Assembly (NCBI GenBank): GCA_905250025.1
Contig: CAJNOJ010000247.1
Span: 89,158-153,157 of the forward strand
Reading direction: 5' to 3'
DNA from: Adineta ricciae
Lineage: Eukaryota; Rotifera; Eurotatoria; Adinetida; Adinetidae
DNA: 64,000 nucleotides
The notes under the pieces are model-generated. The model saw nothing but the letters and a program-made list of their open reading frames with translations. It ran no database searches and was not told where the DNA came from. Below are positions 1-64,000 of this stretch, one piece after another. Numbering within the stretch: position 1 is the first letter of the stretch; every line of letters begins with the position of its first letter. Both the position numbers and the translations under genes were made by a program.

Positions 1-1067
1 AGTAACCATTCACACATACAGAAAAACGGGTTACATAAGAATAATGGAAATTCGACGTCTAAAAATTGCTATTATTTCTCATCGTAAAGATCAATTTACA
101 TATGATAGAATGTAAAAGGCTCCATCAATCAGACGTCTATCGGAAAAGATCGTGCTAGTCGACGATGCAATTCTCTTTTTTTCTTCTGAATAACTGAATT
201 CCACTTTTTGAGTTTGACACTATTCAATATCTCAAAATGTATTTTGTAAATTACGCATTCTTTTTTTTGTAACTCTGTTTGCATTTGTCTCTTTATTTCT
301 GGTTTTAAAAAAGAACAAAAGAGTTGCTAAATAGTTTTTTTCAAAATTAGAATTTTGACGGGTGAAGTATACGGATCTTCCACAATACTTTTTATTCCCT
401 TCGTTCAGTTTTCACGACAAGCACTACTGAATCTTGATAAAAGATGAATAACTATAAGCATTTTACTAATTGTTTTTATGAACAATACTTTACACTGCTA
501 AAAACTGTTACGATTGAGAGAACGGTCGTGGCATGGCTGAAAGAAATATGTCAGAAAACGTGACAGCGAGAGAAAAAAATATATAAAAATAAAAATAAAG
601 TTTTTCGTTTCCGTCTTGATCCGTTCCACTGGAATTCACATCCGTAAATCCGATTCCATATGATCAAAGAACATTTCTCATCTAATCTACGTATATAAGG
701 ATAGTCGCATATCTGCAATATTATCTTCCGTTTTGATGTTTCCAAACAACGACTATCAATTCCAGACTATCGAGTAAAACGTTCTTAGAAGAGCTATAAA
801 AGAAGTCGAACTGCCCATGTTACCGCTCGAGTGAGATTGATCGTACAAAATTATCACACATATGACATAGGAGAAGAGAAAAGCTTTCTCGTTCATGTTA
901 TTTTGGTAATATTTAAGATAATATTAAAATGATTTTATTGTTCTGAATGAAAAGTGAGTAACTTATGACTATTTCGTTAATATTTAAACGTCATACATGT
1001 ACACACTACAAAGGGTAAAGTAAATAAGATTTCTCTTTCTTCAGTCAATATGACTTTTATGGATATG
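1..1067. other. No gene recognised
   Basis: AT-rich sequence with no open frame that resembles a protein. The only frame of any length (551-745, minus) is low-complexity and looks non-coding. The right end is the 3' flank of the FG-GAP gene that ends at 1068. Confidence 0.6.
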
Positions 1068-2643
1068 TTAATACCAATTGGCCAGTAAGACTCCAACATT
1101 GTCGCTACCTAGGTTTGTTACGACAATATCGGATTTACTATCGAAATTAATGTCAGCCACAAACAATGAAAACGGCTGTGAGCCAACTGCAAAGGTTTGC
1201 TGGGAAAGAAATGTGCCATTGCCGGTGTTCAGGAAAATTCCAACGTTGTTTGTGCCACGATTTACGGCAATAATATCAAGTTTTCCATCGTTATTCATGT
1301 CATTGACAAATACACAATACGGACTCGAACCACTTCCAGTTGAATAAGTTATTTGAGAACGAAATGTTCCATTACCATAGCTAAATAGAACGCCTACATT
1401 GCGATTGCCACTATTTGCGACAATAATATCAAACTTTCCATCGCTGTTCATGTCTTCAACAAACACAGAATACGGTTTCGAATTACCTCCAGTCGAATAA
1501 GATACTTGAGAACGAAACGTACCATTGCCATAGTTGATAAAAACGCCAACATTACCATCACCGTAATTTCCAACAATAATATCTGGCTTATCATCTCCAT
1601 TGACGTCCAGTATATACGCGCTTTGTGGTTTAGAACCAGTTGAATATAATATTTGAGGACGAAACGTACCATTTCCAAAATTAAGCAACACACCGATATT
1701 ATCAGTACCAAAATTGACAACGACAATATCGGGCTTCTGGTCATTGTTAATATCAGAGACTGACACACACGCCGGATATGAACTACTTCCAGTTGAATAT
1801 GTTGACGAAAAAATAAATGTACCATTACCAATGTTAAAGAAAACACCAACATTATCAGCTCCTTGATTTGCAACAATAATATCGGGCGTGTTGTCACCAT
1901 TAACATCAGTCACCGACAAAGAATTAGGATTGGAAATGTACCCAGTTGCAGATATATAATTTATTGGGGAACGAAATGTACCAGTTCCGGTATTCAAGAA
2001 AATGCCAATCGTATCAGATCCAAAGTTTCCAACAATGATGTCCAAGTTATTGTCTTGATTGACATCAGCGACAAAAACAGGTGCCGGATATGAACTAATT
2101 CCCGTTGGATACGCAACTTGCAGCGAAAATGTCAAATTAAATTGAGCTATCGCAGAAGAGAGTATGTCATTCTCGAAAAGACTTATTTGTCAATGCAAAT
2201 CAGTTACCTGCGGTGGTCGACGTCGTCTGAGTCGTAGTTGTTGTTGATGTTGATCCTTGGAACAAAAGAGAAGAATATTGTATTGCTGCGGTTGTCACAA
2301 CTGATTGGGATATATATGTGTTGAACTTACTATCGGATTGGAAACTTTGTATTAGTATTGATGTTCGATTGATAAACTTGAAAGTACAGCGAACATTTGA
2401 TGTTATCCAAATCGAAGTAGAGTTATAACTGAATAGTTGACAAGTCTGATTCATGTGAAAATAATTTAAAGCAACAGTAAGTGATTGGTTTAATGTTAAC
2501 AATAATGCACATGTGCATTGCTCGAGAGTTACATTAACCAATGTTGTATTGATTGTGGCAACCATTGTATTATTTTCCATTTTACCAATATAAACAGATT
2601 GTACAATAGAAAATAATGATAAAATAACGATTATGCAGAACAT
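1068..2643 (-). CDS. Secreted seven-repeat FG-GAP/VCBS beta-propeller protein
   Basis: Two exons, 2208-2643 and 1068-2146, are joined across a 61-bp intron (donor CAG|GTAAC, acceptor ATAG|CT, phase 1). Exon 1 encodes a signal peptide (MFCIIVILSLFSIVQS), a domain of about 100 residues with paired cysteines (CTC...NQTCQLF...RCTF), and a Thr-rich linker. Exon 2 encodes seven FG-GAP/VCBS repeats of about 48 residues, each with a DxNxDxxxDI Ca-binding-type loop and an NxGNGTF turn, so the propeller is complete. It is probably secreted or on the cell surface and binds a ligand or matrix; the ligand is unknown. C2 holds only the start of a near-identical copy (9458-9767). The start is the only Met that gives a signal peptide. 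No disruption is visible. Confidence 0.85.
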
Positions 2644-3392
2644 CTTCTATTCGCACAACTGTTTCTCCAACAATTATTACATGAACGTTTCTGATTATTT
2701 AGCTCTTTTCAATGTTTGAAGTTGCCTTCAGTTAAATATTTAATTAAAAGAAAGAAAAAATATGCTTTTTACATGAAACAATTGTCAGGAAACCTTCAAT
2801 ATACTTACATTAACAATAATCATAAGAAAGAAAACAAATAAAAATACAATTTCCTGAATTTTGTTTTACGCAAGATAGATAAAGCATCGCTCTGTTTTTT
2901 TGTCATCCTGTTTACACGTGTTCTTCTTTGTTGATGATTACAACAAAATAAATTATTTCAACAGATTTTCCTGTTACGATTGGCATAGCAACAGTTAAAA
3001 ATACACAGTATTCATTCTCTATATCGTGTGAACAAAGTAAAAGTACAAAAGGTAAATGTAGTGGATATTTTGATTCTTTATTATATATCATCGGAAGTTG
3101 TCAAACTTGAGAATGAAGCAATCTTAAGATACGATAATCCTGTAATTAAACAATGGAGCTTGTTCGCGATATTGCATATTGTTTGATTGAAATCTATCCT
3201 GCTTCATCTACAATGAAAATTATCTTCACAGATCTTTCGGCAAAAATTTACAGAAGAGAAAAAAAAGAAATTTGTTGTTTCCTTTTCCAACAATGGCAAT
3301 TAATTTGTCTAATTCTTGTTTAAGACAGATAGAAACCAGAAAAATAAGTAACTAATATTTCCCATTATAATTTTGTCTGAGCTGGGGCACCG
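2644..3392. other. Intergenic, conserved with 9768-10888
   Basis: Upstream flank of the FG-GAP gene and 3' flank of the unknown gene ending at 3393. It aligns with C2 apart from small indels, including about 35 bp near 3055-3090 that C2 lacks. No coding potential was recognised. Confidence 0.6.
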
Positions 3393-3996
3393 CTACTCCT
3401 CATGCGTAGTATTGAGATTAATGAAAGTAAAAGTGCCAATATCCACTTTTCTATTTCTGAAATTATTGATAAAATCAATGCAAGTATCTGTGCACACACA
3501 TGCGATACTAGCAAATGTCCTACAATTAAGTGTTAACGAAAGGTATGAACTACACACAAATAGAATATCAGTAAATATTTTCGTTGAAAGGAGGAGGAGG
3601 AGAAAAAATCGAAGAGTTCTGCATCTTTTAGATGAAAGCTTGATTTGTAGAAAAATAGAGCTATCGGCTTGAAGAAGTACTTTATCGGTGAATTCTAATC
3701 GGATATCACCGTATGATATATTAATTAAAACCGAATTGAGATCTTTATATAACGAGCGTCTGACTCTTAATGGTTTCAGTGAAATATGTTTTGTGATGAG
3801 ATCATCATCCGATGAAGGAACATGAATATACGACTATCAACCAGATATCGTGTTACTTAAAATCAGGGGAACAAATCTGCTTTACTCTTATAAGATTTAC
3901 ACACGATTGGATTGATCGACGAATATCGAAAACAATGGTATAAACAAGTCCGTACCGCTCTTGAAACGAACTCTCACACTAGTATCGTAGTAAAAC
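3393..3996 (-). pseudogene. Unknown gene, decayed copy in C1
   Basis: Homologue of the gene at 10889-11482. The last exon keeps its frame to a TAG at 3393-3395: it carries a CVCTDTC motif and ends NTTHEE. The upstream exon is related to C2 but has small indels (5 bp shorter near 3950, a longer GGAGGA run near 3590). The position matching the C2 ATG reads without ATG (about 3996). No family is recognised. I call it a probable pseudogene because the start is lost and the frames shift, but the exon model is tentative. Confidence 0.4.
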
Positions 3997-4365
3997 TGAG
4001 CAGTTACAGCTCGGATACAAGTAACATATTACTTGCATTCATCTAAAAATAGAGTTTTTTTTTCTAAGATGGCACAAGTCAGTACGAAGAGAACATCCCT
4101 GATTTTCCCGTCTATATGTTATATTCAAAGAAAATAGAAGATAATGTGAGAAAATACGATACTTTTTAGCTCTTTCATATTCTTCAAAGGCTTTTAGTTT
4201 TCAAATCAGTCCCACAAACGATCCATTAACAATCGAGTGCATTTCTGACACTCTCGGTTTTTTTTATTTTTGGACGCACTAATTCACAATTAGTAGAAGT
4301 TCTGAGAATTACGCAGACGATAAGGTCTATGAGTCATTGACGCCTTTCGTTTCTTCGGAAGCATA

Positions 4366-5215
4366 ATGTCAAGACGAAAAGGTTCTGTTCTAATTCATTC
4401 ATTCGTTATATTATCGTTTATAATGATTTATAGTCATTGTATCAATAATCATGTAGTAGGCAATGGTAAAGTTTTTGTTAACTTTCAGTATCAATGCTAT
4501 TCAAATACTTCTTTCCTCGGTCAAATGTCGGTTCGGTGAAATCTTTTTTGTATTACCGCATGCATAGAAAATCCTAATTGCCGAACATCAACATTCGATA
4601 CCGCAAATCGTAACTGTTTGCTGTACACAGAATTTACAGGGCTTGGACAGTTTATTTCAAATAACGGCATGGTAACTTTTCAAAGTCGAAGTAAGTGTTT
4701 CTCCTTGGAATTTTCCTGTTGTGCGATACATATTTACGATGTCTAAGTCAAAATTTACTACTGGCGATTTTTATGGGACAGAAGTGTTTTATCCGGACAA
4801 TCGAGATCTGCTTTAAGCTGTACTATGTTCGACCATGAAGATAGGTTAATTTTAAGAGAATTAGCACTTTATCGAGGATCTAGTGTGATAGTTCTTCCCT
4901 GCTTTTTCTTCCATCAAAACATGTCGATTGACGGATACTTAAAATGAAATATATTTTCATTTATTAGGTCCAGGGAATTGTTTTAATTGGACGACTGAAT
5001 ATGATACTGATCATCCGTGGGGCGGTTTGGATAATATGGATGGAATAAATAAAACACAATGTTTTCGTTGGTGTGAAATGACAGTCAATTGTGTTGGCGC
5101 TGCAATTCGTTTAGCTTCTGGTTCTAATTCGACCGGGCACTGCTATGTTAAAGAAAACATTCAATTTTACTATCTAGTTCCTGTAGCTAACCTTGTGACT
5201 TGGTATTGTAGTTAG
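4366..5215 (+). pseudogene. PAN/apple-like secreted protein, nonsense allele
   Basis: Same structure as the intact copy at 11851-12701: exon 1 4366-4690, intron 4691-4967 (AA|GTAAGT ... TTATTAG), exon 2 4968-5215, both exons equal in length to the C2 copy. It encodes a signal peptide followed by two cysteine-bearing PAN-like segments. Codon 58 is TGA (4537-4539) where C2 has TCA, so translation would stop after MSVR, within the first segment. The rest of the frame is preserved, which suggests recent loss, an unlinked null allele or a sequencing error. Exon 2 (NCFNW...CFRWCEMTVNCVG) is nearly identical in both copies. Confidence 0.75.
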
Positions 5216-5806
5216 CAGTGGTGCGCAGTACCTTTCTCTTTATTATTAGCTTATGCATTCACTAATCCTAATATATCATTTTGAGAATTCCAGTTGAGTC
5301 ATTTTTGTTCGCTTGAACTTCAATGCTTGGTACAAATATACTTGTGAAAATCTACTAATGCTGTTTGCTCTATCTATACTCAATACAATGTCTTGGCTTT
5401 TTAAAATGATGATCATATATGTAAAGAAACAAACTATATTTAGCATTTAATACTGCACGATACGTGGATTTTTCTGTCCTTTTCGTATTTGTTTAGAACG
5501 ATGAAAAAACATATGCTTGAGTATTACGGCAAGGACTTTTCCATGGCATCGGTATCATTCTTCTCTTCATCCATGATGTTGTTTTTTTTCTATGTGTGAG
5601 TTAAACGTTTGATTTAAGCGACGACGGGTGACGGACGACGAATCATCGTTTTGTATAGATTCTGATCTTTAAATATCCTCACTCTCAAGAGTTTATTGAT
5701 AGATAAACATACAATACTTAAACAATTATAGATCTACAGCGATAAATTATAGCAAGTACAACAAGCATTCATGAGTGTCATAATGTATTCTTTCGCGATT
5801 ACAGCG
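5216..5806. other. Intergenic with the C1/C2 divergence point
   Basis: Up to about 5425 this matches the 3' flank of the C2 PAN gene (12702-12918). Beyond that the two blocks share no similarity that I can see. The rest is AT-rich and non-coding up to the GPCR stop at 5807. Confidence 0.6.
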
Positions 5807-6775
5807 CTATTTTGTGTTATTCACTTGCTTTGTAGTCATCTTTACTACTGCAACTCTCTGATTATTTCTCTTACACATAATCATTGCAAAGAATTCTTGG
5901 CGAAATTCATCAAATGTAATCATATACAATGGAAATGACAATATATGATATCCATACGATATGCAATCTGTAGATCGAAGAATGGTTCGGTTACTATCCG
6001 AAAAAAATGTAAATCCAATAGCTGCTGGTGTTGTCATGATGAAAAAGAGAACTGTAGTACTGACTAATGTAATAGTGATAGATCGATGTTGAATACGTGA
6101 ATTTTGTAAAGTCGTTGTGCGTTGCAGCATTCGGAGATGATAGATGACACTACTGTTCAGTGCCATCATCAATGTCAATGGCAAGAGATTGTAAAACGCC
6201 AGTTTAACGTAATTCCAAGTGGGATAGAGTGTAAATAGTGATGAGTTAATGTTCACTGTACCATTTGGATTATAGTAGCAAGCGAAGATGATAATATGTA
6301 GATTGAGAAGAAAGAAAAATGTCAAAATACTTGCAATAACGATGAAGACATGTTTGGAATAGCTGAACCATGTTCGGTGAAGTTGACTTAATGTTAAGTA
6401 TCGATCGAGACAGATAAATATGCGAAACCAAGCTGATGATTGGGATGCAAAATAGTTGAGGAACGAAAGGAATTTGCACGTACCGATAGAAGTTCTTTGA
6501 AGGAAAAAACCATAAATTGGATAAACATAATTGTCAAAGTTCCATCCGTATAACATGAGAATGTCAAAAACGGCAATGGTGCGCATATAATGAAGAACTG
6601 GCCTTACTTTCGTATTTCGAAATCTTGCACGACAAAGAATGATAAAGGTTAATGAGTTGAGTGATGTGCCGATAATCACCAAAGTCAGTGAAAAATAAGA
6701 AACAATGAGAACTTCTATTGATAATTTTTTGCCTATCACTTCTGTGGTATTATTCGTGGACATGATTGAGAACAC
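5807..6775 (-). CDS. Rhodopsin-like (class A) seven-transmembrane receptor
   Basis: An intronless frame of 322 residues with seven hydrophobic segments. N-glycosylation sites lie at the N terminus (NNTT). TM1 carries GTSLN. Cys100 stands before TM3, and DRY occurs at residues 124-126 (CLDRYLTLS). An ECL2 cysteine (ACYYNPNG), a TM6 proline and a TM7 SFPLYMITF segment in place of NPxxY are followed by a basic tail. This is the layout of invertebrate peptide-receptor-like GPCRs, many of which are single-exon in rotifers. The ligand cannot be told from sequence. The first Met was used; a second at codon 5 is possible. It lies in the part of C1 that has no counterpart in C2/C3. Confidence 0.85.
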   Translation of the reverse strand: MFSIMSTNNTTEVIGKKLSIEVLIVSYFSLTLVIIGTSLNSLTFIILCRARFRNTKVRPVLHYMRTIAVFDILMLYGWNFDNYVYPIYGFFLQRTSIGTCKFLSFLNYFASQSSAWFRIFICLDRYLTLSQLHRTWFSYSKHVFIVIASILTFFFLLNLHIIIFACYYNPNGTVNINSSLFTLYPTWNYVKLAFYNLLPLTLMMALNSSVIYHLRMLQRTTTLQNSRIQHRSITITLVSTTVLFFIMTTPAAIGFTFFSDSNRTILRSTDCISYGYHILSFPLYMITFDEFRQEFFAMIMCKRNNQRVAVVKMTTKQVNNTK

Positions 6776-7219
6776 CCTGTTTCACTGTGACTTTTTTTAA
6801 TTGTTTTCTTCAAGAACTAAAAACGGTGTCACTAGTCTCCTAGACACAGCTCAGCTCAAAAAAGAATCCTGTTTTATTTTCTATCTTGCTTTCTTTTCAA
6901 GGACATACTTCAACGATATGTTGAATATCTAGAACGCAGAATAGAAGCTTCTCTGAATACGTCAGAAATTTGTCTTATTCTTCGTACTATATGGGAGAAA
7001 TACAACAAATGTTAATTAACGTTGATTTTAACAGTATCAAGTATACTTGTTTTAAGTGAAAACTCAAAATATCCTTGTTTTTGGATAAACGGAATGGTTA
7101 GTCCTTGATTCGAATTTGTTATGCTTTGCAGAATTTACTTTTTCAATTATAACAAAAGAAACAGTGAATGCGTCTATTTAGTCGTGTAATTTCTTTTTTG
7201 ATGCGCTTCAGGTTGCGTG
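6776..7219. other. No gene recognised
   Basis: AT-rich spacer between the GPCR start and the 3' end of the ADP-ribosyltransferase-TPR remnant. Nothing else is supported. Confidence 0.5.
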
Positions 7220-8455
7220 TCAGGCGTTGAAAATTCGAATGGCCAAAGGGTAATGATTGTTGTGCAATTTATACGACACGTTCGAAAAATGAGCAGGCGT
7301 CGGAATAATCGTGCATGCTTTATAAAGAATACCAATGCTCGCATAGGATAGAGCTAAATCGGGATGATTAGCAGGAAGTGATTGATATTGAAATTCATGA
7401 GCTGAAAATACATTTTCGTGATCACCTATGTCGACATACACTAAACCAATGTTACCGTAAAACGAAGTTAACTTAGGATCGTCAGAAGAAAGAGCTTTTC
7501 CTAAGATCGCAGGTAAGTCTTCATAGTTTTGAAATGCTTCTTCATATTCTTCGTGATTATTTTTGACCAAGCCCAGTTGATTATAAATTGTTAATTTTGC
7601 ACTCTTTTTTTATGGTTTCATCAATGAACATTCCATAAATCTTTTCAGTTTTGTCATTTTGACCCATATTTGATAGCATCAAACCTATCAGTCGCAAATT
7701 CACTTCGTAGAGTCTGCTGTTTCCAGCCAAGTCTAGAATACTTGCAGTTTGTTGAGCAAAGCGAAGTGACACTTTGTGATCAGTACTGGTAGACAGGAAG
7801 TTGTTAAATGACTTCAATCTACCTTTTGTTTGTGCAGTTCCTTAATGTGTTGCTGAAGGTCGTTGATAAAGAAGCCCACTCGTGTCATAATATCACCATC
7901 CATCAGTCGGATACTACGATTGAACATTCGGCATAAGAAACATTCACAGATATACCACCGACTAGTGTTTTCTCACGACATTAATGATTCAGGTGTTCAA
8001 CGTTCTTCTGTTCTGCAGGATTCTCTGCTAAAACTTCACGATAGTATTTCACATAATCTTGAATGTGTTTGTTGGTGAACTTGATGATTTGTGTATACAT
8101 AAACGATGGATCAAGTTTATCCAAGTTTTTACCACATGAAACAAAACTTATAGACGTAGCGTTTTGTTCATTCTTTCGTCCACTGTTCGTGGCGCTTGCT
8201 GTTACCATAAAGAACGAAAATAGAATCGACTTGAGGTAGGTTATGTATACAAGATACAGTTTGTTGCCCAAGAAATCCTGATGTAATTACACATGCCTTA
8301 CAATCTTTGATTATTTCAATGAAATCCACGCATTGTTCACCATCTGTGAATGTGTTCACATAGTTGACAATGCGTTGTAATTGGATGAAAATGTTCTGAT
8401 AACCTTTGTCATGTTCATCATTGTCATTATCTAACTTTAAGAGAAGTATGTTTAC
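7220..8455 (-). pseudogene. ADP-ribosyltransferase-TPR family remnant
   Basis: Fragments of one protein appear in order on the minus strand but in different frames. At 8455-8168: a conserved segment with LGQQ...HNLPQVDSIFV and RHEQWTKE, ending at TGA where the family has Trp. At 8160-7981: ISFVSCGKNLDKLDPSFMYTQI. At about 7960-7830: a frame-shifted stretch including DGDIMTRVGFFINDLQQHI. At 7817-7581: the ART core piece KSFNNFLSTSTD. At 7570-7220: TPR units with GNIGLVYVDIGDHE. This is the bdelloid family with an arginine-ADP-ribosyltransferase-like domain followed by kinesin-light-chain-like TPRs. The segment with the catalytic glutamate and most TPRs are missing. Multiple frameshifts, deletions and stops make it a clear pseudogene. 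Confidence 0.75.
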
Positions 8456-9147
8456 GAATATCGATACGCCGGGGTACCATTTTTGACATTGTTGGCCTGT
8501 AGTGAATTGTTTTGATGTGATCTTTGCTTATAGTAAAGATTTTAGTGAGCAAAGATATCTCGTATAACTTTTGTGCAAGAAAAAGAATTCACCATTGGAA
8601 TCAGTTGCCTAAACTAAGATGACAGAAGAAAAAAAGATGTTTCGCTTTGTGTTTGTTTAACCAAAGAGAGAAGTTCTCTACGTATTTTTTTTCTAATCTT
8701 CAGCTATTCCTTTGATAGCACCATCGACAATTTCAAACGAAATTTTCCGAGTATTGGATATTATTAATGACTTTTTCTGTAGAGGATCCTTCTCTATTTA
8801 AGAATTACAATCCAAGAAACAACTCAGAAATGATGAGATTTTTGTTGAAAAAAAACACACTATCTCATTTTCATTGATACAAATCGAAATTTTTGTCATA
8901 ACCATGATTATATCCGTTCATCCCTACAGTACTTTTTTTTCATTTGGAGAAAAATCGTCGATCCTCATGATCTCTGTAATTATCCAAATATCTATTAACT
9001 CGCTAGAAGTTTGTTTTTCTTATCCAACAAGAGAGCAGTACGAGATGAAGCGATATATTTAGAATGTAAGCAAGACCAATAATACTGTACAAACGAACAC
9101 AAGCGATCAAAGGAAAAGCAATATCGTTTTTTTCTAATTTAGACAAA
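8456..9147. other. No gene recognised
   Basis: AT-rich and non-coding by eye. The right end is the 3' flank of the large membrane/propeller gene whose stop codon is at 9148-9150. The frame at 8874-9062 (plus) is not protein-like. Confidence 0.5.
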
Positions 9148-9456
9148 CTACGCACAAGCTTGGATCAAAATGACTACTCGAGTAAAGTACGAATTTAGTA
9201 CAATAAAATCTAATCTATTGTCACCATTGAAATCACCCGTGATTAATCCAAAGGGTGAGCCAGGACTTCCGATTGAAAATATCAATGGCGATGAGAACAC
9301 GCTTTCACCAATACCAAACCGAAGATCCAATTGATTTTTATAATTAAGAACCACTGCAAGATCTGCATAGCCATCATTGTTAAAATCCACAGCAACTAAT
9401 GAATTGGGCGCACTATACGCTCCGGTTGAATATGCGGTGTGTTGCGCAAAAGTGCC
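9148..9456 (-). CDS. 3' end of large membrane/propeller gene, copy B
   Basis: This encodes the last two FG-GAP repeats and the true C terminus (ending VVILIQACA, TAG at 9148-9150) of the gene whose remainder lies at 35288-41149. The last 182 bases, 9275-9456, are identical to 35288-35469, while copy A (23708-24715) differs there at several positions. It is cut by the n at 9457. This is the only place in the window that shows the stop codon and 3' flank of this gene. Confidence 0.85.
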   Translation of the reverse strand, partial: GTFAQHTAYSTGAYSAPNSLVAVDFNNDGYADLAVVLNYKNQLDLRFGIGESVFSSPLIFSIGSPGSPFGLITGDFNGDNRLDFIVLNSYFTRVVILIQACA

Positions 9457-9457
9457 N
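9457..9457. other. Assembly join C1/C2
   Basis: A single n joins the last exon of the large membrane/propeller gene (left) to exon 1 of a different FG-GAP gene (right). Frames read across it are chimeric. The left flank continues at 35470, not here. Confidence 0.85.
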
Positions 9458-9767
9458 CGGATTGGAAACTTTGTATTAGTATTGATGTTCGATTGATAAA
9501 CTTGAAAGTACAGCGAACATTTGATGTTATCCAAATCGAAGTAGAGTTATAACTGAATAGTTGACAAGTCTGATTCATATGAAAATAATTTAAAGCAACT
9601 ATAAGTGATTGGTTTAATGTTAACAATAATGCACATGTGCATTGCTCGAGAGTTACATTGACCAATGTTGTATTGATTGTGGCAACCATTGTATTATTTT
9701 CCATTTTACCAATATAAACAGATTGTACAATAGGAAATAATGATAAAATAGCGATTATGCAGAACAT
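9458..9767 (-). CDS. 5' part of secreted FG-GAP protein, C2 copy
   Basis: Homologue of 2335-2643: signal peptide (MFCIIAILSLFPIVQS) plus the cysteine-paired domain (CTC, NQTCQLF, RCTF), cut at FQS by the n. The Thr-rich linker and the propeller exon are absent because the contig ends. A handful of base differences separate it from the C1 copy, as expected of an allele or homologue. ATG at 9765-9767. Confidence 0.8.
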
Positions 9768-10888
9768 TTTCTATTCGCACAACTGTTTCTCCAACAACTA
9801 GTATATGAACGTTTCTGATTATTTAGCTCTTTTCAATGTTTGAAGTTGCCTTCAGTTAAATATTTAATTAAAAGAAAAAAAAGATGCTTTTTACATGAAG
9901 CAATTGTCGGGAAACCTTCACTATACTTACATTAGCAATACTCATAAGAAAGAAAACAAATAAAAATACAATTTCCTGAATTTTGTTGGACACAAGATAG
10001 ATAAAACATCGCTCTGTTTTTTGTCATCTTGTTTAAACTTTTTTCTTCTTTGGTTATTGTTGATGATTACAATAAACTAAATTATTTCAACAGATTTTCT
10101 TGTTACGATTGGCATAGCAACAATTAACAATACACAGTATTCATTCTCTATATCGTGTGAATAAAGTAAAAGTACAAAAGGTATCATCGGAAGTTATCAA
10201 GCTTGAAATTGAAGCCATGTTGCGATACGATAATCTTATAATCAAACAATAAACCTTGTTCACGATGTTGCATATCGTTTCGTTGAAATCCATTCTCCTT
10301 CATCAACAATGAAAATTATTTTCACAGATCTTTCGACAAACATTTACAGAAGAAAAAAAAAGAAATTTGTTGTTTCCTTTTCTAACAATGGCAATTAATT
10401 TTTCTTATTCTTGTTCAAGACAGATAGAAACCGGAAAAATAAGTGCGACTTGAGAATTTCATATAGCAGCTGTATTGCCAGTCGAGTATATGCTATCTGC
10501 ACATGGAAGCTCCATTTTCAAGATTGTCTTTAACTCTTCGTACCTTTGCATGAACATGACAATTTTTATGGAGAATTCTTTTCGCGCTGTCAACACTATG
10601 ATCTGTAATGTTCATTGAAAAATGTTAATCAAGTTTTAAACTGATATAAAATTAGACTTTAAATGTTTCTTATACAGAAAAAGTGTCATTTCCTATAATG
10701 TAACTATATGGTATAACGTCCAGAGATCAGTGAGGCATTAAGACCGAACCAGTGGTATTCGAATTTGTGCGACATGTATCACAAATGAAACATATCTAAA
10801 AATAGGCAACATCGACGTATTTTCGACAGTATATACAGAGAAAATTACTAATACTTCCAATTATAATTTTGCCTGAGCTGGGACATCG
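9768..10888. other. Intergenic with a C2-specific stretch of about 410 bp
   Basis: Collinear with 2644-3392 of C1, except that about 10450-10850 has no counterpart in C1, where the flanks meet near 3345-3360. I found no convincing terminal repeat or target duplication, and no coding frame inside the extra stretch. Confidence 0.5.
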
Positions 10889-11482
10889 CTACTCCTCATG
10901 CATAGTATTGAGATCGATGAAAGTAAAAGTGCCAATATCCACTTTTCTATTTCTGAAATTATTAATAAAATCAATGCAAGTATCTTTACACACACATTCG
11001 ATGCTAACAAATGTCCTACAATTCAGTGAATTAACGAAAGCTATGGACTACACACAAATAGAATATCAGTAAATATTTTCGTTGAAAGGAACAGGGGGAA
11101 AAGTCGAAGAGCTCTGTGTCTTTTAGATGAAAGCTTGATTTGCAGCAAAATAGAACCATCGGCTTGAAGAAGCACTTTATCGGTGAATTCTAATTGGACA
11201 TCACCGGATGGGATATGAATTAAAATCGAATTGAGATCTTTATATGACGAGCGTCTGACTCTTAATGGTTTCAGTGAAATATATTTTGTGATGAGATCAT
11301 CATTCGACGAAGGAACATGAATATACGACGTGTCGCTTAAAATCAGGGGAAAAGTCTGCTTTACTCTCATAAGATTTACACACGATTGAATTGATCGACG
11401 AATATCGAAAACAAAAGTATAAACAAGTCCGTACCGTACCGTTCTTGAAAGGAACTCTCACACTGATATCGTAGTAAAACAT
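10889..11482 (-). CDS. Unknown gene, C2 copy
   Basis: The minus-strand frames look protein-coding and are shared with C1. The last exon runs from a probable acceptor (GAATTGTAG|GACATTT, near 11018) to the TAG at 10889-10891 and carries CVCKDTC and GTFTFIDLN. An upstream frame, 11041-11370, contains SSNDDLITKY, LRVRRSSYKDLNSI and LEFTDKVLLQADGSILLQI. A 5' frame starts with ATG at 11480-11482 (MFYYDISVRVPFKNG). At least two introns or frame changes are needed and I cannot place all of them. No family is recognised. Evidence for coding is that many differences between C1 and C2 are conservative in these frames. Confidence 0.4.
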
Positions 11483-11850
11483 GAGCAGTTGCAGCTCGGA
11501 TAGAAGTAAAATATTACTTGCATTTATATAAAAATAGAGTTTTTTCTAAGATGGCACGAGTCAATACGAAGAGAACGTCCCTTATTTTCCCCTCTGTATG
11601 TTATATTCAAAGAAAATAGAAGATAATGGGAGAGAATATGATACTTTTTAACCCTTTCATATTCTTCAAAGGCTTTTAGTTTTCAAATTAGTCCCGTGGG
11701 CGATCCATTAACACTCGAGTGCACTTCTGGCACTCTCGTCTTTTTTTTAAATTTTTAGACTCATTGATTCACGACTAGTAGAAGTTCTGAGAATTACGCC
11801 GACGATAAGATCTATCAGTCATGAACGACTTTCGTTTGTTCGGAAGCATA

Positions 11851-12701
11851 ATGTCAAGACGAGAAAGTTCTGCTCCGATTCGTTCATTCATTATACTATC
11901 GTTTATAATCATTTATAGTCATTGTGTCAATAATCCTGTAGTAGGCAATGGTAAAGTTTTTGTTAACTTTCACTATCAATCCTATTCAAATACTTCTTTC
12001 CTTGGTCAAATGTCGGTTCGGTCAAATCTTTTTTGTATTACCGCATGCATACAAAATCCTAACTGTCGAACATCAACATTCGATACCGCAAATCGTAACT
12101 GTTTGCTGTACACAGAATTTACAGCACTTGGCCAACTTATTCCGAATAATGGCATGGTAACTTTTCAAAGTCGAAGTAAGTGTTTCTCCTTGGAATTTTC
12201 CTTTTGTGTGATACATATTTCCGATGTCTAAGTCAAAAGTTACTATGCTGCCGATTTTATGGGACATAAGTGCTTTATCTGGTCAATAGAGGTCTACTTT
12301 AACCTCTACTATGTTCGACCATGGAGATATGTTCATTTTAAGAGAATTAGCACTTTATTAAGGATCTGATGTGATAGTTCTTTCTTGCCTTTTCTTCTAT
12401 CAAAACATGTCAATTGACGGACACTTAGAATGAAATACATCTTGATTTATTAGATCCACGGAATTGTTTTAATTGGGCGACTGAATATGATACTGATCAT
12501 CCGTGGGGCGATTTGGATAACATGAATGGAATAAATAAAACACAATGTTTTCGATGGTGTGAAATGACAGTCAATTGTGTTGGCGCTGCAATTCGTTTAG
12601 CTTCTGGTTCTAATTCGACCGGGCACTGCTATATTAAAGAAAACATTCAATTTTACTATCTAGTTCCTGTAGCTAACCTTGTGACTTGGTATTGTAGTTA
12701 A
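11851..12701 (+). CDS. PAN/apple-like secreted protein, intact
   Basis: Exon 1 11851-12175 and exon 2 12454-12701 are joined across a 278-bp phase-1 intron (CGAA|GTAAGT ... TTATTAG), giving 190 residues. A signal peptide (SFIILSFIIIYSHC) is followed by a PAN-like segment with YSNTSFLGQM, CITAC, NCRTSTFD and NRNCLLY. A second segment contains NCFNWATEYD, CFRWCEMTVNCVG and HCYIKENIQFYY and ends in WYCS. The paired-cysteine spacing and the FDTANRNCLLY pattern suggest a PAN/apple fold, a carbohydrate- or protein-binding module. An upstream in-frame ATG at 11821 is not conserved in C1, so 11851 was chosen. The C1 homologue carries a stop codon. Confidence 0.75.
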
Positions 12702-13119
12702 CAGTGGTGCACAGTACCTTTCTCTTTATTATTAACTTATGCATTCACTAATCCTAATATATTCATTTTGAGAATTCCAGTTGAGTCATTTTCTTTTGTT
12801 TGCTTGAACTTCAATGCTCGGCACAGATATACTTGTGAAAATCTACTAATGCTGTTTGCTTTATCTATACTCAATACAATGTCTCGGTTTTTTAAAATGA
12901 TGATCATATATGTAAAGAAATACATAGATGTCATAATGCCGTTACGACGAGTATCGTCAGCCGAACGTCACGATACGCTCACCCTCAAGATGGATGAATA
13001 GGTGGTATTCCAAAAACTCGATGAATTTCGACGTGTCGTTGAATTCACAAATTTTTATTAGTGAAGCATGTATTTCATCGATTTTGTTGCATTTTTCATC
13101 GACCCTTCTCACGTTTTTT
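12702..13119. other. Intergenic, C2 departs from C1
   Basis: Similar to 5216-5425 up to about 12918, then unrelated to C1. No gene is seen before the acid phosphatase remnant. Confidence 0.55.
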
Positions 13120-13898
13120 CATACGTGATTTCTCCCTTTTTGGACACGATCGCTTGGACGCGACAGGCTACTTCGGATCATCGAATTCCACTGATCAATA
13201 CTTCATTCTCTCCTTAGTTTATCAGAATGGAAGCAACAACACACTGCATGGTGCTTTAGCTTGTCAAAATCTCTTCATTCCAACAGCATTTACTTTCAAT
13301 CAGGATGAGATGTATTCTTATCTCGCTCTTGTTCTTCTCAACGCAACGATTCGTTTTAACAGTAATACAAATTCGACGTTTGTTTTTGATCATATCGACG
13401 CATTTGCACTGCAATCATTATGCGCATATGAATATTCGGCATTGAATTCCAGCGATTTTTGTTCGTTGTTCACATTAAACGAATGGCGAGGGTTTGAATA
13501 AGCGTTGAATTTAGCTTTTTACAATGTTTATGCATTCGGAAACGAAACTGGTCGAGCTCAAGGGTTTGGTTATATCTAAGAATTACTCGCTCGATTTCAA
13601 CATCGATTAATTAACATCAGCCATTCATCTCAAGCATTTCCCCCACCGAACGGAAAAGATCAGATATCAATCATCTTCGTTTGTGGTGCGAACGAAGTTA
13701 AATAAAAGTATTTTACCATTGAATTCAATTCGAGGAGGGTTTTGTTCACGAGAAAGACAAGATGGTTTATGTTCGATAGAAAATTTTCTTGCAAGTCAAA
13801 TCAATGCAAGTACAATGGCGAATTTCGATTATGTTTGTTTCGGAAATTATACACTTGATAAAAATGTTCGTATCACCGATGGAACTCTCTTTCCATAA
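13120..13898 (+). pseudogene. Histidine acid phosphatase (clade 2) remnant
   Basis: Only the C-terminal half of a phytase-like histidine acid phosphatase remains. Recognisable in order are DHIDAFALQSLCAYEYSALN, FCSLFTLNEWRGFE, the AFYNVYAFGNETGRAQGFGY helix region, ELLARFQHR, then KLNKSILPLNSIRGG and the tail FDYVCFGNYT. The N-terminal catalytic RHGxR region is missing. The frame carries TAA at 13499-13501, where the family has Tyr, and a second TAA after GFGYI, where Gln is expected (IQELLARF). A frameshift or deletion precedes KLNK. Clade-2 acid phosphatases are common in fungi and also occur in animals, so origin is open. It lies in the C2-specific segment. Confidence 0.75.
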
Positions 13899-13915
13899 AT
13901 GAATAAGCTTTCCTA

Positions 13916-15085
13916 TTAGTTCAATTCAGTTAACAGTTCTTTTGTATGTTGATGTTTTAATGTAATATGAAGTTCGATTTCGTTCGGATTGGAAGTTGGA
14001 AGAATAAAAATAAGACCATCGAATAGAATCGAAGGAATACGAAATGCACGTGGAGTTCCTTTACCAAAATCGCATTGATACAAAGGAAATTTCGACCAAT
14101 TACTGATGGATAGATCAACACCACCATGTGCTTCCCATCCTAAATAAATCGGAGATTGATGATGATATTTCGCCATGTAAGCCAGAGCGGATTGAAGATA
14201 TTCTCGATTCATAAATTTTCGTTTATCGAGATTGATCTGTTCGGCAAGTTGAGTAACGGTTCGATGAAGAAGATCGGTCATTGAAAAAGAAAAACAAATG
14301 TAAAAACTGGCATTACCAAAGTAGTTTTCATCGATATCTGGTAAGAACATTCGAGTATTCAATGCCATACCGACTTTAACGGTTGTTTCGGATGGCAATT
14401 GACGAATTCGACTGATGGTTTGTGTTAACCAACCGACAAGAACATCATTTGTCGATAATTTTTCATTGGTAATACCAAGTTTAGTGAATAAATTCTCTTT
14501 AGTGAAATGTTTGATCACGGTTTGTGTTGAAGAAAGGAAATCGAACGAATGAATCGGTTCGATAACACTCATTTCTTTATGTTCAAACTGAATTGTAGAT
14601 GAATTCGCCAGATAGTTTAACTTCGATCGATCATGATCAAGTAAAGTCGGTCTTTTACCTTTCAACCATAAAGAAAAACGTTGTCCTAATAAACTAAATC
14701 CATGTCCATCAGAGAAATAATGATGACAACCAAAAACTAAGATGGTTCCATCATCGAAACGAATCTGATGTAAGAAAATCAAAGGTGAAACATCATTTGG
14801 TTTGAAACTATATGGAAATAAATCATCAATTGATGAGTCATTGTGGAAATATTTTGATAGACTTTCATTTGAACGAGATTCATAAGAAAACACTTGTCGA
14901 TCTTCACCACAATCGACAATTTGTTCATTTTTGATACATTGAAATGCTTGTGGACAGTAAATATGAAGAAATTCCAAAAAATCCTTTTCCAGACTATTGA
15001 TTTCATAGTCGAAGATAAGTAAAGAACGAATGTAAGCACACGGCATAAGAACATCGCATAATGAGAGACATGTTGATTTCGCCAT
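13916..15085 (-). CDS. BAHD-family acyltransferase
   Basis: A 389-residue frame with both BAHD hallmarks: HHYFSDG at residues 121-127 (HxxxD catalytic motif) and DFGKGTPRAF near 337 (DFGWG-type motif). LSLCDV at the N terminus matches the LSxxD start of the family. These enzymes move an acyl group from acyl-CoA to an alcohol or amine; they are typical of plants and fungi. At 389 residues it is shorter than usual (about 430-450), so a short 5' exon may be missing. The sequence upstream reads ...TTATG|GTGAGTAATTG ... TTTCACTGAG|TCGATGGCG, a plausible 5' intron ending at 15088. A truncated, stop-bearing relative lies at 18508-19112. The substrate cannot be predicted. Confidence 0.8.
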   Translation of the reverse strand: MAKSTCLSLCDVLMPCAYIRSLLIFDYEINSLEKDFLEFLHIYCPQAFQCIKNEQIVDCGEDRQVFSYESRSNESLSKYFHNDSSIDDLFPYSFKPNDVSPLIFLHQIRFDDGTILVFGCHHYFSDGHGFSLLGQRFSLWLKGKRPTLLDHDRSKLNYLANSSTIQFEHKEMSVIEPIHSFDFLSSTQTVIKHFTKENLFTKLGITNEKLSTNDVLVGWLTQTISRIRQLPSETTVKVGMALNTRMFLPDIDENYFGNASFYICFSFSMTDLLHRTVTQLAEQINLDKRKFMNREYLQSALAYMAKYHHQSPIYLGWEAHGGVDLSISNWSKFPLYQCDFGKGTPRAFRIPSILFDGLIFILPTSNPNEIELHITLKHQHTKELLTELN

Positions 15086-15684
15086 CGACTCAGTGAAAAT
15101 GAGTCAACGACGAAATAAAACGCCACGTCGTTTTGTTTTGTCACAATTACTCACCATAACGTTCTTGCACAATCTGTCGTGAATAAACGCAGTGGTTAAA
15201 GTTTCGGTAGTATTTGTGTTTAATAAGGAAAACGACTTTCCTTAGAATGGAAAAAGTAGCAATCAATTTTGAAAGTTACAATAAAAGCCACTACAAAATA
15301 GGTTTCCTTTCCTAGATGGTATTTCACCGAGAGAGAGATGTTGCCTATCGGTCCTTTAACTCATTCAAAAAGGTAGAAAAATCGTTCGAAACAACAAGTG
15401 TTATTCTCTACGAATAGATATCAAACCATCGCCATCACGTCATCTTTCGTTAATGATTGGAAAACTGAAGAAATTCACTTTCATTGCAAATCACTTTGTG
15501 TTCTTTGAAGCGTCATTTGATGGTTTTTTCGCTTTGAATATAAATCAAATTTATTGAATGTGATGTTCGATCTTTTTCTGAGAAAGGTTTTTCGAACAAA
15601 GATTTTTAATCAGATTATCCTAATGAAATGCTTCGTGTCTTGATTTTTACAATATAATCGAAATTACTACTGAAAAAATTAATT
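15086..15684. other. Spacer, possible 5' exon of the BAHD gene
   Basis: It holds a possible minus-strand donor near 15155 for a BAHD 5' exon, and otherwise no gene. The same spacer, with a few percent difference by eye, separates the second BAHD/NHL pair (19113-19677), where that donor is deleted. Confidence 0.5.
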
Positions 15685-17241
15685 TCAAAGGTGAACTAAA
15701 TCAAATCGTTGAATGCGATGATTTCGATAATCACCAACATAAAGATTTCTTTCACCATCAAATGATAAACCAAAAGGATAAAACAATTGATTTGGTTCAT
15801 TTCCTTCTCCATTTCCACCAACAGTTATTTCACCTTCTTCATCTCCTTCACACCATCGCATTATTCGATGGTTCACATAATCTGCAACATAAATTCGACC
15901 CTCATGATCAACAGTGACTCCTCGAGGATGACTCAATTGATTCAGATTCTCTCCTTTTCCATTTCCACCAGCAACAACAATTCCTTCCTGCGCATCTTTT
16001 CTCCATTTCATCACGCGATGGTTTTCCACATCTGAAACATAAAGAGATTGTTCATCATCGACAAACAGAAAAGTTGGACATTTGAACTGATTGAGTTGAT
16101 CTCCTTTTCCATTTCCACCAGCAACCACTCGTCCTTCACCCTTTTCTCCTATTTTCCATCTTCTCACTTCATCTTTCCCCCAATCAGAGACATAAACAAA
16201 TCCAAATTTATCCATTGTTAACCGCCAACAGCTAATATTGTCAATGAGAATCTCCGACTGATTTGTGTTCAAAAACCATCGCATTACTCTTCGATTTTCA
16301 CAATCCGCGATGATGATCGAATTATTTTGTTCATCAAAAATTACATCCGTTGGCTCATTCAATTGATTCAAACTGTTTCCTCTTCCATTTCCACCAGCCA
16401 CAATTGTTCCTTGATTTTCGTTTCTTTTCCATCGAACAATTCGATGATTCCCCAAATCCGCAATAAAAATATTTTGAAGTTTGTCGATAAATATTCCAAC
16501 AGGATCTGAAAGTTGATTTAATTTGTCTCCTTTTCCATTTCCTCCACAGATTGTCGATCCACTTTGTTTCCATTTCCTCAAAATTAATTCTAAACAAAGA
16601 AAAACGAATTCTTTTTTCATTAAGATTAACGCTTTTTCCTACAAAGACGTTAGCAAAGAAACATCTGAAAAGTCTTTTCCAAATCGAAATCGATTTAATT
16701 TTAACTATTGAAAAGAATATTCAAATAAAAATGAATTCAAATTGATTTTGAAAGAAAAGGAAAAGATATTCATTTGTTGATTTGATTAAAATGAGGAACG
16801 AATTGACGATTTCGTTAAATAAAGATCGTCAAACTTCACTCAATTTCAACAATTTTCATTTCGATAAAATCAAAATGAAACTTTTCTTCGTTAATTTTCT
16901 TTTTCTCTAAAAACCCAAAACTTCTTCTTCATCTTTCATCAAAATTCAATTCAATGTCAAATTTCTCACGAATTCTCTCAAAATAAACTCATCTAATCAT
17001 TTGAGATTATTCGAATCTACAAAAAATTTTCTATTTTTCTTTCAAATTTCGAGGTTTTCTCGAGATTTATTTAAATTAGAACTTTCTTTCAAATCAATTT
17101 TCATTCCCTTGGAAATCTTCACAATTCTCTTATCTTTGAAATCGTTCACATACTTTGAGCAACTGTTTTCAAAAGTTTTTCGACGAATATTTGTGAATTT
17201 TCGTTTGAATTCATTTCCAGTAGATTTTCCGAATGTTTTTT
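15685..17241 (-). CDS. B-box/coiled-coil/NHL-repeat protein, copy 1, partial
   Basis: The terminal exon 15685-16620 encodes about six NHL repeats, each with the cassette GGNGxGxxLNQLxxP, VDDxxxLYVSDxxNHRVMKW, forming a propeller. Upstream on the same strand, 17241-17040 encodes part of the coiled coil seen in copy 2 (FKRKFTNIRRKTFENS). The contig ends there at the n, so the B-box is lost. The 16621-17040 stretch between them is AT-rich and must hold intron(s). B-box-NHL proteins of this kind are numerous in bdelloids; TRIM-NHL relatives act in protein or RNA binding. No RING is present. The NHL exon has no disruption. Confidence 0.75.
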
Positions 17242-17242
17242 N
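17242..17242. other. Assembly join C2/C3
   Basis: The left flank is inside the coiled coil of an NHL gene on the minus strand. The right flank is inside an exon of a plus-strand BEN-domain gene. Copy 2 of the NHL gene continues differently (21190-21210), so the sequence across this n is not contiguous. Confidence 0.8.
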
Positions 17243-18112
17243 AAGCACAAGTCAAGTACGTCCACATCGGCTACTCTACAACAGTTATTGATTACAGTGA
17301 AAAAATTCGAATCTCAATATTTGAGACCTATTCTCTTGAAACAAGAGAAAAACGAATCTACGCTGAAATGTCTGTATAGCAATCAGAAAAAGATGCAAAG
17401 TACCTTACGAAAACAAAAGGTAATTCGTTCTTACACAAAAACTCAATTCATTCTTTTGTTCTAGTTGAACATCTCGTTGACCAATCCAGATGGCATAGAT
17501 GACTCAATTTATAATGCTGATTATCTCGCGACTTTGGTATGATTGATAAATTTGTAGTGATGGATATATAAACATTGAATTTGAACATTCTATTCAGCTG
17601 TATACATTAGCCGATGGAACTGTCATTGACTTGTTAAAACATTCTGGTGTGAAAGAACATGCTAATCGTTACGTGACATCGTTGATGGATGTTATTTTTA
17701 AACGTGAAGAGTTAGTCAATTTGGAGACGAAAGATGTGATCAAAGATGATCGATATCAATTGCTGAAGGGTTTCTATATATTATTGGTTAGTTTTCGTAC
17801 CATTAACTGATTTTGATTTCAGAAGCAGTTCGAAGTAAGTTTCGTTTACCTGAAGACGAACTTGAAACCATATGGATTTGGCTTCACAATGTGATCTTGG
17901 CTAAGCGTCGAACAATCATCGGGAAAGCAAGAAAAGGTATAGCAATTAGTATGAAAAGTTTCATTTTTTTATTTTCATTTCTCTTGAATGATAAATCTAT
18001 TGATTGATGACTACGTTTTAATTTCGAATTCCAAAGGATCAAGTAAACAAGTTGTTTTCTTTTCATTTATTTTAGCACACGACACGGCAAACAATCACTC
18101 CACTTAATCTGA
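17243..18112 (+). CDS. BEN-domain protein, 3' part
   Basis: Five exons can be joined in frame: 17243-17419, 17465-17536, 17598-17769, 17823-17936 and 18076-18112 (TGA), with GT-AG introns of 45, 61, 53 and 139 bp. The first exon gives a basic, helical segment (VKKFESQYLRPILLKQEKNE). The next two give a short linker and LADGTVIDLLKHSG. The region ANRYVTSLMDVIFKREELVN, RYQLLKEAVRSKFRLPEDEL and ETIWIWLHNVILAKRR has the features of a BEN domain, a DNA- and protein-binding module of chromatin factors. The 5' end is cut by the n. Intron splitting hides the gene from simple ORF searches. AATAAA occurs at about 18246. Confidence 0.65.
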
Positions 18113-18507
18113 TCGTGTTCTACTGCTGAATATTCGTTGAACTCAGCTTGCTTATTACTCGGATACAATTTTCCTATGTGATATTTATTGAGTATCCTTT
18201 TTTTCGAAACTTATACCTTTGTTATACATGTACTGATGAACATAAAATAAATATGAAAGAATAAATTATACTTCTCGCTAAATTTGAAGATTTTGACCAT
18301 GGATTATCAATAAGGCAACGCATGTCACACTATGAATATCGAATTGTGCTAATATGAGGCTCCTTTTTGCGATTATCTATAACTGCGATTTTTTTATTGC
18401 AGTTACGCGCAGTTGCGATTCATTTTGGCGCAATTGCGCGTAACTGCGAAATTTTACCGCAGTTACGCGCAACTGCGTCGCAATCTGACCGCAATAGCAA
18501 ACATGGG
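18113..18507. other. Spacer between BEN gene and BAHD remnant
   Basis: Holds the 3' flank of the BEN gene and the palindromic cluster at 18399-18477. The BAHD similarity begins abruptly at about 18508. Confidence 0.55.
18399..18477. repeat. Three-copy GC-rich palindrome cluster
   Basis: The motif gcagttacgcgcagttgcg (18399-18417) has a near-perfect inverted copy at 18429-18447 (18 of 19 bases, loop of 11). A third copy at 18459-18477 is itself nearly self-complementary. It is GC-rich within AT-rich surroundings and sits 30 bp from the break in the BAHD remnant. It could fold as a hairpin or cruciform. No known element is recognised. Confidence 0.6.
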
Positions 18508-19112
18508 AGTTTAGTGAATAAATTCTCTTTGGTGAAATTTTTTATCACGGTTTGTGTTGAAGAAAGGAAATCGAACGAATGAATCGATTCGATAACACTC
18601 ATTTCTTTATGTTCAAACTGAATTGTAGATGAATTCGCCAGCTGGTATAACTTCGATCGATCATGATCAAGTAAAGTGGGTCTTTTACCTTTGAACCATA
18701 AAGAAAAACGTTGTCCTAATAAACTAAATCTATGTCCATCAGAGAAATAATGATGTCAACCAAAAATTAAGATGATTCCATCATCGAAACGAATCTGATC
18801 TAAGAATATCAAAGGTGAAACATCATTTGGTATGAAACTGTATGGAAATAAATCATCAATTGATGAGTCATTGTGGAAATACTTTGATAGACTTTCATTT
18901 GAACGAGATTCATACGAGAACACTTGTCGATCTTCACCACAATCGACAATTTGTTCATTTTTGATACATTGAAATGCTTGTGGACAGTAAATATGAAGAA
19001 ATTCCTTTTCCAGACTATTGATTTGATAATTGAAGATAAGTAACGAACGAATGTAAGCACACGGCATAAGAACATCGCATAATGAGAGACATGTGGATTT
19101 CGCCATCGACAC
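18508..19112 (-). pseudogene. BAHD acyltransferase remnant
   Basis: Relative of 13916-15085 that keeps roughly the N-terminal half. Codons for the HHYFSDG region are preceded by TGA (18756-18758), where the intact copy has the Cys codon of GCHHYF. About two codons are lost (LEKEFLHIY against LEKDFLEFLHIY). The similarity stops at about 18508, in the segment before LGITNEKL, so the C-terminal domain with the DFGxG motif is gone. The donor of the putative 5' intron is also deleted. Its order relative to the NHL gene (19678) repeats that of copy 1, so the BAHD-NHL pair was duplicated as a unit. Confidence 0.8.
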
Positions 19113-19677
19113 AGTGAAAATGAATTAACGACAAAACAAAACGCCACGTCGTTTTGTTCTTGCACAATCTGTCGTGAGGAAACGTAGTGGTTAAAGTTTC
19201 GGTAGTATTTGTGCTTAATAAGGAAAACGACTTTCCTTAGAGTTGAAAAAGTAGCAATCAATTTTGAAAGTTACAATAAAAACCACTACAAAATAGGTTT
19301 CCTTTCCTAGATAGTATTCCACCGAGAGAGAGATGTTGTCTATCGATCCTTTGACTCATTCAAAAAGGTAGAAGAATCGATCGAAACAACAGTTGATACT
19401 CTACGAATAGATGTCAAACCATCGCCATCAAGTCATATTTCATTAATGATTGGAAAATTGAAGAAATTCACTTTCACTGCAAATCACTTTGTGTTCTTCG
19501 TAGCTTCATTTGATTGTTATTTCGCTTTGAATATAAATCAAATTTATTGAATGTGATGTTCGATCTTTTTGTGAGTAAGTTTTTTCGATCAACGACTTTT
19601 AATCACATTATCTTAATCAAATGCTTCGTGTCTTGATTTTTACAATATAATTAGAATTACTACTGAAAAAATGAATT
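19113..19677. other. Spacer, copy of 15086-15684
   Basis: Closely similar to the spacer in the first BAHD/NHL pair; no gene is seen. Confidence 0.5.
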
Positions 19678-21625
19678 TCAAAGGTGAACTAAATCAAATC
19701 GTTGAATTCGATGATTTCCACGATCACCAACATAAAGATTTCCTTCACCATCAAATAATAAACCGACAGGATAAGACAATTGATTAGGTCCATTTCCTTT
19801 TCCACTTCCACCAACAATTATTTCACCTTCTTCATCTCCTTCACACCATCGCACTATTCGATGATTCGCAAAATCCGCAACATAAATTCGACCCCCATGA
19901 TCAACAATGATTCCTTCAGGACCATCCAATTGATTCAGATTCTCTCCTCTTCCATTTCCACCAGCAACAACAATTCCTTCCTGCGCATCTTTTCTCCATT
20001 TCATCACACGATCATTTCCCCGATCTGAAACATAAAGAGATTGTTCGTCATCGACAAACAGAACAGTTGGAACGTTGAACTGATTGAGTTGATCTCCTTT
20101 TCCATTTCCACCAGCAACTAATGTTCCTTCACCCTTTTCTCCCATTTTCCATCTTCTCACTTCATCTTTCCCCCCATCTGAAACATAAACAAATCCGAAT
20201 TCATCCATTGTTAACCGACAACAGTCGATATTGTGAATAAGAATCTCCGACTGATTTGTGTTCAAAAACCAACGCATTACTCTTCGATTTCCACAATCAG
20301 CAATGATGATTGAATTATTTTGTTCATCAAAAATCACACCTGTTGGTCGATCCAATTGATTCAAACTGTTTCCTCCTCCATTTCCACCAGCCACTATTGT
20401 TCCTCGATTTTCATTTCTTTTCAATCGAACAATTCGATGATTCCCCGAATCCGCAATAAAAATATTTTGATGTTTGTCGATAAATATTCCTTCAGGATCT
20501 GAAAGTTGATTTAATTCTTCTCCTTCTCCATTTCCTCCACATATTGTCGATCCATTTTGTCTCCATTTCCCCAAAATTAATTCTAAATAAAGAAAAACGA
20601 ATTCTATTTTCATTAAGATTGACACTTTTTCCTACAAAGACTTTTGCAATGAAATATCTCAAAAGTTTTTTCCAAATCGAAATTGTATTAATTTCAACTA
20701 TTGAAAAGAATATTCAAATAAAAACGAATTCAAAATGTTTTGAAAGAAAAGGACAAGACTTTCATTTGTTGATTTAATTAAAATGAGAAACAAATTGACG
20801 ATTTCGTTAAATAAAGATCGTCAAATTTCACTCGATTTCAACAATTTTCGTTTCGATGAAATCAAAATGAAACTTTTCTTCTTCATCTTTCATCGTCTCA
20901 TCAAAACTCAATTCAATGTCAAATTCATCAAATCTGAAAAAGAACGAATTTCTCGCGAATTCTCTCAAAATAAACTCATCTAATCCTTTGAAATTATTCG
21001 AATCTACAAAGAATTTTTGTATTTTTCTTTCAAATTTCGAGGTTTTCTCGAGATTTATTCCAATGAGAATTTTTCTTCAAATCAATTTTCATTCCCTTCG
21101 AAATCGTTCACATACTTTGAATAACTCTTTTCGAGAGTTTTTCGATGAATATTTGTGAATTTTCCTTTGAATTCATTTCCAGTTGATTTTCCGAATGTTT
21201 TTTCATTTCCATTAATTGATCTTTGAAATAATTCAAATCAAATTCATTAAATTCATTTTCTTTTTGAACTTTTTTCATTTTTTCTGTTATTTCATCAAAT
21301 TTTCTCTTTAATTTATCGAGATCTGCTCTTCCTTTTTCGATTAAAATATTTCGATATTGTTGAGCTGTTTGTTGAATTAATATTCGATCGATTTCTTTTC
21401 CCATTGATCAATTTGTTTCATCGAGGAAGAAACGGATTGTTTTTGATTGATTTGGTCTTTAAATTGATCATAATCATTGATAATCGTGTTGAAATCTTCA
21501 TTTAAACTTTGCAGATGTTCATTTAAATGTAATAAACAAAACTCTTTTGAACAACCTGAACAAGAATAAATGATTTTGTCTTTGTTACAAACGAAACATT
21601 GTTTTTTGTTATTTGCCATTGCCAT
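19678..21625 (-). CDS. B-box/coiled-coil/NHL-repeat protein, copy 2, with frame break
   Basis: Reading 5' to 3': 21625-21390 encodes a B-box-type zinc finger (CFVCNKDKIIYSCSGC, FCLLHLNEHLQ) and a coiled coil to QIDQWEKKSIEY. 21404-21108 continues the coiled coil in another frame (IQQTAQQYRN, KLKRKFDEITEKMKKVQKE). 20625-19678 encodes the NHL propeller with GGNGxGxxLNQL cassettes. The two coiled-coil frames meet at 21390-21375 without room for an intron; relatives read ...KSIEKIQQTAQQ. A short insertion near TATTA explains the shift, so this copy may be a recent pseudogene. 20626-21107 is AT-rich and must contain intron(s). Confidence 0.65.
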
Positions 21626-22764
21626 TGTGGATGAAACGAGATGTTTTGTGAAACACTTGTCTAAATTGTTCGAGATAAAAAGATAAGTTCTGAGTCAAAG
21701 TCAATAAAATCAACAACGTGATGTTTTTAAAGAGAAAATTCCTTTCCGTTGAGAAAAGTAAAATAGTTTTGAGTGTTGAACTGATGTCATAGGTCTCTAA
21801 CACCATGTATTATCATTTTTTACCATGTTACTCGTTCTGCAAAATTACTCGAATAAGCGAAAGTGATGCTCTATTGTTAATAATTACAGATATCTTTGAT
21901 TAATTAGAGTGGAAACAAAGCTTTATCATAACAAAAAAAAACGTATTGAAAATTCGGAGAACAGTCGATAGTTTTTGGACGATGTAATGGCCATTTTTGG
22001 TTTCTTTTTCTATTGGGTTTGATATAAACTATCGTCCAAACTTTTCTTTTCCTGAGAAGAACATTTGAATCAATTAGGAAGATTTTTCAAGTGTAGTTTT
22101 GTCAAATTTCCGATGAATTGAAATGAAAATATTTTGACTTTTATCAACAAATATTCCAACAGGACGTCATACAATTGATCTTTCCTTTTACATATACTTC
22201 TCTACTTCAGTATGTTTCGTATTTGTTATATTATCATCGATGAATAATCTTAGAAGCATGTCATTATCACAAGTTTATCTGGTTCTTAGCGAAAAACGTT
22301 TCTCCGTTCGTAAACAACCAGCGGCTATTATAGTTGTCACTCATCTTGGAAGGGTTATTTGTTTTATCTCCTTGTTGTGTTCGGTTTCAGGGTGGATCTG
22401 ATCGCATTGGTAACAGAAAAATCAATAGTTACTCCGTTATCTTCACTCTTCTCTGAAACGACCTTTGTTTCTGAACAGAAGAACATTTTCTTTGATGAAG
22501 CAAACGGCATCCTTTTCATTGAAAAATAAAACTCGTTCTTCGTTTATTTAATGAAACCTGAGTTTCCCGATCAAATAGATAGGTCTCTTTTGGCGTCCAT
22601 GAACATTTTATTTGTTTTTATTCTTTATACACATTACGTAAACGTATACTTTAATTACTTTCTCGATGATTCTTTGTCTTCTATTAAATATTAAATCTGT
22701 CGAATAAAAAGAAGTTAGAAAGAATAAATGTGTATGAAATCGACCCTCACCCTTCATCATAATA
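21626..22764. other. Intergenic with an NHL scrap
   Basis: Largely non-coding. About 22127-22160 resembles the NHL-gene stretch at 16468-16501 (ATTTTGA.. TTTATC.ACAAATATTCCAACAGGA), a fragment of an NHL repeat left by an older copy. No other gene is supported. Confidence 0.5.
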
Positions 22765-22980
22765 ATCGTCCTATTGATTCTTCTATTACTTTTCAATTGT
22801 ATTCAAACTATTCAAGTCGGTTTGATACAAAATGTTTATTTAAATGTACCAATTTTTTCATCTACTCTTATTTATGGTTCATTTGATCAATGTTTATGTT
22901 TAATGATAAATTCAAATCAAACGATTGTGTCATTTAATTGTTATCAAAACAATAGAACATGTTAACTATTCAACAAGTAA
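22765..22980 (+). pseudogene. Fragment of secreted FG-GAP-type N-terminal domain
   Basis: A hydrophobic leader (IVLLILLLLFNCIQTIQ) is followed by QNVYLNVPIF, FDQCLCLMINSNQTIVSFN and NNRTC. The same spacing is seen in the first exon of the FG-GAP gene at 2208-2643 (YIGKMEN, CTCALLLTLNQS, NQTCQLF). The frame stops at TAA (22963-22965) where the relatives have Gln, and LFN follows directly. No propeller follows. It is an isolated, decayed first exon. Confidence 0.55.
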
Positions 22981-23112
22981 CGCTCATCCTTTCGATTCTC
23001 TGACCCTTTTCTGAAAGACTTTTCCGAGTGCTGAACACATTCAGAGATCTCGAAAGAGAAAAAACGCACTGCGATTGCTACTAGTGTTCAACTGAATCAT
23101 GGCACTATGTCA

Positions 23113-23120
23113 CACACTAG
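23113..23120. repeat. Target-site duplication, left
   Basis: CACACTAG, repeated exactly at 23434-23441 on the other side of the MITE. Confidence 0.75.
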
Positions 23121-23433
23121 CATGGGCGGCGCATGCTTAATCTTTTAGGGAAGGCAATAAAATTTTTTACCAATAGTGAGTATAGGTTTTCGATTTTCAA
23201 AAATGCACACAATAGATTTATTTTCGAAATTCATAAATAGTTCATTCATTTTCAGAATACTTCTTTTCCTATCCTCTTTTTTCGAAATAAATTGGGTAAC
23301 AAGTGTGATATACTCTTTAAAAAACTATCAAAAGATGCGAATATTAGGAGAGGCAATAACTTTTTATTGCCTCCCCAGATTTTCCATAGGGGAGGTAATT
23401 GCCTCCTCTCGCCTCTATGGCGCGCCGCCAATG
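23121..23433. mobile_element. hAT-like MITE of 313 bp
   Basis: The left end is CATGGGCGGCGCATGC. The right end, reversed, is CATTGGCGGCGCGCCA; the first 12 bases match at 11 positions. Both ends are flanked by the same 8 bp, CACACTAG (23113-23120 and 23434-23441). The 8-bp duplication and CA-initial ends are typical of hAT transposons. Inside are further inverted motifs (AGGCAATAA near 23151, TTATTGCCTCC near 23366) but no transposase. It is therefore a non-autonomous element. Confidence 0.75.
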
Positions 23434-23441
23434 CACACTAG

Positions 23442-23706
23442 AATCAATAGGATGCAAACGTCTTTTTAGGAATCAGACCAATTAGCCATTTGTCAGTGAA
23501 TAATTCTCCAGCACTAACTATGTTCACTGAAAAATGCATCGCTCAACGGTTAGTCAGACGGCCAACCATTGACCTGTATCATCTATTTTTCTATTTTCAT
23601 ATTATGCGCATGGAAATTTTCATAAATGCTTTACTAAGTCACTCATAGACGGACGGTATACAGCAGACTACTTGAAAAGTTTGAACATTCGCCTGTGTCT
23701 TCCAGC
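23442..23706. other. Right end of C3, no gene
   Basis: Non-coding by eye. It does not match the 3' flank of the membrane/propeller gene seen at 9061-9147, so the join to C4 hides missing sequence. Confidence 0.5.
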
Positions 23707-23707
23707 N
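23707..23707. other. Assembly join C3/C4
   Basis: Right of the n the last exon of the membrane/propeller gene starts in mid-repeat (GDFNGDN). Copy B shows 22 more codons and a stop (9148-9216). The left flank does not encode them. Confidence 0.85.
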
Positions 23708-26700
23708 TATTGTCACCATTGAAATCGCCCGTGATTAATCCAAAGGGTGAGCCAGGACTTCCGATTGAAAATATCAATGGCGATGAGAACACGCTTTCAC
23801 CAATACCAAACCGAAGATCCAATTGATTTTTATAATTAAGAACCACTGCAAGATCTGCATAGCCATCATTGTTAAAATCCACAGGAACTAATGAATTGGG
23901 TGCACTATATGCTCCGGTTGAATATGCGGTGTGTTGCGCAAAAGTACCATTTTTCTGAATAAAAAGATTTACGATATCAGAATCCCCTAATGCAATGGCT
24001 AAATCCGGTTGATTATCACTGTTAAAATCAGCTACAGCGAGTGACTTTTCGCTATTATAGGCGTTTGCCATTGTAATTGTCTGTAGTCGAAAATATCCGT
24101 AACCATTGTTAATTAAGATGTGCAGACGATTGTCGAACGTGCTAACGGTGGCGAGATCGAGATAATTATCGTTATTCAAATCAGCGACTACAAATGAGTC
24201 TTCATACGATACATCGTTAGAATAGAGGAATGATATACCGCTGAAAAATCCATTACCAAAATTAGACAATATACCCAGAAAGGCCCCATTAACAACAATG
24301 TCTAAATAAGTATCGCCATTGAAGTCAGCAACTGCAATTAAGGTTGGTTGATATATGGATGCAACTGAAATTGTCTGTTGTATCTGAAATATTCCCTCAC
24401 CATTGCCAATCAAAATGATGATTGTACTAGAAGAATAAGCGGCAACAGCGAGATCTATTTGGTAATCGCTGTTAAAATCGCCACAGGCAATAGAAACAAT
24501 GTAATAACTTGTGTCGATAATATGTATCGATGAGATTGAAAATGTTTCATCATTGTTATTCAGAAATACGCTGAGATTGCCCGAATAAGCATCAACAAGA
24601 GCAATATCTAAATAACTATCACCATTAAAATCTCCCGTAGTAATAGCATTGTGCGTTGAATTCGAGTTGGATGTGTACAGAGTTGATTGTTGAAATGTTA
24701 ATTTGCAGGATGATTCTAACAAGAATGTAGAGCGAGGTTATCACAATGCTGATGCCGTATAACACTAACCTGTTGAAGATGTTGTCGTCATCAATACTGT
24801 TGTACTGGTCGTTGTCTCCGCAATAGTTGTCAGTAAAACTTTAGTACAAATACAAATATTCAGAATATTTAAAATGAATTCGAGAAGAAACGATTGAATA
24901 CCTGACGGTATTGTGTGAGCTGCATTTATACGTTTATTCAAATAGATAGAAACAATTACCAATGCTGCTATTGAACCCATGAACAGAATTAATCCAAGAA
25001 TGATATAACGACACATTACCGATGTGAATTGTCTCCTACAAGCAAACATCATTGAAAGATATGAGAAATATAAATAGACTGTACGGTGATGTTGAAGTTG
25101 AAGAAACTCCGTTTGGATCGAGATTGTGTACATGATTCTCTCCCAGTGTCGATTGAGGGATCACATCGACAGCGTTTTTCTGTTTTCGAGAATATCTATA
25201 GAGTTGATGGGAGAGAATGATTATTTTTGGACATAACCATTGTAAAGCCAGTGTTAAACCACCGATATAGCCGATTAAAACAGTGACAGTATAAAGCCAG
25301 TCGAATCTCTGTCGATATGTATATGAACAAGAACTAGGTGAACATTGTTGAAAATATACAGAATAGTTTATGGATGTTATCCACTTCTCTATGAAGACAT
25401 TTGTGACTAAATCTAGAACAGTTGAATCCATTGAATATTGGCTATTGTTTGTGGAGAGGATTGAGATTTTAACCGTGCTATCGCTATTATTTGTATACTG
25501 CAGAATAAGATCCAGACATGATGAATTATAGAAGCATTCCAGGGTTGACGACAGAAACGCTTCACTAGGCGTACAGCCTATTTTCAAACCTTTGATTGGT
25601 ACGATTTTCAATGAATCCGGTGCAACGAATCCAGCTTGAACAGTACAGTTCATGTGCAATGCACAGGAACATTCATCAGCATAGACTATTGATTGAGTAA
25701 TGGCTGGAGAATAAGATTCATTCACCCAAGGATCAATATACTCAAAATTTGTTCCATAAGATGATATAATAGCATTGCCGTAATTGACTGCCCGAAGAAG
25801 GGACAGACGAGTTACAAAGGAATTGGGAGCGTTTAATTGACTACTGTTGACAAGCGTATGGATGGATGTGTCAAGTATACTTGCTGGTATGAGTTGATCG
25901 GTTAGAAAAAATGATTCAAGAAACTGAGTGATATAGCTATTCACGGATTGCATTGCCTCAGAACACAATCCTGATAGAAGTTGCAAATGCGAGGATAGAA
26001 AACGACGATAATCTCGAGTGTCATAGACGAATAAATCTGGAGCCAAACTTGACGTAATGTTCATGTACCATCCCTCGGAAACGAAGAGACTCGAGCATAT
26101 CTAAAACAGATACATTGCGTGGTATAAACCAAAATGATAATAATCTAGTCTCTTACTGGATGAAAAATAGGTTGAATTTGAACGAAGTTATTGTATTTCG
26201 ATGCGACTGACGAGCAACGGCATTGCAGAGTATCACCGTGTTCGAGTAGAAGACTTTTGTAGACATCGATATCTGGTCTATCAATTGTTATTTTTATTGT
26301 TCGTAATTGCAGAACATAGTAAAATGCCAAGACGCCAGAAGTGACGATCAGCAGAACGATGTAAAGTCTCGTTGATAATTGCCCAAAATACCTCGCTTTT
26401 CTGTCAGTGATACGTCCACCAAAAATTCGTCTTGGGAAAAAATTTAGATTTATCAACGTAGATCCTATCAGTCTAATTAGTCTAGCTGTGATCGTTTTCA
26501 CTTGACTGAACAGTTTCGGTGAATCTATATGATAGGGAATACTCAACGGTTCATCTGTTATGGCGAATATGGATATGCAAACATTGATTACCTCGAGATG
26601 TTAGCTGTCTTTGTGACGTGTTTGATGGTTGTTTGCTCTTCAACAAATTGATGATCAACCTGATTAGTGATGGCGTAACTAATCGTAGAATAACAATAAT

Positions 26701-29631
26701 ACCGCCGATTGTTGCTAGCATTCTTATCATTATGTCGATTAAGCTACTCCTACGCACTTCTTGAGAGTAAATGCATCTGCTTGGTGCACATTCCTTATAA
26801 TAATCTTCGAATGAAAATGTTGGGTTCCACTCTTCGATCATTAATTCTTTGATTATCAGTGAAAGTGAGGTATTGGGAGGAAATCGACTGGATGTTGAAT
26901 TATATATAAGAAGACTAGCATCGATATACCGAAGACCTACGTTAATGACGTCCACTGTGGCGTTTATGTACTTGTACAGAATAGACACGCACGAATGAGA
27001 ATAGTAACATTCTAGCGTTGACAGCAGTACAGAATTCAAAGTAAAGCAACTAGTGATCATTCCTACAGCTTCAGAAAAGCCCGGAACATTGTATAGAGTA
27101 GTTGTATTTATAGGATCACGAACTGGAGTTTGGCAGCGAGGATCTGTAGCGCAGATACACACTACTTGCTGCGTTTCGATGTTCCTTGGACCAGTAAAGT
27201 TGAATCCAAGCTAAATCAAAGATATTTAATTCAACCGTAACTCTCATCATGCCACTATACCTTGGAAATTTCTCTGTGATTGCTTTCATCGTGCGTTGCC
27301 AAATCGACTAGATCAGCATTGTTACCCATTGTGTAAGGTTGATCAGCTTGTGTGAACAGCTGAATAATCCTGAGAAGAAGATAAAAGTCATCACCGAACG
27401 ACTGAGTGTATTCGTGCACAATTATATCTAATTGAGTATTAAAAATATCTTCACTGGTGACATTCAGTGTGACGAAGGTTTGAATACCAAATCGATGAAC
27501 AGCATCTGTGACAGTTTTATTTGCCAGTTGGCATAAAGTTGACAGCAAACGGAAATGTTGACCTGTGAAACCATTCCAAGCGAAGAGACGGTATCCAAAA
27601 TAGAGTACATTAGTAGTATATGACAATAATGGAATCCACGTCTCACTAACAAAATCGCTTGTACACAACGAATGAAGTCTTGGCGCCCAAGCGACGAATG
27701 TTTGATATGGTACAACAGTGTTTGAACAAGAGCATTTCAGGGAATTGGAATGTGATTGTTGTAGTCTTCTGTATTCTCTTAACAAAGGTTTCAATACAGG
27801 TATATCTACTATCTGTACATCGATAGATGTGTGTACCAGAAGCACACACACGGCACCTTGAATGAGATACAGTGATATAACTATGAGTAAAACCAACAAG
27901 ATATAGATAATCATACTCGCAAGTAAAATCAAGTAAATCCGCGTGATCATGCGCTGTAGTTTGACATCTCCTTCGGTTCGTCTACTGATTGATTTAAACA
28001 AGTTGAGTCGTCCTAACTTGTCCATGCATTTCTTTATAGCCATCAATTGATTTTCTAGAAATAGAGTTCGTTTGAATTTAGAGTATATTCTTTTCTTATA
28101 TAGTTTTCGAGGATTACTTAGATTGCGATTGTGATTGGTCGAACTGAGCTTGAGCTTTAGCAAAAGGAAAACTAAGTAAGGTGTGATTGAGCGAAGCAAA
28201 ATGGTGACACCTCCATAGAGGGCAAGTAAGAGAGTACCAGTGTATAAAACATTCATGTGGCTGATAATCGAATACGTACATGTTTTTGGAGCGCATGAAG
28301 TAAAGTATACAGTATAGTTGATCACAGATGACCAATTTGCTACGAATAATTCAGATAAAATATCTCCGACAGGTATCTGTTTCCGTGTTGAAGATGGCAG
28401 ACCATCAGACCAAGAAATATTTGTCTAAATCATGACGAGAATTGATTTTTTAAACAATTATTCAAATACTCATACCTGATTAAGATTTGGAAAATAACTG
28501 GGAAAGTTTTTCAGACAGCTGACGCTATATAGGCATTCAAGTGTACTGACAAGTAAACCATCAAGTGGAGTACATCCAGCAAAGAATCCATCTACTGTTG
28601 CATTAGTACTTGGACTGAAAGAGGGTGGATTGATTGGCCATGTAGAATGTTTTATTGCACTCTCATATTGTGGTAATGAATAAAAACCGGCCGGTACTGT
28701 TGATCTTACTAGATCGCACGTTTGACCGATATTGTTGGCTGTGCGACTGCTATTTTCGTTGAATGCACGGGTAGATGATGGTACTATGCGAGAAACTTGC
28801 CCATTGATTTTACTCACTGAAATATAGGCATTTGTATTAAGAGCAGAAACGACAAAGTTTGATTGTGTTGTTATTTGTAAGAGACTAACGATAATACCTT
28901 TTTGAAGGAAAATACTGTTTTTAATTAGATCAATAGTGGCCACTATTTGAAACTGAACTTGGTCTTCTGGAAACAGTTCAGAAGTCACAAATTGTTCATT
29001 TTCCACGTCAACGAGAGATTGAAAAACTGTTTCTTGAGAGATGGAACAAAATGCAGCGAGAAGTTCAAACTACAATAGAAATTTACGCTCATTTATTCTC
29101 AAGCGCATTGTCTTACTTGAGATTTCGCAGTTGTTCGAAAATCCATCACTAGCAATGAGCTGGCATAGGACAGATAAAGCGCTTGAATCCACTCTTTGCT
29201 CACATAAGTACTCGAACACACCGGGTGAAAGGAGATCATGTGTGATACAAATTTTCCATACGGCATAGCAATAGTTGAACATGGGCATGACAGTGTATCG
29301 GCATGATCGCGATAGAGCTCATTGAAAAACACTGGTGTTATGTCTGAAACGCTGATCGATTGATTTTGTGGACTAACGACGGCAACAAACGTTAGGATGT
29401 ACAGGGTAACTAAACTTTCATATACAAATGAATCATTTTATGAATGCTAAACTTACTGATAAGAAGAGGAATATATAATCGAGTAGAATATAGTTGATGT
29501 TTCAGAGTAACTGCGGGATCGACTGGTTCGTCACTGTCATCATTATCGTTATAATCATCTTCGTCAGGTAAGAAGATATTGTAATCATAGACATGCTCAA
29601 GTAACCAAATGAATAAATTCTTGATATTCAT
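23708..29631 (-). CDS. Large three-module membrane protein with FG-GAP propeller, copy A
   Basis: Ten exons join in frame: 29631-29457, 29409-29117, 29069-28476, 28424-27261, 27210-26592, 26524-26157, 26100-25085, 25035-24902, 24838-24770, 24715-23708, with GT-AG introns of 47-67 bp. They give 1,813 codons; copy B adds the last 22. An acidic cytoplasmic N terminus (DEDDYNDNDDSDE) is followed by seven hydrophobic segments near residues 52-70, 412-442, 515-538, 904-930, 1000-1022, 1345-1372 and 1417-1442. Three ectodomains lie between TM1-2, 3-4 and 5-6. Each begins with LxCxCS...FVS..W, has a middle LxSTLEC.Y..SC and ends Y..C[AS]P..C.Y before a glycine-bearing TM. A Thr-rich linker leads to seven FG-GAP repeats. 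The topology recalls repeated two-TM channel subunits. The start is the first ATG of exon 1; an upstream exon is possible. Confidence 0.8.
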
Positions 29632-30551
29632 TTCGAAAAACTTGTAGAAAATCGTAGTAGCAATCACGAATTCTTCCCAAAATGGTTATGATAAAGATGA
29701 CTTTGCATCCAAAGGAACACGTCTAAATCGTTTCGTTGTCTCTTCGTATATACGCCGAAAAGAAACTGAGGAGTGACAAATAAAAAGTCAGTGAGTAGTC
29801 AGCATCTTATACAATGTGCATTTTGCGAGTTCTATAAGAGAAATTCATGACAATCAAACCTTGAAAATAGTGAGTATGTGATATGAAACGTATATAAGAT
29901 CTCGTTTCCTTGATTTGTTTGCCTGTTGGAGAGAGGAAGAAGTCTAACCGTTAATTTAAGAAAACTTATTATTTCAATTTGCACTCATCTGTTGGAGAGG
30001 AAAATTTTGAAAAACAATGATTTCGCAAGAATTGAATCACTTTAATACAGCGTTCCAGTGAGGAAAGTAATACGTCATCTTATACTCTGTGACCTCAACT
30101 TTTCTGTTTTCGACTCCATTTCTATTCATTTTTCATCAAAAAGTTAACGAAAGTCTTGATCATGATCGTTTATAACTTGTAATTTTGATAAAATCTCAAA
30201 AAGTCATTGACAAGCTTTCTTCATAAACAGTAGTTAGACAATTACTAACTGTCTTGACGTGCTGTCATAAATTCGTGGTAAAATAAAGTAGGAAAGGAAT
30301 TTTGTTAGACAATTTTTGTTGCTAAACATCCGTCCTATAATAGTTGAAAAGAAATCTGAATAGATTAGAAAGTATTCATTTGCTACCATGGACTAGAATT
30401 TCGTAAATGAACTGCGAGAAGTGTTTTCTTTATTCAAAATATTTCTTTTTCTTTCTTTAACATTACATGATCCGAAAAATAATCGTTTGGAGAAGTTTTA
30501 TTATTTGAATAAAATAAAACACAAAATGAGCTCTGAAACAGCACTCTAAAG
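29632..30551. other. Upstream region of membrane/propeller gene
   Basis: No gene is recognised. It is strongly conserved with 41150-42072 in copy B. It separates the 5' end of the membrane/propeller gene from the stop codon of the PARP exon. Confidence 0.55.
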
Positions 30552-32055
30552 TCAAATGTTGCCCGAAGCGAGTTCCTGCAAAAACTCTGGAGTGAGATCG
30601 ACAAGTCCACAATCATTTAGATCACGAGAAATGCCATTGTAATTTGTAGTATCGGGATACCGATACGAGCCTAAACATTCAGGACCATTGTAAGATAAGA
30701 TATATTCGACCGGACAGATATAATAATCGCGACTAAAATTAGCAGTTTCATGTTTAAACATGGTTATCAACGCAGGAATAGATGCGTCAGAACTAGTGCC
30801 CAGCCGAAATCGTGTGTACTTTTCTTTGCTGAAGGCAATCCCACGATTTAGCTTTACTATTATTGTACACCTTACAGCAGTTCCATTGTGCATTTGAGAT
30901 TGTGAATCTCCATTATAAGTGTGGCAAGCAAAGCTTTGAGTGGCATAATAAGTTGCCTCTCCCCACGTACAGAGTCCTTTCAAAATCCGTGCAAAATAAT
31001 TTGACAGAGACTTGCATTGACCATTTCGACAATTGGATGAAGTTCCATGCCATCCGATACATTCTTGCGTCGCATATTTCGGATTTGACCGAACGAATTG
31101 TTGGTATCTTGATTCTAAGGATGCATGGTGGATTTTATAAATTTCTTCTACTCGTATTTTTTGTCGATACTCGTTTAGCCAACCGTTTATAAACTCTCTT
31201 TCTACCGTTCCAAATTCTGCACTTGTTCTTGACAGCAGTTGTGTCAATAGAGTATCTTAAATGAGATATTTAACGATAAAAAATAAGATCTTTAAAGATT
31301 ATCGTGAACACACTCAAACTGCTTGAACAAAATGACTGTTCAGCTAGAAGATGTTTTAATTCAGCAAATGTTGGTCGATCTTTTGGCGATTTAGCCCACA
31401 TTTTACAAATAACTGACCAGCAATCATCACTACAGTTAGATGGCTTTGGCGATATTTCACCATTTAGAACACGTCGAACAACTTCACCATCATTACTTAT
31501 TTTCGGCCAGGGGATTATACCTCGATTATAAGCCTCCTACATCAAGATTCCCATTGAATAAACATCCGATTTCTCTGTGTAATCATCAGATGTTACATTT
31601 TTTGAAAGTATTTCTGGTGCAACAAAACGTACAGAAAACATTGAGAGTTGTTTTTGCCGCACCGAGTGCTAATGCATACAGTGAACTAGCTAAGAGCATA
31701 ATCGAATTGTTTTCATAGACAAGACCATATGTTCTAGCAATGTGTGCATGTCGACTCAGATCAACCCAAAAAGAAGCTTGTTTTCGTGCACCATCAATTT
31801 TCAAAAGAATGACATCTGGTCGACCTGCTCTTCGTTTAACGTCAAACATTAAGAGTATACTGGTACGTTTTGTTTTTCACTGAATTTTCGAATTGATCGA
31901 TCACTTTTTTCATCGCATGATTTGGATATAAGCGTTCTAATGATAACGGTTGATCAGTGAGTGGATTTCGCCCATTCTACAATTGCTTCTCTCTCATAGG
32001 TGTGGCCATCTTCGGCCACAACGGGGTCCCGGAATAATTCGAGAATAATTGGACA
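30552..32055 (-). pseudogene. U-box/tyrosine-kinase-like/PARP fusion, copy A, decayed
   Basis: 5' to 3': a U-box ([27 protein letters not shown], 32055 on) with a 14-base deletion; kinase pieces (VKRRAGRP, LKIDGARKQASFWVDLSRH, RTYGLVYENNSIMLL; then KSDVYSMGILM, PSNCSDDCWSVICKMWAKSPKDRPTFAELKHLL). The exon ends at 31314. A 58-bp GT-AG intron in phase leads to 31255-30552, a PARP catalytic domain with ESRYQQF and the GWHGTS histidine motif. TAG replaces TGG after GILM (EAYNRG). About 147 bp present in copy B, coding for NVVAQPVYIVVYSV, is deleted from the PARP end. The family would couple ubiquitin ligation, phosphorylation and ADP-ribosylation. This copy cannot make the full protein. Confidence 0.65.
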
Positions 32056-32998
32056 CTACAGTGAATCGTGACTCATGTTTGTTTTTAGTTTTTGTTCTTA
32101 CGCGACTTCGATCGTCGATGGGAAACAAAATGAAAAAAACTTAAGACATATTTCGACGACTTGAGTGGCAATTAGCTGTAAAATAACACCAATCTGTACC
32201 TTTCTCACTGATGTCGTATGCCGACGAATAAACAGAATTTGTACTGTGAAGTGCGAGAGTATGGGCGAACGTTCTCGAACTAGAAATCGATTAACACTAG
32301 TGAATCCTTCTACAGGTTAGATTTAGACAAAACGTCTCAATATCCATCGATATGCCTAATCGATTCTACTCTTCACTATTGAACACACAGGAAACATACA
32401 GCGCTACCATTTGCGTATTTTTAACAGTCATTTCGATTTTTCCCTTATGTGTTATTTGTTATCGAAACAACTCGAGCAGAAATCATACATACTGAATTAT
32501 TCTTCTCGGCTTTCACGGAAAACGGCTTCTAGACGATATTAACAGTTACTAACGGGTGTCCATTTCGCTGAAATCGGTCGCATCATATAAAGAATGAAAA
32601 ATGTTTCATTTAACGGCTTCACTATGTGCGTGTAAATAGAAAAGAGTCGTTAAAAGATGTGTGAATCAAACCATCGAAAGTGTTATGTCAACAGGACTTT
32701 TCGTCGACGAAATCCTTTGATGACATATCCATATAAAAGGATAAGAGAAGACGCTGATCAGAATATTGACAGCGTATTCTTTTTTTACGCCTTTTTTCTG
32801 AGTAGCGACCTGTACACTTTGCACCTGGAGTCTCATCCAGCAGATTGCTCTTTTCAGAACAAAAAATAGTGCTTGATCATTGTTGTTTCATTCTCTTTCT
32901 GTTTGATGAAGACATGTGACAACATTCTGTTCACAGCTTATAAAAGTAAACTTTAACTGATTTTTGCATTTAGAAAACGAAAGACAAATACATATATC
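32056..32998. other. Divergent intergenic region before calpain
   Basis: Lies between the U-box end and the calpain start. No gene is seen. TATAAAAG at 32939-32946 is 60 bp before the calpain ATG and is conserved at 44777-44784. The TTTTTGCATTTAG|AAAACG just upstream of the ATG could be a 5'-UTR or trans-splice acceptor, as bdelloids use spliced leaders. Confidence 0.5.
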
Positions 32999-35247
32999 AT
33001 GGGTGTTACTGTTTCGAATGCTCGTCCTCACGAAGTTGGGTTCACTCGAATTAAAAATCAATGGTTTTGTTCGAAATGCTCTTCACTGAATTCTATCGCA
33101 AACTATCCAACGTGCCAAGTATGTCACCAAAGTGAAACAACGAATGACTTCTCTTCGAAAATTCGATTGAAACCATCTTGGTTGTGCAAGTTCTGTAAGC
33201 ATAAGAATGGAATGGATCGTCATCTATGTAAAAACTGCGGTAAGGCAAGCATGAGACCAATGTCCGTGTCGATTCATTATCGTCAACAGCAAGACGAATC
33301 AAATGCAGCGAAAACTTTTCAAAAAATCGTTGCTTATTGTCAGCAGGTGAAATGAAAACAAAATACAGATCTGAAAGACCATTCTGTTTCCTTTCATTTT
33401 GTTTTTAGAACAATGTTCGTTTCACAGACGAAGAATTTTCACCTTCGAATCGATCACTGGGCCCCGAGATGGTCCAAAGTGTCGCCAAATGGCTTCGAAT
33501 AAGTGACATAAGTCAGTCACGCACTGACACAAATTACTCGTGGCGAGTTTGTTCCTCTAATCCTCAATCCGTCGATATAGAACAAGGTCAATTAGGTGAT
33601 TGTTGGTTGTTAGCTGCATTGTCTCTAATAACAGAACGACCCGAAATGCTCCGACGCGTTCTTCTGACACAAACAATTAATTCACAAGGAACTTATCTTG
33701 TTCGCATTTGCCATAATGGCCTATGGAAGAACGTTCTGGTAGACGATTATTTTCCATGTACAGCTCGAAATCGTTTGGCGTTTAGTAGAGCACGAAAAGG
33801 CCAATTGTTTGTTCCATTGATTGAAAAAGCTTGTGCAAAAGTGTTTGGCTCATATGAAAGTCTACGTCGTGGATCGACCGCTGAGGGTCTTCAGTTGTTA
33901 ACCGGTGCACCATGTCATCAGGTTGACTTGAACCCATATAAGAAGAAACTTGATCCAAGTCTCGTCTGGGATCAACTTCTTTCCGCTTGTCAATCAAAGT
34001 AAAGTACTTGTAGGGAAATTTCAAAGAAGACTATTTTGCTTTTCTTTAGATTGTTAATTGGTGTTTCGACATGTCGAAACGACTTAAACATCGAAGAATA
34101 TCAAAGAATCGGGATCGAACCAAACCACGCATTTTCTCTCCTATTAGCAACCAAAGTGTCCAATTATCGTTATGTTCTTATTCGTGATCCACATGGAAAT
34201 ACGAAATATTCAGACAACTCTATAGTCAACTCCCAACTACAAGCGATATATGAAACAAACCATACGTTGGGTATTTTCTGGATTTCATTCGAGAAATTTC
34301 TTCATTATTTTGATTCCCTCACTATTTCAACATACCGTCCTGACTATTTCGACATTCGTGAGCCAGCTAAATTCACACGTTCATCCACGGAACCAGTTTC
34401 TGCTTATTACTTTCAAGTCACTCAGTAAGACTAAAACAAAAACGGACTTTTTCTTGCAAACTAAATATTCTCTGTAGAACTTCAAAGATCGATATCAGTT
34501 TGATTCATCACCGAGAAGATCGTCAGCAATCAGCTGATCATACACAGTCGTTTGTCTTGTGTGATGTTGAATATGAATCAAAACGGCTTGGCCGAAATAA
34601 AATTCTCCTCGAATCGCAGCGTGGTGGATTTTTACATTGGTCGGGAACATTAAAACCATCTGTCTATGTTTTAATTCCATTTTCCATCAGCTTCTGGCGG
34701 CATGCATCAGATGATAATCAACGTCCAAATCGGAATTTCACTTTAGTCATTCATTCCAATACTGAACTCAGTGGACATTTGGTTAAGGAACCGGCAACAT
34801 TCCTCGCAGACTGTTTAATTCGCGCAACAATGAAATACTGTGGTCAACCAGAAAAGGTACCATTTGTCTCTGACTACTTTTTCAATTTTCTTCGTTTGTT
34901 TCTAGAAAGGAAATGCGGTTTTCTATGAGACATCGCAGTCGATCAATACAACCCTTATCGTTGCAGAAAATCTCTCCACGGATGAGAATCTAAACGTGGT
35001 TATCGACATAAATCAAGCGAAAAATCTTCGTCATTCACGTTCATGGTTTCTTACAAACGATTATCTTCCTCCATCACATCGACAATTGCTTTGCATTATG
35101 GAATGGACAAATAAACAAGGAGAGACGAGTCAAATCAAATATACTCGTACACAAGGATTTACGAGCGAATGCTACATGTCCAAACCCTTCGTGGACATTC
35201 AAAACAATGATTTACATTCACCTCGATCGTTTATTCTTTCGAAATAA
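32999..35247 (+). CDS. Calpain-15/SOL-type cysteine protease, copy A
   Basis: Exons 32999-33346, 33409-33998, 34050-34424, 34478-34856 and 34906-35247 give 677 residues. Two RanBP2-type zinc fingers come first (WFCSKC...CQVC; WLCKFCKHKN...CKNC), as in the small-optic-lobes/calpain-15 group. The protease core follows: GQLGDCWLLAA with Cys181, and NHAFSLL with His339. Where calpains have the Asn of RNPWG, this protein has RDPHG (Asp359). The C-terminal SOL-type region contains YLPPSHRQLLCIMEW. Calpain-15 cleaves unknown intracellular substrates. The Asn-to-Asp change, present in both copies, may weaken catalysis. The last exon continues identically in C6 (49324-49571). Confidence 0.85.
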
Positions 35248-35286
35248 CTGTTTGATTCAACTGTGCAATCCATTGTATAATTTCGT

Positions 35287-35287
35287 N
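35287..35287. other. Assembly join C4/C5
   Basis: The left flank (35000-35286) is identical over 287 bp to 49324-49610. The right flank (35288-35469) is identical over 182 bp to 9275-9456. Neither flank truly continues into the other. Confidence 0.95.
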
Positions 35288-38200
35288 GAAAATATCAATG
35301 GCGATGAGAACACGCTTTCACCAATACCAAACCGAAGATCCAATTGATTTTTATAATTAAGAACCACTGCAAGATCTGCATAGCCATCATTGTTAAAATC
35401 CACAGCAACTAATGAATTGGGCGCACTATACGCTCCGGTTGAATATGCGGTGTGTTGCGCAAAAGTGCCATTCTTCTGAATAAAAAGATTCACGATATTA
35501 GAATCCTTTATTGCAATGGCTAAATCCGGTTGATTATCACTGTTAAAATCAGCTACAGCGAGTGACTTGTCGCTACTATAGGCGTTTGCCATTGTAATTG
35601 TCTGTAGTCGAAAATATCCGTAGCCATTGTTAATCAAGATGTGCAGACGATTGTCGAACTCGCCAACGATGACGAGATCAAGATAATTATCGTTATTCAA
35701 ATCAGCGACTACAAATGAGTCTTCATACGATACATCGTTAGAATAGAGGAATGATACATCGCTGAAAAATCCATTACCAAAACCAGACAATATACCCAGA
35801 AAGTCCCCATTGACAACAATGTCTAAATAAGTATCGCCATTGAAGTCAGCAACTACAATTGAGGTTGGTTCAGAGATGGATGCAACTGAAATTGTCTGTT
35901 GTATCTGAAATATTCCCTCACCATTGCCAATCAAAATGATGATTGTACTAAAAGAACGAACGGCAACAGCGAGATCTATTCGGTAATCGCTGTTAAAATC
36001 TCCAGAAGCAATAGAAACAATGTAATCACTTGTGTTGATAATATGTATCGATGATATTGAAAATGTTTCATCATTGTTATTCAGAAATACGCTGAGATTA
36101 CCCGAATAAGCATCAACAAGAGCAATATCTAGATAACTATCACCATTAAAATCTCCCGTAGTAATAGCATTGTGCGTTGAATTCGAGTTGGATGTGTACA
36201 GAGTTGATTGTTGAAATGTTAATTTGCAGGATGATTCTAACAAGAATGTAGAGTGAGGTCATGAGAATGCTGATGCCGTATCACACTAACCTGTTGAAGA
36301 TATTGTCGTCATCAATACTGTCGTACTGGTCGTTGTCTCAATAGTTGTCAGTAAAACTTAAGTACAAATACAAATATTCAGAATATTGTAAATGAATTCG
36401 AGAGGACATGATTGAATACCTGACGGTGTTGTGTGAAGCGTATTTATACGTTCATTCAAATAGATAGAAACAATTACCAGTGCTGCTATTGAACCCATGA
36501 ACAGAATTAATCCAAGAATGATATAACGACACATGGTCGATGTGAATTGTCGCCTACAAGCAAACATCATTGAAATATATGAGAAATATAAATAGACTGT
36601 ACGGTGATGTTGAAGTTGAAGAAACTCCGCTTAGATCGAGATTGTGTATATGGTTTTCTCCCAATGTCAATTGAGGGATCACATGGACAGTGTTTTTCTG
36701 TTTTCGAGAATATCTATAGAGTTGATTGGAGAGAATGATCATTTTTGGACATAACCATTGTAAAGTCAGTGTTAAACCACCGATATAGCCGATTAAAACA
36801 GTGACAGTATAAAGCCAGTCGAATCTCTGTTGATATGTATATGAACAAGAACTAGGTGAACATTGTTGAAAATATATAGAGTAGTTTATGGATGTTATCC
36901 ACTTCTCTATGAAGACATTTGTGATTAAATCTAGAATAGATGAATCCATTGAATATTGGCTATTGTTTGTGGAGAGGATTGAGATTTCAATCGTGTTATC
37001 GCTATTATTCGTATACTGCAGAATAAGATCCAGACATGATGAATTATAGAAGCATTCCAGTGTTGACGACAGAAACGCTTCACTAGGTGTACAGCCCATT
37101 TTCAAACCTTTGATTGGTACGATTTTCAATGAGTCTGGTGCAACGAATCCAGCTTGAACAGTACAATTCATACTCAATGCACAGGAACATTCATCAGCAT
37201 AGACTATTGATTGAGTAATGGCTGCAGAATAAGATTCATTCACCCAAGGATCAATATACTCAAAATTTGTTCCATAAGATGATATAATAGCATTGCCGTA
37301 ATTGACAGCCCGAAGAAGGGATAGACGAGTTACAAAAGAATTGGGAGCGTTTAATTGACTACTATTGACAAGCGTATGGATGGATGTGTTAAGTGTACTT
37401 GCTGGTACGAGTTGATCGGTTAGAAAAAATGATTCAAGAAACTGAGTGATATAGCTATTCACGGATTGCATTGCCTCAGAACACAATCCTGATAGAAGTT
37501 GCAAATGGGAGGATAGAAAACGACGATAATCGCGAGTGTCATAGATAAATAAATCTGGAGCCAAACTTGACGTAATGTTCATGTACCATTCCTCGGAAAC
37601 GAAGAGGCTTGAGCATATCTAAAACAGATACATTACGTGGTATAAACTAAAATGATAATCATCTAGTCTCTTACTGGATGAAAAATAGGTTGAATTTGAA
37701 CGAAGTTATTGTATTTCGATGAGACTGACGAGCAACGACATTGCAAAGTATCACCGTGTTCGAGTAGAAGACTTTTGTAGGCATCGATATCTGGTCTATC
37801 AATTGTTACTTTTATTGTTCGTAATTGGAGAACGTAGTAAAATGCCAAGACACCAGAAGTGACGATCAGCAGAACGATGTAAAGTCTCGTTGATAATTGC
37901 CCAAAATACCTCGCTTTTCTGTCAGTGATACGTCCACCAAAAATTCGTCTTGGGAAAATATTTAGATTTATCAACGTAGATCCCATCAGTCTAACTAGTC
38001 TAGTTGTGATCGTTTTCACCCGACTGAACAGTTTCGGTGAATCTATATGAAGGGAAAAGCCAACGGTTCATCTGTTATGGCGAATATGGATATGCAAACA
38101 TTGATTACCTCGAGATGTTAGCTGTCTTTGTGACGTGTTTGATGGTTGTTTGTTCTTCCACAAATTGATGATCAACCTGATTAGTAGCGGTGTAGCTAAT

Positions 38201-41149
38201 CGTAGAATAACAATAACACCGCCGATTGTTGCTATCACTCTTATCATTATGTCGATTAAGCTACTCGTACGCACTTCTTGAGAGTAAATGCATCTGCTCG
38301 GTGCACATTCCTGATAATAATCTTCGAATGAAAATGTTGGGTTCCACTCTTCGATCATTAACTCTTTGATTATCAGTGAAAGTAAGGTGTTGGGTGGAAA
38401 TCGGCTGGATGTTGAATTATATACAAGAAGACTAGCATCGATATACCGAAGATCTAGATCAATGACGTCCACTGTGGCGTTTATGTACTTGTACAGAATA
38501 GACACGCACGAATCAGAATAGTAACATTCTAGCGTTGACAGCAATACAGAATTCAAAGTAAAGCAACTATTGATCATTCCTACAACTTCAGAAAAGCCCG
38601 GAACCTTGTATAGAGTAGTTGTATTTATAGGATCACGAACTGGAGTTTGGCAGCGAGGATCTGTAGCGCAGATACATACTACTTGCTGCGTTTCGGTGTT
38701 CATTGGACCAGTAAAGTTGAATCCAAGCTAAATCAAAGATATTTAATTCAACCATAACTCTCATCATGCCACTATACCTTGGAAATTTCTCTGTGATTGC
38801 TTTCATCGTGCGTTGCCAAACCGACTAGATTAGCATTGTTACCCATTGTGTAAGGTTGATCAGCTTGTGTGAACAGTTGAATAGTCTTGAGAAGAAGATA
38901 AAAATCAGCACCGAACGACTGAGTGTACTCGTGCACAGTTATATCTAATTGAATATTGAAAATATCTTCACTGGTGACATTCAGTGTGACGAAGGTTTGA
39001 ATACCAAATCGATGAACGGCATCTGTGATAGTTTTGTTTGCCAGTTGGCATAAAATTGACAGCAAACGGAAATGTTGACTTGTGAAACCATTCCAAGCGA
39101 AGAAACGGTATCCAAAATAGAGTACATTAGTCACCTATGAAAGTAATGAAATCCACGTCTCACTAACAAAATCGCTTGTACACAACGAATGAAGTCTTGG
39201 CGCCCAAGCGACGAATGTTTGATATGGTACAGCAGTGTTTGAACAAGAGCATTTTAGAGAATTGGAATGTGATTGTTGTAGTCGCCTGTATTCTCTCAAC
39301 AAAGGTTTCAGTACAGGTATATCAACCATCTGCACATCGATAGATGTGTGTACTAGAAGCACACACACGGCACCTTGAATGAGATTTAAGTGATATAACT
39401 ATGAGTAAAACCAACAAGATATAGATAATCATACTCGCAAGTAAAATCAAGTAAATCCGCGTGATCACGCGTTGTAATTTGACATCTTCTTCGGTTCGTC
39501 TATTGATTGATTTAAACAAGTTGAGTCGTCCTAACTTGCCCATGCATTTCTTTATAGCCATCAATTGATTTTCTAGAAATAGAGTTCGTTTGAATTTAGA
39601 GTATATTCTTTTTTTATATAGTTTTCGAGTATTACTTAGATTGCGATTGTGATTGGTCGAACTGCGCTTGAGCTTTAGCAAAAGAAAAACTAAGTAAGGT
39701 GTGATTGAGCGAAGCAGAATGGTGACACCTCCATAGAGGGCAAGTAAGAGAACACCAGCGTATAAAACATTCATGTGGCTGATAATTGTATACGTACATG
39801 TTTTTGGAGCGCATGAAGTAAAGTATACAGTATAGTTGATCACAGACGACCAATTTGCTACGAATAATTCAGATAAAATATCTCCGACAGGTATCTGTTT
39901 CCGATTTGAAGATGGCAGACCATCAGACCAAGAAATATTCGTCTAAATCATGACAAGAATTGATTTTTGAAACAATTATTCAAAGATTCATACCTGGTTA
40001 AGATTTGGAAAATAACTGGAAAAGTTTTTCAGACAGCTGACACTGTATAAGCAGTCAAGTGTACTGACAAGTAAACCATCAAGTGGAGTACATCCAGCAA
40101 AGAATCCATCTACTGTTGCATTAGTACTTGGACTGAAAGAGGGTGGATTGATTGGCCATGTCGAATGTTCTATCGCACTCTCATACTGTGGTAGTGAATA
40201 AATACCGGCGGGTACTGTTGATTTTACTAGATCACACGTTTGACCGATACTATTGGCTGTGCGACTGCTATTTTCGTTGAATGCATGGGTAGATGATGGT
40301 ATTATGCGAAAAACTTGCCCATTAATTTTATTCACTGCAATATAGGCATTTGTATTAAGAGCAGAAACGAGAAAGTTTGAGTGTGTTGTTATTTGTAAGA
40401 GACTAACGATAATACCATTTTGAAGGAAAATACTGTTTTTAATTAGATCAATAGTGGCCACTATTTGAGACTGAACTTGGTCTTCAGGAAACAGTTCAGA
40501 AGTCACAAATTGTTCATTTTCCACGTCAACGAGAGATTGAAAAACTGTTTCTTGAGAGATGGAACAAAATGCAGCGAGAAGTTCAAACTACAATAGAAAT
40601 TTACGCTCATTTATTCTCAAGTGCATTGCCTTACTTGAGATTTCGCAGTTGTTCGAAAATCCATCACTAGCAATGAGCTGGCATAGGACAAATAAAGTGC
40701 TTGAATCCACTCTTTGCTCACATAAGTACTTGAACACACCGGGTGAAAGGAGATCATGTGTGATACAATTTTTCCATACGGCACAGCAATAGTTGAACAT
40801 GGGCATGACAGTGTATCGGCATGATCGCGATAGAGCTCATTAAAAAGTACTGGTGTTATGTCTGAAACGCTGATCGATTGATTTTGTGGACTAACGACGG
40901 CAACAAACGTTAGGATGTACAGGGTGACTAAACTTTCATATACAAACAAATCATTTTATGAATGCTAAAGTTACTGATAAGAAGAGGGATATATAATCGA
41001 GTAGAATATAGTTGATGTTTCAGAGTAACTGCAGGATCGACTGGTTCGTCACTGTCATCATTATCATTATAATCATCTTCGTCAGGTAAGAAGACATTGT
41101 AACCATAGATATGCTCAAGTAACCAAATGAATAAATTCTTGATATTCAT
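35288..41149 (-). pseudogene. Large three-module membrane protein with FG-GAP propeller, copy B, disrupted
   Basis: Same ten-exon structure as copy A: 41149-40975, 40927-40635, 40587-39994, 39942-38778, 38727-38109, 38042-37675, 37618-36603, 36553-36420, 36356-36291, 36236-35288; the 3' end is at 9148-9456. Splice sites and exon lengths match A except exon 9 (3 bp shorter, in frame) and exon 4 (1 bp longer). Exon 4 has a TAG at 39135-39137, where A has Tyr (LLSYTTN). It also has a one-base insertion near 39386-39390 (ACTTAAATC against ACTGTATC in A), which shifts the frame after VISL. Both fall between TM3 and the second ectodomain. Everything downstream is intact, so loss looks recent. Sequencing error at two sites is less likely but not excluded. 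Confidence 0.75.
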
Positions 41150-42072
41150 TTCGAAAAACTTGTAGAAAATCGTAGTAGCGATCACGAATTCTTCCCAAAA
41201 TGGTTATGATAAAAATGACTTTGCATCCAAACAAAAATGTCTAAATCGTTTCGTTGCCTCTTCGTATATACGCAGGGAAGAAACTGCTGAGTGACAAATA
41301 AAAAGTCAGGGAGTAGTCAGCATCTTATACAATGTGCATTTGACGAGTTCTATAAGTGAAACTCATGACAATCAAACCTTGAAAATAGTGAGTATGTGAT
41401 ATGAAACGTATATAAGATCTCGTTTCCTAGATTTGTTTGCCTGTTGGAGAGAGGAAGAAGTCTAACCGTTAATTTAAGAAAACTTATTATTTCAATTTGC
41501 ACTCATCTGTTGGAGAGGGAAATTTTGAAAAACAATGATTTCGCAAGAATTGAATCACTTTAATACAGCGTTCCAGTGAGGAAAGTAATACGTCATCTTA
41601 CACTCTGTGACATCAAAATTTCTGTTTTCGACTCGATTCTATTCATTTTTCATCAAAAATTTAACGAAAGTCTTGATCATGATTGTTTGTAACTTGCAAT
41701 TTTGATAAAATCTCAAAAAGTCATTGACAAGCTTTCTTCATAAACAGTAGTTAGACAATTACTAATTGTCTTGACGTGTTGTCATGAAATTCGTGGTAAA
41801 ATAAGGTAGGAAATGAATTTTGTTAAACAATTTTTGTTGCTAAATAACCGTCCTATGATAGTTGAAAACAAATTTGAATAGATTAGAAAGTATTCATTTG
41901 CTATCATGGACTAGGATTTCGTTAATGAACTGCCAGAAATGGTTTTTTTATATTCAAAATATTTCTTTTTCATTCTTTAACATTACATGATCCGAAAAAG
42001 AATCGTTTGGAGAGGTTTTATTATTTGAATAAAATAAAAACACAAAACGAGCTCTGAAACAGCACTCTAAAG
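41150..42072. other. Upstream region of membrane/propeller gene, copy B
   Basis: Collinear with 29632-30551; no gene is recognised. Confidence 0.55.
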
Positions 42073-43895
42073 TCAAATGTTGCCTGCAGCGAGTTTCTGC
42101 AAAAACTCTGGATTGAGACCGATAAGTCCACAATCATATAGATCACGAGAAATGCCATTGCAATTTGTAGTATCGAAACCCTGATCTGAGCCTAAACACT
42201 CAGGACCATAGTGGCCGTCGCAACCGGTACTACATATGTGATATTCTTTGTGAAAGGAGCAGTAATTGCCCGTTGTTGATCGGATTTGTATATCTTCTGA
42301 TTTAACAGAGTACACTACAATGTAAACCGGTTGCGCAACCACATTGTTGTAAGATAAGATATATTCGACCGGACTGATATAATAATCGCGACTAAAATTG
42401 GCAGTGTCATGTTTAAACATGGTCAACAACGTAGGAATAGATGCGATAGAACTACTACCCAGCCGAAATCGTTTGTATTTTTCTTTGCTGAAGGCAATCC
42501 CACGATTTAGCTGACCATTATTGTACATCTTACAGTAGTTCCATTGTACATTTGAGATTGTGAACTTCCATTATAAGTGTGGCAAGCAAAGCTTCGAGGG
42601 GCCAAATAAGTTGCCTCTCCCCAACATCGATAAGAATAGGTATCCCTACGTACCGAGTCCTTTCGAAATCCGTGCAAAATAATTTGACAGAGACTTGCAT
42701 TGACCATTTCGACAATTGGATGAAGTTCCATGCCATCCAATACATTCTTGCGTCGCATATTTCGGATTTGACCGAACGAATTGTTGGTATCTTGATTCTA
42801 AGGATGCATGGTGGATTTTATAAATTTCTTATACTCGTACTTTTTGTCGATACTCGTTTGGCCAACCGTTTATAACCTCTCTTTCTACCGTTCCAAATTC
42901 TAGAGTTGTTCTTGACAGCAGTTGTGTCAATAGAGTATCTTAAATGAAATATTTAACGATTAAAAAATAAGATCTTTAAAGAATATCGTGACCGCACTCA
43001 AGCTGCTTGAACAAAATGACTGTTCAGCTAGAAGATGTTTTAATTCAGCAAATGTTGGTCGGTCTTTTGGCGCTTTAGCCCACATTTTACAAACAACTGA
43101 CCAGCAATCATCACTGCAGTTAGATGGCTTTGGTAATAGTTCGCCATTTAGAACACGTCGAACAACTTCATCATCATTACTTATTTTCGACCAGGGGATT
43201 ATACCTCGATTATAAGCTTCCCACATCAAGATTCCCATTGAATAAACATCCGATTTCTCTGTGTAATCATCAGATGTCATATGTTTTGAAAGTATTTCTG
43301 GTGCAACACAACGTACAGGAATAATATTGAGAGTCGTTTTGAACTATGTCGACTTAATTCGAAATCGGTTACCTTGACTACAATATTCTTTAGATTGTTT
43401 TCATCAAAGCAAAAAAACCAAGATATTCCGATAGGCTAAATCCGCATGAACAACATTGTTAAAAGCAAGAAAAATCATCGCATCGACTATTTGTAAGAAT
43501 ATTTCGATGAGAATCTTTTCCTTCGGTGATTCGAGTTGATCCTGCAGAAAATCGAACAGACTTCCTAACGGTGCATGTTCTTGTAAGAGCATAATCGAAT
43601 TGTTTTCATAGACAAGACCGTATGTTCTAACAATGTGTGGATGTCGACTCAGATCTTCGTTTAACGTCAACATTAAGAGTATACTGTTACGTTTTGCTTT
43701 CATTGAATTTTCGAATTGATCGATCACTGTTTTCATCGCATAATTTGGATAGAAGCGTTCTAATGGTAACGGTTGATCAGTGAGTGTACTTCGCCCATTC
43801 TTTTTAATCCATTCTACAATTGTTTCTCTCTCATAGGTGTGGCCATCTTCGGCTACAACGATATCCCGGAATAATTCTAGAGTAATTGGACACAA
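42073..43895 (-). pseudogene. U-box/tyrosine-kinase-like/PARP fusion, copy B, decayed
   Basis: 43895-43404 encodes a complete U-box ([37 protein letters not shown]), then runs straight into HPHIVRTYGLVYENN. The kinase N-lobe retained in part by copy A is therefore missing. The catalytic loop reads HADLAYRN (HRDLAARN type). A T-run shifts the frame at NILVF, VTDFELSR shows DFE for DFG, and a further shift precedes APEIL. The C-lobe is open to 42998. A 58-bp intron in the same phase as copy A leads to 42938-42073, the PARP domain. There a TAA replaces the Glu of RVEEIY, and a 23-bp insertion near 42630-42652 shifts the frame. The PARP tail (VVAQPVYIVVYSV, CSTGCDGHYG) is preserved here but not in A. 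Confidence 0.65.
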
Positions 43896-44836
43896 GAGTG
43901 AATCGTGACTGATGTTTGTTTTTAGTTTTTGTTCTTACGCGACTTCGATCATCGATAGAAAACAAAATGAAAACAACTAAATACATATGTCGACGACTTG
44001 AGCTGCAATTAGATGTAAAATAACACCAATCTGTGCCTTTCCCACTGATGTCGTATGTCGACAAATGAACAGAATCTCTACTGAGAAGTATGAGAGTATG
44101 GGTAAGCGTTTTCGAACTAGAAATCGATTCACACTAGTGAATCCTTCGACAGCTTAGATTTAGAGAAAAACGTCTCAATATCCATCGATATCACTAATCG
44201 ATTCTACTCTTCACTATTGAACACACAGGAAACATACAGCGCTATCATTTGCGTATTCTTAACAATCATTTCGATTTTTCCCTTACGCATATTTGTCATC
44301 GAAATAACTCGAGCAGAAATCATAAATACTGAATTGCTCTTCTCCACTTTCACGGAAAGCGATTTCTAGACGATATTAATAGTTATTAATAGGTGGTTAT
44401 TTCGCTGAAACCGCTCACATCAAATAAAGAATGGAAAAATTTTCATGTAATGGCTTCACCATGCGCATGTAAATAGAAAAGAGTCGTTAAGAGAAGACAC
44501 ATGAATCAAACCATCGAAAGTGTTATGTCAACAGGATTTTTCGTCGACGAAATCTTTTGATGACATGTCCATATAAAAGGATAAGAGAAGATGCTGATTA
44601 GAATATTGACAGCGTATTCGTTTTTGCGTCTTTTTTTCTGAGTAGCGACCTGTACAGTTTGCACTTGGAGTTTCATCCAGCAGAGTGCTACTTTCAGAAT
44701 AAAAAAAGTGCTTGATCATTGTTTCATTCTCTCTCTCTGTTTGATGAAGACATGTGACAACATTCTGTTCACAGCTTATAAAAGTAAACTTTAACTGATT
44801 TTTGCATTTAGAAAACGAAAGAAAAATACATATATC
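43896..44836. other. Divergent intergenic region before calpain, copy B
   Basis: Collinear with 32056-32998; TATAAAAG at 44777-44784. No gene is seen. Confidence 0.5.
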
Positions 44837-47086
44837 ATGGGTGTTACTGTTTCCAATGCTCGTCCTCACGAAGCTGGGTTCACTCGAATTAAAAACCAAT
44901 GGTTTTGTTCGAAATGCTCTTCACTAAATTCAATCGCAAATCATCCAACGTGCCAAGTATGTCACCAAAGTGAAACAACGAATGACTTCTCTTCGAAAAT
45001 TCGATTGAAACCATCTTGGTTGTGCAAGTTCTGTAAGCACAAGAATGGAATGGATCGTCATCAATGTAAGAACTGTGGTAAAGCAAGTACGAGACCACTG
45101 TCCGTGTCGATTCATTATCGTCAACAGCAAGACGAATTAAACGCAGCAAAAACTTTTCAAAAAATCGTTGCCTATTGTCAGCAGGTGAAATAAGAACAAA
45201 ATGCAGATCTGAAAGACCATTCTGTTTCCTTTCATTTTGTTTTTAGAACAATGTTCGCTTCACTGACGAAGAATTTTCACCTTCGAATCGATCACTGGGC
45301 CTCGAGATGACCCAAAGTGTCGCCAAATGGCTTCGAATAAATGACATAAGTCAGTCACGCACTGACACAAATTATTCGTGGCGAGTTTGTTCCTCTAATC
45401 CTCAAGCCGTTGATATCGAACAAGGTCAATTAGGTGATTGTTGGTTGTTAGCTGCATTGTCTTTAATAACAGAACGACCCGGAATGCTTCGACGCGTTCT
45501 TCTCACACAAACAATTAATCCACAAGGAACTTATCTGGTTCGCATTTGCCATAATGGCCTGTGGAAGAACATTCTGGTAGACGATTATTTTCCATGTACA
45601 GATCGAAATCGTTTGGCGTTTAGCAGAGCACGAAAGGGTCAATTGTTTGTTCCATTGATTGAAAAAGCTTGTGCGAAAGTGTTTGGTTCATATGAAAGTC
45701 TACGTCGTGGATCGACCGCTGAGGGTCTTCAGTTGTTAACCGGTGCACCATGTCATCAGATTGACTTGAACCCATATAAGAAGAAACCTGATCCAAGTCT
45801 CGTCTGGGATCAACTTCTTTCCGCTTGTCAATCAAAGTAAAGTATTTGCATGAAAATTTCAAAGAAGATTATTTTGTTTTTCTTTAGATTGTTAATTGGT
45901 GTTTCGACATGTCGAAACGACTTAAAAATTGAAGAATATCAAAGAATCGGAATCGAACCAAACCACGCATTTTCTCTCCTGTTAGCAACCAAAGTGTCCA
46001 ATTATCGTTATGTTCTTATTCGTGATCCGCATGGAAATACGAAATATTCAGACAACTCTATAGTCAACTCCCAACTACAAGCGATATATGAAACAAACCA
46101 CACGTTGGGTATTTTCTGGATTTCATTCGAGAAATTTCTTCATTATTTTGATTCGCTCACTATTTCAACATACCGTCCTGATTATTTCGACATTCGTGAG
46201 CCAGCCAAATTCACGCGTTCATCCACGGAACCAGTTTCTGCTTATTACTTTCAAGTCACTCAGTAAGACTAAAACAAAAACGGACTTTTTTTTTGCAAAC
46301 TGAATCTTCTCTGTAGAACTTCAAAGATCGATATCAGTTTGATTTATCACCGAGAAGATCGTCAGCAATCAGCTGATCATACACAGTCGTTTGTCTTGTG
46401 TGATGTTGAATATGAATCAAAACGGCTTGGTCGAAATAAAATTCTTCTCGAATCGCAGCGTGGTGGATTTTTACATTGGTCGGGAACATTAAAACCATCT
46501 GTCTATGTTTTAATTCCATTTTCCATCAGCTTCTGGCGGCATTCATCAGGTGATAATCAACGTCCAAATCGGAATTTCACTTTAGTCATTCATTCCAATA
46601 CTGAAATCAGTGGACATTTGGTTAAGGAGCCGGCAACATTCCTCGCGGACTGTTTAATTCGTGCAACAATGAATTTCTGTGGTCAACCAGAAAAGGTACA
46701 ATTTGTCTCTCAGTACTTTTTCAATTTTCTTCGTTTGTTTCTAGAAAGGGAATGCGGTTTTCTATGAGACATCACAGTCGATCAATACAACCCTTATCGT
46801 TGCAGAAAATCTCTCCACGGATGAGAATCTAAATGTGGTTATCGATATAAATCAAGCGAAAAATCTTCGTCATTCACGTTCGTGGTTTCTTACAAACGAT
46901 TATCTTCCTCCATCACATCGACAATTGCTTTGCATTATGGAATGGACAAATAAACAAGGAGAGACGAGTCAAATCAAATATACTCGTACACAAGGATTTA
47001 CGAGCGAATGCTACATGTCCAAACCTTTCGTGGACATTCAAAACAATGATTTACATTCACCTCGATCGTTTATTCTTTCGAAATAA
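44837..47086 (+). CDS. Calpain-15/SOL-type cysteine protease, copy B
   Basis: Exons 44837-45184, 45247-45836, 45888-46262, 46317-46695 and 46745-47086 are equal in length to copy A and give 677 residues. Two RanBP2 zinc fingers, GDCW (Cys181), NHAF (His339) and RDPHG (Asp359 for Asn) are all present. Scattered substitutions separate it from A, many silent or conservative (MVQ/MTQ, SDIS/NDIS, YHR.. and so on), with no frame change. Both alleles therefore appear to be kept functional as proteins, in contrast to the neighbouring kinase and membrane genes. The questin-oxidase-like gene follows 143 bp downstream on the same strand. Confidence 0.85.
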
Positions 47087-47155
47087 CTGTTTGATCCTAT
47101 TCGATTCAACTGTGCAATCCATTGTATAATTTCGTGTGCCTCTATAATGATATCT

Positions 47156-47161
47156 AATAAA
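47156..47161 (+). terminator. Poly(A) signal AATAAA for calpain B
   Basis: AATAAA 70 bp after the stop codon, present also at the equivalent place in C6 (about 49629). Confidence 0.4.
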
Positions 47162-47229
47162 TGATTCGTTGATTTCTGTATCTGTATCAAGAGAGACGAA
47201 AAATTCGCTTTTATCTTTTTTTCCTAGTC

Positions 47230-48480
47230 ATGTTATCCAAACTGTTCTTGAGAAATCCCCAAATTTATATATTACCAGGTGTTACTCCGAAAACCATCGA
47301 AACTTGTTCTCGTTTTCTGCAAGACAATCACGAAAAACATCATATTTTTTTCAATGAGGATGGCTTTCATAATCATACGACGCATCATCTCTTAGCCGCT
47401 CTAGGTCTTGGTGCTTCATGCGAAACACTCGAACGTATTTACGAACAAAAGAAGAAAATTCTACAGCCGATCCCTCCGCTTCACGATCGAAAAGATTTCG
47501 ATGCAAAGAAATGTTTAGGAGATGAAACTTATTATCCTGATTATGTCAAATTTTTTACCGAAAAATTGGAAAATGATAAATATCAAGGAAATATCCAAGC
47601 TTTGATCGAAGATTATTTCTTTAATGACGATTACTTAACTTTAGCATTGGGTGGTGCCTATCATTCACTCATTCACCTTGGATATGCATTGGAGTTTCAA
47701 TCGAAGTTAATGGCCATTGAAGGATTAGCTATGGCAGCCGTTGATAGTGTCGGTGTTCAAGGTGTTTTAAAATACATGGACTATGGTCACACTCCAGCAA
47801 ATCCTAAAACAGCATTGGAAATTGTTGAATTAATTACTAAAGATCAACGATTTGATGATAAGCTTTCTTATAACGATAAGGGAGTTAAACTTTCGAAACT
47901 TCTAGAACGTAATGCTGGCCCATTAGTTGCTGAATATGCACAGATGTGGAAATGTGATGTGGACGATCTTCGACGCGCTGATATTTTAGTCATGGCTGCT
48001 GCTATACGAGAAAAGAAAGAAGTCCATTTGGATTTTTTTCTTATGCATGCAACAACAAGTTCATTATTTTTAAACATATTCGTTCACGCATTTCAAAATC
48101 CGGAAAATCAAACGAAATTCTTAAAAGCAAAATTTGCAGTTGATCTTCTTCAATTCGTTGCACGCGGACGGCCGAAACTAAATGTGAACTATTTACTTAA
48201 TGAACATCAAATTTCCAAAGAACATCAATATGCTGATGTATCGAATCCGTGGTTGCCTTTGATTAATAAGTGTTTGACACATCACGATGAACATGTACCG
48301 AAAACAATACGTGCTTTGGTTTATGCTGAAAAGTTCGATCAAGCACAAGGAAAAGATCAAATATCGTATTTGAAAATTGCACAAGTAGTCATGGACGCCT
48401 TGTTTCCAGAGAAGGACAAGGATTGGGTTCACGAAGGTATCGGCTGGGAAGAATTTTGGAGTAAAGTCAAAGATTTATAG
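47230..48480 (+). CDS. Questin-oxidase-like protein, copy B
   Basis: An intronless 416-residue frame. The start carries LPGVTPKTIET, and then FLQDNHEKHHIFFNEDGFHNHTTHHLLAALGLGAS, the conserved opening of the questin oxidase-like family (AflY type, formerly DUF4243), is recognisable in pieces. GGAYHSLIHLGYALE and the helical tail with EEFWSKVKDL fit its all-alpha fold. In fungi these enzymes carry out Baeyer-Villiger-type ring opening of anthraquinones; in an animal the substrate is unknown. The intronless structure and family distribution suggest horizontal acquisition. Both copies are intact with few differences, so it is under constraint. Confidence 0.75.
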   Translation: MLSKLFLRNPQIYILPGVTPKTIETCSRFLQDNHEKHHIFFNEDGFHNHTTHHLLAALGLGASCETLERIYEQKKKILQPIPPLHDRKDFDAKKCLGDETYYPDYVKFFTEKLENDKYQGNIQALIEDYFFNDDYLTLALGGAYHSLIHLGYALEFQSKLMAIEGLAMAAVDSVGVQGVLKYMDYGHTPANPKTALEIVELITKDQRFDDKLSYNDKGVKLSKLLERNAGPLVAEYAQMWKCDVDDLRRADILVMAAAIREKKEVHLDFFLMHATTSSLFLNIFVHAFQNPENQTKFLKAKFAVDLLQFVARGRPKLNVNYLLNEHQISKEHQYADVSNPWLPLINKCLTHHDEHVPKTIRALVYAEKFDQAQGKDQISYLKIAQVVMDALFPEKDKDWVHEGIGWEEFWSKVKDL

Positions 48481-48850
48481 AAGAGTGATTTTTTTTAAAA
48501 ATTTTTTATTCAAGCATATTAATAAAGCTGAAGTTAGTCGTTGACGAAACTGTTTTTGGTCATTAAATCAAATCTTGAGGATATGTCTCAAACATTGAAG
48601 TGGAGGATGTTTGCAAGAAACAAACTGTAGAAACGGTATGAAATGGGCAATACAATTTATAATCAATGCCAGCTAAAAGCATTCTGAGTACACATACTTC
48701 ATGCAAAAAGGGCTTATTTCAAATAAACTTTTCGTATCTCTGATAAGATTATCTTAAGTGGGAATGACGACGATCCCCTAACGATCGTTATAAGCGATGA
48801 AGTTTTATGAGTATTGCTTTCAAAAACTGTAATTCATCCGTAGAAGCGAA
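48481..48850. other. Spacer with poly(A) signal
   Basis: AATAAA at 48521-48526 is 40 bp after the questin-oxidase-like stop and conserved at 50996-51001. Otherwise no gene is seen. Confidence 0.5.
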
Positions 48851-49322
48851 ATGAGACAGCAAAGTAATACCTCGATCTCTTCTGATGTTAAGAAATGTAA
48901 TCGATTGATTTTGGGAGTGACTATTATACTTGCATTTGTACTAATCAGTTTGGCTGTCACAACACTGATCTTCGTCGTCAAGATTGACAAACGAGAGAGT
49001 ACTTTGCAATTGGAACCATTGACAACCACTCCGATGACGATAGAAAAAGAAAACACCACTTCTGTTCTCCCGATTACGGATCGAACGACATATCATTTTA
49101 TTGTTGTCGGTTGTGGTACGAGCGGCGCTGTACTCGCTTCCCGCTTGAGCGAGAATCCACATTTTCGTGTCATTTGCATTGAAAAAGGACCACGTGATCT
49201 CCCGAATGAAGCTGAATGGAGTGCAATGAAGATTCCAAACGATTTCAACTTCATATCTCCTCATGATCCAGTTATCATCACTACTCGTCAACAAAGTTTA
49301 AACAAATTAGTTTACATTCCAC
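48851..49322 (+). CDS. GMC-PNK3P-SRPBCC fusion, 5' part, copy B
   Basis: Encodes the first 157 residues: cytoplasmic N terminus, membrane anchor (about 22-45), Thr-rich stalk, GCGTSG dinucleotide motif at 87-92, ending at NKLVYIP where the n falls. The continuation is at 58428, not at 49324. Comparison with copy A shows exactly 78 bp (A 51773-51850) missing between them. The summed length, 472 + 78 + 2,726 = 3,276, is three less than A and is explained by one Ile codon absent near the end of copy B. Confidence 0.9.
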
Positions 49323-49323
49323 N
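49323..49323. other. Assembly join C5/C6
   Basis: The left flank is inside the GMC domain, the right flank inside calpain exon 5. The right flank duplicates 35000-35286 exactly. Confidence 0.95.
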
Positions 49324-49571
49324 TTATCGACATAAATCAAGCGAAAAATCTTCGTCATTCACGTTCATGGTTTCTTACAAACGATTATCTTCCTCCATCA
49401 CATCGACAATTGCTTTGCATTATGGAATGGACAAATAAACAAGGAGAGACGAGTCAAATCAAATATACTCGTACACAAGGATTTACGAGCGAATGCTACA
49501 TGTCCAAACCCTTCGTGGACATTCAAAACAATGATTTACATTCACCTCGATCGTTTATTCTTTCGAAATAA
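49324..49571 (+). CDS. Calpain exon 5, copy A, end (duplicate of 35000-35247)
   Basis: The frame runs from VIDINQAKNLR to the stop at 49569-49571 and is base-for-base the same as 35000-35247, including features that separate A from B (CAAACCCTTC, and no CCTATTCGAT after the stop). This is not a separate gene but the overlap between contigs C4 and C6. Confidence 0.9.
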
Positions 49572-49703
49572 CTGTTTGATTCAACTGTGCAATCCATTGT
49601 ATAATTTCGTGTGCCTCTACAATGATATCTAATAAATGATTCGTTAATTTCTGTATCTATATCAAGAGAGACGAAAAATTCACTTTTATCGTTTTTCCTT
49701 GTC

Positions 49704-50954
49704 ATGTTATCCAAACTGTTCTTGAGAAATCCCCAAATTTATTTACTTCCAGGTGTTACTCCGAAAACCATCGAAACTTGTTCTTGTTTTCTGCAAGACA
49801 ATCACGAAAAATATCATATTTTTTTCAACGAGGATGGCTTTCATAATCATACGACGCATCATCTGCTAGCCGCGCTAGGTCTTGGCGCTTCATGCGAAAC
49901 ACTCGAACGTATTTACGAACAAAAGAAGAAAATTCAACAACCGATCCCTCCGCTTCACGATAGAAAAGATTTCGATGCGAAGAAATGTTTAGGAGATGAA
50001 ACTTACTATCCTGATTATGTCAAATTTTTTACCGAAAAATTGGAAAATGATAAATATCAAGGAAACATCCAAGCTTTGATCGAAGATTATTTCTTTAACG
50101 ACGATTACTTAACTTTAGCATTGGGTGGTGCCTATCATTCACTCATTCACCTTGGATATGCGTTGGAGTTTGAATCGAAGTTAATGGCCATTGAAGGATT
50201 AGCTATGGCAGCTGTTGATAGTGTCGGTGTTCAAGGTGTTTTAAAACACATGGACTATGGTCACACTCCAGCAAATCCCAAAACAGCATTGGAAATTGTT
50301 GAATTAATTACTAAAGATCAACGATTTGATGATAAGCTTTCCTATAACGATAAAGGAGTTAAACTTTCGAAACTTCTAGAACGTAATGCTGGCCCATTAG
50401 TTGCTGAATATGCGCAGATGTGGAAATGTGATGTGGACGATCTTCGACGCGCTGATATTTTAGTCACGGCTGCTGCTATACGAGAAAAGAAAGAAGTCCA
50501 TTTGGATTTCTTTCTTATGCATGCAACAACAAGTTCATTATTTTTAAACATATTCGTTCACGCATTTCAAAATCCAGAAAATCAAACGAAATTCTTAAAA
50601 GCAAAATTTGCAGTTGATCTTCTTCAATTCGTTGCACGCGGACGACCGAAATTAAATGTGAACTATTTACTTAACGAACATCAGATTTCCAAAGAACATC
50701 AATATGCTGATGTATCGAATCCGTGGTTGCCTTTGATTAATAAGTGTTTGACACATCACGATGAACATGTACCGAAAACAATACGTGCTTTGGTTTATGC
50801 TGAAAAGTTCGATCAAGCACAAGGAAAAGATCAAATATCTTATTTGAAAATTGCACAAGTAGTCATGGACGCCTTGTTTCCAGAGAAGGACAAGGATTGG
50901 GTTCACGAAGGTATCGGCTGGGAAGAATTTTGGAGTAAAGTCAAAGATTTATAG
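49704..50954 (+). CDS. Questin-oxidase-like protein, copy A
   Basis: 416 residues, the homologue of 47230-48480, with the same start (MLSKLFLRNPQIY) and no indels. Differences are few and conservative (YILP/YLLP, CSRF/CSCF, EFQS/EFES, LKYMD/LKHMD). Conserved family segments include FFNEDGFHNHTTHH and GGAYHSLIHLGYALE. It has the same setting as copy B: downstream of calpain and upstream of the GMC fusion, all on the plus strand with short spacers (133 and 346 bp). Confidence 0.75.
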   Translation: MLSKLFLRNPQIYLLPGVTPKTIETCSCFLQDNHEKYHIFFNEDGFHNHTTHHLLAALGLGASCETLERIYEQKKKIQQPIPPLHDRKDFDAKKCLGDETYYPDYVKFFTEKLENDKYQGNIQALIEDYFFNDDYLTLALGGAYHSLIHLGYALEFESKLMAIEGLAMAAVDSVGVQGVLKHMDYGHTPANPKTALEIVELITKDQRFDDKLSYNDKGVKLSKLLERNAGPLVAEYAQMWKCDVDDLRRADILVTAAAIREKKEVHLDFFLMHATTSSLFLNIFVHAFQNPENQTKFLKAKFAVDLLQFVARGRPKLNVNYLLNEHQISKEHQYADVSNPWLPLINKCLTHHDEHVPKTIRALVYAEKFDQAQGKDQISYLKIAQVVMDALFPEKDKDWVHEGIGWEEFWSKVKDL

Positions 50955-51300
50955 AACAGTAATTTTTTTAAAAATTTTTGTTATTCAAGCATATTAATAA
51001 AGCTGAAGTTAGTCGTTGACGAAAGTGTTTTTGGTCATTCAAGCAAATCTTGAGGGTATGTCTGATACGTTGAAGTCGAGGATGTTTGCAGGGAACAAAC
51101 TGTGGGAACGGTATGAAATGGACAATGGAATTTATAATCAATGCTAGCTAAAAGCATTCTGAGTACACATACTTCATGCAAAAGAGCTTATTTCAAATAA
51201 ACTTCTCGTATCTCTGATAAGACTATCTTAAGTGGAAATATAAGCGATGAAGTTTTATGAGTATTGCTTTCAAAAACTGTAATTCACCCGTAGGAACGAA
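50955..51300. other. Spacer with poly(A) signal
   Basis: AATAAA at 50996-51001. Collinear with 48481-48850 apart from small gaps (about 25 bp shorter). No gene is seen. Confidence 0.5.
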
Positions 51301-54300
51301 ATGAGACAGCAAAGTAATACCTCGATCTCATCTGATGTTAAGAAATGCAATCGATTGATTTTGGGAGTGACTATTATGCTTGCATTTGTACTAATCAGTT
51401 TGACTGTCACAACACTGATCTTCGTCGTCAAGATTGACAAACGAGAGAGTACTTTGCAATTGGAACCATTGACAACCACTCCGACGACGATAGAACAAGA
51501 AAACACCACTTTTGTTCTCCCGATTACAGATCGAACGGCATATCATTTTATTGTTGTCGGTTGTGGTACGAGTGGCGCTGTACTCGCTTCTCGCTTGAGC
51601 GAGAATCCGCATTTTCGCGTCATTTGCATTGAAAAAGGACCACGTGATCTCCCGAATGAAGCTGAATGGAGTGCAATGAAGATTCCAAACGATTTCAACT
51701 TCATATCTCCTCATGATCCAGTTATCATCACTACTCGTCAACAAAGTTTAAACAAATTAGTTTACATTCCGCGCTCCATGGGTTTAGGTGGAACATCACG
51801 AATATACGGAATGATCAACGCAAGAGCAAGTCCTGACATGTTGAAAGAATGGCCTGAAGGTTGGCAATATGAACACTTCCTACCTTATTATAAAAAGTTA
51901 GAAGATCACTACTGCCATCATATGTTGACAAATATTTCAACAGAAGATTGTGAATTGTATCATGGCAAATCCGGCCCAATGCAAGTCAACAGTCTCGATT
52001 CATTGTTATTTCATAATGTAAGTCAAGCTTTTAGAGAAATTTGTTATGATACCAATCAACCATGGAATGGCTATTCGACCGATTACAACGGCGACCTTAT
52101 CAACAGACCGCATAGCTGTTCTATGTTTGAGCAATTTAAATATCGTCCTTCTGGTACATCGTCGTGGTTTCGTGGTAGTAGTAAAACAGGATATTTAACA
52201 ACAGAGGTTTTGAAACGTCCGAATTTGTCGATCGTTGTGGATTCAACAGTAACACGTATCATATTCGATGATACTGCTCGAGCAATTGGAGTGGAATACT
52301 ACGATACAAGTTCGCATACAGTAAAACGAATTACTGCGTTATACGAAGTTATCCTCGCTGCTGGTGCTTTTGCGACTCCCCATCTACTTCAAGTTAGTGG
52401 TATAGGTGATCCTGATCATTTGCAGACTATCAATGTGTCTCTAGTAGCCAATAACACTCATGTAGGAAAATATCTGGCTGATCACATCAGTCTTCCTTAT
52501 ATTGTTCAATTGCATGATTGTGATGAAACGTTCAACGACATGAATGGTCCTTTCTCATGGCTAGTACAATTCAATTCTGGTGTTCGAACAAATCAAAGTA
52601 AGAACATTCGAGATATTCAAATCTATGTGCTGGATGCCAGTGATGGAAGATTTACTCATGCAAGTCGATTTTGTTCCGAAATAAAAGCCGATCGATGTGG
52701 TGTATCAAAGCCTGGTACGATTGCAACCCTTCGCATTACTCTTCAGAATACTGACTTTTCATCGGGAACAGTCAAAGCGCCGACAAATTCAATCTTCGAT
52801 AAACCTGAAATCGATTTGAACTGGACAAAACTTAGCGATAATGATAGAAACACTTTTTTAATGGCTGTTCATCTCCTCCGATCCTACACACTCAACAAAT
52901 CATCCGAATTCGGCCAACTAATCGCTGGTGAAATTCTACCAGGTCCTCTCACTTTTGACGAATACTTCAAGTTTATGGAAAGTGCCCTTCATCCCACATG
53001 TTCATGTCGAATGGGTTTTTGCACTGACAAAGAATTACTTGTCCGAGGAACGACATCGTTGCGAGTCTGTGACGCATCCAGCTTTGGCTCTCAAATAGAC
53101 GCGAATCCGTCTGCGACAATCTATGCTATGGCTGAAATGCTATCTGACAAGCTGAAAAGACAATATACGTCACAGCATCGAGTGGGTACATGGAAAACGC
53201 GCCAGTCTATGCTGGTATTTGAAAGCGATGGCATCGTATCATGTTCCAAAATAGCTGCGTTCGACTTAGAAGGGACATTGATCCATACAAATCCTAACAA
53301 CGTTTCGAATTGGTACTTGTTCAATAGTTTTGTCAGATCACGACTTCAACATTTGCATTCTGATGGTTACAAAATTGTTATTTTTACTGATCAAGCCAAC
53401 GTTACTTCGAAACTCGAATTTCAATTACAATGGCAAAGTAAGATAGAAATGATTGCTACCGCCCTAAAAGTTCCTATTCAACTCTTTTCTTCGACTACTA
53501 ACGATGACTACCGTACGCCACGCGTAGCCATGTGGCGTGATTTTACTTGGCTGTTCAATGATGGTATTAATATCGATTACAAAGCATCGTTTTATGTATC
53601 GAAATATAGAAGAGAGAACTTTTCCGATGTACATATACAGTTTGCTGCTAACATTCCATTAGCATACTATTCATCGGATCAGCAGTTTACAAATGCTTCG
53701 TCTTATCCAACTGTACGACATTTCAATATCATACAAACTGTTCGGATTAGCAATACGGCTGAGGTTGTCTGGAAGCTGATTGGCGGGTTTTTTTCGATTC
53801 ATAAATGGCACCCACAAATCTCAGCTTGCGAGAAAGTGGATGATCCACAGCAGCTATTCGTGAAAAGACGACTTGTTTTCTTTGGACAAATCATTGAGAC
53901 AATCGAACAATTACAAGTTTTAGACAATTATAAACGAGAATATCAGTATAAAAACATTGGCGGAAGGTGGGGGAAAGCTGTGCAAAATTACGCATCAAAA
54001 CTTAGTGTGATGGAAGATGATAATGGTCGTTCGGTTATTGTTTCGTGGAGTGCTTCATTTGATAGTCAAACTGATATTGTTACTACTTTTTACCGTACTG
54101 GTTTAGATGCCTTAGTTGAGTTACTATCATCCCCATTGATGTGTTCATCGTATACAGGCAATAATTTCAAAGAGAAGCTATTTTCCAGGAAGGATCAAGC
54201 GAATCCGTCGATATACTGGCGACAAGAATACAATATCAATGCAAGTGAATTATGGAAACATATTGATACTCAGAACAGAGTATTAAATGATCAATTACCA

Positions 54301-54579
54301 AAATCTCATGGGAGTCTATTATCTTATGATCGAGATAACTATGAATTGACATACTGTACGTCAACAAGTACTTCACAATCGTCGTTTGTAACAAAGTATA
54401 TTAGTATGGAAAAAGTGATCTCAACCGATTCGACATCTTCTGCTTGGATACGAACAGGATATATTATTAGTATGACGAATGACAGAAGTGTTGATGATTT
54501 CGCCAATCATATTCTGGAAAATATTTTTGTAGCGGAAGGAGATAAACTACGTCAACAATTATCAAAATTGAACACTTAG
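51301..54579 (+). CDS. Membrane-anchored GMC oxidoreductase-PNK3P-SRPBCC fusion, copy A
   Basis: One uninterrupted frame of 1,092 residues. Residues 22-45 form a membrane anchor. A GMC flavoprotein domain follows (about 80-620): GCGTSG at 87-92, GLGGTSRIYGM, a catalytic-region HPTCSCRMG near 564, and CDASSFGSQIDANPSATIYAMAE at its end. Residues about 650-780 are a PNK3P/HAD-type domain: AAFDLEGTLIHT, KIVIFTDQAN and DDYRTPRVAMW. In the DxDGT motif the second Asp is Glu. From about 800 comes an SRPBCC/polyketide-cyclase-like domain (TVRISNTAEVVWKLIGGF, WHPQI), then a second helical-beta region with SELWKHID that may be a degenerate second copy. GMC enzymes oxidise alcohols or sugars; the combination with the others is not one I know. 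Confidence 0.85.
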   Translation: MRQQSNTSISSDVKKCNRLILGVTIMLAFVLISLTVTTLIFVVKIDKRESTLQLEPLTTTPTTIEQENTTFVLPITDRTAYHFIVVGCGTSGAVLASRLSENPHFRVICIEKGPRDLPNEAEWSAMKIPNDFNFISPHDPVIITTRQQSLNKLVYIPRSMGLGGTSRIYGMINARASPDMLKEWPEGWQYEHFLPYYKKLEDHYCHHMLTNISTEDCELYHGKSGPMQVNSLDSLLFHNVSQAFREICYDTNQPWNGYSTDYNGDLINRPHSCSMFEQFKYRPSGTSSWFRGSSKTGYLTTEVLKRPNLSIVVDSTVTRIIFDDTARAIGVEYYDTSSHTVKRITALYEVILAAGAFATPHLLQVSGIGDPDHLQTINVSLVANNTHVGKYLADHISLPYIVQLHDCDETFNDMNGPFSWLVQFNSGVRTNQSKNIRDIQIYVLDASDGRFTHASRFCSEIKADRCGVSKPGTIATLRITLQNTDFSSGTVKAPTNSIFDKPEIDLNWTKLSDNDRNTFLMAVHLLRSYTLNKSSEFGQLIAGEILPGPLTFDEYFKFMESALHPTCSCRMGFCTDKELLVRGTTSLRVCDASSFGSQIDANPSATIYAMAEMLSDKLKRQYTSQHRVGTWKTRQSMLVFESDGIVSCSKIAAFDLEGTLIHTNPNNVSNWYLFNSFVRSRLQHLHSDGYKIVIFTDQANVTSKLEFQLQWQSKIEMIATALKVPIQLFSSTTNDDYRTPRVAMWRDFTWLFNDGINIDYKASFYVSKYRRENFSDVHIQFAANIPLAYYSSDQQFTNASSYPTVRHFNIIQTVRISNTAEVVWKLIGGFFSIHKWHPQISACEKVDDPQQLFVKRRLVFFGQIIETIEQLQVLDNYKREYQYKNIGGRWGKAVQNYASKLSVMEDDNGRSVIVSWSASFDSQTDIVTTFYRTGLDALVELLSSPLMCSSYTGNNFKEKLFSRKDQANPSIYWRQEYNINASELWKHIDTQNRVLNDQLPKSHGSLLSYDRDNYELTYCTSTSTSQSSFVTKYISMEKVISTDSTSSAWIRTGYIISMTNDRSVDDFANHILENIFVAEGDKLRQQLSKLNT

Positions 54580-55393
54580 TTTTTAGAAAGATTCAAATGA
54601 TTATATTCTTGTGTAGTAGTTCAAAAAAAACTAATTTTTAGTCAGAAATCACCAAAATCATGATATATGTTCATATCATACCCCAAGATTTCAGATGATT
54701 TTCCTGATTTCGCTATGGCTGCTACTTAGAAATCAACCTTCCTCGAAGTCACTTGAAATCAAGACAAATCACAGATATCAACAAATCAGGTTTTACCTCT
54801 TGAAATTAGCAAATTACTGTTTGCTGAAGAGTAAAATATTGACGTATGTTTTGTTAGCATTTGATCGGTAACATTCTTTATGTTCCTGTCTTATCCTTCT
54901 GAAAAGCGATGTCTTTTCGCATTATGCTGACACTAAAATTCAATACCTAACTTTCTAATACTATCCTTTTTTCAAACTTACAATGATAAAAAAATCGTTG
55001 AAAATCTTGTATTGTTCGAGCCAAACTTGCAATTATTAGTTGTAACTAAGTGCCAAACATTGGTGAATGATCATTTCACAAAAACTAACTTTTTTTGAAG
55101 GCGAACTTTCGTATACACGATTTCTCGACAATGTGTCTAATGTTATTTTACTTCCAGAGAATTCTCTCAATAAAATCAAGACTTGAATTGAGAGAGAAAT
55201 AGTGTGTGCAAAAGCAAACAAACAAGCAAAGAGAGAAATTTATGGTAATATAGAGAGCGAATGATTGTCAATCGTGTTTTATTTTCTTTCAACGAGCGTA
55301 TCAAATCGAGTTTTTAACAATAACTCTCGCACAATCATATACATTTCATGTTATCATTTTCAAGGTCGAAAATATCTCACTTTTGTTTTGATG
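54580..55393. other. Intergenic, conserved with 61154-61943
   Basis: No gene is seen. It contains the 3' flank of the fusion gene and the probable promoter of the REJ/polycystin-like gene. Copy B has an extra stretch of about 70 bp near 61376-61450 and lacks about 70 bp near 55325-55390. Confidence 0.55.
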
Positions 55394-57024
55394 ATGTTGC
55401 CGTTTTGGAAATTTCATTTCTGGATAATTTTTATGGCCATCGAAGAAATATCTGGTAAAAAAAACCATCGTTTAATATTTACAAATAAAGAATTCTGTTC
55501 ATAAATGATTATTATCAATTGAATACACTACTTTTTGTTTTATTACAGGTTGTGTCAATAATCGATATTTTATTCGAATTTTTAATGTGGACGACTATTC
55601 TTACGCATTCATCAATCAGCACTATGTTGCACGTCAATCCATTCGTACAGATTCTGGTTTCATCGATGTTACTGCTTACATTCATGATGGCATCAGTAAT
55701 TTTACTTTCTCAACATACAATGTTTCTAATCCGTATAGTTGGGGTTTCCAAATCATGAACAACAACAGTACTATTTTTGCCGATGCAGCAGGGATCGCTG
55801 GATCAGTTAGCGCAAGTCGCAGATCAAGGCCAAATCAGTTTGTCTACAACAGAATGATTTCCGTAAATACTGCTAAATGCTCGATTATGAGTACAACGCC
55901 AACTACAAGTGAGTTATCGTGATGAGTGTTTGAGTTTTCAAAGCGACATCGAACGAAGGATTTACGACATTTCATAGTACTCGAAGCCTTACACCATCGA
56001 GAGATATAAAATATGTTACGAGCGTTAGAAGTTAAACACTCATCTCGTTACTTTCATGTATTCATGAGTTTGCTTACTCATTTTGTTGCTTGCGACCAAC
56101 CTTCAAAGTGTCTCTATCATTAAATTGATGGAATCTCAAGATCTTCGTTTCGATTAATCTTCGCAATGTAAATAAACTAAAAGAGTGCTCGTCTCTGTTA
56201 AATGTTAGGTTGTACCGGCAACAACGACAAATATTCAATCCGTCTTTATAATATAGACGATACATCCTACGGATATGTCAACCAACAATTGATTGTTTCT
56301 CAATCTTATACAGATTCTGGCTTCGTTGACGTTACTCCTTATGTTCAAAATGATTCTAATAAGTTTACCTTCTTAACTTATAACATCGCTGCAACATACA
56401 ATTGGGACTTTCAAATCATGGAAAATAACGCTATTATTTTTGATGATATAGGAGGATTGGTGCCAATATACGGTGCAGATAGTGGTAACACATCGAGGTC
56501 AAACCAATTCGTTTATAATAAAACAATATTCATCAATGTTAGTAAATGCGAAAATGTGACTTCGACTTCCAGCACAAGTGAGCTTTCTCATTAATTTCTC
56601 CTAATTAAATTTCTCAGGCAGACAACTCGATGTGATCTAACCAAATGTAGAGACAAGTCTTGCTTACGTCCGACCCTTGTTCTTACAGAAATTCATAACT
56701 GAGAATCTCATCTGAATATCGGATTCCATTTAGATTGTTTTGTACCGAAAATCACCTTGATTCCCGCAACATCAGCATTATTATCTCCCATACAATTTCA
56801 ACGAAGTCAAGATTTCTTTATTAGTTCGTACATTCAATTGATATGTAACATTTCACTTGCGACAATTATGAAATGGACAATCAATAATTGTTTTCAAACA
56901 AATTGTTCCTCTCAAATTCAAATAGCTCCGTCGATAAACACAACTTTCAAACCGTATGGCACATATGAATTCATCTTGAATGTCGCAATGGCTGTATCAT
57001 CAGCATCTGCATTTGTAGCAATTG
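55394..57024 (+). pseudogene. Polycystin-1/REJ-like protein, 5' part, copy A, truncated
   Basis: Exon 1 55394-55454 encodes a hydrophobic leader (WIIFMAIEEIS). Exons 55549-55908 (360 bp) and 56209-56577 (369 bp) encode two related modules of about 120 residues with YxIRxxNxDDxSYxxxN, DSGFxDVTxYxxD, YxWxFQIMxNNxxIF and SNQFVYNxxIxxN. Exon 56734-57024 starts a REJ-like domain (CFVPKITLIPATS, YGTYEFILNV). All introns are phase 1. The exon is interrupted at 57024 by the inverted-repeat element, and two short in-frame deletions relative to copy B lie just before (NELYIPARTL region and ALTS). What follows is the channel end of a polycystin, so the middle of the gene is gone. Confidence 0.7.
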
Positions 57025-57140
57025 CAAGGGGGAAACAGCGAATTAGGAGTTTAAATAATCATCTAATCACACATAATCAATACTAATCACATATAATCAA
57101 TATAATCGACATTAATCAATAATCCGCTGTTTCCCCCTTG
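57025..57140. mobile_element. 116-bp element with perfect 16-bp inverted ends
   Basis: CAAGGGGGAAACAGCG at 57025-57040 is exactly complementary to CGCTGTTTCCCCCTTG at 57125-57140. The interior is AT-rich with repeated TAATCA/ATAATC units. No clear target duplication flanks it. Copy B reads straight through at the left boundary (GTAGCAATTG|TCTCATC, 63655 on), so the element is specific to copy A. Confidence 0.65.
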
Positions 57141-57154
57141 TGAAAACTTCACAG

Positions 57155-57579
57155 ATGTTATTTGAAATGAAATTGATGAAATTTGATACGAGCGAATTAA
57201 TGGAAGTACATGTAGTTCTTGGCCCATTGTGTTTTAGTTTATTTATATTCTTTGTCGTTTTCGTTTGTTTGAGCATGTTTATTGCAATCATTAATGATGG
57301 CTTTCGTCGTGCTCGACAGAACCTACTGCAGAAAGATGATGAAATAGTATCATTTATGTGGACAAAGTTTCAACGATGGATCGGCTGGAGTAAGTCATGT
57401 GAAGTACGGGATAATACGATGGAAATAGAATATCTTAATCTTGCCGGTGTTCTTCGCAAGAAAGTTCACGAGCTTTTACATGCTTTGAATCGGGTATGTG
57501 GTTTTATAGTGACTAAATCTGATTATTTTTATTTTTCATTTAGGTGTACATTGATCCAAAAACGTCGAATTTCCTCTGA
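57155..57579 (+). pseudogene. Polycystin channel C-terminal exons, copy A
   Basis: Exon 57155-57493, then a 50-bp intron (CGG|GTATGTG ... CATTTAG), then 57544-57579 (TGA). The protein has VLGPLCFSLFIFFVVFVCLSMFIAIINDGFRRAR, the last transmembrane helix and exit of a polycystin/PKD2-type channel (quoted here as segments LGPLCFS and SMFIAIINDGF), then a cytoplasmic tail ending VYIDPKTSNFL. It is the natural 3' end of the gene begun at 55394, but it abuts the inverted-repeat element with all intervening exons missing. Alone it would encode no channel. Confidence 0.7.
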
Positions 57580-57709
57580 CGTTGCTTTTTGTTCCGTGAA
57601 TACGCACTAATTGTCCCAAGAATAAGAATATTTATATTAAGCTATTCATTTATTCGCATTATGATAATAAATAGCTACCCACGCCCTAAAAATATAAAAG
57701 AAAAAAAGA

Positions 57710-58426
57710 TCAATTTCGATAGTTTGGATATGTTGAATGATCTTGATCGTAATCAAGTTCACGCATTGCTGCGGCAAATTCTAACGTTCCCATTGAAGTT
57801 TCATTAAAATTCTTTGCAATCGCCATACTCAGCTGAATCAACCGATCTTCAGGTATAATCAAATCCAATTTATTGAAGGCCATTGAACACGCATGTGCTT
57901 GCATTTCTGCCGCTGCACACAATGTATACGCATGGTAATATGCAGCACCAACCGATGGTCCACATGTAATCAAACCGTGGTTACGTAGAATCATCACGTC
58001 TTTTTCTCCCAAATCGCGTACAATACGTTCTTGTTCATCGTTTGAAATGACAATTCCTTCATAATCATGATAAGCAATTTCTCCTGTGATATGTGTTGTT
58101 TGTGCTAGTTCAATCAGACCGTTCTTCGTTGCTGAAAGACCAGCAACAGCCCAATTGTGATTATGATTCACGCAACGGACGTCAGGTCGTGCTCGATGAA
58201 TACACGAATGAATAACGAGACCAGCTTTGTTTATTCCAAAGATATCGCCAACAACACCTGGATGAATTGTATTTCCATCGAAATCAATCTTCACCAATGA
58301 TGATGCAGTAATTTCGCGATAATTTAAACCAAATGGATTGATTAATAAATGATGTTCGCCGTTTGGCCCATCTACATTGCAAGTTATGTGATTATAAATC
58401 GATTCTAACCAGCCGTTCTTAGCAGC
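57710..58426 (-). CDS. Class II aldolase/adducin-family protein, 5' end missing
   Basis: 238 codons remain. Family signatures: NPFGLNYREITASSLVKID, a metal-site-like CVNHNHNWAVAG, TGEIAYHDYEG, and MILRNHGLITCGPSVGAAY, where His also belongs to the metal site. It lacks the N-terminal part because the contig ends (n at 58427). Class II aldolases cleave or epimerise sugar phosphates using Zn; this subfamily, with the NHNH motif, is widespread in bacteria and fungi with unknown substrates. No intron is visible. It lies tail-to-tail with the polycystin end, 130 bp away. Copy B of this gene is outside the window. Confidence 0.8.
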   Translation of the reverse strand, partial: AAKNGWLESIYNHITCNVDGPNGEHHLLINPFGLNYREITASSLVKIDFDGNTIHPGVVGDIFGINKAGLVIHSCIHRARPDVRCVNHNHNWAVAGLSATKNGLIELAQTTHITGEIAYHDYEGIVISNDEQERIVRDLGEKDVMILRNHGLITCGPSVGAAYYHAYTLCAAAEMQAHACSMAFNKLDLIIPEDRLIQLSMAIAKNFNETSMGTLEFAAAMRELDYDQDHSTYPNYRN

Positions 58427-58427
58427 N
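58427..58427. other. Assembly join C6/C7
   Basis: The left flank is the interior of the class II aldolase on the minus strand; the right flank is the interior of the GMC fusion gene on the plus strand. C7 continues C5 (see 48851-49322). Confidence 0.95.
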
Positions 58428-61153
58428 GGCCTGAAGGTTGGCAGTATGAACACTTCCTACCTTATTATAAAAAGTTAGAAGATCACTACTGCCATCATAT
58501 GTTGACAAATATTTCAACAGAAGATTGTGAATTGTATCATGGCAAATCCGGTCCAATGCAAGTCAACAGTCTCGATCCATTGTTATTTCATAATGTAAGT
58601 CAAGCTTTTAGAGAAATTTGTTATGATACCAATCAACCATGGAATGGTTACTCGCCCGATTACAACGGCGATCTTATCAACAGACCGCATAGCTGTTCTA
58701 TGTTTGAGCAATTTAAATATCGTCCTTCTGATGCATCACCGTGGTTTCGTGGTAGCAGTAAAACAGGATATTTAACAACAGAGGTTTTGAAACGTCCGAA
58801 TTTGTCGATCGTTGTGGATTCAACAGTAACACGTATCATATTTGATGATACTGCTCGAGCAATTGGAGTGGAATACTACGATGCAAGTTCACATACAGTA
58901 AAAAGAATCACTGCGTTATACGAAGTTATCCTCGCTGCTGGTGCTTTTGCGACTCCCCATCTACTTCAAGTTAGCGGTATAGGCGATCCTGATCATTTGC
59001 AGACTATCAATGTGTCTCTAGTAGTCAATAACACTCATGTAGGAAAATATCTGGCTGATCACATCAGCCTTCCTTATATTGTTCAATTGCATGATTGTGA
59101 TGAAACGTTTAACGACATGAATGGTCCTTTCTCATGGTTAGTACAATTCAATTCTGGCGTTCGAACAAATCAAAGTAAGAACATTCGAGATATTCAAATC
59201 TATGTACTGGATGCCAGTGATGGAAGATTCACTCATGCAAGTCGATTTTGTTCCGAAATAAAAGCCGATCGATGTGATGTATCAAAGTCTGGTACGATTG
59301 CAACCCTTCGCATTACTCTTCAGAACACTGATTTTTCATCGGGAACAGTCAAAGCACTGACAAATTCAATCTTCGATAAACCTGAAATCGATTTGAACTG
59401 GACAAAACTTAGCGATAATGATAGAAACACTTTTTCAATGGCTGTTCATCTCCTCCGATCCTACACACTCAACAAATCATCCGAATTCGGTCAACTGATC
59501 GCTGGTGAAATTCTACCAGGTCCTCTCACTTTTGACGAATACTTGAAGTTTATGGAAAGTGCCCTTCATCCCACATGTTCATGTCGAATGGGTTTTTGCA
59601 CTGACAAGCAATTACTTGTTCGAGGAACAACATCTTTGCGAGTCTGTGACGCATCCAGCTTTGGCTCTCAAATAGATGCGAATCCGTCTGCGACAATCTA
59701 TGCTATGGCTGAAATGCTGTCTGATAAACTGAAAAGACAATATACTTCACAACATCGAGTGGGTACATGGCAAACACGCCATTCTATGCTGGTATTTGAA
59801 AGCGATGGCATCACATCATGTTCCAAAATAGCTGCATTCGATTTAGAAGGGACATTGATCCATACAAATCCCAACAATGGTTCGAATTGGTACTGGTTCA
59901 ATAGTTTTGTCATATCACGACTTCGACATTTGCATTCTGATGGTTACAAAATTGTTATTTTTACTGATCAAGCCAACGCTACTTCGAAACTCGAATTTCA
60001 ATTACAATGGCAAAGTAAGATAGAAATGATTGCTACCGCATTAAAAATTCCTATTCAACTCTTTTCTTCAACTACCAACGATGACTACCGTAAGCCACGC
60101 ATAGCCATGTGGCGTGATTTTACTTGGTTGTTCAATGATGGTATTAATATCGATTACAAAGCATCGTTTTATGTATCGAAATATAGAAGAGAGAACTTTT
60201 CCAATGTACATATACAATTTGCTGCTAACATTCCATTAACATACTATTCATTGGACCAGCAGTTCATAAATGCTTCGTCTCACCCAACTATACGACATTT
60301 TAATGTCATACAAACTGTTCGGATTAGCAATACAGCTGAGGCTGTCTGGAAGCTGATTGGCGGGTTTTTTTCGATTCACAAATGGCACCCACAAATCTCA
60401 GCTTGCGAGAAAGTGGATGATCCACAGCAACTATTCGTGAAAAGACGACTTGTTTTCTTTGAACAAATCATTGAGACAATCGAACAATTACAAGTTTTAG
60501 ATAATTATAAACGAGAATATCAGTATAAAAACATTGACGGAGGGTGGGGAAAAGTTGTACAAAATTACGCATCAAAACTTAGTGTGATGGAAGATGATAA
60601 TGGTCGTTCGGCGATTGTTTCATGGAGTGCTTCATTTGATAGTGAAACTGATATTGTTACCACATTTTACCGTAGTGGTTTAGATTCCTTAGTTGAGTTA
60701 CTATCATCCACATTGATGTGTTCATCGTATACAAGCAATAATTTCAAAGAGAAGCTATTTTCTAGGAAGGATCAAGCGAATCCATTGATATACTGGCGAC
60801 AAGAATATAATATCAATGCGAGTGAATTATGGAAACATATTGATATTCAGAACAGAGTATTAAATGATCAATTACCAAAATCTCATGGAAGTTTATTATC
60901 TTATGATCGAGAAAACTATGAATTGACATACTGTACGTCAACAAGTGCTTCACAATCGTCGTTTGTTACAAATTATATTAGTATGGAAAAAGTTATCTCA
61001 ACCGATTCGACATCTTCTGCTTGGATACGAACAGGATATATTAGTATGACGAATGACAAAAGTGTTGATGATGTCGCTAATCATATTCTGGAAAATATTT
61101 TTGTAGCAGAAGGAGATAAATTACGTCAACAATTATCAAAATTGAACACTTAG
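58428..61153 (+). CDS. GMC-PNK3P-SRPBCC fusion, 3' part, copy B
   Basis: It starts in the codon for Trp of WPEGWQYEHF (58428 is the second base) and runs open to the stop at 61151-61153, corresponding to A 51851-54579. All domains are present: GMC C-terminal region (HPTCSCRMG), PNK3P-like AAFDLEGTL with the same Asp-to-Glu change and DDYRKPRIAMW, and SRPBCC-like WHPQI. One Ile codon is missing relative to A near the end (GYIS against GYIIS). No frame breaks occur in 909 codons, so the fusion is maintained in both homologues. Confidence 0.9.
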
Positions 61154-61943
61154 TTTTTAGAAAGATTCAAATGATTATATTTTTGTGTAGTAGTTTTAAA
61201 AAATGATTTTTAGCCAGAAATCGCCGAAATCATGATATATTTCCATATCACACCCAAGATTTCAGATGATTTTTCTGGCTGTTACTTAGAAATCAACCCT
61301 CCTCGAAGTCACTTGAAAACAAGAGAAATCACAGATATCAACAAATCAGCTGTTTGCTGAAGAGTCAAATATTGACTTCTTCATGTTAAAGAAGAAAATG
61401 AATAAGTGAGAAATAAGACAAAAAAAGACAAATAAAATATACATGAACGCAATTTCTATTGACGTATGTTTTGTTAGCATTTGATCGGTAACATTCTTTA
61501 TATTCCTGTCTTATCCTTCTGAAAAGATGTCTTTTTGCATTATGCTGACACTAAAATTCAATACCTGACTTTGTGATACTATCTTTTTTTAAAACTTACA
61601 ATGATAAAAGATCATTGAAAATCTTGTATTGTTCAAGCCAAACTTGCAATTATTAGTTGTGTCTAATTGCCAGGCATTGATGAAAATGGTCATTTCACAA
61701 AAACTAACTTTTTTGAAGACAAGATTTCGTATACACGATTTCTCGACAATGTGTCTAATGTTATTTTACTTCCAGAGAATTTTCTCAATAAAATAAAGAC
61801 TTGAATTGAGAGAGAAATAATGCGCAAAACCAAACAAACAAGCAAAGAGAGAAATTTATGATAATATAAAGAGTGAATGATTGTTAATCGTGTTTTATTT
61901 TCTTTCAACGAGCGTATCAAATCGAGTTTTTTAACAATAATTG
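61154..61943. other. Intergenic, conserved with 54580-55393
   Basis: No gene is seen; flanks the fusion gene and the REJ/polycystin-like gene in copy B. Confidence 0.55.
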
Positions 61944-64000
61944 ATGTTGCCGTTTTGGAAATATCATTTCTGGATAATTTTTATGGCCATCGAAGAAATA
62001 TCTGGTAAAAAAAAACCATCGTTTAATATTTACAATTAAAGAATTCTGTTCATAAATGATTATTATCAATTGAATACACTACTTTTTGTTTTATTACAGG
62101 TTGTGTCAATAATCGATATTTTATTCGAATTTTTAATGTGGACGACTATTCTTACGCATTCGTTAATCAGCACTATGTTGCACGTCAATCCCTTCGTACA
62201 GATTCTGGTTTCATCGATGTTACTGCTTACATTCACGATGGCATCAGTAATTTTACTTTCTTAGCATACAATGTTTTTAATCCATATAGTTGGGGTTTCC
62301 AAATCATGAACAACAACAGTACTATTTTTGCCGATACAGCAGGGATCGCTGGATCAGTTAGCGCAAGCCGCAGATTAAGGCCAAATCAGTTTGTCTACAA
62401 CAGAATGATTTCCGTAAATACTGCTAAATACTCGATTGTGAGTACAACGCCAACTACAAGTGAGTTATCGTGATGAATGTTTGAGTTTTCAAAGCGACAT
62501 CGAACGAAGGTTTTACGACATTTCATAGTACTCGAGGCTTTACATCATCGAGAGATATAAAAAATGTTTTCTGGCGATACTTTGAAGCGTTTATATAAAA
62601 TATGTTACGAGCGTTAGAAGTTAAACACTCATATCGTTACTTTCATGTATTCATTAGTTTGTTTGCACATTTTTTTCGCTGGCGACCAACCTTCAAAGTG
62701 TCTCTATCATTAAATTGATTGAATCTCAAGATCTTCGTTCAGATTAATCTTCGTAATGTAAATAAACTAAAATAGTGCACGTCTCTGTTAAATGTTAGGT
62801 TGTACCGGTAAAAACGACAAATATTCAATCCGTCTTTACAACATAGACGATACATCCTACGGATATGTCAACCAACAATTGATTATTTCTCAATCTTATA
62901 CAGATTCTGGCTTCGTTGACGTTACTCCTTATGTTCAAAATGATTCTAATAAGTTTACCTTCTTAACTTATAACATCGCTGCAACATACAATTGGGGCTT
63001 TCAAATCATGGAAAATAACGATATTATTTTTGATGATATAGGAGGACTGGTGCCAATATACGGTGCAGATAGTGGTAACACATCGAGGTCAAACCAATTC
63101 GTTTATAATAAAACAATATTCATCAATGTTACTAAATGCGAAAATATGACTTCGGCTTCCAGCACAAGTGAGCTTTCTCATTAATTTCATCTAATTAAAT
63201 TCCTCAGGCAGACAACTCGATGTGATCTAACCAAATGTAGGGACAAGTCTTGCTTACATCCGACCCTTGTTCTTACAAAAATTCATAGTTGAATAACTCA
63301 TCTGAATATCGGATTCCATTTAGATTGTTTTGTACCAAAAATTATCTTGATTCCCGCAACATCAACATTATCATCTCCCATACAATTTCAACGAAGTCAA
63401 GATTTCTTTATTAGTTCGTACATTCAATTGATGTGTAACATTTCACTTGCGACAATTATGAAATGGACAATCAATAATTGTATTCAAACGAATTGTTCCT
63501 CTCAAATTCAAATAGCTCCGTCGATAAACACAACTTTCAATGAGCTATATATTCCAGCACGAACATTACCGTATGGCACATATGAATTCATCTTGAATGT
63601 CACAATAGCTGCATCATCTGCTTTAACATCATCAGCATCTGCATTTGTAGCAATTGTCTCATCAAATATTGCGGCAAATCTCGTTCAGTTTGGTACATCG
63701 ATGATCACAAGTGGGCATCAACAAAATCTGACACTTGATCCAGGTTCATATTCTGTCGATCCGAATGAACTTATTTTCAATCGAAGTGTCAGTGCTGATT
63801 GAATACGCATGTTCTTCTTCCAATGATTTGTTTTTATATTTAGAAATGGACATATGATTATTATTGTCGTGTGTATGGTGTTCAATCCTTTCCTAGTATG
63901 AATGGATCTTTGTTGACAATTGATGATCCGATGAATCCATCGTGTACATCAAACCAATCTGAACACGACATTTGAAACACAGTACTTGTTGTACCATTCT
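61944..64000 (+). CDS. Polycystin-1/REJ-like protein, copy B, 5' part
   Basis: Exons 61944-62004 (leader), 62100-62459 and 62799-63167 (two related 120-residue modules), 63324-63785 (REJ-like: LIPATSTLSSPIQFQ, YIQLMCNIS, LPYGTYEFILNV, LDPGSYSVDPNELIF) and 63844 onwards (KWTYDYYCRVYG). The introns before the last exons are phase 1. Unlike copy A, the REJ exon is continuous across the site of the inverted-repeat element. In the last exon the frame meets TGA at about 63973-63975 (EHDI*), 25 bases before the window ends. This could be a nonsense mutation, a frameshift (another frame stays open) or an undetected splice site. Polycystin-1 proteins are adhesion or sensory receptors paired with TRPP channels. 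Confidence 0.65.

Follow-up and report, generated by a model that had tools for sequence, protein, structure and literature searches.

Three tandem two-pass modules followed by an FG-GAP propeller in a large family of predicted bdelloid rotifer membrane proteins

In a 64,000-nt stretch of an Adineta ricciae contig (hereafter the window), we found a minus-strand gene at 23708..29631 whose protein carries three copies of a two-transmembrane (2-TM) module of ~390 residues in one chain, followed by a seventh transmembrane segment (TM7) and an FG-GAP propeller. The modules are separated by short basic loops, which are predicted to be cytosolic, and the propeller is predicted to lie outside the cell. 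As far as sequence can tell, this architecture and topology are well supported. We propose, with about even confidence, that the protein belongs to a large family of bdelloid cell-surface receptors in which a three-part membrane body would bear the propeller as a recognition head.

The strand and span of this spliced gene were already given by the first-pass annotation and were borne out. That annotation had read ten short-intron exons in phase into about 1,836 residues, and our own chaining of open frames through GT-AG introns first gave a similar ten-exon model. The spliced, in-phase gene stood, but the exon number did not. Comparison with deposited proteins gave 12 exons (29631-29457, 29409-29117, 29069-28476, 28424-28118, 28054-27917, 27856-27261, 27210-26592, 26524-26157, 26100-25085, 25035-24902, 24838-24770 and 24715-23708, the last one cut) and 11 introns of 47-67 nt, after the removal of two in-phase introns that had been read through. 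One of them, 63 nt long (28117-28055), is missing from the deposited proteins P0001 and P0002 (our handles); the other, a 60-nt intron inside TM3 (27916-27857), is missing from P0001, P0002 and P0003. One acceptor was also moved: following the deposited model, the intron that begins at 26591 now ends at 26525. P0001, from A. ricciae, corresponds to the locus 29631-23708 itself and so places the window in this species, in agreement with P0121, which is 100% identical to another locus (L023). It has the same residues as our corrected model with two exceptions: it retains a 63-nt intron (24901-24839), which is spliced out in P0002, P0008 and P0009, and its six C-terminal residues differ.

The gene does not end at 23708. 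Position 23707 is a single N, an apparent scaffold joint, that interrupts the seventh blade of the propeller. The terminal part of the propeller exon is present again at 9148..9453 (minus strand), as recognized by identity, frame and stop, and this copy passes beyond the joint to a stop codon. Its segment 9216-9453 is 98% identical to 23708-23945, and its ending (...RVVILIQACA and stop) resembles the C-termini of relatives. Because the propeller exon continues to a stop in this copy, the seventh blade is probably real, and the protein, with the end taken from the copy, would therefore be ~1,794 aa long and not 1,836. A second copy of the gene lies at 35288..41149 (minus strand; ATG at 41149) with ~95% identical DNA; the block 23767-30688 matches 35288-42209 at 95% identity over 6.9 kb. 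This copy is probably the homologous haplotype. As assembled, it contains a single in-frame TAG in module 2 (39137-39135). The window has six single Ns (9457, 17242, 23707, 35287, 49323 and 58427), and several of them border blocks repeated within the window at 87-100% identity. It seems that the scaffold interleaves two homologous haplotypes, and the apparent tandem duplicates in the window may therefore be alleles. Two similar 317-aa frames (15688-16638 and 19681-20631, minus strand) flank a single N, and the first of them is an NHL-repeat propeller according to Pfam.

Other genes of the window were also recorded. A 373-aa FG-GAP propeller frame (1071-2189, minus strand; PF13517, E 5.8e-67) is possibly part of another propeller gene. 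At 51283-54576 (plus strand), a 1098-aa frame joins a GMC oxidoreductase, a PNK3P (polynucleotide kinase 3'-phosphatase) and a polyketide-cyclase-like domain, which is either an odd fusion or a read-through between neighbours. The frame at 43407-43934 (minus strand) has a U-box domain with a partial protein kinase domain immediately behind it. A questin-oxidase-like gene occurs at 47173-48477 (plus strand; PF14027, E 2.6e-74); as this family is known mainly from fungi, the gene was perhaps acquired horizontally.

Each of the three modules consists of two transmembrane segments around a cysteine-rich ectodomain, as located by motifs and family profiles. Module 1 (M1; aa 41-449; 28140..29511, minus strand) contains TM1 and TM2, module 2 (M2; about aa 485-894; 26632..27971, minus strand) TM3 and TM4, and module 3 (M3; about aa 950-1334; 25189..26399, minus strand) TM5 and TM6. 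The cysteine landmark motifs noticed in the first-pass annotation are each present three times, one set per module, and its glycine-containing second TM was confirmed as a Gly-Gly pair in the second TM of the modules. Their homology was confirmed as well. In BLASTP, M1 matched M3 at E 4e-46, M1 matched M2 at 6e-32 and M2 matched M3 at 2e-34, and when profiles of the M1, M2 and M3 families were made with the window protein, P0001 and P0002 left out, each matched both other modules (iE <= 8e-69). The ectodomains have even numbers of cysteines (10, 12 and 12) and contain 22 of 26 counted sequons, and the two inter-module loops are rich in K/R relative to D/E (12:3 and 15:2). These features fit a predicted topology with the N-terminus and the loops inside, the three ectodomains outside, and TM7 turning the propeller outward.

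We could not assign the module to any described family. At E <= 1, Pfam gave no match for M1, none for M2 (the query of which retained a 20-residue read-through intron) and two sub-threshold matches for M3. For 37 relatives, 25 of 55 families were listed, and these were at chance level except for FG-GAP in one relative. Four whole proteins (P0001, P0121, P0168 and P0172) yielded only FG-GAP and one sub-threshold match at E <= 0.1. PDB profile searches gave no convincing match to the module: they returned propellers, a match of E 0.89 inside the propeller stretch, one of E 0.34, or none. Foldseek against the PDB gave no match at E <= 0.001, either with three modules or with one. Our searches of an open-access library listed no paper on the module. 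We therefore rate the module as new, unless a distant relation to DEG/ENaC channels holds, and the earlier statement that no described family with this order is known is upheld as far as these searches reach. The passages on Adineta vaga in PMC3846280 place FG-GAP and NHL among the expanded multigene families of that species; they name the repeats, and the triple 2-TM module is absent from their description.

The models predicted by AlphaFold are nonetheless confident. For the three modules of the Rotaria protein P0172, AlphaFold2 gave a pLDDT of 83.7 and a pTM of 0.76 over 1177 residues; a pTM nearer one third would be expected if the three units lacked a defined relative placement. The modules are thus predicted to pack into one three-part membrane body. 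Trimeric 2-TM channels are three-fold, with one subunit per 2-TM unit, and the protein might accordingly be read as a single-chain concatenated trimeric ion channel, each module standing for one subunit and the propeller for a tethered sensor. We consider this reading rather unlikely, though it is a serious rival. Among such channels, ASIC has two TMs, a cysteine-rich ectodomain, GG in TM2 and three units per assembly. The resemblance of our module to the DEG/ENaC/ASIC family (PF00858) covers the two TMs per unit, the large cysteine-rich ectodomain, the Gly-Gly in TM2, the number of units (three per assembly there, three modules per chain here) and, in the predicted model, strands that join straight to TM1 and TM2. 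Judged from sequence only, three modules per chain would fit a three-fold DEG/ENaC trimer. P2X receptors and CDC50/TMEM30 proteins also have two TMs and a large disulfide-bonded ectodomain, and the module is like them in its two TMs and large ectodomain per unit.

The family profile ASC (PF00858) did not match M1, M2 or M3 of the window at E <= 1, was not among the 25 listed of the 55 families for the 37 relatives, and did not match whole P0001, P0121, P0168 or P0172 at E <= 0.1. DEG/ENaC/ASIC proteins carry a G-x-S selectivity motif in TM2, in the register following GG, and a His-Gly motif ahead of TM1. Among the GG-bearing modules of 84 proteins, G-x-S in this register was found in 0 of 69 M1, 0 of 69 M2 and 0 of 73 M3; anywhere in the last 48 residues, it occurred in 31, 11 and 23 of the 84 M1, M2 and M3, respectively. 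His-Gly within ~50 residues before TM1 was seen in 0, 2 and 2 of 84. Membership of the DEG/ENaC family, which these profile and motif searches test in part, was not supported.

Behind the modules, the claimed seventh TM was found by hydropathy (2.74) and segment statistics at aa 1378-1400 (24942..25010, minus strand), followed by a Thr/Ser-rich stalk. The propeller (23708..24713, minus strand; last blade cut by the N) was matched by PF13517 (FG-GAP_3) in seven stretches (E 1.6e-42) and has seven DxNxD motifs (aa 1465, 1516, 1567, 1615, 1666, 1716 and 1767). The propeller itself is thus confirmed, and its location outside the cell agrees with the first-pass annotation as a prediction from topology statistics. 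As for the seven blades claimed, all seven motifs are present, but within 23708..29631 the last blade is incomplete, and its remainder is found only in the copy at 9453-9148. Of the FG-GAP tails of relatives, 79 are 380 residues or longer, and 72 of these have a TM within their first 120 residues. The seven DxNxD Ca2+-loop motifs resemble those of FG-GAP propeller proteins such as CRTAC1 and integrin alpha; ITFG1 and FAM234 are also of this kind. Integrin alpha and ITFG1 are single-pass proteins, whereas here the propeller is preceded by six TMs in three modules and by TM7.

These propeller matches bear on another explanation, namely that the protein is a passive adhesion or coat protein, with the modules as a multi-pass anchor and the propeller as an adhesive head, without signalling. 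The best profile match of the propeller is a secreted esterase (8w20, E 1.2e-8), followed by CRTAC1 (9etn, E 1.1e-5) and, weakly, integrin alpha-V (E 0.013), and Pfam detected no signalling domain in whole P0001, P0121, P0168 and P0172. However, conservation is higher in the modules than in the propeller, which would be needless for an inert anchor. We compared 16 proteins that have all three modules in full and five or more blade motifs; among them are the window protein and P0001, which represent one locus. Mean pairwise identity was 0.45 for M1, 0.43 for M2 and 0.52 for M3, against 0.34 for the propeller. Of the 120 pairs, which are not independent, 97.5% showed lower conservation in the propeller than in any of the modules. 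Members without a propeller also exist among deposited models, which may be incomplete. We regard the adhesion explanation as decidedly unlikely. In the same 120 pairs, propeller identity correlated with module identity (r 0.94-0.97); head and body therefore seem to be inherited together. The tail nevertheless varies among members: it may be FG-GAP, NHL (as in P0033), both kinds (P0060), or absent from the deposited model.

The family is large and apparently unstudied. M3 alone gave 131 matches in the A. ricciae genome, forming 106 clusters (>2.5 kb apart) on 81 contigs, so that 106 loci is a lower bound. Protein searches returned 228, 57 and 322 matches; of the first and the last set, 120 each were listed, and the second was listed in full. 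All 296 of our protein entries, 295 from these searches plus our own translation of L023, have a module match. The species named among the matches listed all belong to Adineta (ricciae, steineri, vaga) or Rotaria (sordida, magnacalcarata, socialis, Silwood1, Silwood2), in word-based searches that are insensitive to distant relatives. The public records listed call these proteins 'uncharacterized', 'unnamed', 'hypothetical' or 'transmembrane', or name them for the NHL propeller. Among 140 N-terminally complete relatives (from P0001-P0176; candidate lengths ~714-2562 residues, so that single-module proteins lie outside the count), 129 have three modules, 11 have two and none has more, with fragments joined, which could mask an extra one, and partial modules included. 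Three near-complete modules were present in 84 proteins. Single-module records occur, and a number of them are marked partial. In A. vaga, the deposited P0174 has two modules and glycosyltransferase-2-type Pfam domains, a fusion or an annotation error.

In a tree of 84 modules, most clustered by position, including subfamilies that span Adineta and Rotaria; the exceptions were P0166 (M1 with M3) and P0171 (M1 with M2). This grouping suggests that the triplication predates the expansion of the family. Two adjacent single-module frames of L027 (2579-3880 and 4018-5406, minus strand) are 91% identical, which suggests that one module can serve as a duplication unit. In all four pairs computed, dN/dS was below 1: 0.39 for the two window copies (modules 0.365, propeller 0.534, one stop codon pair omitted), 0.29 between L021 and L026, 0.48 between both frames of L027, and 0.45 between L022 and L028, a distant pair (dS 0.87). 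That separate module genes and a propeller gene were joined by splicing assumptions is highly improbable, even with the 3' end on a scaffold joint and near-duplicate blocks interleaved in the window. L023 holds all three modules in a single uninterrupted 1330-aa frame (deposited within P0121 at 100% identity), which shows that splicing assumptions did not create the tandem order. In addition, P0001 is almost identical to our model, deposited proteins of Rotaria and of three Adineta species share the order, and modules mostly group by position.

We favour the receptor reading. The propeller would be a head that recognizes a ligand or partner and changes more quickly from paralog to paralog than the body does; its binding might be relayed to the membrane body. 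The family would then make up a recognition repertoire for self/non-self, microbes or surface chemistry. We infer this from the copy number, the divergence and the domain type; so many copies would be less expected of a housekeeping gene than of a recognition repertoire. On the other hand, relaxed constraint may be all that lies behind the faster change of the propeller, and the head is not constant, considering the deposited models, possibly incomplete, that lack a propeller or have NHL instead. The lack of a signalling domain in the four whole proteins scanned with Pfam and the in-frame TAG of the second window copy also speak against this reading. A bolder version, which we think improbable at present, is that an undescribed fold builds a pseudo-trimer from one chain, a three-fold, concatenated ligand-gated channel or receptor whose sensor is the tethered propeller; amplified in bdelloid rotifers to more than 100 loci, it would serve as a recognition repertoire.

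In a single bdelloid genome, 106 or more loci thus encode a module that found no Pfam family or solved fold in our searches. If the module is a distant DEG/ENaC relative, it is less new, and the architecture is still unusual. If the pseudo-trimer is true, a three-fold membrane assembly has been fused in a single chain. Given its size and a head that changes faster than the body, the family is a candidate for the means by which bdelloids diversify surface recognition.
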